Part shown: positions 1 through 31,178 of the stretch, piece by piece | How the letters are laid out: every line of letters begins with the position of its first letter | Numbering within the stretch: the stretch's first letter is position 1 | Virus record (IMG/VR): IMGVR_UViG_3300042868_002228 | Location: 1-31,178 of that record | DNA length: 31,178 nt | Reading direction: 5' to 3' (one strand) | Source: a virus | Translations under genes and position numbers: made by a program | The notes under the pieces: generated by a model | Told to the model about the DNA's origin: nothing | The model's database searches: none | Seen by the model: the letters and a program-made list of their open reading frames with translations, nothing else

Positions 1-1
1 T

Positions 2-2563
2 GCCGCAAGGGATATGACCTTTGCAGACAGGGCTGCTGCAACCGGAAATGCGAGTCGCATGGATCAGGTTGCTGGCATAGAAGCAATTCCTTTAAGAGAC
101 TTGCGGATGGATGCGGCAAGAGATGTCGCAAGTCAAGGTGTGCAGTCCCGAGACATAAACGCTGCTCAAACTGGTTACAGACCCAATTTGGTTGCAAATC
201 AAATGGGCAATGTTGCAGATGTCACAAGCACTGCGCTACAGTCTAGAGACATAACAGCCGCCAAAGAATCCGGACTGGCGAGTCTTAAAAACTACCAGAT
301 GGGGCCAGCGGAACGGGTAGAGACAAAGAGTTTTGCTCAACCCGGATCAGCCGATGCGTACATGTCGCCCTACATGCAAAGCGTGGTGGGTATCCAGCAA
401 CGGGAAGCGCAAAGGGCCGCAGACGTTGCAACCACTGGACGCAAGGGGGAGCAGACTAGAGCGGGTGCTTTTGGTGGCTCCAGAGCAGCCATCATGGACG
501 CCGAAGCTGCTCGTAACCTTGCCACTCAAAAGGGGGACATCCAAGCGCAGGGGTTGCAGGCCGCTTACCAGCAGGCGCAACAGCAGTTCAATGCGGAGCA
601 GGCGCAAGGGCTACAGGCGCAGACAGCCAACCAGCAAGCCGGGTTGACCGTAGGGCAACAAAACCTTGCTGCTAATTTAGGGGTGCAGCAGTTAGGTGAA
701 GGCCAGATCAACCTTCAAACCAAACTAGCCAATCTAAACAACGAACAGCAAGCGGCTGTTCAAAACGAGGCCAATAGGCTTCAGACGCAAGGCATGTCTT
801 CTAGTCAGGCAATGCAGGCGGCACTCGCTAACCAGCAGGCCGGTCTGGCTATAGGGCAGCAAAACCTCAGTGCACGACAAGGAACCCAGCAGCTTAATAC
901 GCAAACAGAAGCCCAAATGGCGCTTGCCAATTTGAGCAACCAGCAGCAGTCGGCTGTTCAAAACGAAGCCAACAGGCTGCAAGCGCAGGGGCTAACGTCA
1001 AGCCAAGCCATGCAAGCCGCGCTTGCCAATCAGGGCGTGCAACAACAGGCCAACGTGCAAAACTTGAGTGCGGGGCTTCAAACGCAGGGCCTCGGCGCTC
1101 AGACCGGGCTGCAAGCACAGCAGTCTAACCAGCAGGCAAATTTAACTACAGCGCAGCAAAATGCACAGATGGCCCAACAAATGGGCATGGCTAATTTAAG
1201 CAATCAGCAACAGTCCAATCTAGCTAATCAGCAGTATGGCTTTCAAACGGCGCAAGCGAATCAAGCTAATCAACAGCAAGCCAACTTGCAGAATCTTAGT
1301 GCGGGTCTTCAAACGCAGGGCCTTGGCGCTCAGACCGGGCTGCAAGCACAGCAGTCTAACCAGCAGTACAACATGCAGGGCCAGCTTGCCAATCAGCAAG
1401 CAAATCTTGCCGCGCAGCAGGCCAATCAAGGCATGGAGTACAACACCGGCATACAGAACGCGCAGTTGCGTCAGCAAGCGGAGTTAGCCAACCAAGGACA
1501 ACGCGGGCAGTACGGGCTCCAGCAGGGGCAGTTTAATCAAGCGGCCAACTTGCAGACTTCTGCACAGGCGCAAGAAGCGCAAAGGCAGAATCAAGCTCTC
1601 GCGGGGCAGTACGGGCTGTCTGACACAAGCAATCAGCAGCAAGCCAACCTGACAAACGCAGGCTATTTGCAACAAACAGGAATGGCGAATCTTGCAAATC
1701 AGCAAGAAGCGCAACGGCAAAATCAAGCCGTTGGTAGCCAGTATGGACTCGCCAATCTTGCCAATCAACAACAAGCGGCAATGACCAACGCAGGCTATGC
1801 CCAGCAAACAGGCATGGCAAATCAAGCTCTGGCAGGCCAGTACGGAATGCAGCAGGGCACGATGGATCAGCAGGCCGCTATGCAAACAGCGGCTAATAGG
1901 CAGGCTGCGCAAATGTACTATGGACAAGCCCAAAACGAGCGAGATCAGTACAACACCACCAACCAGCAGCAAACAGCACTTGCCAATCAAGCGGCAGGAA
2001 ACAGGGCCAGTGAGTTTGGCGCGGGGCAGAACTTGGCGTCCGCAGGCACACGCGCACAGTACGGGCAAGCCGCCAATCAGCTAAACGAGCAGTCCGGGCA
2101 GTTCGGCGCTAACTTTGGTTTACAGGGGCAGCAGGCCGCCATGCAGGGCGCTACGGGGTTGTCCAATATTGCAGGGCAGGGCTACAACCAAAACATGCAG
2201 ACAAACCAACTGCTGGCCGGGTACGGTCAGCAGCAACAAGGTGCAGAACAACAGCGGCTGAATACGCAGTACCAAGACTTCTTGAACGAGCAGAACATGC
2301 CGTACAAGCAGCTTGGATTCATGGCAAACACCGCCAGTTCAGCGCCGACAGCCAATCTGGGTAGCACCATGTACCAAGCAGCCCCCAGCACATTCAATCA
2401 AGTAGCCGGGTTGGGCACGGCTGCGCTGGGCGCGTTCGGTGCGTCGGGCGGGTTTGGTACTACTAAAGCAAACGGCGGTATGGTTGGGCGCTATGCCAAG
2501 GGGGGTCTGGTACGATCCCGCCCACAAGGTCTTGTTGCGTTGGCTATCCACAGCATGGCATAA
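2..2563 (+). CDS. Q/N/A-rich repeat protein, probable virion protein (5' end outside window)
   Basis: The frame is open from base 2 and the first ATG (base 14) has no Shine-Dalgarno sequence, so the true start is probably upstream of the window. At least 849 residues follow that ATG. Residues ~110-170 hold a conserved-looking segment (YMSPYMQSVV, then GAFGGSRAAI) that I associate with unassigned proteins of uncultured aquatic phages. Residues ~180-790 are low complexity, dominated by Gln, Asn and Ala, and built of degenerate repeats around QQANLQNLSAGLQTQGLG, SQAMQAALANQQ and NQALAGQYGL. The C-terminus (~795-849) is Gly-rich and ends with GGMVGRYAKGG (821-831). The next gene follows after 9 bp, so the two are probably co-transcribed. 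I infer a structural, internal or DNA-ejection protein from position and composition. No enzymatic motif is visible. A tail or fibre-related role is the main alternative. Confidence 0.8.
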   Translation, partial: AARDMTFADRAAATGNASRMDQVAGIEAIPLRDLRMDAARDVASQGVQSRDINAAQTGYRPNLVANQMGNVADVTSTALQSRDITAAKESGLASLKNYQMGPAERVETKSFAQPGSADAYMSPYMQSVVGIQQREAQRAADVATTGRKGEQTRAGAFGGSRAAIMDAEAARNLATQKGDIQAQGLQAAYQQAQQQFNAEQAQGLQAQTANQQAGLTVGQQNLAANLGVQQLGEGQINLQTKLANLNNEQQAAVQNEANRLQTQGMSSSQAMQAALANQQAGLAIGQQNLSARQGTQQLNTQTEAQMALANLSNQQQSAVQNEANRLQAQGLTSSQAMQAALANQGVQQQANVQNLSAGLQTQGLGAQTGLQAQQSNQQANLTTAQQNAQMAQQMGMANLSNQQQSNLANQQYGFQTAQANQANQQQANLQNLSAGLQTQGLGAQTGLQAQQSNQQYNMQGQLANQQANLAAQQANQGMEYNTGIQNAQLRQQAELANQGQRGQYGLQQGQFNQAANLQTSAQAQEAQRQNQALAGQYGLSDTSNQQQANLTNAGYLQQTGMANLANQQEAQRQNQAVGSQYGLANLANQQQAAMTNAGYAQQTGMANQALAGQYGMQQGTMDQQAAMQTAANRQAAQMYYGQAQNERDQYNTTNQQQTALANQAAGNRASEFGAGQNLASAGTRAQYGQAANQLNEQSGQFGANFGLQGQQAAMQGATGLSNIAGQGYNQNMQTNQLLAGYGQQQQGAEQQRLNTQYQDFLNEQNMPYKQLGFMANTASSAPTANLGSTMYQAAPSTFNQVAGLGTAALGAFGASGGFGTTKANGGMVGRYAKGGLVRSRPQGLVALAIHSMA
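755..1033 (+). repeat. Two imperfect ~81-bp direct repeats within the Q/N-rich gene
   Basis: Copies lie at 755-835 and 953-1033 and both encode a version of AVQNEANRLQ followed by SSQAMQAALANQ. The two copies differ mainly at silent or conservative positions, which suggests old duplications kept by selection on the protein. Confidence 0.75.
1050..1366 (+). repeat. Two near-identical 86-bp direct repeats within the Q/N-rich gene
   Basis: Copies at 1050-1135 and 1281-1366 encode almost the same 28 residues (NLSAGLQTQGLGAQTGLQAQ at the core). The last ~55 bases are nearly identical, so this duplication, or a gene-conversion event between the copies, is more recent than the other repeats in the gene. 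Their spacing of 231 bp keeps the frame, so recombination between them would change length without a frameshift. Confidence 0.8.
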
Positions 2564-2572
2564 GGAATCAAA

Positions 2573-4573
2573 ATGTTAAGTAATCGAAGCAGTGGGTTGT
2601 TGGGGATGGCTGCTGATCCGGGGCTGGTTAGTATGCTGGCTGGCATGGAAAAAGACGAGCGACAAGACTATGTTGCGCGGCACTCGGATGACATCAATGT
2701 GGTCATAATGGGTAAAATAGTTAGCGACATAGCCAACAAGCTAGACATTGCTAAAAAAGGCGCACAGCCCGGAACTAAACCGACTGTTCTGGCACAAACA
2801 ATTGGATCAATGGGCTCGGAACCGCAAGGCCCACCCCAAGGGCCACCACAGGCTATGCCACCCCAAGGCGTGCCACAGCAAGCCCCACAACCGGCCATGC
2901 AGCCACAAGGCATGCCGCCACCACAGCAAGCCCCACAACCGGCCATGCCACAACAGGCTCCCCCACCGCCACAGCAAGCCCCACAACCGGCCATGCGGGC
3001 ACCCCAAGGCCAAACCCAGACGGCTGCAGACGGCGGCTACATGGACTCCCGCCTGCCTGAGAACATGGGCATAGGCGCACTACCAGAACGCAGCCTGTCC
3101 AACATGGCGGACGGCGGGATCGTTGGGTTTGCTGATGGCGGAGACGTTCAGCGGTTTCAGTCGGGGGGGACGCCCCGACCTATGTATCCCGGCATGATTG
3201 CGCAGGAGGGGGCGGGGTTGTTGCCGTCCAGGACTGGCTACGAAGGCATGGGCATTCTGGAGTTCATACAGAAATTTGGGGTTGATGCGTACAACAAAAT
3301 CAAAAATGCCGTTCCCGGCGAAAGCACAGAAGAGCGTTTGGCGCGACAAAAACGTGAAGTCTATGAAGCAAGCGTCTCGGGGCAGCGGGATAAAGCAATG
3401 GCGGAAGTAGATAAACCAACCCCCGTTGATTCAATGACACTGCCCCCCCGCCCAATTGGCCCCCTTAGTGCGGGCGCTCCATTCGCCGCTGCTGGCGCGG
3501 CACCGCCGTACGACCCCGCTACGGCAACACGCCGAGATCAGTACGCAAACAAAAATGCTGGTCCCGGTGCGGCCCCCGGTGCGGGCTTCGGCGCTGCTCC
3601 CGGTGCGGCTACTGGCGCAGCTCCCGTGCAACGGCAGGAAGATTACGGCGCACTATTTAACCGCATCAGGGGCGGCATGCCCGACGCCCGCGCCACCATG
3701 CCGAAAGAAATTAAGGAAATGGGCGACTTGCGAGAAGCCCAAGCAAACAAAGCGCTTGCGTCCGAAGAGAATGCAAAAGCGGGTTTAGCGTCCTTGCTGG
3801 GCAAGCGGGAAACGCGTATTGGCGAACGTGAAAAACGCATCGCAGACAAGAGCAGTAACGATGTCAACATGGCGCTCATTGACGCTGGGCTGGCAATGGC
3901 GCAGTCCGTCAAACCGGGTTTTGCAGGAATTGCCGAAGGTCTTGCCACAGGCGCAAAACGCTTCACCGAAGAGTCCCGCTTGACAGAAGCAGCGCGTCAG
4001 AAAATTGAAGAGGCACGTGATGCATACGATGACCTGAAATTCAATCGTGAAGACATGTCCCGCAGACAAATTCTAGCCGCGCAAGGCCAGATCACCGAGG
4101 CTAAAGTTGCGCTTAAAAAAGACGTTGTTGACTACTTGGTTAGAGAGAAAGACATCAGCACCAAAGTGGCCGGGCACCTATTTGACGCGCAGACCGCTCG
4201 AATAGCAGAAGCACAGAAGCAACAGTTCCAAGCGGGTGAAAACGTACTCAACAGGGCCAATACTTTGGAGGCGGCGGGTATATCCTCAAGCGCGGGGTTA
4301 AAAAATCAACTGGGGCTTCTTGAGGCGCTTGGTGGGGCTGCACCGGACAGTGCTATTGCCAAAGGATTTAAGCTGCAAAAACAAGAAGCCCAAGAGCCGA
4401 TGCTGTTTAAAGTGTATACCGAGTCAGTGAGAGATTCGGTTAACGGCGACAAGTTCAAAGCGCAATATCCAGACTTTGCATCGTTCTTAGCGGATTTCAA
4501 CAAACGTGGCGGTCTTGCCACATTGCCGGGGAGCGCTGCCACACCTACCGCACCCGTTGTACTGCCTCGTTGA
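2573..4573 (+). CDS. Pro/Gln- and Gly/Ala-rich protein with helical C-terminal half, probable virion protein
   Basis: 666 aa. The Shine-Dalgarno sequence TAAGGA overlaps the stop codon of the preceding gene, which fixes this ATG. Residues ~80-150 are a Pro/Gln-rich linker with three exact copies of PQQAPQPAM. GGIVGFADGG follows at 181-190, like the GGMVGRYAKGG near the end of the previous protein. Residues ~300-350 are an Ala/Pro/Gly linker. From ~375 the protein is predicted helical and charged (REKRIADKSSNDVNMALIDA and onwards). The order of short ordered N-terminus, flexible linkers and long helical C-terminus fits a virion-assembly or ejection protein, but I recognise no family with known function. 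It sits between two other probable virion genes in the same direction. Confidence 0.85.
   Translation: MLSNRSSGLLGMAADPGLVSMLAGMEKDERQDYVARHSDDINVVIMGKIVSDIANKLDIAKKGAQPGTKPTVLAQTIGSMGSEPQGPPQGPPQAMPPQGVPQQAPQPAMQPQGMPPPQQAPQPAMPQQAPPPPQQAPQPAMRAPQGQTQTAADGGYMDSRLPENMGIGALPERSLSNMADGGIVGFADGGDVQRFQSGGTPRPMYPGMIAQEGAGLLPSRTGYEGMGILEFIQKFGVDAYNKIKNAVPGESTEERLARQKREVYEASVSGQRDKAMAEVDKPTPVDSMTLPPRPIGPLSAGAPFAAAGAAPPYDPATATRRDQYANKNAGPGAAPGAGFGAAPGAATGAAPVQRQEDYGALFNRIRGGMPDARATMPKEIKEMGDLREAQANKALASEENAKAGLASLLGKRETRIGEREKRIADKSSNDVNMALIDAGLAMAQSVKPGFAGIAEGLATGAKRFTEESRLTEAARQKIEEARDAYDDLKFNREDMSRRQILAAQGQITEAKVALKKDVVDYLVREKDISTKVAGHLFDAQTARIAEAQKQQFQAGENVLNRANTLEAAGISSSAGLKNQLGLLEALGGAAPDSAIAKGFKLQKQEAQEPMLFKVYTESVRDSVNGDKFKAQYPDFASFLADFNKRGGLATLPGSAATPTAPVVLPR
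2873..2995 (+). repeat. Three exact 27-bp repeats encoding PQQAPQPAM
   Basis: Identical 27-nt copies occur at 2873-2899, 2921-2947 and 2969-2995, each encoding PQQAPQPAM, with related Pro/Gln sequence between them. The spacing is in frame. Identity at the DNA level points to recent expansion of the linker. Confidence 0.9.
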
Positions 4574-4575
4574 AA

Positions 4576-4625
4576 TAACGCATAATCGTAAGCGTGCGTT
4601 ACAAGGGCCTCGCACAGCCCGTAAC
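4576..4625 (+). other. Two mutually exclusive stem-loops in the leader of the giant gene
   Basis: The 66-bp gap between the 666-aa and 2527-aa genes contains a perfect 7-bp inverted repeat (TAACGCA 4576-4582 with TGCGTTA 4595-4601). It also holds a second hairpin made of GTTAC 4598-4602 with GTAAC 4621-4625 and GGGC 4605-4608 with GCCC 4617-4620. They share bases 4598-4601 and cannot form together. No T-run follows either one, so a simple intrinsic terminator is unlikely. Confidence 0.4.
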
Positions 4626-4639
4626 ACTGCTAAGAGACT

Positions 4640-7600
4640 ATGGCTAATTACATCCAGCTACCAAACGGCGCATACTACCCCGCATTGGAGGGTGAGGATT
4701 ACCAGTCCACAGTCCGAGCAGCATACGCAAAGTACCCCGAAGCCTTTGGGGGCGAGAAAACTCCCGAAGAAACCCCAAAGTCTGGCTTCGTACCAGCGCT
4801 CAAAGCAGGGTTCTCAAGCCTCAAGGGCGACGTAGCTGCGCTTGCAGGACGTACGGGCCTCATGGGGCTTCCCGAGGCAGAGAGTTACATTGCCGAGCAG
4901 GAAGCCTACCAAAAGAAAACCTTTGCTCCCACGAAAGAAGGTTTTTTTGAAGCCCCGCTGGCCAATATTAGTGAGCTGGCTGGCGGCTCCCTGCCCTATA
5001 TGGTGGCCCCGGTTGCGGCGGGTGCCGCGACACTTGCACTGCCGGTAACCGGCGTAGCCGGTACTGCGCTCGGTTTGGGTGCGGCAGGCCTAGCGTCTGC
5101 AGGGCAGTTCACCGGGTCGAACCTGACTCGCCAGATGGCACCGGGCGAAGGCATGGCTAAAAAAAGCCTTGGCGAAACAGACCTTACCGATGCCGCCCTA
5201 GCCGCCATCCCCCAAGCCGCGCTGGACACGCTGAGTATGCGGATGATCCCCGGCCTCGGCAAGATATTTGAGCGTGCGGGCGTTGACTTGTCGGCCAAAG
5301 CAGCTAAAGACTTAGCCAAGGAAGGCATCAAGAAAACGGCTGCGGACTACCTGCTGGCCACCGGCAAGACGATGGGCGTTGAAGGTCTGACCGAAGCTGG
5401 GCAGCAAGTGTTTGAGCGTATGCAGGCGGGTCTGGCCATCGACAACCCAACGGCCCGTGCAGAATATTTTGACAGTTTCATCGGCGGTGCCGTCCTTGGC
5501 GGCATCTTGGCCCCGGCTGGCCGGTACGTTGAACGCGGTCAAGAGCAAACCCGGTTCGATGTAGGCGCACGCGCTGAAGCTGCGAAGACCGCCCAACAGA
5601 ACGCCGCCCAAGAAGCTGAACGCGCCTCCCAAGCCGCCGCTGAAGAAGAAATCTACAAGCAATCTCAACCACACATGGACCTAGTAGAGCAGCAGTACGC
5701 TGATCTACAGAGCAACTTTGCAGACCTCAAAGCGCAGGCCGCAATCAAAGTAGACCCCACCGATCTGGCCGGGATGGCTCGCTTGGCAGACGCCAAGAAG
5801 GCGCTCAAAGCGTTCATGTCCGACGAGGCCACCCGCAGCACCGTCCAAGAGTACAACCGCATTCAGAAGCTCAAGCCGCAGGTAGAGACAGAAGAGACAG
5901 AAGAGACCGAGCAAGAAGCGCCACCCGTTGCGCCTACCGAACAGCCTGCCGAACAACCAGCAGCCATCCCCCTTGCGGACACCCTAGCGCTGCTAGACGC
6001 GCACATCGAAGCCGTGTCAACCCAAGCGCAGGGCGCCGCCCCCGCGCAGATCGTTGAGTTTGGTGCCCAGCAGAAAGAGCTGCAAAACCTACGCACCAAG
6101 ATCAACCGCGTCACGGGCGCTATGAACAAAGCCAACGAGCTTGGCAACCAAGTTTTAGCCGCTAAACACGCCAAGACGCTTTTAGATTTGCAAGCACAGG
6201 TCGGTGCACTGGGCACCCCCGCAACTGCGGGAACTGCGGGAACTGCGGGAACTGCGGGAACTGCGGGAATTGACAACGCGGATGAAACTGTGGTAAGTGC
6301 GGAGACTGCGCCCGAAGCCACCGGAACTGCACCGAAAGCACGCAAGCCAGCCAAACCTACGCCGCTCAAGCCCTACACTGGCATTACGGAGCAGGAACTG
6401 ATGTTCCCCGAGACGGGGGTGGCCGAGTCCGTCATCAACGTTGGCCAAGGCAAACAGCCTGAACAGTCTCGGCAAGAACTGGTGGCGCAGTTCCAAGCTG
6501 CCAAGCAAGTACGCGACCGCTTGGGCATGCAAAACGCCGTTGAGCAAATACGTATCCTCGATGAACGCTCAAAAGCTCGTTCCGAAGGAGCCCGTGGTGT
6601 CGGCGTCCCTACGGGGGAGGTAACTTCCGCTGAGTTGGCACAAGATGTTGCGGGCCAAACCCCGGTTTCCGATACGGGCAAATTTGTACGCGGTGTCGCA
6701 CCTGCGGTTGCACCCACCCCCGTTGCGGTTGACCTAAACAACCCAGACAGCCTTAAACGCGTGTACGGGACGGGAACACCCGAATTAACCGCTACCGGTT
6801 CACAACCCCCAGCGCGGGAGATGACCAACGCGGCAAAAGTTCGCACCACGCCCGACATCCTGCGCAAACAGATTGCCAACCTGCCAGCCCGCATCTCGCC
6901 CGAATCTGAGCAGTTGGTAAGCCGGTTACTGGGTAACTTCGATGAATTTACGGCAGACCCTGAGCGTATGCAGCTCACGGCGGGGTTTCTGCACGACCTT
7001 CGCACCGGCGTTCCGACCGCGCGTGCGCGTGATGTGGTCAGCGAACTTAACGCGCTGGAGACGGCTAAGACCGCTCAAGCCCCAACCCTGTTCGGTGAAG
7101 AGGAACTGCCGGTAGTTGAAGGCCCTCGTAAGCCGTTGCCGGTGCTTGGGTACTCAGAACAAGCGCGGCCACCCAAACCTTTTCCGCATCAAAGAGACAC
7201 CCCCGAGTCGGAAAAAGTCATGGCGGAACTTGAAGCCGAACGCAAAGCGCTGGACAAAGAACGCGAAAACGCCCTGCAGAAAGCTACGACCGAAGCCGAC
7301 AAGCGCGAACGTGCTGCGCTGCAAGAAACCAACGATGCCGCTGTGCGTTACAACGCATTGGAAAAAGAGCTGGCAGACGGCATTGCCCCAATCTACGCCA
7401 GCTACGTAGACGCACAGCGCAATCCCGGCCCGGACAAGGCGCAGGCAGAAAAAAGAAAGCTGGACACGGCGTTTGCCTACACGACGGCGAGAGAAAACAA
7501 CCGGGTCACTTTGGCGGAAGCTAAGCAAGCAACGGACGACACCAAAGCCGCACTCGAAAAAGTCAGGGGCGAGAACACGCAGTCGATCACCGACGCCACC

Positions 7601-10600
7601 ACCGCCATTGACACCGCGCAGCAGAAAGCGCGTGAGGCGCTGCTGAACAAGGGCAAGGGCGCAGAAGTTGCCCGCACCAAAGCCAAGGTGGCCGCGCCCG
7701 CCCCGGCACCCGTGCCAGAGAAAACAACTTCGCTCGTTGACCGTGAGAACGCTGACGCCGCCAAACGCAAAGCAGAGAACGAGCGTGCCGAGCGCCTAGC
7801 TGCCATTCCCGGCGAGTCCGTATCTTTTGAAGCGCACCGCCAAGCCCTTGAAACTTTGGATGATGTCGGCCCACGGTTGGATGATTTGGTTGCCAAAGCT
7901 GCGGATGAGACTTTGCCGGAACCCACACGCAATAAAGCCAAGCGCGAGATCAAGAAACTGAGCCTTGCCCGTAAGTTCTTGGAGTCCACAGGCGAAGGCA
8001 ACGGTGAGTTGCGTTTGCAGGCCGAAGAAGAGATGGCAAAACTGCGAGAAAAGATCGGTACGCAGTCAAAGGCTGTAGTCGAGAACCCAACAAAATCACG
8101 CAAGCAAGAGTTGGCCAAATCCAAGCGCCGCGAAAGAGAGTTGGTCGCGTTGGTCAAAAGTTTCAAGTCTCGTGCCGAGCGTGTAGCTATTAAGACGCCT
8201 ACGGACAAAACCCGTCAAGCTGCGGAAGACCGCGCTGAGCGCTTCACCCAGTTAAACGATGCGCTGAATATCGAAGGCACAACTGGCGCTCTTCCTGCCC
8301 GCAAAGTCGGCCCCGTAGTTCGCAAGGCGCAGGCCGCAGGTAACACCCGCACAGGAGACAACGCAACCACGGAAGAGCGCACTATCGACCCCGGCCTGAA
8401 GCCAACGGAAGGCGGGGCAGTCAAGCCCCCAACGCTCGACCAAGCTGTAAAAGACGCGAACGAACTGGCAAAAGAAAAAATCGACAATCGCAAACCGTTG
8501 ACAGCTAAGGACGTTGCAACGGTGGACTTGCGGCAGCATTTTGCTTTGTATGAAGCTGCCCAGAACATGCGCCGGGGGCTTGAACGAAACCTTGCAGACC
8601 TCGATGCAACGATGGCCCGTGCGGCCCAGTCGGCAACCCCCGCTGCAAAAGACACCATTTTGCGTAAAGAACGCCTTCAGAAAAAAGCGGATATTGAACG
8701 CGATATAGCTATATCTAAAGCCAACGAAGCTCGCCTCGGCAAACTGTATGGTGCGGAAGAGGTGGTAGAAGCTGTAAAAGTGGTAGTGCCGAAAGGAAAG
8801 AAAGCAAAAGCGAAAAAGACACGTTCGCAAGTGTTTGACGAGAGCGAAGACCTCGAAGCTTTTACGGCACCCAGCCAGTTTGACGCTACTCGCATTTCCA
8901 CGCCGCTGTCGGCACAGGCTGTTGAGATGGCGCGGGATGGGCGCATCCTTGATTTGGTGGCTGAGCTTGCTAAGAACGGTTCGACCCCGGCCATTCGGGC
9001 TACTGCAGCCAAGCTGCGGCCCATGTTGATGCGTACCAAGCTGTCCGTGGACGAGGACGTTAACTACAAAGGCGAGTCGGTGGCGGGGCTGTACGACCCT
9101 CAAGACAACAGTATCACGATGCACCCGGACGGGTTGACTGAAGAGGACGTGTTGCACGAAATGGGGCACGCGGCTACGGACCGTGTATTGCTGGCAGACC
9201 CGGCGACATTGACGGCAGACCAACGCGATGCACGTAAAGGGCTTGAGGCGTTGCACGCCAGTATTGCCAAGAGCGACTTGTTCAAGGGTGAGCAAGGTAT
9301 TGCTGACGTACGCGAGTTTGCCGCAGAGGTCGAATCCAACAAGGGCTTCCGCAATAAGCTGGACTCCGTGGGCAAGCCGACCACGCTCTTGCAACGAGTG
9401 CTGGGCTTCTTCAAGCGCATGTTGGGTATGCAGACCGCGATGTCCAGCAAAGAAGCGCAAGCGCTAGTTGACCGCATACTGTCTCCGTCACGCAAACTGG
9501 CGGCTAAAGCAGCGCCTAGCATGTTCCGCAAGGGTGCTCAATACGAGTCCAACGACGCTCTGTCCGACTTAGCTCAAAGTGCTGTTGCACAACCCCAAAC
9601 TTTGCGTGAGAAGGCCGGTTCCAACAAAGCGCTGCGGTTCGAGATGGAAGTGTCCGACATGCGGGCAGGCGTTATCAAGGCGCTGAACAACGCTGTCGCC
9701 GACCCGAACACTATGGGCAGCACGCGGGAGTTCCGTCAGGCCGTGTTCAGCATCACCGCAGCCGATCAGAGCATGTCTGTTACCCAGATGTCGCTCAACA
9801 CTGGCCCCCCTGAAATGTTCAAGGACTCCAAGGGGTACTACGAAGTACGTAGCTCCAAGAAGAATGATGCTGGCGCTGTGTTTGACGCCGTGCAGGACAT
9901 CCCAGACACCTACGGCAACACCGAAGCCAAGATGGGGCTGGCGTCCGCGTACATGATTGCCCAACGGGCAATGAACAAAGGCTTGAAGAAGCTGGACTTG
10001 GGCGCACTGGGCGTAACTGAAGCAAAACTAGCTGCCGCTATGGCTGCAGTCAACGCTGACCCCAAGCTGAAAGCCGCGCTGGAGAATGTACGCGCCAAGT
10101 ACAACGCCTACAACCGGGGCATGATCGAGTGGCTGTCCTCACCGCAGGTAGCGGCCATTACGCAGGCTGACGCTGCAGCGTACCTAAAGGACGAGGACTA
10201 CGTTCCCTACTACCGCGTTCGTGCAGACGGCGTAGCGGAGCTGGTCTTTGGCGGCGAGAAGACGATCACGATTGGCGACATCCGCCACCAGCCGTACCTT
10301 GCCGAACTCAAAGGCGGCAACGACAAGATCATGCCCTTGGACCAGTCGATCATGCGTAACACCATGCTGCTGGTCACCAAGGGCATGAGCAACATGGCCA
10401 TGAAAAACGTAGGCTACGCCATGCAGGCGGCAGGCCAAGGTCTTGGCCCCGTGGACAAAACAGGCAAGCCAACCAACCTGATGCCTATTTTCTCTGGCAA
10501 AGGCCCCGCTGATGCCAGCGTTATCCGCTGGACGCAAGAACCTGACCCTAAAAAGCCTGCGGACACGGGCGACCGCTGGCTGCGCGTACAGACCAACGAC

Positions 10601-12223
10601 ACGATGTTCGGCGGTGTCCCTGCCGAACTGATTATCAAGTCGTTGGAGGGCGCACACCTGACGCTGCCTGCGTTCCTGAAATGGGGCGGTATCGCCGGTG
10701 ACTTGCTGCGTTCAGGCGTGACGCGCACGCCCATCTACTTGGCTCGCCAGTTGTTCCGCGACCCGTTTGCAGCCACGGCCACCTCCGGGCTGGACTACGG
10801 CCCCGTCACGGCCATCTTCAAGGCCAACCGGGAGTTCCTGAAGATTGTGGCGGGCAAGAGCGAAGCTGGCGCTAAGATGATCGAGAAAGGCTTGCTGCAG
10901 TCCGGGCTGTTCGAGGGCGACCCGGCCAACATGTCCAAGATCGCGCTGCAGTTGGCCGGTGAGAAGTCCCAAGGGGTGCTCGACAAGTTGTTCGCCAAGG
11001 CCGACAGGCTGGCGCTGCAAGCCGACGCCGCTACCCGTGCGCTGATCTACGAGAACGCCCTCAAGAACGGCCTGTCCGAAGTCGAGGCCAGCCACTCAGT
11101 GCGCGAGTCGATGAACTTCTCCAAGCGCGGGCTGTCGCCCACCGTGCAGTACGCCAGCCGCATGATACCTTTCTTCAACGCGCAGATTCAGGGTTTGAGC
11201 GTGCTGTTCAAGGCGGCGACGGGCAACATGCCCGCCAACGATGTGCTGAAGATCAAGCGCAAGTTCTACAACAACGCCATGATGCTCACGGGGTTCGGCA
11301 TAGCCTACGCGATGGCTATGGACGACGACGATTATTACAAGAACGCCAAGCCGAGAGACCGGTACACGAACTTCTTTGTGCCCCTGCCGGGTGTGGACGA
11401 GCCGCTCAAGCTGCCCATCCCCTACGAGTTTGGTTTCTTCTTCTCCGCAGGCGTGGCGTTGGCGGACGCCATCAAGGGCGAGGTGGATACCCCGCAGCAA
11501 CTGCGTGCGATCAAGGACATGTTCGTCGGCTCTATCCCCGGCGCTAGCAGCAACTTTGCGCCGCAGATCATCAAGCCGATGGCCGAGATATATGCCAACA
11601 AGAGCTTTTTCTCTGGCAACGCAATAGAGTCCGAGCGCCAGCGGAAGCTGGACCCCGAGGCACGGTACAACGCCCACACCACGGAAGTCGCCAAGTGGAT
11701 GGCCACGATGGTTCCGGTTTTGTCCCCCATCCAGATCGAGCACATCGTGTCCGGCTACTTGGGGCAGATACCTTTGATGGTGGTGGCAACCACAAATGAT
11801 TTGTTCCGCGACGGCAAAACAGAACCTACCCGCAAGCTGTCTGAGATGCCGCTGATTGGCAGCTCGTTCCAGCGCAAGTACGGTGGCGAGGAAGCGGACG
11901 TTGTGTACAAGCTGGCTACGGAAGCTTCGCAGGCCAAACGCACTTTCGACGACTACCGCAAGACAGGCAAAATCCAAGAAGCCAAGGACTACCTGCAGGA
12001 GCACCGCGCTGAGATTGCTGTTGCCCCAATGGCAATGCAGTACCAAAAGGTCATGGGGGCGCTGCGTACGCAGGAAGAAATAATCCGCAACTCCAAAGCG
12101 TCTTCGGACGCCAAAGAAAAACGGATCGACGAGTTGAACGCCCAGCGCCAGCTACAGTCCGAGCGCTACCTCAAGGCCATCAGGCGGGCGCAAGATGCCT
12201 CCGGTAAAACCACACCCCCATAA
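4640..12223 (+). CDS. Giant polyvalent virion protein with zinc-metallopeptidase and LPD38-like regions
   Basis: 2527 aa, one uninterrupted frame, the largest gene of the window. The start is preceded by TAAGAGA. The N-terminus (IQLPNGAYYPALEGEDY, ~4-20) is of a type seen at the start of phage internal proteins. Residues ~108-155 and ~280-294 are Gly/Ala-rich hydrophobic stretches that could contact a membrane. Residues ~840-1430 are charged and helical, probably coiled coil. A zinc peptidase site HEMGH lies at 1506-1510, with EFAAEVE (E1559 or E1563) as likely third ligand. The last ~900 residues contain RESMNFSKRG (~2155) and PFFNAQIQGL (~2177), which resemble large polyvalent protein-associated domain 38. 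Known family context: such proteins are packaged and injected with phage DNA. I infer a role in DNA ejection or in countering the host at entry. The precise substrate of the peptidase is unknown. Confidence 0.9.
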   Translation: MANYIQLPNGAYYPALEGEDYQSTVRAAYAKYPEAFGGEKTPEETPKSGFVPALKAGFSSLKGDVAALAGRTGLMGLPEAESYIAEQEAYQKKTFAPTKEGFFEAPLANISELAGGSLPYMVAPVAAGAATLALPVTGVAGTALGLGAAGLASAGQFTGSNLTRQMAPGEGMAKKSLGETDLTDAALAAIPQAALDTLSMRMIPGLGKIFERAGVDLSAKAAKDLAKEGIKKTAADYLLATGKTMGVEGLTEAGQQVFERMQAGLAIDNPTARAEYFDSFIGGAVLGGILAPAGRYVERGQEQTRFDVGARAEAAKTAQQNAAQEAERASQAAAEEEIYKQSQPHMDLVEQQYADLQSNFADLKAQAAIKVDPTDLAGMARLADAKKALKAFMSDEATRSTVQEYNRIQKLKPQVETEETEETEQEAPPVAPTEQPAEQPAAIPLADTLALLDAHIEAVSTQAQGAAPAQIVEFGAQQKELQNLRTKINRVTGAMNKANELGNQVLAAKHAKTLLDLQAQVGALGTPATAGTAGTAGTAGTAGIDNADETVVSAETAPEATGTAPKARKPAKPTPLKPYTGITEQELMFPETGVAESVINVGQGKQPEQSRQELVAQFQAAKQVRDRLGMQNAVEQIRILDERSKARSEGARGVGVPTGEVTSAELAQDVAGQTPVSDTGKFVRGVAPAVAPTPVAVDLNNPDSLKRVYGTGTPELTATGSQPPAREMTNAAKVRTTPDILRKQIANLPARISPESEQLVSRLLGNFDEFTADPERMQLTAGFLHDLRTGVPTARARDVVSELNALETAKTAQAPTLFGEEELPVVEGPRKPLPVLGYSEQARPPKPFPHQRDTPESEKVMAELEAERKALDKERENALQKATTEADKRERAALQETNDAAVRYNALEKELADGIAPIYASYVDAQRNPGPDKAQAEKRKLDTAFAYTTARENNRVTLAEAKQATDDTKAALEKVRGENTQSITDATTAIDTAQQKAREALLNKGKGAEVARTKAKVAAPAPAPVPEKTTSLVDRENADAAKRKAENERAERLAAIPGESVSFEAHRQALETLDDVGPRLDDLVAKAADETLPEPTRNKAKREIKKLSLARKFLESTGEGNGELRLQAEEEMAKLREKIGTQSKAVVENPTKSRKQELAKSKRRERELVALVKSFKSRAERVAIKTPTDKTRQAAEDRAERFTQLNDALNIEGTTGALPARKVGPVVRKAQAAGNTRTGDNATTEERTIDPGLKPTEGGAVKPPTLDQAVKDANELAKEKIDNRKPLTAKDVATVDLRQHFALYEAAQNMRRGLERNLADLDATMARAAQSATPAAKDTILRKERLQKKADIERDIAISKANEARLGKLYGAEEVVEAVKVVVPKGKKAKAKKTRSQVFDESEDLEAFTAPSQFDATRISTPLSAQAVEMARDGRILDLVAELAKNGSTPAIRATAAKLRPMLMRTKLSVDEDVNYKGESVAGLYDPQDNSITMHPDGLTEEDVLHEMGHAATDRVLLADPATLTADQRDARKGLEALHASIAKSDLFKGEQGIADVREFAAEVESNKGFRNKLDSVGKPTTLLQRVLGFFKRMLGMQTAMSSKEAQALVDRILSPSRKLAAKAAPSMFRKGAQYESNDALSDLAQSAVAQPQTLREKAGSNKALRFEMEVSDMRAGVIKALNNAVADPNTMGSTREFRQAVFSITAADQSMSVTQMSLNTGPPEMFKDSKGYYEVRSSKKNDAGAVFDAVQDIPDTYGNTEAKMGLASAYMIAQRAMNKGLKKLDLGALGVTEAKLAAAMAAVNADPKLKAALENVRAKYNAYNRGMIEWLSSPQVAAITQADAAAYLKDEDYVPYYRVRADGVAELVFGGEKTITIGDIRHQPYLAELKGGNDKIMPLDQSIMRNTMLLVTKGMSNMAMKNVGYAMQAAGQGLGPVDKTGKPTNLMPIFSGKGPADASVIRWTQEPDPKKPADTGDRWLRVQTNDTMFGGVPAELIIKSLEGAHLTLPAFLKWGGIAGDLLRSGVTRTPIYLARQLFRDPFAATATSGLDYGPVTAIFKANREFLKIVAGKSEAGAKMIEKGLLQSGLFEGDPANMSKIALQLAGEKSQGVLDKLFAKADRLALQADAATRALIYENALKNGLSEVEASHSVRESMNFSKRGLSPTVQYASRMIPFFNAQIQGLSVLFKAATGNMPANDVLKIKRKFYNNAMMLTGFGIAYAMAMDDDDYYKNAKPRDRYTNFFVPLPGVDEPLKLPIPYEFGFFFSAGVALADAIKGEVDTPQQLRAIKDMFVGSIPGASSNFAPQIIKPMAEIYANKSFFSGNAIESERQRKLDPEARYNAHTTEVAKWMATMVPVLSPIQIEHIVSGYLGQIPLMVVATTNDLFRDGKTEPTRKLSEMPLIGSSFQRKYGGEEADVVYKLATEASQAKRTFDDYRKTGKIQEAKDYLQEHRAEIAVAPMAMQYQKVMGALRTQEEIIRNSKASSDAKEKRIDELNAQRQLQSERYLKAIRRAQDASGKTTPP
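6224..6268 (+). repeat. Five perfect tandem 9-bp repeats (Thr-Ala-Gly) in the giant gene
   Basis: ACTGCGGGA occurs five times head to tail in frame, encoding TAG five times at residues 529-543 of the giant protein. The unit is a multiple of three, so slippage would lengthen or shorten a linker without breaking the frame. Confidence 0.95.
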
Positions 12224-12383
12224 GGCCAGCGCGGATGCCCACCTTGGCTTGGGCATCAAACACACGCAGGAAGACGGCCCGTTTAAGGCCGTCTTCCCTA
12301 ACCGCTTCGGGGTCTAGGCAGGGGACAAAGAACCCCTGCCCGCGCTCAACCTTTTCCCAAGGGTAGGAGGGGTTCAGCGCCAT
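12180..12383 (-). CDS. Small conserved phage protein, 67 aa (PWE..GQGFFVP type)
   Basis: 67 aa, last gene of the minus-strand block. Its start overlaps the 3' end of the primase-helicase by 38 bp and its 3' end runs 44 bp into the antisense of the giant late gene. The protein reads like a genuine family rather than noise: YPWEKVERGQGFFVPCLD near the N-terminus and GIRAGLMGVWFYRR near the C-terminus. The first part matches a pattern (YPW..M.VGDSFFVP) I know from small phage proteins of unknown function. The Shine-Dalgarno sequence is weak (GAACGAAG), so translation may depend on coupling to the primase-helicase. Three perfect stem-loops lie within or at the edges of the gene. An alternative is that the frame is a chance by-product of a terminator region, but the family resemblance argues against this. 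Confidence 0.72.
   Translation of the reverse strand: MALNPSYPWEKVERGQGFFVPCLDPEAVREDGLKRAVFLRVFDAQAKVGIRAGLMGVWFYRRHLAPA
12234..12257. other. Perfect 8-bp stem-loop in the convergent zone
   Basis: GATGCCCA (12234-12241) pairs with TGGGCATC (12250-12257) around an 8-nt loop, 11 bp after the stop codon of the giant late gene. No T-run follows on either strand. It could act as a 3' end stabiliser for the late mRNA. Confidence 0.5.
12269..12297. terminator. Perfect 11-bp stem-loop, candidate bidirectional terminator
   Basis: GGAAGACGGCC (12269-12279) pairs perfectly with GGCCGTCTTCC (12287-12297) around a 7-nt loop. It sits between the ends of two convergent blocks, where a terminator is expected. 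There is no clear T-run on either side (minus strand continues TGCGTGTGTTTG), so a canonical intrinsic terminator is not proven. It also lies inside the 67-aa minus-strand gene. Confidence 0.5.
12317..12340. other. Perfect 8-bp stem-loop in the convergent zone
   Basis: GGCAGGGG (12317-12324) pairs with CCCCTGCC (12333-12340) around an 8-nt loop, just beyond the stop codon of the primase-helicase in its direction of reading. It is the third strong hairpin within about 110 bp and also falls inside the 67-aa gene, where it encodes part of GQGFFVPC. Confidence 0.5.
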
Positions 12384-15297
12384 CGTCTTCGTTCAGTGGG
12401 CGGCTTATCTTTATGGCAGCTACGCGCATCAAGGGGCCGTTGGTCCGGGCCATCAAGTCCTTGCGGGGGTTGTACGAGACTTCCATGTGTGGGTGCACCT
12501 CCAACTGCTTCTTAAAGTCAGCGTAGCCAAAGCTCATGCTGGAGCAGAACGTCCGCAGCACACGCTCCTCGATGTACAGGTCTGAGCAACCCGGTGTCAG
12601 GCCGTTCTCCACACGCCCCTGCACGGAAGTCCGCGTTGTCGTTTTGTCGATTGCCGCGCCGTCCCCCATCTGCGCCAAGACGCCGCCCGAAGCACCGAAG
12701 TTCACCGTGACGAAGTGGCCGTTGTTCTCGCGGATGAAGGCGTTCAGGATGTCCTCGGCGGTGCGCTTGTTGCTGTTCACGGCCTTACGCATGGCGTCTA
12801 TGCGCCTGCCAAACGCCGCAATGATCTCGGGCATGGGGATGTTGACGATCCCCGCGTTGTTGTCGCTGAACAATATGCCTGCCGCAATCGCTGTGCCCAC
12901 GCCTGCCATCCAGAAGCGCTCGTCGTTGGGGGCCTTGAACTGCAGGTACATCTGCCGTACCACATCAGGAACCATCTCAGCGATCTTGTCGAAGTTGTCC
13001 ACCAAGTACTGCGAAAAGATGTCGCCAGCCACGCCGTAGTTCTGCGCCAAGGACTTGATGATCTCAATCTCATGGGGTTCCCACACCAGCGTGGTGTCCA
13101 TATCGAACTCGATGACCCGGCGAATCTCCCCCTCGGATGCGTGCTTGCGGGTGCCAAGCAGCGTGTCAACCACGTAGGTGTTCGAGGACATCAGCGCGTT
13201 CGACATCCATGTGGAGTTGTTGAGGCGCTCTTTGTTGGTGCCTGCCTCCATGCGCTCCTTACCCCGGCCCTCGGTCATGTCCAGTAGGAACTCGGTGAAC
13301 CACTCAGGAGACACGCGGTTCTTGCTGGTGATCTCGTCGGTGATGAGGGGTAGGCTGCTGAGCATCCCTAGCCGCTGCTGCATGGCTACCGCCGACGTAC
13401 TCTTGCCCGTCCGGTAGTGCACCGGGTGACCCCAAATTGACGCCGCGCCTTCGAGCGCCAGCGACTTGCCTGTGCCTGAGTACGTTGACGCGCAGTGGAA
13501 CGTCATGCCGTAGATGCCGGTGAACTTCATCAGCGGTGCGGCAGCGCCCACCAAGATAATCGCCAACTGGTCGTACAGCTTCTTCTGGATCAGCAGGTTA
13601 ATCACGTTGCGCCAGCCCTGTAGAGTGCCAGTGGGTTGCGTGTTGTTCACGATGTTCTCCAGCCCGACCATAGGTATCTCCACGGGCTTGACCTTGGGTG
13701 CGTAAATCCTGCCTGCATACACGAAGGTGTTGTCCTTCTGCCAGCCGTAGCTCGCAGGTACTTTGACGGGTAGCTTCTCAATGCTCATTTTCTCAACGCT
13801 CGCTCGTATGTAATCAAAAAAGTTCTTGTCGTTGCCAGAGCCAAAGGCGGCAAGGATGTTCTGCGTGGCCAAGCTCTTCATCGTCTCGTCTTTGCTGACG
13901 CAACTGCGCTGTGGCAGCAAGACCGTTTGCGTCCCTTCCGGGCGCAACGCCAGCATGTGCACCACATGCTCCCCGGCGCTGTCGAGGATGTTGATGGGAA
14001 ACAGGTCGTAGCTAAGCAGCAGCGTGAGCTTCTTGGACTCCGTGCCGTCCTCATTCTCCGAGCGCTTCTCAATGTACACGCCACCATTGCGCCCGTACGC
14101 ATAACCAAACGGGGCCTCGGGGCGCAGTATCTTGCGAAACGTGTCCGACCCGGTGACCTCTACTTCCTTTGCCTCTGTAACGACAGCCGTATCACGCCCC
14201 AGCGCCAGCGGGTTTGTAATCTTTCCCCAGTGCTTGCAGTTGGTGCAAACGCCGGGGTTCTCCGAGTCAAACTTGGTGCACGGGTACGGGCCTTTGATCT
14301 CGGCCAGCTTGGCGTACATCCGGTTCGTGTCGTAGGGGTGCAGCCCGCTCAACCACGTAGCTGCACGCTCGCCATCCTCGCACTTCTGTGCGATGCTCAA
14401 CATCCCCCGCCACAGCGGCTCCATCCCGTCGTTTTCGGCGTTCAGGACATAGGACTCTAGCTGCCCGCAGCCATCACCCTTCTTAGTGCGCTTGTAGATG
14501 TTGCCGAACTTGGTGATGCTGTTGGCAAACATCTGCACGCCCGTTGTCGTCGGCGCACTCTTGGGCCGCTGTCCGGGTAGCATGAGCGCGGTGCTTGGCG
14601 TGGGCTTCGCGGCGTGTGCGATAGGCACTAGGTGGCTTTCCAGCAGGGCGCGGATGTCCTCGATGTCGAAGAAGCCCCCGCCGTGCATGAACCGCACCCT
14701 AGTCTCGCCGCGCACGCGCTTGCCACTCTTGACGCCCGTGTTGACCGTTGCTGGTACGCGCAGCACCCGCGCTGCATCGCCCGTCACTGTGGGGTCGATG
14801 CCGAGTTTCTTCTGCACGCACAGGCGCTTGAACGCTTCTGCCACAGGCTTCCACTCCGCGATCTCCACAGCTTCCCGCAGGGGCCAGTAGGCGTGCACGC
14901 CGCCCCCCGAAGCCACCATCCACGGCTCGCCTAGCCCCGCCAGTCCCACCTCGGCGGAGAACTCCATGATGGCCTGCGCGGCAGCGCGTGCCGAGGGGTA
15001 CGCCTTGGGCTTGAACTCCCCGTGCTCATCTGGCAAATCTTTCGGGTGGTTGCAGTCGATGTCGATGGCAATGCACTTGGCCATCTGGGTGTTGGTGGCA
15101 AGGCGCTTGTCAGCGCTGCCAAACGTGCTCAGTCCAAAGTAGACATCAAAGTTCGACTTCTTCCACCGCTCTACCGCTACCTGCGCTTCCTCCAGCGTAT
15201 CCGCATACACATGTTCCTTCTTCGTCAGCTCTGCCACACAGTAACGCCCGTTACCGGGAGGTGGCAAAACCGCCGCTAGAAAATCAAGCGGTTCCAT
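12346..15297 (-). CDS. Primase-helicase fusion: archaeo-eukaryotic-type primase plus P-loop helicase
   Basis: 983 aa. It would synthesise primers and unwind DNA at the phage fork. The N-terminal primase carries AIDID (D79, D81), SGGGVH (S130-H135) and a DAARVLRVPATVN segment (174-186), which fit the three motifs of AEP primases. A zinc-binding cluster follows at C340, C351 and C354 with H356 nearby, of the sort seen beside PriCT-type primase domains. The C-terminal half has a Walker A motif SGTGKS (607-612) and Walker B LPLITDE (E655). Its surroundings resemble phage DUF927-like superfamily 3/AAA helicases. TAGGG precedes the ATG. The gene is followed by the 67-aa gene and preceded by a 52-aa gene. 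Function is clear at domain level; which helicase superfamily applies would need a profile search. Confidence 0.88.
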   Translation of the reverse strand: MEPLDFLAAVLPPPGNGRYCVAELTKKEHVYADTLEEAQVAVERWKKSNFDVYFGLSTFGSADKRLATNTQMAKCIAIDIDCNHPKDLPDEHGEFKPKAYPSARAAAQAIMEFSAEVGLAGLGEPWMVASGGGVHAYWPLREAVEIAEWKPVAEAFKRLCVQKKLGIDPTVTGDAARVLRVPATVNTGVKSGKRVRGETRVRFMHGGGFFDIEDIRALLESHLVPIAHAAKPTPSTALMLPGQRPKSAPTTTGVQMFANSITKFGNIYKRTKKGDGCGQLESYVLNAENDGMEPLWRGMLSIAQKCEDGERAATWLSGLHPYDTNRMYAKLAEIKGPYPCTKFDSENPGVCTNCKHWGKITNPLALGRDTAVVTEAKEVEVTGSDTFRKILRPEAPFGYAYGRNGGVYIEKRSENEDGTESKKLTLLLSYDLFPINILDSAGEHVVHMLALRPEGTQTVLLPQRSCVSKDETMKSLATQNILAAFGSGNDKNFFDYIRASVEKMSIEKLPVKVPASYGWQKDNTFVYAGRIYAPKVKPVEIPMVGLENIVNNTQPTGTLQGWRNVINLLIQKKLYDQLAIILVGAAAPLMKFTGIYGMTFHCASTYSGTGKSLALEGAASIWGHPVHYRTGKSTSAVAMQQRLGMLSSLPLITDEITSKNRVSPEWFTEFLLDMTEGRGKERMEAGTNKERLNNSTWMSNALMSSNTYVVDTLLGTRKHASEGEIRRVIEFDMDTTLVWEPHEIEIIKSLAQNYGVAGDIFSQYLVDNFDKIAEMVPDVVRQMYLQFKAPNDERFWMAGVGTAIAAGILFSDNNAGIVNIPMPEIIAAFGRRIDAMRKAVNSNKRTAEDILNAFIRENNGHFVTVNFGASGGVLAQMGDGAAIDKTTTRTSVQGRVENGLTPGCSDLYIEERVLRTFCSSMSFGYADFKKQLEVHPHMEVSYNPRKDLMARTNGPLMRVAAIKISRPLNEDDGAEPLLPLGKG

Positions 15298-15309
15298 AGG
15301 TGCCCTAGG

Positions 15310-15468
15310 TTACTGTGCGTCGGCGTCTACGAAAGCAACGAAGCGCTTGACCAGCTCCGTCACCCATTCAAAAGGCAGCTCCGAGGCGGGGTACAGTGTT
15401 GCGTAGTGCGCCAGCTCCTCGTCGGTAAGAATCCGAGGGTTCAGGGCTTCAAGTTGTACTCTTTGCAT
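15310..15468 (-). CDS. Small acidic protein, 52 aa, unknown function
   Basis: 52 aa, beginning MQRVQLEALNPRILTDEELA and ending FVAFVDADAQ. The chosen ATG has an excellent Shine-Dalgarno sequence (GGAGAAG, 6 nt spacing). An in-frame ATG 12 nt upstream lies where the Shine-Dalgarno sequence would be and is less likely. It overlaps the 3' end of the HTH regulator gene by 28 bp and ends 12 bp before the primase-helicase start, so it belongs to the same operon. The composition (LTDEELAHYATLYP, then a helix rich in Val and Phe) suggests a small helical protein. I recognise no family. Confidence 0.75.
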   Translation of the reverse strand: MQRVQLEALNPRILTDEELAHYATLYPASELPFEWVTELVKRFVAFVDADAQ

Positions 15469-15719
15469 ATTCTTCTCCATGCTTCATCCGCCGTCTTTGA
15501 CGAGGACATTATTGTTAGTAGCAGTTCGACACGGTTCTGGTATGCCACAAAGACATCCCTACCCTCGAACCAGTTGTAGACGGTTTGGCGCGTGACCCCA
15601 AGCGCGATGGCGATCTTCGTCACGGGGAAGTCCAAGTGAATGGCCCAACGCCCAAGACGATTGCCCATCGTCTTGGGGGACGCCGCAACAAGGTCTATGA
15701 TTTTTTGTGAGTAGGCCAT
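15441..15719 (-). CDS. Helix-turn-helix regulator, 92 aa
   Basis: 92 aa with a typical HTH at ~32-52 (FPVTKIAIALGVTRQTVYNW), so it probably binds DNA as a small Cro-like regulator. The tail contains SSSKTADEAWRRICKEYNL, which I have seen in similar phage regulators. There is no Shine-Dalgarno sequence between the ATG and the strong GGGGGC-TTCG-GCCCCC hairpin that ends 8 nt upstream. Its translation may therefore be inefficient or controlled by that hairpin. It lies between the ssDNA-binding-like gene and the 52-aa gene. Targets are unknown; the palindrome at 31.13 kb and the repeated element at 17.2 and 28.1 kb are candidates. Confidence 0.88.
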   Translation of the reverse strand: MAYSQKIIDLVAASPKTMGNRLGRWAIHLDFPVTKIAIALGVTRQTVYNWFEGRDVFVAYQNRVELLLTIMSSSKTADEAWRRICKEYNLKP

Positions 15720-15727
15720 AGTAATGA

Positions 15728-15743
15728 GGGGGCCGAAGCCCCC
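15728..15743 (-). other. UUCG-tetraloop hairpin between ssDNA-binding-like gene and HTH regulator
   Basis: On the minus strand GGGGGC and GCCCCC form a perfect 6-bp stem closed by C(UUCG)G, an exceptionally stable RNA hairpin. It lies 7 bp after the stop codon of the upstream gene and just before the regulator's ATG. No T-run follows. It could protect the upstream message, terminate weakly, or limit translation of the regulator. Confidence 0.7.
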
Positions 15744-15750
15744 GAAACTC

Positions 15751-16755
15751 TTACTCGTCGTCCCAGTCAGACACGATGTCTGCGAGGCTGGCTTTGCCAG
15801 CGGGCACTGCGGTTGCCTTGGGTGCGGCTTTACGCACTTCGGGCTCCGGTGCAGTGTCTTCTTCGACCACAGGCGCTGGCGCGGGTGCTGGCTTGGCCTT
15901 CTTGGCGGCAGGCTTGGCTACCGGCGCGGGTGCAGGAGCCTCGTCCTCGTCGTCCTCATCAACCACGGGCGCTGGCGCGGCCTTTGCGGGGGGCTTGCCA
16001 GCGATAGCCAGCGGAGCGGCCTTCGCGCCATCCGTTGCAGCCGCGCTCGAACCGACGGCCTTCGTAGCGTCTTCGCTGTCGGCTTGGTCTTTGATGGTGT
16101 CGTACTCGGCATCGGTCAGCCACCGCGTAGGCGCGAAGTGCAGCTTGGGCGACTCCGACTTGGTGTCGAACTTCATGCGGGTCACGATCTGCTCCGGGTT
16201 AATCGGAGGGTTCTGTGCTGCAAGGTACCGGGCGAAGGACTGCAGGGGGTGCTTGTCACCTTCTGCCTTGCCGAAGATCGACGTAGCGGGCAGGATCATC
16301 TGCAGCACATCGCCGCCCATGTCGTTCTCAAGCACCACGGCCAGACGCTGTTGGTAGCGGCAGGCGCGGCTGTTGCCCGTACCCGAACCGGCTTGGTTCT
16401 GCGGGCAACGCAGGCAAGTCTCGGACTGCTTGTTCTTGGCCGAAGCGTCTGGGCGCTCGCCGTCGTTGGAGGTGCAGTCGGGTGCCGAAGCGGCAGCATC
16501 GGGGTTCCACGCAGCCGCATAGAACTGACGGCTGACCTTTGGCGCTGCCTTGACGATGACCACATCCAAGAAGCGGTCGTCGATGGCGGTGATCTCTTTG
16601 CCGTTGTCCAGCAAGCGGAACACGCCGCCCTTGATGGATATGCGCTTGCCGCTGTTCGATCCGCCGCCCGTGAGGGCCATGGCAGTGTCTGACAGGGTGT
16701 TGTTGCGGGCGAACGCTGGTACGTTCGAGGGGTTGAATAGAGCAATTTTACTCAT
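15751..16755 (-). CDS. Probable single-stranded DNA-binding protein with zinc cluster and acidic tail
   Basis: 334 aa. The N-terminal ~230 residues look like a compact domain. It contains four cysteines (C94, C114, C117, C132) in the pattern DC..DG, CLRCPQNQAGS, ACR, consistent with a zinc site inserted in an OB-like fold. Residues ~230-318 are a flexible Ala/Pro/Lys linker with acidic runs (DEDDEDE). The protein ends DIVSDWDDE, the kind of acidic tip that ssDNA-binding proteins use to contact partners. Phage gp32 likewise combines zinc and an acidic tail, but I do not claim homology. GAGGAGA precedes the ATG. Its place among the replication genes, next to a conserved coiled-coil protein and upstream of the primase-helicase, supports the role. 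Confidence 0.7.
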   Translation of the reverse strand: MSKIALFNPSNVPAFARNNTLSDTAMALTGGGSNSGKRISIKGGVFRLLDNGKEITAIDDRFLDVVIVKAAPKVSRQFYAAAWNPDAAASAPDCTSNDGERPDASAKNKQSETCLRCPQNQAGSGTGNSRACRYQQRLAVVLENDMGGDVLQMILPATSIFGKAEGDKHPLQSFARYLAAQNPPINPEQIVTRMKFDTKSESPKLHFAPTRWLTDAEYDTIKDQADSEDATKAVGSSAAATDGAKAAPLAIAGKPPAKAAPAPVVDEDDEDEAPAPAPVAKPAAKKAKPAPAPAPVVEEDTAPEPEVRKAAPKATAVPAGKASLADIVSDWDDE

Positions 16756-16765
16756 GGGGTTCTCC

Positions 16766-17170
16766 TCAGTTGGAAGGCTTGGTTACGCGGATTTCAAAAT
16801 CCGAAAATGCGTTCAGGCCGGGTGGCACTGAACCGGGGTTGTCCGCCAAGAACTGCGCCATGTTGGTCTGGGCAATTCTTTTCTCCAGCAAGTCAACGGC
16901 ATCGTTCGCAACAATGAAGTCTTTGAACGCGTCCCAGTCTTGCGTGGAGTAGCGGGTCTTCTGCACCATCGACACCGTGCCGAAGGTGGTGTTCACAGTC
17001 TTCACGCCGAGCGCTTGCATCTGGTCTTTCATTGCAAACTTCAGCGTGTTCTGCTTCTCTTTCAACTGCTCGACCTTGGTGTCATAGTCCTTGGTCAGCT
17101 CGTCAATTTCGGCCTTTATCTTGCGGTAGATGCGGGCCAGTTTATCCATCGGGATCATGTCTTCAGTCAT
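16766..17170 (-). CDS. Conserved phage coiled-coil protein, 134 aa, unknown function
   Basis: 134 aa. Residues ~8-50 form a charged heptad-rich helix. The rest (GVKTVNTTFGTVSMVQKTRY, DWDAFKDFI, LLEKRIAQTNMAQFL, PPGLN) matches a pattern common in uncultured phages, usually next to the ssDNA-binding-like gene as here. The family has no role I can name; binding to DNA or to the neighbouring protein is a guess. AAAGGAG precedes this ATG at good spacing, which favours it over M7. It is the first gene downstream of the 17.2-kb promoter and operator candidate. Confidence 0.85.
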   Translation of the reverse strand: MTEDMIPMDKLARIYRKIKAEIDELTKDYDTKVEQLKEKQNTLKFAMKDQMQALGVKTVNTTFGTVSMVQKTRYSTQDWDAFKDFIVANDAVDLLEKRIAQTNMAQFLADNPGSVPPGLNAFSDFEIRVTKPSN

Positions 17171-17187
17171 TTTGCTTTCTCCTTTGT

Positions 17188-17205
17188 GTGTCTATCGTTT
17201 GACAA
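17188..17205. promoter_or_regulatory. Operator-like element, copy 1
   Basis: GTGTC-N8-GACAA. Over 17 bp (17189-17205) it matches 28104-28120 at 14 positions. It lies directly downstream of the promoter candidate and upstream of the 134-aa gene's Shine-Dalgarno sequence, where a repressor would block initiation. Confidence 0.45.
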
Positions 17206-17232
17206 GTGTAACGTGATTTTTAGCGTCTGCAA
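17205..17232 (-). promoter_or_regulatory. Candidate sigma70-type promoter for the 134-aa gene and downstream operon
   Basis: On the minus strand TTGCAG (17232-17227), a 16-bp spacer and TACACT (17210-17205) resemble -35 and -10 boxes (4 of 6 matches each). It sits in one of the two sizeable gaps of the minus-strand gene block. The match is moderate. Confidence 0.35.
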
Positions 17233-17240
17233 CTCCTTTC

Positions 17241-18800
17241 TTAAGAATTTATTTCTGTCTCAAACATCTGGGTCAACGTGAAGTTATCCACAACCTTTGT
17301 GGATAAAGCTGTGAACATCTTCTTCTCTACGGGGCTGCTCTCGATGTGGATAACCGTCACCTTGCCTGCGTCTTGGCCTTTGCGATCCGCCCGTGCAATG
17401 CACTGGATGTACTGCTCGACCGACATCAGCGGCCCATAAAACACTACCGTGTCCGCTGCGGTCAGGGTGATCCCGTGCGCCGAAGCCTGCGGCTGCATGA
17501 CCAGCACGCGAGGGTCTTGCTCGTTCTGAAAGCGTCGGATTGTATCGGCGCGTTTGTTGGGCGTGATGCCGCCGTGGATCAGCTCTACGCGGAAGCCTTT
17601 CTTGGTGAGGTGGTTGTGGATGCTGTCGATGCTGCTGCGGAACATGGCGAAGATCAGCACCTTGCGATCCGTCTCTTCCAAGATTTCCTCCAGCACAGAC
17701 AGCCGGGGGCCAGCATCGAACTCCACCACATCCTTCTCGTCCGTGTACACCGCGCCGCAACTTATCTGCAGCAGCTTGCTCAAGCCCGACGCTGCGTTGA
17801 CCGCTGTGATTGTTTCGCCTGCGGCCTGTATCGACATCCGATCCTTGAGCGTGTTGTAGTACTTGGACTGTTGGGGCGTCATGGGCACCAAACGGGTCGT
17901 GGTGAGCACGGGCGGCAAGTCTAAGCACTGGGCCTTGGTAAAGCGTATCGCGGGCTGTAGCGCCTCGTGGACGATCTGCGGAGCAGTGGCTTTCGCCGCC
18001 CATTTGAACATCGTGACCTTGTGCATCACCTTGTCCCGCCACGCCGTGAAGAACCGGGGTATCCCGTTGGGGTTGACCAGCTTGGCTAGGCCGTACGCGT
18101 CCGCTGGGGACTGCGAAGCAGGCGTACCCGTCATCATCCACAACCGCGTCTCAGGGGTCAGGATGCTCGCCAGCGCTTTGAAGCGCTTGGTCGTAGGGGT
18201 CTTGTAGGCGTTCGCCTCATCAACGATCACCAGATCGAACCGGCCATCGTTCCTGACCTCGTTGGCGATCAGGTTCAGCCCGTCGTAGTTGGCGATGACG
18301 AACTCGAAGTCCTGCTGCACCATCTCGATACGGCGGCTGGCCTGTGCGTGGTGCGCCACAATGGCAGACCTGTGGATGACGCTGCTGCTCAAGTCCCCCA
18401 GCCAAGCGCTCTGCATGATGGACAGCGGGCAGAGCACCAACACGCGCCGGACTTTGCCGATGCTCATCAGGTAGTCTGCGGCCCACAAAGCGCTCAGCGT
18501 CTTGCCTGTACCCGGCTCGCTGAACACGAACGCCTTGCGGTGAATGGTCAGGAAGTCTGCTGTCGCCATCTGGTGCGACATGGGCGTGTACCGCCCCGGC
18601 CAACCGTACCTGCCGTTGATAGGCGAAGGTACATCTTTGACACCTAAGTTTCGTAAGACCTGAACCTCTTCCAACCCCCAGTAAACCAGTATCTCAAACG
18701 TCCCATCTTTTTCAGAGAGGACTTTGTGTTTGGGAATTAAATGGTATTTATCTGGGTTTCTGGTTTTGAAGAGTAGCGCTTTGTTCTCGATGACTTGCAT
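17241..18800 (-). CDS. SNF2-like superfamily 2 helicase
   Basis: 519 aa, a compact DNA-dependent ATPase or helicase of the kind found in phage replication modules. Visible motifs in order: Q77 in TPMSHQMATADFL; Walker A SEPGTGKT with K100; motif II DEAN at 194-197 (a variant of DEAH); motif III TGTP at 224-227; and motif VI QYIQCIARADRKGQ at 463-476 with R470 and R473. The QxxxRxxRxGQ form of motif VI is characteristic of SNF2 family members. GAGAAG precedes the ATG. Its last ~110 bp carry three perfect DnaA boxes and its stop codon falls in the TTCTTAAGAA palindrome, so the 3' end probably has a second role in DNA. It is preceded by the HNH gene with a 15-bp gap. Confidence 0.92.
   Translation of the reverse strand: MQVIENKALLFKTRNPDKYHLIPKHKVLSEKDGTFEILVYWGLEEVQVLRNLGVKDVPSPINGRYGWPGRYTPMSHQMATADFLTIHRKAFVFSEPGTGKTLSALWAADYLMSIGKVRRVLVLCPLSIMQSAWLGDLSSSVIHRSAIVAHHAQASRRIEMVQQDFEFVIANYDGLNLIANEVRNDGRFDLVIVDEANAYKTPTTKRFKALASILTPETRLWMMTGTPASQSPADAYGLAKLVNPNGIPRFFTAWRDKVMHKVTMFKWAAKATAPQIVHEALQPAIRFTKAQCLDLPPVLTTTRLVPMTPQQSKYYNTLKDRMSIQAAGETITAVNAASGLSKLLQISCGAVYTDEKDVVEFDAGPRLSVLEEILEETDRKVLIFAMFRSSIDSIHNHLTKKGFRVELIHGGITPNKRADTIRRFQNEQDPRVLVMQPQASAHGITLTAADTVVFYGPLMSVEQYIQCIARADRKGQDAGKVTVIHIESSPVEKKMFTALSTKVVDNFTLTQMFETEINS
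17284..17353. other. Three perfect DnaA boxes: candidate replication origin
   Basis: TTATCCACA at 17284-17292 and its reverse complement at 17298-17306 form an inverted pair with a 5-bp spacer. A third box (TGTGGATAA) lies at 17345-17353. All equal the strong E. coli consensus. An AT-rich stretch with the palindrome TTCTTAAGAA (17238-17247) lies just to the left. The boxes fall in helicase codons, one using the rare Leu codon TTA. Confidence 0.6.
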
Positions 18801-18815
18801 TTGCTTCTCGTGTTT

Positions 18816-19076
18816 TTATTTGATGCTGTGGTCACTGTTGCGGTCGAACGTCCTGTTGGCGGATGCTGTCTTGACGCGCAGGTTGCTGCGGGTTGTTGCA
18901 CCGCCTTTGCTCACGGGCTTTTTGTGGTCAACGTCTTTGCCGTCGCCCTTGTGCACCAGCCCTTCTTTTGCCATGATGGCGCGGGCCTTGTTGCGTGCCG
19001 CACGTTTCTTGATAACGTCTGGGCGCTGTGCATACGGCGGGTATGTGTCGCGGTCTGCGGGATTTTTGTATGGCAT
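18816..19076 (-). CDS. HNH-like endonuclease, 86 aa
   Basis: 86 aa. The core GDGKDVDHKKPVSKGGATTRSN with D50-H51, GG at 58-59, N65 and N74 fits the compact HNH/beta-beta-alpha metal fold, with H51 as likely general base. The N-terminus (PYKNPADRDTYPPYAQRP and a basic helix) is the usual start of this phage type. Such proteins may nick DNA in recombination or packaging, or act as homing enzymes. Being a fixed member between helicase and nuclease genes favours a phage role. GGGGAA precedes the ATG. It is short for an HNH enzyme but the core is complete. Confidence 0.82.
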   Translation of the reverse strand: MPYKNPADRDTYPPYAQRPDVIKKRAARNKARAIMAKEGLVHKGDGKDVDHKKPVSKGGATTRSNLRVKTASANRTFDRNSDHSIK

Positions 19077-19088
19077 GAATGTTCCCCT

Positions 19089-19751
19089 TCAGTGTTTAGG
19101 GTGGTGTACACAAGTGGTGACTGGGCACCACGGGCAAAGGGGTGAGGATTTGGGGTTCCACACGCCCGTCTCGTGCGCCTGTTCAATACGGGCAATGCGC
19201 TTGCGGTATGACCACCACTCGCCCGCTGCCTGATCGACGCCTACGCTTATCTTAACCATATCGTTTTTCACGACAAAGAGCAATGCAGCGTTGACCTTGC
19301 GAATGTGTGGGAAGTGCGCGAACACCATGATGGCCATGAGCTTGAGCTGTTCACGATCCGGGTACTTGTTGTTGCCCGTCTTGTAGTCCACCACCCATGC
19401 CGTCAGGTTGTCGTCGTCCATGATGATGAGGTCGGCGATACCGCGCACCCACACCTCCGGCCCCGTCCACCCGCACGGCTGCAGGTCGGTAGTCAGCGCC
19501 ATCTGGTACTCCACTAGCTTGCGTCCGGGCTTGGCCTTGAGCGCCTCAAGCGTATCGGCAATGAAGTCGAACTGCTTGGGCAACGGCTTGCCTTCACCGA
19601 TGTAGTCCTCGGCTGCTTTGTGCAGCTCCGTTCCGTACAGCGTTGCCTGCGTCTCCGTGAACTTGTGCTTCTTCAGCACCCGCACCTCGTGGTACTTCTT
19701 GGGGCAGGACTCGTAGTCCTTCAGCGCTGAGTGTGACCAGACGACTTTCAT
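19089..19751 (-). CDS. PD-(D/E)XK nuclease of RecB/Cas4 type with a four-cysteine cluster
   Basis: 220 aa. The family signature is complete: WSHSALKDYESCPKKY at the N-terminus, H44 in GTELHKAAEDY, D107 in VRGIADLI, D122-K124 in VVDYKTG, and Q135 in the following helix. C16 together with C206, C209 and C214 (PLCPWCPVTTC) has the spacing of the iron-sulphur cluster in Cas4 and AddB-type nucleases. The probable role is a DNA exonuclease in recombination or in degradation of host DNA. It starts in a TAATG overlap with the upstream HExxH gene, so the two are translationally coupled. No cas1 or CRISPR repeat is in the window, so a CRISPR adaptation role is not supported. Confidence 0.9.
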   Translation of the reverse strand: MKVVWSHSALKDYESCPKKYHEVRVLKKHKFTETQATLYGTELHKAAEDYIGEGKPLPKQFDFIADTLEALKAKPGRKLVEYQMALTTDLQPCGWTGPEVWVRGIADLIIMDDDNLTAWVVDYKTGNNKYPDREQLKLMAIMVFAHFPHIRKVNAALLFVVKNDMVKISVGVDQAAGEWWSYRKRIARIEQAHETGVWNPKSSPLCPWCPVTTCVHHPKH

Positions 19752-20071
19752 TAAAACCTCGCGGAGTCGATGGCTCGTGACAGCCGGTGGGCGAACTCTT
19801 TAACGAACTCTTCGTTACGGTTCAGGTTGTGCCGCCCCATGTCTTCAAGGACGGCGTGTGTCAGCTCGTGCCAGAACGTGTCCCGAACCTCGGCATCGGC
19901 AAGGTACCGCCCCGAGTTAGGGTGCTTGGTGGCGATCTTGATGCTGCGCTCAGCGTAGTGCGTGCGCCCCACGCAGTTCTTCTCGATCAGCGCTTCCACC
20001 ACTTCGACCGAATACATCTTCTGGCCTACCCGCATCCTGCGCGGGAACACGGCTTTTATTTTTGTTGTCAT
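19751..20071 (-). CDS. Small HExxH metalloprotein, 106 aa
   Basis: 106 aa. FWHELTHAVLEDMG holds the zinc motif H68-E69-xx-H72, with E87 or E88 in NEEFVKEFAHRL as likely third ligand. The preceding strand and loop (THYAERSIKIATKH) are typical of minimal phage zincin-like proteins related in style to SprT. It may cleave a host or phage protein, for example a DNA-bound protein at the fork, but no substrate can be read from the sequence. GGAGAAGC precedes the ATG. It lies 9 bp after the polymerase stop and its own stop overlaps the nuclease start (TAATG). Confidence 0.8.
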   Translation of the reverse strand: MTTKIKAVFPRRMRVGQKMYSVEVVEALIEKNCVGRTHYAERSIKIATKHPNSGRYLADAEVRDTFWHELTHAVLEDMGRHNLNRNEEFVKEFAHRLSRAIDSARF

Positions 20072-20080
20072 CTGCTTCTC

Positions 20081-22096
20081 CTATCCTTTGGCTAATCCGT
20101 ATCTACGGTGAGCACCACCGTCAGCGGCTAGGGGAATCCCCGGCATGTATTTCGGCTCCATAGTCATTTGCGCCAAGACCCAAGTCTTAGCGAAATCAAC
20201 CTCTTCATCAGGCACAACGGCAATAAGCTCATCGTGCACAGTCCCAGCCACAAAGTATTTTTTTGACACCCGTAGCATACCATCAGTCATGACGATCCGT
20301 GCGGTCGCCTGCGTCACGTTGTTGGCGATCTTGCCTGCGTACAGTTTGGTGGCGTCAACCCCGTACACCCACTCAAGCTCACCCTTCTTGCCCTCCACCT
20401 TCTGCTGCTGGCGCAGGTCGGGGTACAGCAGCTTCATGCCGTTGGGCAGCTCGATCTCTTCCTTGCGGAACGTCAGGCACTTGTACGTAAACTCCTTGCC
20501 GCCGAACAGCGAAGTCTGGATCAGGCCCGACAGCATCTCCCAGAACGAGACGACCTGATGCGCGGTCTGACGGTAGATGTCGATGATCTTCTTGGCAGCT
20601 ACGCAGTGGATGAGCAGCTCCCGCTCGGTGCAAGTGTGGGGTATCTCGGACATCTTGAGCAAGTTCTCCTCCCAGTCCATGAACTTCTGCACGTACGCCT
20701 GCGTCACGCCCAACTGCAGCGCCTCGGCCTTGGAGTAACGCAGCGGCGGAGCGCCAAGGAACCCCACCAGAAGCTGCGCTGCGAACGATGCCCAGCCCAA
20801 CCCATACCCAGCCCCCAGCAACGCGCTCTTGGCCGACTGGCGGTGCACCGGGTGGCTTTCTTTGGTCATGTCGGGGATCGAGAACATCTGAGCGCCGAAG
20901 GCAGCGTACGGATCGCCACCGGCATTGAAGATGTGCAACATCTCGTCATAGTCCGACAGCCACGCCAGCACACGCGGCTCGATCTGGGACAAGTCGCCGA
21001 CCACCAATTGATGCCCTTCGGGGGCCATGATCGCTTTACGCAGGAACGACCCGCGCTTGAGGTTCTGCATGTTGATGGCGCTGCCCTTGCTGGCCGTCCA
21101 GCGGCCCGTGGCTGCACCGTAGTAGGACAGGGGTACCGGTAGGGTGCCCCGGCCTGCGATCTCAAGGAAGCGCTGCGCCCGTGTGCGCTCCGTCGTGGAC
21201 TTGACCTTGAGCCGCGCCTCACACAGCGCCCGCACATCGTCGTTGGTTCCGTTGAGCATGGCTTGGAACATGGCGTCGGTCTTGGCGAACGCGTAGTTCT
21301 CCCCCACAGGGTTGGGCGTCTTGACCGTGGGCTTCTTTCTCTTCGTGGGCGACGGCATACCCACGGCCTCCAGCAGCGCGGCGAACTGCCCGTTGCTTGC
21401 CAGTGCGGCGTCCGTCACACCCAAGCGTTGCAGCAGCTCCTCACGCTTCTCCTTCTCCTCTTCCAGCGCGTTAGCCAGCATGAGCTTGTCCAACTGCAGG
21501 GTAGGCTGCGTGTACATCTTGAGCGTCATGTCGATAAGGCGTAGTTCCGACTTAGGGTAGCCCGCCGAGAGTCTTTTGAATATCTCTTCGCAGAGATATA
21601 CGTCGTGCTTGCAATACTCAGCAAGTTCTCTTTCAACCTCACGCTCAAGGCTGGCATGTCCATCCGTAGAGTGTACGGCTGTCCCTTTTGGGGGAAGACC
21701 AAAAGCCTCTGCAAGTTTGGCGAGGGAATTGCCAGCTTCCACGCCTCGTAAAGCTCGTGCCATTGACAGCGTGTCGAAGATGAAGCAGGGGTGTACTCCG
21801 TATACCCATTCGAGAATCGAAACATCGAATTGGGCGTTATGCGCAAGGATTGCTGTCTTAGTCCAGTCGTAGGTCGATAGGATTCGATGAAGCTCATCTC
21901 CTCCATACCATTGAGTAATTGCATCGGTGCCGTATTCATGTAGGCACGCTCCGAATGCAAGGAATTTCTCATTGCGTATGTACTCCTCGGTTGTCATCTT
22001 GCTGAGCGTGTATGGCTCGGCTGTCCATGACGTTGGTTTAGTAGACCACCGCGTCTCGAAGTCCACGGTGATGATGGTCTTAAAAGGCTGGCTCAA
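20081..22096 (-). CDS. Family A DNA polymerase with 3'-5' exonuclease
   Basis: 671 aa, replicative polymerase of T7/Pol I type. Exonuclease motifs: DFET (D12, E14), NAQFD (D91) and YCKHD (Y161, D165), all intact, so proofreading is expected. Polymerase motifs: A GDLSQIEPR with D368, B RQSAKSALLGAGYG with K423 and Y431, and C VHDE at 620-623. Position K+4 of motif B, equivalent to Phe762 of E. coli Pol I, is Leu (L427). There is no 5'-3' exonuclease domain. The start is TTG: no in-frame ATG fits, GGGAG stands 7 nt upstream, and the TTG overlaps the stop of the upstream 95-aa gene (TTGA). It is coupled to the small gene before it and followed closely by the HExxH gene. Confidence 0.95.
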   Translation of the reverse strand: MSQPFKTIITVDFETRWSTKPTSWTAEPYTLSKMTTEEYIRNEKFLAFGACLHEYGTDAITQWYGGDELHRILSTYDWTKTAILAHNAQFDVSILEWVYGVHPCFIFDTLSMARALRGVEAGNSLAKLAEAFGLPPKGTAVHSTDGHASLEREVERELAEYCKHDVYLCEEIFKRLSAGYPKSELRLIDMTLKMYTQPTLQLDKLMLANALEEEKEKREELLQRLGVTDAALASNGQFAALLEAVGMPSPTKRKKPTVKTPNPVGENYAFAKTDAMFQAMLNGTNDDVRALCEARLKVKSTTERTRAQRFLEIAGRGTLPVPLSYYGAATGRWTASKGSAINMQNLKRGSFLRKAIMAPEGHQLVVGDLSQIEPRVLAWLSDYDEMLHIFNAGGDPYAAFGAQMFSIPDMTKESHPVHRQSAKSALLGAGYGLGWASFAAQLLVGFLGAPPLRYSKAEALQLGVTQAYVQKFMDWEENLLKMSEIPHTCTERELLIHCVAAKKIIDIYRQTAHQVVSFWEMLSGLIQTSLFGGKEFTYKCLTFRKEEIELPNGMKLLYPDLRQQQKVEGKKGELEWVYGVDATKLYAGKIANNVTQATARIVMTDGMLRVSKKYFVAGTVHDELIAVVPDEEVDFAKTWVLAQMTMEPKYMPGIPLAADGGAHRRYGLAKG

Positions 22097-22380
22097 TGCA
22101 TTTCTCCCTGTTCTGGTTTGTCGCCAATAAATGTTTCGTGCATACTGGTGTAAGCGGTCGCCAGCATCTCAATCATGTCCACCATCTCGACGTTCACAGA
22201 CAGCACGACCATCTGCTTGCCCGCGCCGTGTATCATCACGCTGGGGCGTTCGTCTTCATTGGCGAAGCTGGCCGACAGCATCTCAAACATACGCACCATG
22301 TGCGTTGCCCCCTCGATGCCTATCGTTTCCAGCCTCCCGTCGATCACGGCGCTGAGTGCCCGGAATTCTTTTTTATCCAT
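22093..22380 (-). CDS. Unknown protein, 95 aa, upstream of DNA polymerase
   Basis: 95 aa with a perfect GGAGGT Shine-Dalgarno sequence. The sequence alternates helix and strand (FRALSAVIDGRLE, KQMVVLSVNVEMVDMIEML) and looks like a small alpha/beta domain. It has no catalytic pattern. Its stop overlaps the TTG start of the polymerase, so its translation probably drives polymerase synthesis. Its start lies inside the 3' end of the VRR-NUC gene. I recognise no family. Confidence 0.8.
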   Translation of the reverse strand: MDKKEFRALSAVIDGRLETIGIEGATHMVRMFEMLSASFANEDERPSVMIHGAGKQMVVLSVNVEMVDMIEMLATAYTSMHETFIGDKPEQGEMH

Positions 22381-22655
22381 GTGATGACCTCCTTCACCTC
22401 GTCGATGTTGTTCTCGTTAACGACCATAGCCTTTCCGCCGTGGATGTTGATGGCCATGATCTCCCGGTCTTGCAGCGCTGTCGTCTTACCCTTACCTGCC
22501 TTCAGCTCGATGGCCAGAAAGAACCCCCGCACGCAGCAGATGATGTCGGGGATACCCGCACGCCCGAAGCCGTTGGCCGCAGGCATGAAGTAGTACACCC
22601 CCTCGGCGTCCAGCACCTTGCGTACTGCGGCTTTGACTTTGCCTTCAGGCGTCAC
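22344..22655 (-). CDS. VRR-NUC domain nuclease, 103 aa
   Basis: 103 aa, about the normal size for a stand-alone VRR-NUC protein. The PD-(D/E)XK core is GIPDI (D37), AIELKAG (E50, K52) and Q62, followed by a typical TTALQDREIMAINIHGGKA segment. Known relatives act on branched DNA and often sit in phage replication modules. The start is GTG with AAGGAG 8 nt upstream; no ATG fits. It overlaps the 61-aa gene upstream by 11 bp and the 95-aa gene downstream by 37 bp. Confidence 0.9.
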   Translation of the reverse strand: MTPEGKVKAAVRKVLDAEGVYYFMPAANGFGRAGIPDIICCVRGFFLAIELKAGKGKTTALQDREIMAINIHGGKAMVVNENNIDEVKEVITWIKKNSGHSAP

Positions 22656-22830
22656 GCTTGTTCTCCTTCATCAGTTTACGTGCCGCTTCCAGCGCGGCCT
22701 TGGTGTTCAAGCGCTCTTGCTCCAAGTCGTACGCCAGCTCCTGCATACGGATGTACGCATCAGTTGCAAAGTCGGCTAGGTTCTTGTTGCTCCACGCCGC
22801 GAAGTTGGGCGTGTCTTCAGGCTCTGTCAT
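22645..22830 (-). CDS. Small helical protein, 61 aa, unknown function
   Basis: 61 aa. It begins MTEPEDTPNFAAWSNKNLAD and continues as one long charged helix (RMQELAYDLEQERLNTKAALEAARKLMKENK), likely a coiled coil. GGGGAAACC precedes the ATG. It overlaps its neighbours by 14 bp upstream and 11 bp downstream, as expected for a real gene of this operon. No family is recognised. Confidence 0.75.
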   Translation of the reverse strand: MTEPEDTPNFAAWSNKNLADFATDAYIRMQELAYDLEQERLNTKAALEAARKLMKENKRDA

Positions 22831-22984
22831 TTGGTTTCCCCATCACTTTGTTAATTTGTTCCCGTATCCACTCGGGGCCCAGCCGCGCCAGTGTAATGCG
22901 TTGGCTTTGGGTCAGCTTGATTGAGTAGACGATGGTTAGCGGTTCGCCTACTCGCTTTGCTTTGGCAATGCGTTTGCCTCTCAT
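22817..22984 (-). CDS. Small basic protein, 55 aa, possible ribbon-helix-helix DNA-binding protein
   Basis: 55 aa, found by hand. A basic start (MRGKRIAKAKRVG) is followed by a strand (PLTIVYSIKLT) and two short helices (QSQRITLARLG, PEWIREQINKVM). This layout resembles small ribbon-helix-helix repressors, but the match is by shape only. AAAGGAGAACC precedes the ATG, which overlaps the stop of the 59-aa gene upstream (ATGA). Confidence 0.75.
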   Translation of the reverse strand: MRGKRIAKAKRVGEPLTIVYSIKLTQSQRITLARLGPEWIREQINKVMGKPNDRA

Positions 22985-23160
22985 TGGTTCTCCTTTATCA
23001 TTTTCTTTACGTCGTCCACCGTCAGGCCAAGCTCGGCCAAAGCGGCGGGTTGAATAAGCAGCTTAGTTGGCTTTAGCGTTATCGTTTCATCGGGTTGCTC
23101 AAGCATCTGCTGAATCTCTTTCAGCGCTTTTGTAAGACCCGCTTCAGTTAAGTCAGTCAT
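22981..23160 (-). CDS. Small protein, 59 aa, unknown function
   Basis: 59 aa, found by hand, beginning MTDLTEAGLTKALKEIQQML and ending DDVKKMIKENQ. Mostly helical with a central segment TITLKPTKLLIQPAALAELG. GGGGGAC precedes the ATG, and both ends show the 4-nt ATGA overlap. The first codons (ATGACTGACTTAA) are the same as in the genes starting at 24029 and 24205. No function can be named. Confidence 0.75.
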   Translation of the reverse strand: MTDLTEAGLTKALKEIQQMLEQPDETITLKPTKLLIQPAALAELGLTVDDVKKMIKENQ

Positions 23161-23357
23161 GGCGTCCCCCTGATACTGTGCAGAACGTGCACAAATGTTT
23201 GATAGTCCGTTGCGGTGCTGAACCGCACAGGGTCTTTGTCATAGGTGTCGTGATTCAGCGCCGTGCCATCGTGATCAACTCTGGCTAGGTTTTTCTCCCA
23301 GATGCGGATCGCATGGTCTAAACGCTCTTCAATTGTTTGTTCTGACCGTTTCTTCAT
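23157..23357 (-). CDS. Small protein, 66 aa, unknown function
   Basis: 66 aa. A charged N-terminal helix (RSEQTIEERLDHAIRIWEKNL) precedes a His/Asp/Tyr-rich part (DHDGTALNHDTYDKDPVRF). GAGGAAAAG precedes the ATG. Both junctions are ATGA overlaps. I recognise no family, and no catalytic motif is clear. Confidence 0.75.
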   Translation of the reverse strand: MKKRSEQTIEERLDHAIRIWEKNLARVDHDGTALNHDTYDKDPVRFSTATDYQTFVHVLHSIRGTP

Positions 23358-23599
23358 GTTCTTTTCCTCGGCAAAGGGGCAAAATGTGTCCAGAATTGTG
23401 TCTCACCGGGGCGATGTGCATACTGCCCCATTGTTGCTACTCCGCTACGCCCAAGCAGCAAGACCTTGACCCCGGTGGGCGTGTTCTCGTCAATCGGTAT
23501 CCAGTAATAATCATCGGCTACCACTGCCGTGCGGGTGCTGTCCAGTCGGTACTTTATCTCACGCGCAATGCGCTCAAACTCGTCGTCTTCAGTGATCAT
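23354..23599 (-). CDS. DUF551-like small phage protein, 81 aa
   Basis: 81 aa. YYWIPIDENTPTGVKVLLLG, then GVATMGQY, and FWTHFAPLPRKR at the end follow the layout of small phage proteins of the DUF551 kind (WIP..LP..., a strand for the displayed value, and W..LP at the end). Function is unknown for the family. It starts 11 bp inside the end of the upstream gene and its stop overlaps the next ATG (ATGA). Confidence 0.75.
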   Translation of the reverse strand: MITEDDEFERIAREIKYRLDSTRTAVVADDYYWIPIDENTPTGVKVLLLGRSGVATMGQYAHRPGETQFWTHFAPLPRKRT

Positions 23600-24029
23600 T
23601 TTTAGCTTTCAATTTGGCTTCCACAGTACGGGCAAATTCAATCCACTTGCTGCCGTAAACATTGACCTTGTCAAACAAATCAAGTATCTCTTCTTCCGTC
23701 AGACCTACCCACTCACGCTGTGAGCAAACGTGACCGCAGCGGGGGCAGTCAACCTGCTCTGGCTGTGCTGCGGGTGGGGTGGTTTTGCGCCTAAAACTTG
23801 GCAAACACTCGCTGGTGCCGCAGGCTCCGTCAGCGTGTCCAGCTTCTCCGCAGTCAGGTATTGCCACCGGCCCCTGCTCTGGCTGTGCCAGTGCGGTAAA
23901 AAGATGCTCTCGCGCTTCTTGTGCGATTGTGTTGCCGAGACTGTTGCCATCTTGGCTGCCATTGCCGAGCTTGGATAGTTTGTCCAACGCCTTTAGCGCC
24001 AGAGTTGCGGCTTGTCTTAAGTCAGTCAT
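23589..24029 (-). CDS. Modular protein with CPRC zinc motif and module C, 146 aa
   Basis: 146 aa from the ATG with GGGAGG upstream and an ATGA overlap; a start five codons earlier is less likely. Layout: N-terminal helix MTDLRQAATLALKALDKL; a linker with AQPEQGPVA; a Cys-containing stretch; a second AAQPEQ; CPRCGHVC (one half of a zinc ribbon, perhaps paired with the Cys residues before it); then WVGLTEEEILDLFDKVN and FARTVEAKLKAK. The last part recurs in the genes at 25152 and 24489 (called module C here). The AQPEQ linkers look like joints between swapped pieces. No function is known. Confidence 0.8.
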   Translation of the reverse strand: MTDLRQAATLALKALDKLSKLGNGSQDGNSLGNTIAQEAREHLFTALAQPEQGPVAIPDCGEAGHADGACGTSECLPSFRRKTTPPAAQPEQVDCPRCGHVCSQREWVGLTEEEILDLFDKVNVYGSKWIEFARTVEAKLKAKNDH

Positions 24030-24206
24030 TCTGCATCCTCCCATTTCCAGCCAAGCAATTGCTCAGTGTTTTTGATTTGCTCATCCGTTGGTTTGTGATA
24101 CACGCCAAACTGCGTTTTTAGTGCTGCTTGCGCGTACAGTACCCAATAGCCAACAGGTTTAGGGTGCTGGCTAATTGTGTACGTGGTTTGTCTTAAGTCA
24201 GTCATT
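24012..24206 (-). repeat. 19-bp direct repeat at two adjacent gene starts
   Basis: The same 19 bases occur at 24012-24030 and 24188-24206. They cover the start codon and first five codons (MTDLRQ) of two consecutive genes that otherwise differ. A shorter match (ATGACTGACTTAA) opens the gene starting at 23160. Confidence 0.8.
24026..24205 (-). CDS. Small protein, 59 aa, unknown function
   Basis: 59 aa, found by hand: MTDLRQTTYTISQHPKPVGY at the start, then WVLYAQAALKTQFGVYHKPT and a Trp-rich end (LLGWKWEDAE). The first 18 bases are identical to those of the downstream gene starting at 24029. ATGA overlaps join it to both neighbours; GGAAGG lies upstream. No family is recognised. Confidence 0.75.
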   Translation of the reverse strand: MTDLRQTTYTISQHPKPVGYWVLYAQAALKTQFGVYHKPTDEQIKNTEQLLGWKWEDAE

Positions 24207-24492
24207 TCATGTTCCTTCCAATTTCTGCTGCTGCCCTTGTGATGGCACGGCGGGTTGTTGCACTCATATCGTCTGCGTTATCTGACGCCTGTTCGTACCA
24301 GTTTTCTCCTTGCCATTTCCATGCTGTCGCACTGCCGCTGTTGATCTGTATAAACAATCCCAACTTCACCGCCAGCCGCAGCGCATCGCCATCGTCGGTG
24401 AGGGGGTTCCATTGGTTAAACTCAATCCGCATCTTTGCCTCTTCCAGCCCACAAGCCTTCGCCGCAAGTTCAAGTAGTTCTCTGTCAGTCAT
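24202..24492 (-). CDS. Conserved phage protein with NPLTDDGDALRLAVKL motif, 96 aa
   Basis: 96 aa. MTDRELLELAAKACGLEEAK, then WNPLTDDGDALRLAVKLGLF and a C-terminal helix TTRRAITRAAAEIGRNM. This arrangement is common among small proteins of beta- and gammaproteobacterial phages and prophages; none has an assigned role that I know. AAGGAATAAATC precedes the ATG, and ATGA overlaps join it to both neighbours. Confidence 0.85.
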   Translation of the reverse strand: MTDRELLELAAKACGLEEAKMRIEFNQWNPLTDDGDALRLAVKLGLFIQINSGSATAWKWQGENWYEQASDNADDMSATTRRAITRAAAEIGRNMK

Positions 24493-24773
24493 GATTTATT
24501 CCTTGCTCTGATGGCGTTGTAGAACATAACCCCATAAAACGGCTCAGTTTCCAGACACACTTTCGCGCATTCCTCTCGCTCGGCAAGCACAGCGTCATTA
24601 ATGCGCTTGATCCAAAGCTCGGCGCGGTCAAAGCCAATCTCACGTTCAATGGCGCGGGCAAAATCAACCACGTTCTGGTGGTCTAGGCAGATGTGAACAG
24701 CGTCTACAACTTTACCCCTCTCATAGTTGATGGTATTGTTGCACTTCCAAATTTGTTCTTCGGTCAGCTTCAT
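24489..24773 (-). CDS. Modular protein, modules C + B, 94 aa
   Basis: 94 aa from the ATG with AAGGGGAAATAC upstream and an ATGA overlap; an ATG 18 codons earlier has neither. Module C comes first (LTEEQIWKCNN, VVDFARAIEREIG), then module B (AEREECAKVCLE and the terminal AIRARNKS). Module C elsewhere sits at the C-terminus, so the order is changed here. No catalytic residues stand out. The whole is predicted helical. Confidence 0.82.
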   Translation of the reverse strand: MKLTEEQIWKCNNTINYERGKVVDAVHICLDHQNVVDFARAIEREIGFDRAELWIKRINDAVLAEREECAKVCLETEPFYGVMFYNAIRARNKS

Positions 24774-25012
24774 GTATTTCCCCTTGCTCTTATGGCTTTG
24801 GACAACATATGTGAATCGCACATCCATTCGCCCCCAAAGTCATCCACAATTTGAGCGCAAGCCTCACGCTCGGCAGCGGCAACAAGGTTGGCAAAGGCTT
24901 CAAGCTCTGGGACTGGCGCAACAGTTACGGTCTTAGAGCCGTCTGGGTGGATAGCAACCACCCTTTCAAACCCAGCCTCCCGCGCCAGCTTGATGATGTC
25001 GTCTTTGGTCAT
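24770..25012 (-). CDS. Modular protein, modules A + B, 80 aa
   Basis: 80 aa. Module A opens the protein (MTKDDIIKLAREAGFERVVA), a Pro/Val linker follows (TVTVAPVPELEAF), and module B closes it (AEREACAQIVDDFGGEWMC, AIRARGNT). I know this type as a frequent unassigned small protein of Burkholderiales phages. ATGA overlaps lie at both ends. GAGGGAG is upstream of the ATG. Confidence 0.85.
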   Translation of the reverse strand: MTKDDIIKLAREAGFERVVAIHPDGSKTVTVAPVPELEAFANLVAAAEREACAQIVDDFGGEWMCDSHMLSKAIRARGNT

Positions 25013-25155
25013 TTCAAAATCTCCCTCTCAAGTATTTCAGTGGCATCGGTCAACTGCTCATACAGATAGTCAGGCAAGGATATTTTGCTCACCAGACTTG
25101 CACTCTCCAGTGCCGACAGTAGGCGTAGGATTTTCAGCATCTCTTGTTTGGTCAT
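25009..25155 (-). CDS. Small helical protein, 48 aa, unknown function
   Basis: 48 aa: MTKQEMLKILRLLSALESAS, then LPDYLYEQLTDATEILEREI. The start is fixed by AAGGAGGGGAC and by the ATGA overlap; the longer frame with an ATG 28 codons earlier lies within the upstream gene. Two or three amphipathic helices are likely. Similar short proteins occur next to the MTKDDII type in related phages. Function unknown. Confidence 0.78.
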   Translation of the reverse strand: MTKQEMLKILRLLSALESASLVSKISLPDYLYEQLTDATEILEREILK

Positions 25156-25565
25156 GTCCCCTCCTTGATGCCGTGGGCGGCTTCGATGGCTCTGGCAAAA
25201 TCTACCGGGGAAACATAACCCTCGGTAGGCGGTATGCAACGGTCGTGGATTTCCCAGATTGCCTCATCCGTCAGCCCCTGCCACGGGCGCTCTGCTGCGG
25301 GTGGGGTGGCGTAGAGAGGCTTGCTCCATTCAATCTCCTGCCAAACACTTACGTCTATTGGTCGATGCTCCGAAACAAAAACCCCAGCCTCAACCGTCTT
25401 GTATTGCCACGCCACCGGCTCGGCTTGCTGCTGCTCCAGTGCGGCTTCAAGGGCTTTTTTGTTATCTGCAAAGTAGTTAGCAAAGCCTTCAAGCCCGACA
25501 ATTTCTGCCACGCCATCGGCAAACCCAGCCTCCCGCGCCATGCGGATGATGTCGTCTTTAGTCAT
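25152..25565 (-). CDS. Modular protein, modules A + C, 137 aa
   Basis: 137 aa. Module A (MTKDDIIRMAREAGFADGVA), a helical linker (NKKALEAALEQQQAEPVAW), a middle part with WSKPLYATPPAAERPW, and module C at the end (WQGLTDEAIWEIHD, SPVDFARAIEAAHG). AAGGGGAAATAC precedes the ATG. This shows module A joined to C, where neighbours join A to B. No known function. Confidence 0.83.
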   Translation of the reverse strand: MTKDDIIRMAREAGFADGVAEIVGLEGFANYFADNKKALEAALEQQQAEPVAWQYKTVEAGVFVSEHRPIDVSVWQEIEWSKPLYATPPAAERPWQGLTDEAIWEIHDRCIPPTEGYVSPVDFARAIEAAHGIKEGT

Positions 25566-25759
25566 GTATTTCCCCTTGCTCTGATGGCGGTGGCAAGTAC
25601 GTTAGGGTGACTTGCATTCCATTGCTCACACAACTTTGCGCATTCCTCACGCTCATGCTCGGCAACAAGGTAAGAAAATACAATAAGTTCTGGTTGCAGT
25701 TCTTTGTCTATACACAGTCCGACCTTCTTTGCCAGCTTGATGATGTCGTCTTTGGTCAT
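25562..25759 (-). CDS. Modular protein, modules A + B, 65 aa
   Basis: 65 aa. Module A (MTKDDIIKLAKKVGLCIDKE) is fused almost directly to module B (HEREECAKLCEQWNASHPN, AIRARGNT), giving the shortest member of the set. The codons for the end and the following Shine-Dalgarno sequence and ATG match those at the 24770 gene over 20 bp. ATGA overlaps lie at both ends. Confidence 0.83.
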   Translation of the reverse strand: MTKDDIIKLAKKVGLCIDKELQPELIVFSYLVAEHEREECAKLCEQWNASHPNVLATAIRARGNT

Positions 25760-25887
25760 GTCAAGTACCCCACAAGGAAAGCAAACGCAGCCAGCGAGAT
25801 CGCGGTGATCGCTACTGCGATGGACAGTGCAATCCAGTCGGGTTTGTAGAGGTCTTCTACTTCATCGTCTTGGTTGTGGTCAGTCAT
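25756..25887 (-). CDS. Single-span membrane microprotein, 43 aa
   Basis: 43 aa, found by hand. An acidic N-terminus (MTDHNQDDEVEDLYKPD) precedes one hydrophobic segment (WIALSIAVAITAISLAAFAF, ~18-37) and a short tail. The acidic head suggests the N-terminus outside or a tail-anchored form; topology is uncertain. AAGGAGTAAAG precedes the ATG and both ends are ATGA overlaps. A role at the host membrane early in infection is possible but not shown. Confidence 0.75.
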   Translation of the reverse strand: MTDHNQDDEVEDLYKPDWIALSIAVAITAISLAAFAFLVGYLT

Positions 25888-26138
25888 TTCTTTACTCCTT
25901 CTGCTTTAGCTATAGCGGCACGGGCGTTCATTAACGCCAACCCGTACTCAACAAAGTTACAAGCAGATATCGTGCTATTCAACGCCGCCAGCAGTTCCTG
26001 ATTCACCTCATGCAACCGGCGCAGTTCGGCGGCGGCTTGACGTTTGCTGCATTTGGGGTTTGGGTTTCGCCCCATGTCGCCATCGTCAGCCATGCTAATC
26101 AACCTGTGCGCTAACCATAAGGCTTCTGGTTGTGTCAT
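25884..26138 (-). CDS. Conserved phage helical protein, 84 aa
   Basis: 84 aa: MTQPEALWLAHRLISMADDG, then RQAAAELRRLHEVNQELLAA and NARAAIAKAEG. AELRRLHEVNQELL is a frequent sequence in small proteins of Burkholderiales phages, where it forms a coiled-coil-like helix; no role is known. GGGGGAATC precedes the ATG. ATGA overlaps join it to both neighbours. Confidence 0.8.
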   Translation of the reverse strand: MTQPEALWLAHRLISMADDGDMGRNPNPKCSKRQAAAELRRLHEVNQELLAALNSTISACNFVEYGLALMNARAAIAKAEGVKK

Positions 26139-26398
26139 GTCCGATTCCCCCGGCTCGGCAGGCTGAACGCCACAAGGCTCCCAGCCCGTGGAACCTGTGC
26201 GGTGTAGTCACCGTCGCCGGTTCTGTACGTGGTGCGATTCCAAATGTTCAATTCTGCTGCTTTGGCTTCACCCGGCAGCTTCTTGCGCTCGGTGTACTTG
26301 CCCATGCTTTGCCTCGCTTCCCGGCTAAGTGTGAGGCTCGGGGTACGCACCATGTGAGTCGGTGTGCGATTTACTTTAATTTCTTCTAGTATGCTCAT
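26135..26398 (-). CDS. Small basic protein, 87 aa, unknown function
   Basis: 87 aa, basic and without a clear motif: MSILEEIKVNRTPTHMVRTP, then KYTERKKLPGEAKAAELNIW and a C-terminus rich in Ser, Arg and Gly. GAAGGAGTAGGAG precedes the ATG. ATGA overlaps lie at both ends. I recognise no family; nucleic-acid binding is conceivable from the charge only. Confidence 0.75.
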   Translation of the reverse strand: MSILEEIKVNRTPTHMVRTPSLTLSREARQSMGKYTERKKLPGEAKAAELNIWNRTTYRTGDGDYTAQVPRAGSLVAFSLPSRGNRT

Positions 26399-26820
26399 GC
26401 TCCTACTCCTTCGGTTTGATTCGGTATAAATTCAAGGCTGACGTTTTCGCTGTAGTAGCCGTTGCTCTCACCCAGCCAGCGTATGTCCACATACCCTTTG
26501 ATGGTCGCCAGTTTGTAGAACGTCCAAGTGTGGCTGTCGTTGTATTTACCGGGCACGTACCCTTGGTCTTCCCCACTTGTGGCTTTTTCCGAAAGCAGGA
26601 TCGGGTTACCCACAAGATCGTTTAGGTCGCCCGTAATGTCCTGAACGCGAACGTGTTCACAGCATTCGTTCTCATGATAAAAAACAAACGCGCCCTCGTC
26701 GCAGACCAGCGTGACCTCATTGGCATCAACAGCGCCCACAATACTTGTGAATGTGCGGCCAATGAGGTCAGACATATCTGCGTCAAAGTGGTTGCCCCAA
26801 GATGCTTTTTTCATTCCCAT
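26395..26820 (-). CDS. DUF7448-like phage protein, 141 aa
   Basis: 141 aa. DLIGRTFTSI, then CCEHVRVQDITGDLNDLVGN, TWTFYKLATIKGYVDIRW and GESNGYYSENV are the hallmarks of the DUF7448 type as I remember it, a family of phage and bacterial proteins without known activity. The paired Cys-Cys and His before the acidic turn could be a metal site. The first ATG has GGAG 7 nt upstream. A second ATG 6 bp later would give the usual ATGA overlap with the preceding gene, so the start is uncertain by two codons. Confidence 0.85.
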   Translation of the reverse strand: MGMKKASWGNHFDADMSDLIGRTFTSIVGAVDANEVTLVCDEGAFVFYHENECCEHVRVQDITGDLNDLVGNPILLSEKATSGEDQGYVPGKYNDSHTWTFYKLATIKGYVDIRWLGESNGYYSENVSLEFIPNQTEGVGA

Positions 26821-26993
26821 GCGCCTTCTCCAAATTCGTTTATGTTTTCCAGTGCGAAGGCAAGCAGTTGCTTGACCACGCCCGGTGTAATTTTTACGGT
26901 CGATCCTTCTCCGTCAACAAACTTAATCCAGTCGCCGTAGACTTTCATCCTACGCACGGCGTCAATTTCAGCGCCGTCAGAGCTAAGTTTCAT
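26811..26993 (-). CDS. Small protein, 60 aa, unknown function
   Basis: 60 aa from the ATG with AGGGGAGAACC upstream and an ATGA overlap with the preceding gene; a start 24 codons earlier lies within that gene. A strand-rich N-terminus (DAVRRMKVYGDWIKFVDGEG) is followed by a helix (ITPGVVKQLLAFALENINEF). It overlaps the DUF7448-like gene by 10 bp. No family is recognised. Confidence 0.75.
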   Translation of the reverse strand: MKLSSDGAEIDAVRRMKVYGDWIKFVDGEGSTVKITPGVVKQLLAFALENINEFGEGAWE

Positions 26994-27145
26994 TTGGTTC
27001 TCCCCTTCATGTTCGCTGGGTGCAGCAGCCATTTGGTGCCGAGGAAGCGCACGGACTTGACCCATGCGCGTTGGTTGTGTCGATCCGTTGACCGGATGCC
27101 GCTGTTGAAGTGCTGGCGCACTCGGGTTAGCATGTTGATCTTCAT
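26990..27145 (-). CDS. Small basic conserved phage protein, 51 aa
   Basis: 51 aa, found by hand: MKINMLTRVRQHFNSGIRST, then RHNQRAWVKSVRFLGTKWLL. RHN.R.WV.SVR.LG.KWLL is a sequence I associate with small phage proteins of unknown role. GAGGTGA precedes the ATG and lies within the end of the upstream gene; both junctions are ATGA overlaps. Confidence 0.78.
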   Translation of the reverse strand: MKINMLTRVRQHFNSGIRSTDRHNQRAWVKSVRFLGTKWLLHPANMKGRTK

Positions 27146-27450
27146 ACGGTCACCTCTTCGAGGATCGCCATGTGGCTACCGAGGTACCAGATGCCGCCCT
27201 GACTGAGCGGGCGCTCGATGACAGCCTGCTTCTTGAACTCCACCATGCACCACACCCTGTCCCCGCCTTGCCTCAAGTGCGGTGCGATGGGCTCCGAGCA
27301 GATGTGCCAGCCCGGACGATGCGCGAAGCCCTTGGTGGGGTGATCCTCTGCTTCGTAGGACTTATGCCGCACCAGCCTCAGTTTGCGGTTGATGAACAGC
27401 GGGCCGTACGTCCCGTCCTTGCGCTTGCGGAATAGCTTGTAGCCGATCAT
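27142..27450 (-). CDS. Conserved phage protein, 102 aa, unknown function
   Basis: 102 aa from the ATG with GGAG upstream and an ATGA overlap; a longer frame starting 58 codons earlier overlaps two real genes. MIGYKLFRKRKDGTYGPLFI, GWHICSEPIAPHLRQGGDRV and WCMVEFKKQAV form a beta-rich small domain. The W.IC..P.APHL pattern occurs in uncultured phages without a role. The spaced His and Cys residues might bind metal, but this is a guess. Confidence 0.78.
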   Translation of the reverse strand: MIGYKLFRKRKDGTYGPLFINRKLRLVRHKSYEAEDHPTKGFAHRPGWHICSEPIAPHLRQGGDRVWCMVEFKKQAVIERPLSQGGIWYLGSHMAILEEVTV

Positions 27451-27542
27451 GGTTTCATGCTCCAGAAAAAGTACGCCATTGGGAAGCTGAACAGTGCTGC
27501 TGCCAGCAGGGCCTGCACCAGTTGGATGACGAGTCGTTTCAT
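27447..27542 (-). CDS. Membrane microprotein, 31 aa
   Basis: 31 aa, found by hand: MKRLVIQLVQALLAAALFSF followed by PMAYFFWSMKP. It is a single hydrophobic span with a positively charged N-terminus, so the N-terminus is probably inside. GAGGGC precedes the ATG at short distance, and ATGA overlaps at both ends support that it is translated. It could be an inner-membrane effector or accessory peptide; nothing in the sequence shows which. Confidence 0.68.
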   Translation of the reverse strand: MKRLVIQLVQALLAAALFSFPMAYFFWSMKP

Positions 27543-27997
27543 ATGCCCTCGCACAGTTTGTTGAGCAAGGCCCGCACTTCCAGCGCTTGGCGCAGTGTGA
27601 GGGTGTCGACCAGCGCGGCAGCATCGAACGTTTTGGGCAGCACGTGCAACGCAGCGATTCCCTGTGCCTCTGGCGCTTGGGGTGCGGCCTTCGGCTTGGG
27701 TTTCTTGGCGCCGTTCTGCTTGAGCGGCTTGTACACGTCGGTGAGGGGGTACAGGCGTTTGTACTCGTCCTTGCGCAAGCTCGCCTGCCGCACCATTGCC
27801 GCGATGAGGGACTGTGTGGACGAGGGCTTTAGCCCCATGGTGTCGAGCGCTGCGACGGCGCTCTTGACGGTGCATCCGGGGTTGTCTTGGATGTACTTGA
27901 ACGTCCTCTGGCTGACGTTATCGCTGCTGGGCGCACTGGGTGCGCCGTTCTCCCACTCATTGAGCACTTTGCTCAGTTCTGTTTTCATGTCAGGCAT
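27539..27997 (-). CDS. Winged-helix-like regulator, 152 aa
   Basis: 152 aa from the ATG with AAGGAGAATAATC upstream; a longer frame would start inside the control region. SQRTFKYIQDNPGCTVKSAV, then GLKPSSTQSLIAAMVRQASL has the shape of a winged HTH common in phage regulators. A Lys/Pro linker (QNGAKKPKPKAAPQAPE) leads to a C-terminal helix (TLTLRQALEVRALLNKL) that is often found with such domains. It is the first gene after the 28.1-kb promoter and operator candidate, so autoregulation and control of the operon downstream are plausible. DNA binding is inferred by fold pattern only. Confidence 0.75.
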   Translation of the reverse strand: MPDMKTELSKVLNEWENGAPSAPSSDNVSQRTFKYIQDNPGCTVKSAVAALDTMGLKPSSTQSLIAAMVRQASLRKDEYKRLYPLTDVYKPLKQNGAKKPKPKAAPQAPEAQGIAALHVLPKTFDAAALVDTLTLRQALEVRALLNKLCEGI

Positions 27998-28032
27998 GAT
28001 TATTCTCCTTACGATTGATGATGAAATGCATT

Positions 28033-28048
28033 GGGGCGCGAACGCCCC
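28033..28048 (-). other. Hairpin with UUCG loop in the 28.1-kb control region
   Basis: On the minus strand GGGGCG and CGCCCC form a perfect 6-bp stem with a UUCG loop in the leader of the winged-helix gene. The loop equals that of the hairpin at 15728-15743. No T-run follows, so an RNA-stability or attenuation role is more likely than simple termination. Confidence 0.6.
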
Positions 28049-28078
28049 GCTATGTTTTCTTTGCCTCTCCTTTGCAAA

Positions 28079-28102
28079 AGTGTACGCTAAAAACCCCCTG
28101 AA
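28079..28102 (-). promoter_or_regulatory. Candidate promoter of the winged-helix operon
   Basis: The 125-bp gap at 27998-28122 is the largest in the minus-strand block. On the minus strand TACACT (28084-28079) could be a -10 box, the same hexamer as at 17.2 kb. TAGACA 19 bp upstream, inside the operator-like element, is the best -35 but the spacer is long. TTTTTAGCGT directly upstream of TACACT also occurs in the 17.2-kb gap in the opposite orientation. Confidence 0.3.
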
Positions 28103-28120
28103 TTGTCTACTGTTGGACAA
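28103..28120. promoter_or_regulatory. Operator-like element, copy 2
   Basis: TTGTC-N8-GACAA is a perfect 5-bp inverted repeat with 8-bp spacer. It matches 14 of 17 positions of 17189-17205 and lies at the -35 side of the promoter candidate. Confidence 0.45.
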
Positions 28121-28122
28121 AT

Positions 28123-28353
28123 TTATTTATATATTTTTACCGTCCAGCCCATCTTTTTAATGACGCGCTCGATGGACGAGTCCCGCGTGGGGCCCCGACG
28201 TATCCGCACCTCCTTCTTGCTCGGGTAAACGTGCACAGCGGTCATGCTGCGCGGCACAAACCAGACGCCGCCCTCCTTCAGTCGCATAAACGTGCTCTCA
28301 GTCCATGCCACTGAGTTGGCCATACCCTCTGGGGTGTCGATGTCGTAGTTCAT
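28123..28353 (-). CDS. Small conserved phage protein, 76 aa
   Basis: 76 aa from the ATG with AAGGAGAAGTG upstream and an ATGA overlap; a start 27 codons earlier lies within the 38-aa gene. MNYDIDTPEGMANSVAWTES, then GGVWFVPRSMTAVHVYPSKK and IERVIKKMGWTVKIYK. The GG.W.VPRS pattern and the final GW.V strand are frequent in uncultured phage proteins without a role. The stop codon falls in the AT-rich edge of the 28.1-kb control region. Confidence 0.8.
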   Translation of the reverse strand: MNYDIDTPEGMANSVAWTESTFMRLKEGGVWFVPRSMTAVHVYPSKKEVRIRRGPTRDSSIERVIKKMGWTVKIYK

Positions 28354-28466
28354 TTCACTTCTCCTTGGTTGTGGTCGCAGAAACTGCAACGGCGTTGCCA
28401 AAAATACACGCGCACCTGTCGGCACTCCGCGCAATCCGTTTTGAATAGGTTCTTCAAGAACTTCAT
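28350..28466 (-). CDS. Zinc-ribbon microprotein, 38 aa
   Basis: 38 aa, found by hand. Two CxxC pairs, C12-C15 (CAEC) and C27-C30 (CSFC), are 11 residues apart with basic and aromatic residues between (RQVRVYFWQRR). This is a minimal zinc ribbon that could bind DNA, RNA or RNA polymerase. The Shine-Dalgarno and start context (GGAGAAGTGAAATGAA) is identical to that of the next gene. ATGA overlaps at both ends support expression. Confidence 0.78.
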   Translation of the reverse strand: MKFLKNLFKTDCAECRQVRVYFWQRRCSFCDHNQGEVK

Positions 28467-29299
28467 TTCACTTCTCCTTCCAATAGTTGTTTCTGTTTCT
28501 CGCGCCATGCCCGTAGGGCCTCGCGTGCTTTGGCGTTGTACTCGCGTGCGTACTTCCTCCGTTGTTCTCGGATGGCTTCCTCCTTCTCCAGTTTGAGCGC
28601 GTCACGCCGCGCAATGTTCTCGGGCGTCGGTTCTTTGATGGCCACCATGTCCGCCGCCAACAGCGCGTCGCGCAGCTTCTCAATGGGCGTTAATGAATGT
28701 TCCTCTCGTGCTGGCTTGGGCTTGCGTGGGCGGGGCTTGTAGCGCTGCACTGTCGGCGGGGCGTAGAACTTGCGCGTGAATACCGGGAAGGGCTCTTCCT
28801 CGCCCAGCAGCTCGAAGCTGCGGATGAACTGCGCCTTGATGTGCGCGGGCACCCAGTCAGACCAGTGCTCGCCGTCGTTGGGTATGGCCTTCTCCCGCGC
28901 CAGTTGCTTGGGCGTGTGCGTCCCTGCGTCCCGGTACGAGCGCAGCTTGTCGGCCACCTTCTGCAACAGCGCACCGTAGGCCTTGTACGTGTCGAGCACG
29001 CGCTTGCTGGGGGATGTGTCGAACTGCGCCTCGTAGGGGCTACCGTACCCCATAGGCGAGCCGTAAACGTCCTGCGCCTTGCGTATCCTAGCCTTGGGTG
29101 CGTTGACCGCCTTGTAGGCCTGATACACCAGCGCTGACCATGCCTTGAGCTGCTGCGTGCGCTTGATCTTGGCGGCTCGCTCCCCCTCCTTCTCGTTGTG
29201 GATATTCGCCTTGATCTGCTCGCGCAGCTCGATGTTGTCCGGGTACATCTTCAGCAGCTTGTTGTGCAGCCGCTTGGCTGATAGGTTGTGCAGGTTCAT
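28463..29299 (-). CDS. Basic helical protein, 278 aa, unknown function
   Basis: 278 aa from the ATG with GGAGGG upstream and an ATGA overlap; an ATG 19 codons earlier lies in the upstream gene. The protein is rich in Lys, Arg, Glu and Ala. The N-terminus is helical (LSAKRLHNKLLKMYPDNIEL), the middle has DGEHWSDWVPAHIKAQFIRS, then a Pro/Arg/Lys linker (RYKPRPRKPKPAREEHSLTP), and the last ~60 residues are one charged helix. The basic linker and helices could bind nucleic acid. I recognise no family and see no catalytic motif. Confidence 0.8.
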   Translation of the reverse strand: MNLHNLSAKRLHNKLLKMYPDNIELREQIKANIHNEKEGERAAKIKRTQQLKAWSALVYQAYKAVNAPKARIRKAQDVYGSPMGYGSPYEAQFDTSPSKRVLDTYKAYGALLQKVADKLRSYRDAGTHTPKQLAREKAIPNDGEHWSDWVPAHIKAQFIRSFELLGEEEPFPVFTRKFYAPPTVQRYKPRPRKPKPAREEHSLTPIEKLRDALLAADMVAIKEPTPENIARRDALKLEKEEAIREQRRKYAREYNAKAREALRAWREKQKQLLEGEVK

Positions 29300-29556
29300 T
29301 TCCAGCCCTCCGGTACAGTTACGTCGTCGCCCAGCATCGCAATACCTACGGCCCAAGACACGCGGTGATCTTGCTGCCAGTCACGCGTGTCGCCGTCGTC
29401 GTTCTTCAGGCTGATCGTGTAGTAGCACGTACGACTGTCTGTGTCGAACGTCAGCCGTATGTCCACGCTCGTGTTGCCGTTGTCGGGCATTCGGTACAAC
29501 TCCTTGTCGAAGTCAACGTACTCGCCTTCCTCATTGGCCTTTATCCATTTACTCAT
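29296..29556 (-). CDS. Small protein, 86 aa, unknown function
   Basis: 86 aa, acidic and strand-rich: MSKWIKANEEGEYVDFDKEL, then TSVDIRLTFDTDSRTCYYTI and an end with AMLGDDVTVPEGW. AAGGAGAAACG precedes the ATG, and both junctions are ATGA overlaps. No family is recognised. Confidence 0.77.
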   Translation of the reverse strand: MSKWIKANEEGEYVDFDKELYRMPDNGNTSVDIRLTFDTDSRTCYYTISLKNDDGDTRDWQQDHRVSWAVGIAMLGDDVTVPEGWK

Positions 29557-29774
29557 TCCGTTTCTCCTTCGTAGTTAAGTGCTTCAATGTTGTGCCGTGT
29601 CCGCGCCTCCTGCTCTAGCGCCTCCTGTATGCGGGCTCGTGTTGCCTTGCTTGGCCCGCCTGTCGGCTTGCCTAACGCGAGCGCGATCTGCCGCCCCCGT
29701 CGAGCTTTTTCAGAGCTACTGGGGCCCATCAACTTTTGAAATGGGTTGTCAGTCCTTTTGGGTTTGCTTGTCAT
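29553..29774 (-). CDS. Small basic protein, 73 aa, unknown function
   Basis: 73 aa from the ATG with ATAGGAGAGAC upstream and an ATGA overlap; a start 10 codons earlier lies in the neighbouring gene. A basic N-terminal half (TSKPKRTDNPFQKLMG, EKARRGRQIALALG) is followed by a helix (KATRARIQEALEQEARTRHN). Nucleic-acid binding is possible from the charge. No family is recognised. Confidence 0.77.
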   Translation of the reverse strand: MTSKPKRTDNPFQKLMGPSSSEKARRGRQIALALGKPTGGPSKATRARIQEALEQEARTRHNIEALNYEGETE

Positions 29775-29965
29775 TTCGTCTCTCCTATGGTGTCCTTGAT
29801 CCAAGTCACCAGCATGTGCGCGTCAAGCACGGCGTCCCTGACGCTCTCGAAATACTCTGGTGTGTAGTCTTGCGGGCTGAGCAGGTAGTGATCCAGATCA
29901 GACCCGGCTGCGAACAGCCGTTCATGCACGGTGTCCAGCGCCTCGCGTATGTTTTTTGGTTTCAT
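29771..29965 (-). CDS. Small helical protein, 64 aa, unknown function
   Basis: 64 aa from the ATG with AAAGGAGAGAC upstream; a longer frame starting 25 codons earlier overlaps the peptidase gene. MKPKNIREALDTVHERLFAA, then DYTPEYFESVRDAVLDAHML: three helices with acidic faces. It starts 13 bp after the peptidase stop. No family is recognised. Confidence 0.76.
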   Translation of the reverse strand: MKPKNIREALDTVHERLFAAGSDLDHYLLSPQDYTPEYFESVRDAVLDAHMLVTWIKDTIGETK

Positions 29966-29978
29966 GTAGTCTCTCCTT

Positions 29979-31097
29979 TCAGGCGGCATGCGCCATATCA
30001 AACAACGTGCACAGGATGCTGTCAACATCGTTGTGCCCACACATACCCATCGCCATCGTGATGGCGTCTTCGGTCAGCTTCTTGCGGTCGATGAACCGCC
30101 TCGCAAGCTCGGGCTCCTCCGGGTACACACACTCGGACATCAGCTTGATGAGGTTGGTGAAGAACCCCTGCCGCGCATCGAGCAGGCACTCGTACAGGTA
30201 CTCGTCATCTTCGAGCAGGCCTACGTCATCAGCCTCGAACGCAGCCCATTTGCTGTCCGCCGCGCTGGTAGCGGCAGCCGAACTCCACCAGCCCTGTGTG
30301 CCGTAGTTCCTGTACTCGACCAGCTTGGGGTCGCGGTCGGTAGGTAGGCCGTCCCAGTCAATGTCGAGCACCGCCTTGGCAAGCAGGTCGAAGTGCACGA
30401 TGTCCAGTTGCTCGCGCTCGCTGTGCTCGTACATGTAGCCGCACGATATGTTGGTGCACTCGGGGATGATCTCGGTGAACTCAGCGGTGTCGGTGTACAC
30501 CCCCGTGTCATCGGGCAGGTACATCAGCCCGTCATCGGTCGCGTTGAGCGCAGCAGCCAGCGCATCGGCGAACACATCAGAGCAGCAGCGCCCGTACCCT
30601 TGGTGGGTGATGACGCTATCAATGCCGCGCCTGTCGAACGCAATGGCACGGCTGAACTCAGCGAGCAGGGTAGGGTACGCCTCGGCCAAGTGCTTGGCGC
30701 CGATGCCGCCGCACTCCTCGCCTTGCGTGAAGATGAAATACCCCGGCACACTGGCGTGCAGCATGTGCATGAGCAGCGCACAGCCCACCCCATCATCCGC
30801 GCCCAGCGGTGCGCCGTCAGCGAACCACATGGCCTTGGTCTTGCGTATCTTGTTGGCCCCGACGGTGCGGTGCACGGTGTCCACATGCGCCACGAACAGT
30901 GTCTTGTGTCCGTCGTGTGTGCGGTTGTCGACGTGCACGTTGCCCTCAGTATCCTGCCACGCAACAGGGCGCAGCCGCTCGGGTAAGCGGTCGATCAGCC
31001 AGTCCGTGAACACGGCGCTGCCCATCGTTTCATGGGGCCGCTTCATGCTCAGCGCACGTTGCAGGGTCTTGTAAAGCATGGTTTGGTTCTTCTTCAT
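29979..31097 (-). CDS. M20/M28-like zinc peptidase, 372 aa
   Basis: 372 aa. The co-catalytic zinc site of clan MH peptidases can be followed in order: H71 and D73 in LFVAHVDTVH, D101 in PLGADDGVG (bridging), E127-E128 in TQGEECGG (catalytic base and ligand), D155 in AIAFDRRG, and H225 in YMYEHSERE. The core ends at ~250. Residues ~250-372 are an extra, acidic and helical C-terminal part not needed for the fold. The enzyme would remove amino acids from peptides or process small substrates in the host cytoplasm; there is no signal peptide. AAGAGAACC precedes the ATG. It is the first minus-strand gene in the window, behind a perfect 17-bp palindrome, so probably an early, regulated gene. Confidence 0.85.
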   Translation of the reverse strand: MKKNQTMLYKTLQRALSMKRPHETMGSAVFTDWLIDRLPERLRPVAWQDTEGNVHVDNRTHDGHKTLFVAHVDTVHRTVGANKIRKTKAMWFADGAPLGADDGVGCALLMHMLHASVPGYFIFTQGEECGGIGAKHLAEAYPTLLAEFSRAIAFDRRGIDSVITHQGYGRCCSDVFADALAAALNATDDGLMYLPDDTGVYTDTAEFTEIIPECTNISCGYMYEHSEREQLDIVHFDLLAKAVLDIDWDGLPTDRDPKLVEYRNYGTQGWWSSAAATSAADSKWAAFEADDVGLLEDDEYLYECLLDARQGFFTNLIKLMSECVYPEEPELARRFIDRKKLTEDAITMAMGMCGHNDVDSILCTLFDMAHAA

Positions 31098-31130
31098 TTG
31101 GTTCTCTTAGTTGATTGTCGTTGTTGAAAC

Positions 31131-31147
31131 TGTGTCACGGTGACACA
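31131..31147. promoter_or_regulatory. Perfect 17-bp palindrome upstream of the peptidase gene, probable operator
   Basis: TGTGTCAC-G-GTGACACA, two 8-bp arms around one base, lies 34 bp upstream of the peptidase ATG in the 81-bp region 31098-31178, which holds no gene. It has the size and symmetry of a dimeric repressor site. No convincing -35/-10 pair was seen; GACAAT on the minus strand at about 31120 is a weak -10 candidate. Confidence 0.55.
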
Positions 31148-31178
31148 CTTACTGGGGCTGCAGTGTCCACACCACGGG

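Follow-up and report, generated by a model that had tools for sequence, protein, structure and literature searches.

Exchangeable cassettes, a predicted zincin and a candidate clamp-binding motif in a giant, probably ejected phage protein

In this study, we have analyzed a 31,178-base virus record (IMG/VR record IMGVR_UViG_3300042868_002228, the whole of which is referred to here as the window) and have found that it encodes a giant cysteine-free protein, in one open frame from an ATG that corresponds to the single gene described in the first-pass annotation, whose relatives differ from it by the exchange of internal cassettes. We read the family as a four-part mosaic of an N module (N), a middle (M), a peptidase (Z) and a C module (C). 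The peptidase cassette is a zincin by its modeled fold and conserved ligands and a putative peptidase, and the poorly conserved middle appears to retain a QxxLF motif that is spaced as in bacterial clamp-binding motifs; the cassette architecture and the motif are additions to what the first-pass annotation had noticed. The giant is most likely the largest of three proteins ejected with the phage DNA, and we would put at about even the chance that it is an ejectosome-type protein delivering the putative zinc peptidase together with a candidate clamp-binding arm. The features are listed in Table 1.

Table 1. Positions in the window of the giant gene, its parts and its two companion genes
Feature	Position	Strand	Remark
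Companion gene 1, 849 aa	14..2563	+	Q/N/A-rich, without cysteine
Companion gene 2, 666 aa	2573..4573	+	P/Q/A-rich, without cysteine
Giant gene	4640..12223	+	2527 aa, cysteine-free
N module, aa 1-300	4640..5539	+	Close relatives: 72-91% identity to five others
Hydrophobic stretch, aa ~119-152	4994..5095	+	Hydropathy
Middle cassette, aa ~325-1404	5612..8851	+	Swapped out in many relatives; few order-promoting residues
QELMF, aa 585-589	6392..6406	+	Sole Q..[LM]F site in the window's middle
QAPTLF, aa 813-818	7076..7093	+	Weak six-residue variant of the Q..[LM]F-type motif
Peptidase cassette, aa 1405-1636	8852..9547	+	Zincin class a
HEMGH, aa 1506-1510	9155..9169	+	Predicted zinc ligands H1506 and H1510; general base E1507
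EFAAEVE, aa 1559-1565	9314..9334	+	E1559, likely third ligand
C module, aa 1637-2527	9548..12220	+	Conserved chassis
LPD38 (PF18857), aa 2230-2406	11327..11857	+	Pfam match

Modules of the giant and their exchange

Relatives were collected in three overlapping IMG/VR scans that gave 8 loci, the best 80 of 96, and 17 loci. Once contained copies were removed, 78 open reading frames were left, including two from distant named phages (L010 and L011), which were excluded from the 67 middles and from the class counts given below. The 40 full-length proteins compared for mosaicism also exclude L068 (disrupted reading frame), L093 (incomplete at its end) and L102 (no proper motif). In L068 the giant is split over two frames of 2712 and 584 aa at about 2839-12675, which reflects either a frameshift or a sequencing error. 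With the sequence patterns applied, genome_contigs yielded no relative.

The window protein and that of L002 are 91% identical in N, 92% in Z and 93% in C, and 23% identical in M, for which shuffled middles provide a baseline of 20.1% (maximum, 23.6%). Among the 780 pairs formed by the 40 full-length proteins, some of which are near-identical so that neither pairs nor sequence counts are independent events, N and C were both at least 55% identical in 156, and in 124 of these 156 the middle fell below 35%. The module edges were sharp in the five pairs examined. Other parts also differ singly: between L033 and L034 it is the peptidase (N, 91%; M, 84%; Z, 21%; C, 90%), and between L030 and L037 it is the N module (N, 33%; M, 76%; Z, 90%; C, 86%). 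L002, L008 and L014 have in common a middle (73-76% identity) and a C module (85-89%); their peptidases belong to classes a, b and c, respectively. The middle of L093 is 50-55% identical to that of the window in two stretches, yet its peptidase is of class c. These comparisons show exchange of the zincin classes independently of the neighboring parts.

As the first-pass annotation had noted, the protein has a hydrophobic N-terminal stretch and a long charged region, which is the middle (30% charged residues, with neither tryptophan nor cysteine). Neither this middle nor any of the four other middles scanned had a Pfam match above the cut-off, and the composition of the window's middle suggests that it is probably largely unstructured. 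An LPD38-like C-terminal part had also been proposed, and the profile search bore this out (E = 5.5e-26; 92.2 bits against a gathering cut-off of 27). The conserved C module extends well outside the LPD38 match; two PHROGs families of unknown function lie across aa 2001-2513, and the zincin is the sole enzymatic domain recognized in the giant. A model of the C-terminal part had 69 BFVD matches with E values of 0.001 or less, and comparison of the C module with PDB sequences gave nothing significant. In structure predictions by segments, as had been suggested, the peptidase model matched zincins, and the model of aa 1405-2527 as a whole returned nothing usable from the PDB with Foldseek. The LPD38 polyvalent proteins of phages Pag-Yong1, phiARM81mr and PTXU04 end in LPD38 as the giant does; unlike it, phiARM81mr has ParB and methyltransferase domains and Pag-Yong1 has a sub-threshold ART match.

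The peptidase cassette

Three sequence classes of motif occupy the peptidase slot, namely, HExxHA (class a, 25 sequences), HExxGHxG (class b, 24) and HEVGxHxG (class c, 16). One of them is present in 63 of the 65 proteins in which 500 aa or more precede the C module, the exceptions being L102 and L038. The motif lies within 500 aa of the C module in 58 proteins and about 1000 aa away in five proteins with HEGTH (L030, L036, L037, L039 and L061); such a motif occurs in 0.9% of shuffled 500-aa stretches. L037, the sole HEGTH protein scanned, had no Pfam match above the cut-off.

The motifs HEMGH and EFAAEVE had been singled out in the first-pass annotation as an intact zinc-peptidase site. In alignments from which near-copies were omitted (21 of the 25 class-a, 23 of the 24 class-b and 15 of the 16 class-c sequences), H1506, E1507, H1510, A1511, E1559, F1560 and E1563 were invariant in 21/21 class-a proteins, and the H, E and H of HExxxH were invariant in 23/23 class-b and 15/15 class-c proteins. 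Conservation of the ligands therefore holds in class a; some relatives lack HExxH, but these carry an HExxxH zincin class in the same slot. Profile-profile probabilities were 2.4 for a against c, 80 for a against b and 97 for b against c, so that b and c probably form one superfamily and the three classes are to be understood as sequence classes rather than three folds.

The class-a profile matched three solved phage proteins, 9sfn (E = 2e-10), 8vb2 (PhiM1 gp48; E = 1.5e-8) and 23sg (E = 1.7e-8), each of which has HExxHA, and it matched lethal factor with an E value of 0.014. By counting in the alignments, E1559 falls on residue 735 of lethal factor, which we take to be a zinc ligand. The AlphaFold2 model of the isolated domain (pLDDT 86.5; pTM 0.84) was aligned in the VIA second look with 8vb2 (Z = 9.8; 3.4 A over 141 aa), with N4 vRNAP residues 2124-2368 (Z = 9.6; 4.1 A over 182 aa) and with lethal factor (Z = 5.7). 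Foldseek placed zincins among its top rows, none at an E value of 0.001 or less; the zincin assignment is consequently based on the profile search together with the VIA second look. Outside phages, the nearest solved folds are lethal factor and the Pro-Pro endopeptidases.

Both phage matches are to ejection proteins. The N4 residues correspond to the range that the authors of that structure name C1, a zincin-like domain with HExxH that is followed by a large helical C2 in a protein that is ejected, as described in the text of PMC12633501. Like the window protein, N4 gp50 is giant and free of cysteine, and its motif is HELVHAST; it differs in having an RNA polymerase in front and no Q..[LM]F site, and the two show no clear pairwise sequence match. 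The tetrameric ejection protein PhiM1 gp48 likewise has a class-a zincin followed by several hundred further residues, which superpose poorly (rmsd 26.6 over 342 aa). At 1263 aa, against 2527 aa for the giant, it is too short to hold a middle of a thousand residues. Asp268-Asp528 was termed endolysin/exotransglycosidase-like by its authors, and the main text of that paper (PMC11440229) nowhere uses the words metallo, peptidase or protease. Residues 289-504 of 8vb2 chain A match zincins by profile and fold and contain HEAAHAKT, which suggests that this published domain of the PhiM1 ejectosome is not a wall hydrolase but a zincin.

Zincins, including HEXXXH types, are described as widespread in polyvalent proteins and as resembling lethal factor in the text of Iyer et al. 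2017 (PMC5512222). A nearly obligatory but exchangeable zincin slot, a conserved QxxLF and a cysteine rule spanning three systems were not found in the literature searched. Since the slot is nearly always filled and its content can be swapped, the targets of phage zincins could be tested by means of natural swaps within one chassis.

The middle cassette and its QxxLF motif

The pattern Q..[LM]F occurs at 81 sites in the 67 middles. It is present in 51 of them and in 49 of the 56 with a length of 800 aa or more, and its rate (10.15 per 10,000 aa) compares with 1.16 in 289 other mechanically called ORFs from the loci listed. Examples from relatives are QMDLF (L005), QRSLF (L002) and QFDLF (L009). 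Sixty shuffles yielded 11.9 sites (maximum, 21). The shorter spacing Q.[LM]F was at shuffled level (10 sites against 11.7), and the longer spacings Q...[LM]F (24 against 12.0) and Q....[LM]F (23 against 12.6) were about twofold enriched, above the maximum of 20 in all 60 shuffles; the spacing of the window's QAPTLF is thus only mildly enriched in the family. By peptidase class, Q..[LM]F was found in 22/23 middles of class a, 14/19 of class b, 13/13 of class c and 0/1 without an assigned class, five of the seven long middles that lack it being of class b.

The motif is also conserved beyond its surroundings. Between middles that are 25-60% identical, the partner sequence retained it in 415 of the 611 cases aligned (68%), where 8% would be expected from flank identity; the 611 cases represent 64 distinct motifs, with overlapping pairs counted in both directions. 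Control triplets in the same aligned middles were fully identical in 7%, and motif positions were kept at 0.76 compared with 0.37 for the flanks. When non-redundant residues were counted, the excess was smaller (17 sites against 2.9; maximum of 10 in 500 shuffles). L093, with its related middle, has QGLMF in a context similar to that of QELMF in the window. The scanned stretches (2456 and 478 aa) of L010 and L011, the distant LPD38 giants from named phages, contain no Q..[LM]F.

The bacterial clamp-binding consensus is given as QL(S/D)LF in the text of PMC9690074. At the level of the family, Q..[LM]F resembles this consensus; QELMF of the window is a loose match that lacks the preferred S or D. 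In phage records that may be incomplete, DnaN was detected in 0/12 and a family-A polymerase (PolA) in 11/12. The family-A polymerase of the window (20081-22096, minus strand) itself contains QTSLF, as do the copies in L002 and L014; this string had been a candidate internal control and was dropped, as it lies within the polymerase domain.

There is a substantial chance, a little short of even, that Q..[LM]F has nothing to do with the clamp and is a peptidase cleavage site, a short motif of some other kind, or an artefact due to glutamine-rich sequence and shared ancestry. The middles are partly related to one another, the nearby spacings are mildly enriched too, the residues that follow the motif are often G or P and then E, and an unbiased triplet scan of the non-redundant set ranks Q..LF only 22nd, behind 21 other patterns. 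Against these alternatives stand the peak at a single spacing (81 sites, against 10, 24 and 23 for its neighbors), the retention of the motif over its flanks, the occurrence of the motif alongside every peptidase class, and L093, in which a middle of the window type, motif included, is joined to a class-c peptidase. The clamp reading, drawn as it is from sequence, is the most testable new idea to emerge from the analysis. No report of a clamp motif in ejected or polyvalent proteins was found in the literature searched, which covered few subscription papers. If the motif works, it would give a candidate role to the long featureless parts of ejected giants.

Ejection context and possible functions

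The trio formed by the giant and the two companion genes has no cysteine in 4,042 aa, compared with 6.7 to 26.9 per 1000 in seven other proteins of the window, and 42 giants read from stop to stop contain 22 cysteines in 121,310 aa, 33 of the 42 having none from the N module on. The ejected proteins of three other phages behave similarly: there is one cysteine in 2,261 aa of T7 gp14-16, none in 1,309 aa of P22 gp7, gp16 and gp20, and none in 4,294 aa of N4 gp50-52, of which gp51 and gp52 are presumably the other ejected N4 proteins (three in 4,593 aa if gp54 is included). Other virion proteins of T7, P22 and N4 have 6.0 to 7.8 cysteines per 1000, and intracellular proteins of T7 and P22 have 11.0 to 15.9. 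Absence of cysteine is not exclusive to ejected proteins, since P22 gp26, N4 gp56 and the scaffold of the relative G001 also lack it. For N4-type vRNAPs this absence is already in print (PMC3915230, PMC4837373), and the text of PMC3915230 ties it to passage through the tail; a wider rule across ejection systems was not found in the literature searched. Absence of cysteine may offer a simple way to flag ejected proteins in metagenomic sequences.

The first-pass annotation had likened the trio to the T7 internal core, as three consecutive late genes of rising size. The sizes do not rise (849, 666 and 2527 aa), and those of the T7 and P22 sets differ from them; the comparison otherwise stands broadly, in that the giant is probably of ejection type, has companion genes, comes after late genes in one relative and belongs to a cysteine-free trio, as T7 gp14-gp15-gp16 and P22 gp7-gp20-gp16 are likewise adjacent genes for ejected, nearly cysteine-free proteins. 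The two upstream genes had no significant family match, and relatives of companion gene 1 are present in many loci among the matches listed. In the relative G001/L009, genes for terminase, P22 portal, scaffold, head protein, Hc3 and fibres all run in the same direction, and the giant follows these P22-type late genes if the record is assumed to be circular and the order is read across its ends; of such late-region genes, the window holds only the trio. A single head type for all relatives was considered and not established, the P22 portal profile being found in 1/4 records. T7 gp16 (L109, 30595-34551) has an HExxH string, HERLH, at aa 559, and T7 gp15 has one QAELF; the P22 set has neither HExxH nor Q..[LM]F. 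Mosaicism of ejection proteins has been discussed in Swanson et al. 2022 (PMC8954989).

We infer ejection, proteolysis and clamp binding as follows. The three proteins would be ejected with the DNA, the giant sharing the general build of ejectosome proteins from short-tailed phages. The C module would be the fixed chassis for packaging or for the body of the ejectosome, the hydrophobic stretch of the N module could enter the membrane, and between the two modules sit the exchangeable middle and a putative zinc endopeptidase, which after ejection would cut a protein. The middle would reach the cytoplasm, where its QxxLF motif or motifs may bind the host beta sliding clamp; such binding could hold back replication of the host at a time when the phage is being copied by its own family-A polymerase. 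Clamp binding requires an arm in the cytoplasm, and parts of an ejectosome may not leave the envelope. The fullest version of the scheme, in which an ejected disordered arm, best conserved in its clamp-binding motif, captures the host beta clamp and stops or takes over host replication before phage expression while the interchangeable zinc peptidase of the same chain disarms a host protein, is tentative and, in our judgment, clearly less likely than not.

The zincin may have a different task. The first-pass annotation had suggested that it might process the ejection machine itself, an idea that is not new: zincin processing of polyvalent proteins was proposed, with reference to P1 DdrB processing, in the text of Iyer et al. 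2017 (PMC5512222). Such a cis-acting enzyme would free the middle from the C chassis by cutting the giant at the cassette border, either inside the head or once the protein has been ejected. It is an appreciable possibility, if clearly below an even chance, in that the zincin of class-b and most class-a proteins lies beside the junction of the variable middle with the C module and a zincin is present whatever the middle; P22 gp7, moreover, loses 20 residues to host OpdA according to a database record note. However, N4 vRNAP, which also has an HExxH, enters the virion without processing (PMC5512222), the motif of class c and of the five HEGTH proteins lies 300-1000 aa from the C module, and L033 and L034 are alike in all parts except Z. 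Where classes swap while both flanks stay constant, different peptidases would all need to accept any cut site that lies in the flanks; these swaps lean slightly toward a host protein, or a cut site inside the cassette, and we regard a host protein as a somewhat likelier substrate than the giant itself.

It is improbable that the zincin has retained its fold but serves the ejectosome only in packaging or as a structural element, with no protease role in practice. The N4 region that includes this domain is required for encapsidation (PMC5512222), but the ligands and general base are invariant in all aligned class-a proteins, as is HExxxH in classes b and c, and with three sequence classes filling the slot a specific packing surface is unlikely. 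Still less probable is an envelope-opening role, in which the zincin would replace the peptidoglycan-hydrolase domain of T7 gp16 (PMC8954989). Wall-degrading domains do swap between ejection proteins, as that paper relates, and the PhiM1 authors' label for the homologous domain (PMC11440229) would fit. An SLT transglycosylase domain was found in none of the 12 records, a result that covers one muralytic family in records that are possibly incomplete. The nearest non-phage folds speak against this role, as lethal factor and the Pro-Pro endopeptidases cut ordinary peptides.

The remainder of the window, downstream of the giant, carries minus-strand genes for a DUF927 primase-like protein, an SNF2 helicase, a PD-(D/E)XK nuclease and the family-A DNA polymerase. 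On the same strand, a 134-aa protein (16766-17170) resembles Pam3 gp33 and, weakly, Mu Gam; a 106-aa protein (19751-20071) has a weak, sub-threshold likeness to SprT/WLM, another zincin-type family; and an M28-type peptidase gene lies at 29979-31097.

Follow-up and report, generated by a model that had tools for sequence, protein, structure and literature searches.

The window analysed here is a virus record of 31,178 b, which is probably a piece of a phage genome of about 60 kb (its relatives measure 58–66 kb). Up to 12.2 kb, virion-side genes occupy the plus strand, and the minus strand carries replication genes for a family-A polymerase, an exonuclease, an SNF2-type helicase, a Gam-like protein and a primase/helicase. 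The helicase gene (17,241–18,800, minus strand) encodes an SNF2/DEAD-type phage helicase of 519 amino acids (phrog_62, E = 5e-105; Pfam SNF2-rel_dom and Helicase_C) and bears an array of DnaA boxes near its 3' end. On the same strand, the first gene after the promoter described below (16,766–17,170) encodes a 134-aa protein (phrog_13900, E = 4e-22) whose similarity to Mu Gam is weak (about 1e-4 to 1e-5, under the Pfam cut-off), and the final gene of the block (12,346–15,297) encodes a 983-aa primase/helicase (phrog_8841, E = 5.5e-27; DUF927, E = 1.2e-20). The latter resembles the replicative helicase Cch of SCCmec (NF047345, E = 6.8e-7, below the cut-off of that model), and a search of its sequence against the PDB gave no match. 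Between a 334-aa gene and the primase lies a gene for a 92-aa protein with weak HTH_23/HTH_7 similarity (15,441–15,719, minus strand), possibly a regulator or an initiator. For host assignment, a search of genome contigs returned matches only in MAGs of unrelated phyla.

Exact DnaA boxes inside the helicase coding sequence

The first-pass annotation of this DNA had reported three perfect DnaA boxes, two of them as an inverted pair, and this was confirmed. The exact sequence TTATCCACA occurs at 17,345–17,353 (box A, minus strand; codons 483–486, V-I-H-I), at 17,298–17,306 (middle box, minus strand; codons 499–501, L-S-T) and at 17,284–17,292 (box B, plus strand, reading TGTGGATAA on the coding strand; codons 503–506, V-V-D-N), and there is no further copy in the 31,178 b. 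All three lie within 70 bp and inside the last 37 codons of the helicase, and box B and the middle box form the inverted repeat TTATCCACA-acctt-TGTGGATAA. In dinucleotide shuffles the mean number of boxes per window was 0.08 and 0 of 100 shuffles reached three, indicating that the boxes are not due to chance. The consensus used for the boxes was TTWTNCACA, from which the DnaA specificity of the host may differ.

Two points were absent from the annotation, namely that every box falls within coding sequence and that a fourth, degenerate box belongs to the conserved array. This DnaA-like site, C' (17,310–17,318, minus strand; ATGTTCACA; codons 495–497, M-F-T), agrees with TTATNCACA at 7 of 9 positions with the CACA core intact and is an imperfect inverted partner of box B; it may act as a further DnaA site.

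Conservation of the boxes at the DNA level

The box cluster is missing from most of about 150 relatives and is not a family trait. It is nearly absent from 80 relatives of the broad family with 71–83% helicase identity, and many long family records carry zero copies of TTATCCACA. Those 80 relatives had at first led to the conclusion that the boxes are not conserved, an outcome that on its own would have counted as a refutation under the first-pass annotation; however, the set contained only one member of the window's own clade, and the conclusion was reversed once closer relatives were found. The clade comprises 25 sequences with 82–100% helicase identity, and boxes A and B are present in 25 out of 25. 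Seven members including the window, with helicases at least 92% identical, have all three boxes, and these closest relatives are the only ones with the middle box; in the other eighteen (82–89%) A and B are present and the middle box is missing. Conservation of the boxes as DNA holds within the clade only, not across the family. In the longer clade contigs the exact box occurs almost only at this site, the exceptions being a single additional copy in G027 and another in G032. The clade was gathered by one scan with the box pattern and by two scans with protein queries (Gam-like and primase), which took no account of the boxes; some three-box contigs were first found by the box pattern, and those used were also recovered by the Gam-like or primase queries. 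The close relatives are all uncultured contigs and mostly incomplete.

Synonymous changes per codon were counted on a tree of the 25 sequences, and their expectation was taken from those columns of the gene that have the same amino acid, the columns being treated as exchangeable. No synonymous change was observed in box A versus 7.3 expected (p = 3.5e-4), none in box B versus 9.3 expected (p = 2.2e-3), and jointly none versus 16.6 expected (0 of 20,000 amino-acid-matched resamplings); the codons GTT ATC CAC of box A are invariant in all 25 members. Codons 493–498, which lie over C', showed 1 change versus 14.0 expected, whereas codons 486–492 between the sites and codons 507–519 after them varied normally (12 versus 16.7 and 20 versus 21.4 expected, respectively). 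The joint test of A and B was significant in each of the two sub-clades alone (p = 0.002 and 0.00025) and still held when the contig L236 was added (p = 5e-5), whereas five control clades of the same family showed no constraint of this type (p = 0.25–0.89). Thus, in the comparison of close relatives proposed by the first-pass annotation, the boxes are kept while the surrounding synonymous sites vary.

In sliding windows, no stretch of the helicase gene was more constrained in the clade than codons 493–506. Since similarly constrained windows were also seen where the primase gene begins and within the polymerase gene, the constraint alone is not unique, and what counts is its coincidence with exact boxes that had been named beforehand. 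The constrained segment also includes AAG AAG and GCT, for which a DnaA box offers no explanation. An overlapping gene was considered as well, one antisense frame being open in 25/25 members, and was rejected because it would not leave codons 486–492 and 507–519 unconstrained. Separately, codons ~636–646 of the polymerase gene (20,191–20,160, minus strand; AAGACTTGGGTCTTGGCGCAAATGACTATGGAG) showed 2 synonymous changes versus 16.3 expected in the box-bearing clade; the constraint is weaker across the family, AAGACTTGGGTCTT is found in 62 of 109 relatives, and the stretch is possibly a further DNA element.

Two residues of the helicase are specific to the clade: T497, which supplies TTCACA, is present in all 19 full-length members versus 1 of 123 other relatives, and V504, which supplies GTGGAT, in all 19 versus 0 of 123. 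Because the box codons are synonymously frozen, their neighbours are normal, the control clades are null and T497 and V504 build the motif, we conclude that the boxes are selected as DNA; the array is shown statistically to be a DNA element under selection.

Coding alone can create inverted pairs of TTATCCACA, and a warning is given by the TYPQVMWIN motif of an unrelated phage protein of ~240 aa, which produces inverted perfect pairs at L101, L141 and several dozen loci among L088–L167; moreover, of the 74 relatives that encode VIH but do not belong to the clade, 13 have box A alone. Nevertheless, a mere coincidence of protein-coding constraint is disfavoured and highly improbable for the present array, because the freezing of synonymous sites is confined to the clade with the boxes and because recoding of the last 45 helicase codons, with the protein fixed and phage codon usage (20,000 draws), gave at most two boxes (13 times) and never three. 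Such clade-specific synonymous freezing can tell working DnaA boxes from coding coincidences in phage genomes.

L236, which is 88% identical in helicase DNA to the box-bearing L257, has box A and has lost both box B and the degenerate site, indicating that the array is dispensable; B and C' probably work as a unit. A rival reading is an RNA hairpin in the helicase mRNA, in which UGUUCACAGCUUU pairs with AAGGUUGUGGAUA and which would act in attenuation, processing or translation. Pairing of the degenerate site with B is possible in 25/25 members (−15.5 to −21.9 kcal/mol; only −8.6 in L236), but no covariation was observed, a single pair being changed on both sides, which is no better than in shuffles. 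In addition, each of the two innermost pairs is disrupted in 7 of the 13 distinct sequences, and in L257–L259 a pair is lost through the combined synonymous changes at A498 and K502, which leave the boxes intact. Hairpins of equal stability are found at other places in the helicase gene, and box A, although it lies outside the hairpin, is equally constrained. Because of the missing covariation, the stable hairpins elsewhere and the frozen box A outside, sequence-specific binding fits better, and we consider the hairpin improbable.

The binding protein could in principle be another one, for instance phage-encoded, with a site that matches the DnaA consensus fortuitously. The constraint at the sequence level and the agreement of C' at only 7 of 9 positions would suit such a protein, but two to three copies agree with the DnaA consensus at 9/9 positions, which gives this explanation little probability. 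Sites for host DnaA would most simply account for the DNA-level selection on the boxes, and the exact consensus makes it likely that the array is bound by host DnaA.

The neighbouring promoter and the question of an origin

The first-pass annotation had placed a replication origin here, in which the boxes stand beside an AT-rich stretch with a palindrome, a promoter candidate and an operator-like element. The AT-rich stretch is real, with 65% AT versus 43% for the window; 0.45% of 60-b windows are this AT-rich. The palindrome TTCTTAAGAA (17,238–17,247) is real too but merely represents the helicase stop codon with its surroundings, and rather similar letters surround that codon in relatives that lack the box cluster. 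The promoter candidate (17,205–17,232, minus strand; −35 TTGCAG at 17,232–17,227, 16-nt spacer, −10 TACACT at 17,210–17,205) went unreported by a generic sigma-70 scan but is a conserved element in nearly all relatives. Directly after the −10 box, the operator-like palindrome TGTCAAACGATAGACA (17,189–17,204, minus strand) is likewise real and conserved: the order of promoter, TGTC-N8-GACA palindrome and ribosome site before the Gam-like gene is found in 149 of 153 relatives. The palindrome looks like the operator of a phage regulator, and TGTC-N8-GACA recurs at 28,104–28,119, also by a promoter and ~11 kb from the first copy. Because nearly all relatives share them, with or without boxes, the AT-rich stretch, promoter and operator form one family-wide element that is independent of the boxes.

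The DnaA boxes are linked to this promoter, with the −35 hexamer ~50 bp from box B and 38–39 nt from the stop codon to the operator in 25/25 clade members. The distance between boxes and promoter varies little within the clade, but other clades of similar divergence are not clearly looser in this respect, and it is weak evidence. Of 21 distinct clade promoters, 12 retain the −35 core TTGC, versus 92 of 105 outside the clade (Fisher p = 0.002, without correction for kinship). Its more frequent degradation in the clade would be expected of a promoter that has come to depend on an upstream activator.

In a DnaA-dependent or DnaA-assisted origin, DnaA would bind the array and help to melt the AT-rich stretch, and host DnaB or a phage helicase would be loaded, as in P1 and F. 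The box cluster adjoins the 65% AT stretch, the selected array lies within the replication gene block, and DnaA sites are known in the origins of P1, F and other plasmids (PMC4980987). However, the AT-rich stretch is a promoter common to relatives without the cluster, and the family must mostly initiate otherwise because the cluster is absent from most of its members. The phage also encodes its own Cch/D5-like replicative helicase. Helicases of this type are thought to load themselves and need not be loaded by DnaA.

The change of GC skew that the annotation had proposed to look for was not found: cumulative skew in G022, G032 and G028, contigs that are not closed and have weak skew, showed no turning point at the helicase end and roughly tracked gene orientation. 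In G022 the minimum lies at 18.0 kb, the maximum at 38.6 kb and the boxes at 31.6 kb, and the extremes of G032 and G028 are also off the boxes. Repeats near the helicase end in G022 included nothing iteron-like. With a family-wide promoter and operator as its AT-rich part, no skew turn, a mostly absent cluster and the loss of B and C' in L236, the claim of an origin was not upheld; we regard an origin at this site as possible but rather unlikely, and as the main rival of the reading preferred below. Elsewhere in G022, a three-box relative, a divergent regulatory region near the GC-skew minimum (L369:15690-17650) contains five spaced palindromes of 18–20 bp like GTGGGACAGSTGTCCCAC, a candidate operator or origin cluster.

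Possible role of the array and comparison with known systems

The reading that we prefer, tentatively and at somewhat less than even confidence, is that the array is a DnaA-responsive cis-element controlling the promoter at 17,205–17,232. It would be a clade-specific array for host DnaA at the helicase 3' end, composed of strong box A, degenerate C' and the strong box B in inverted orientation; the third perfect (middle) box would be an addition made in the closest relatives. DnaA bound roughly 80–160 bp upstream of the transcription start would modulate the promoter, a step that we infer together with its sign, and the promoter would feed the gene block from the Gam-like gene to the primase/helicase, so that the replication state of the host would tune the replication genes of the phage. 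The location of the array directly upstream of a conserved promoter is in favour of such control, while the loss of two sites in L236 counts against it, as does the fact that in most DnaA-regulated promoters the boxes are nearer than here.

Alternatively, replicated phage genomes could soak up DnaA and thereby halt initiation on the host chromosome, as datA does. Each phage genome would contribute two to three strong boxes, and datA itself has two consensus boxes and four with one misfit (PMC5835720); but boxes are few per genome and no sequence feature favours titration over regulation, making it very improbable.

A phage that encodes its own polymerase and helicase is usually regarded as independent of host initiation. 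It is conceivable, if doubtful, that a phage clade built a host-DnaA-controlled switch or origin inside its own helicase coding sequence at the cost of two amino-acid replacements, thereby coupling initiation of phage replication to the cell cycle of the host, and that its near relatives replicate without such a device. A recently gained array, missing from relatives whose helicase sequence is largely the same, offers a natural with/without comparison of a phage plug-in to host replication control.

In the literature on DnaA boxes in phage genomes, we found, beyond the work on lambda and plasmids, one Ori-Finder prediction (PMC11512268). Among the viral contigs, L142, L148 and L167 (the last within a 145-kb contig) have at least seven clustered exact DnaA boxes in an oriC-like manner, and these clusters are either genuine origins of phages or host DNA that was binned wrongly.

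Lambda provides a precedent for the action of host DnaA at phage promoters: there, as we propose here, host DnaA sites lie by replication-region promoters (ori/pO/pR) and DnaA is a transcription regulator (PMC3985674); however, lambda has only consensus-like boxes and its own O protein binds the origin, whereas here two to three perfect boxes lie in the helicase coding sequence. The P1 and F plasmid origins likewise place host DnaA boxes close to an AT-rich segment in the replicon of a phage or plasmid (PMC4980987), but at this site neither iterons nor a Rep gene were found, and the phage array is in coding DNA. The E. coli mioC and dnaA promoters, much as proposed for the array, combine strong and weak DnaA boxes at a DnaA-controlled promoter (PMC5835720), but they belong to chromosomal and not phage genes and have another box arrangement. 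Finally, E. coli datA is also a cluster of consensus and degenerate boxes (PMC5835720), but it is a chromosomal titration locus, and titration by the phage array is hypothetical.
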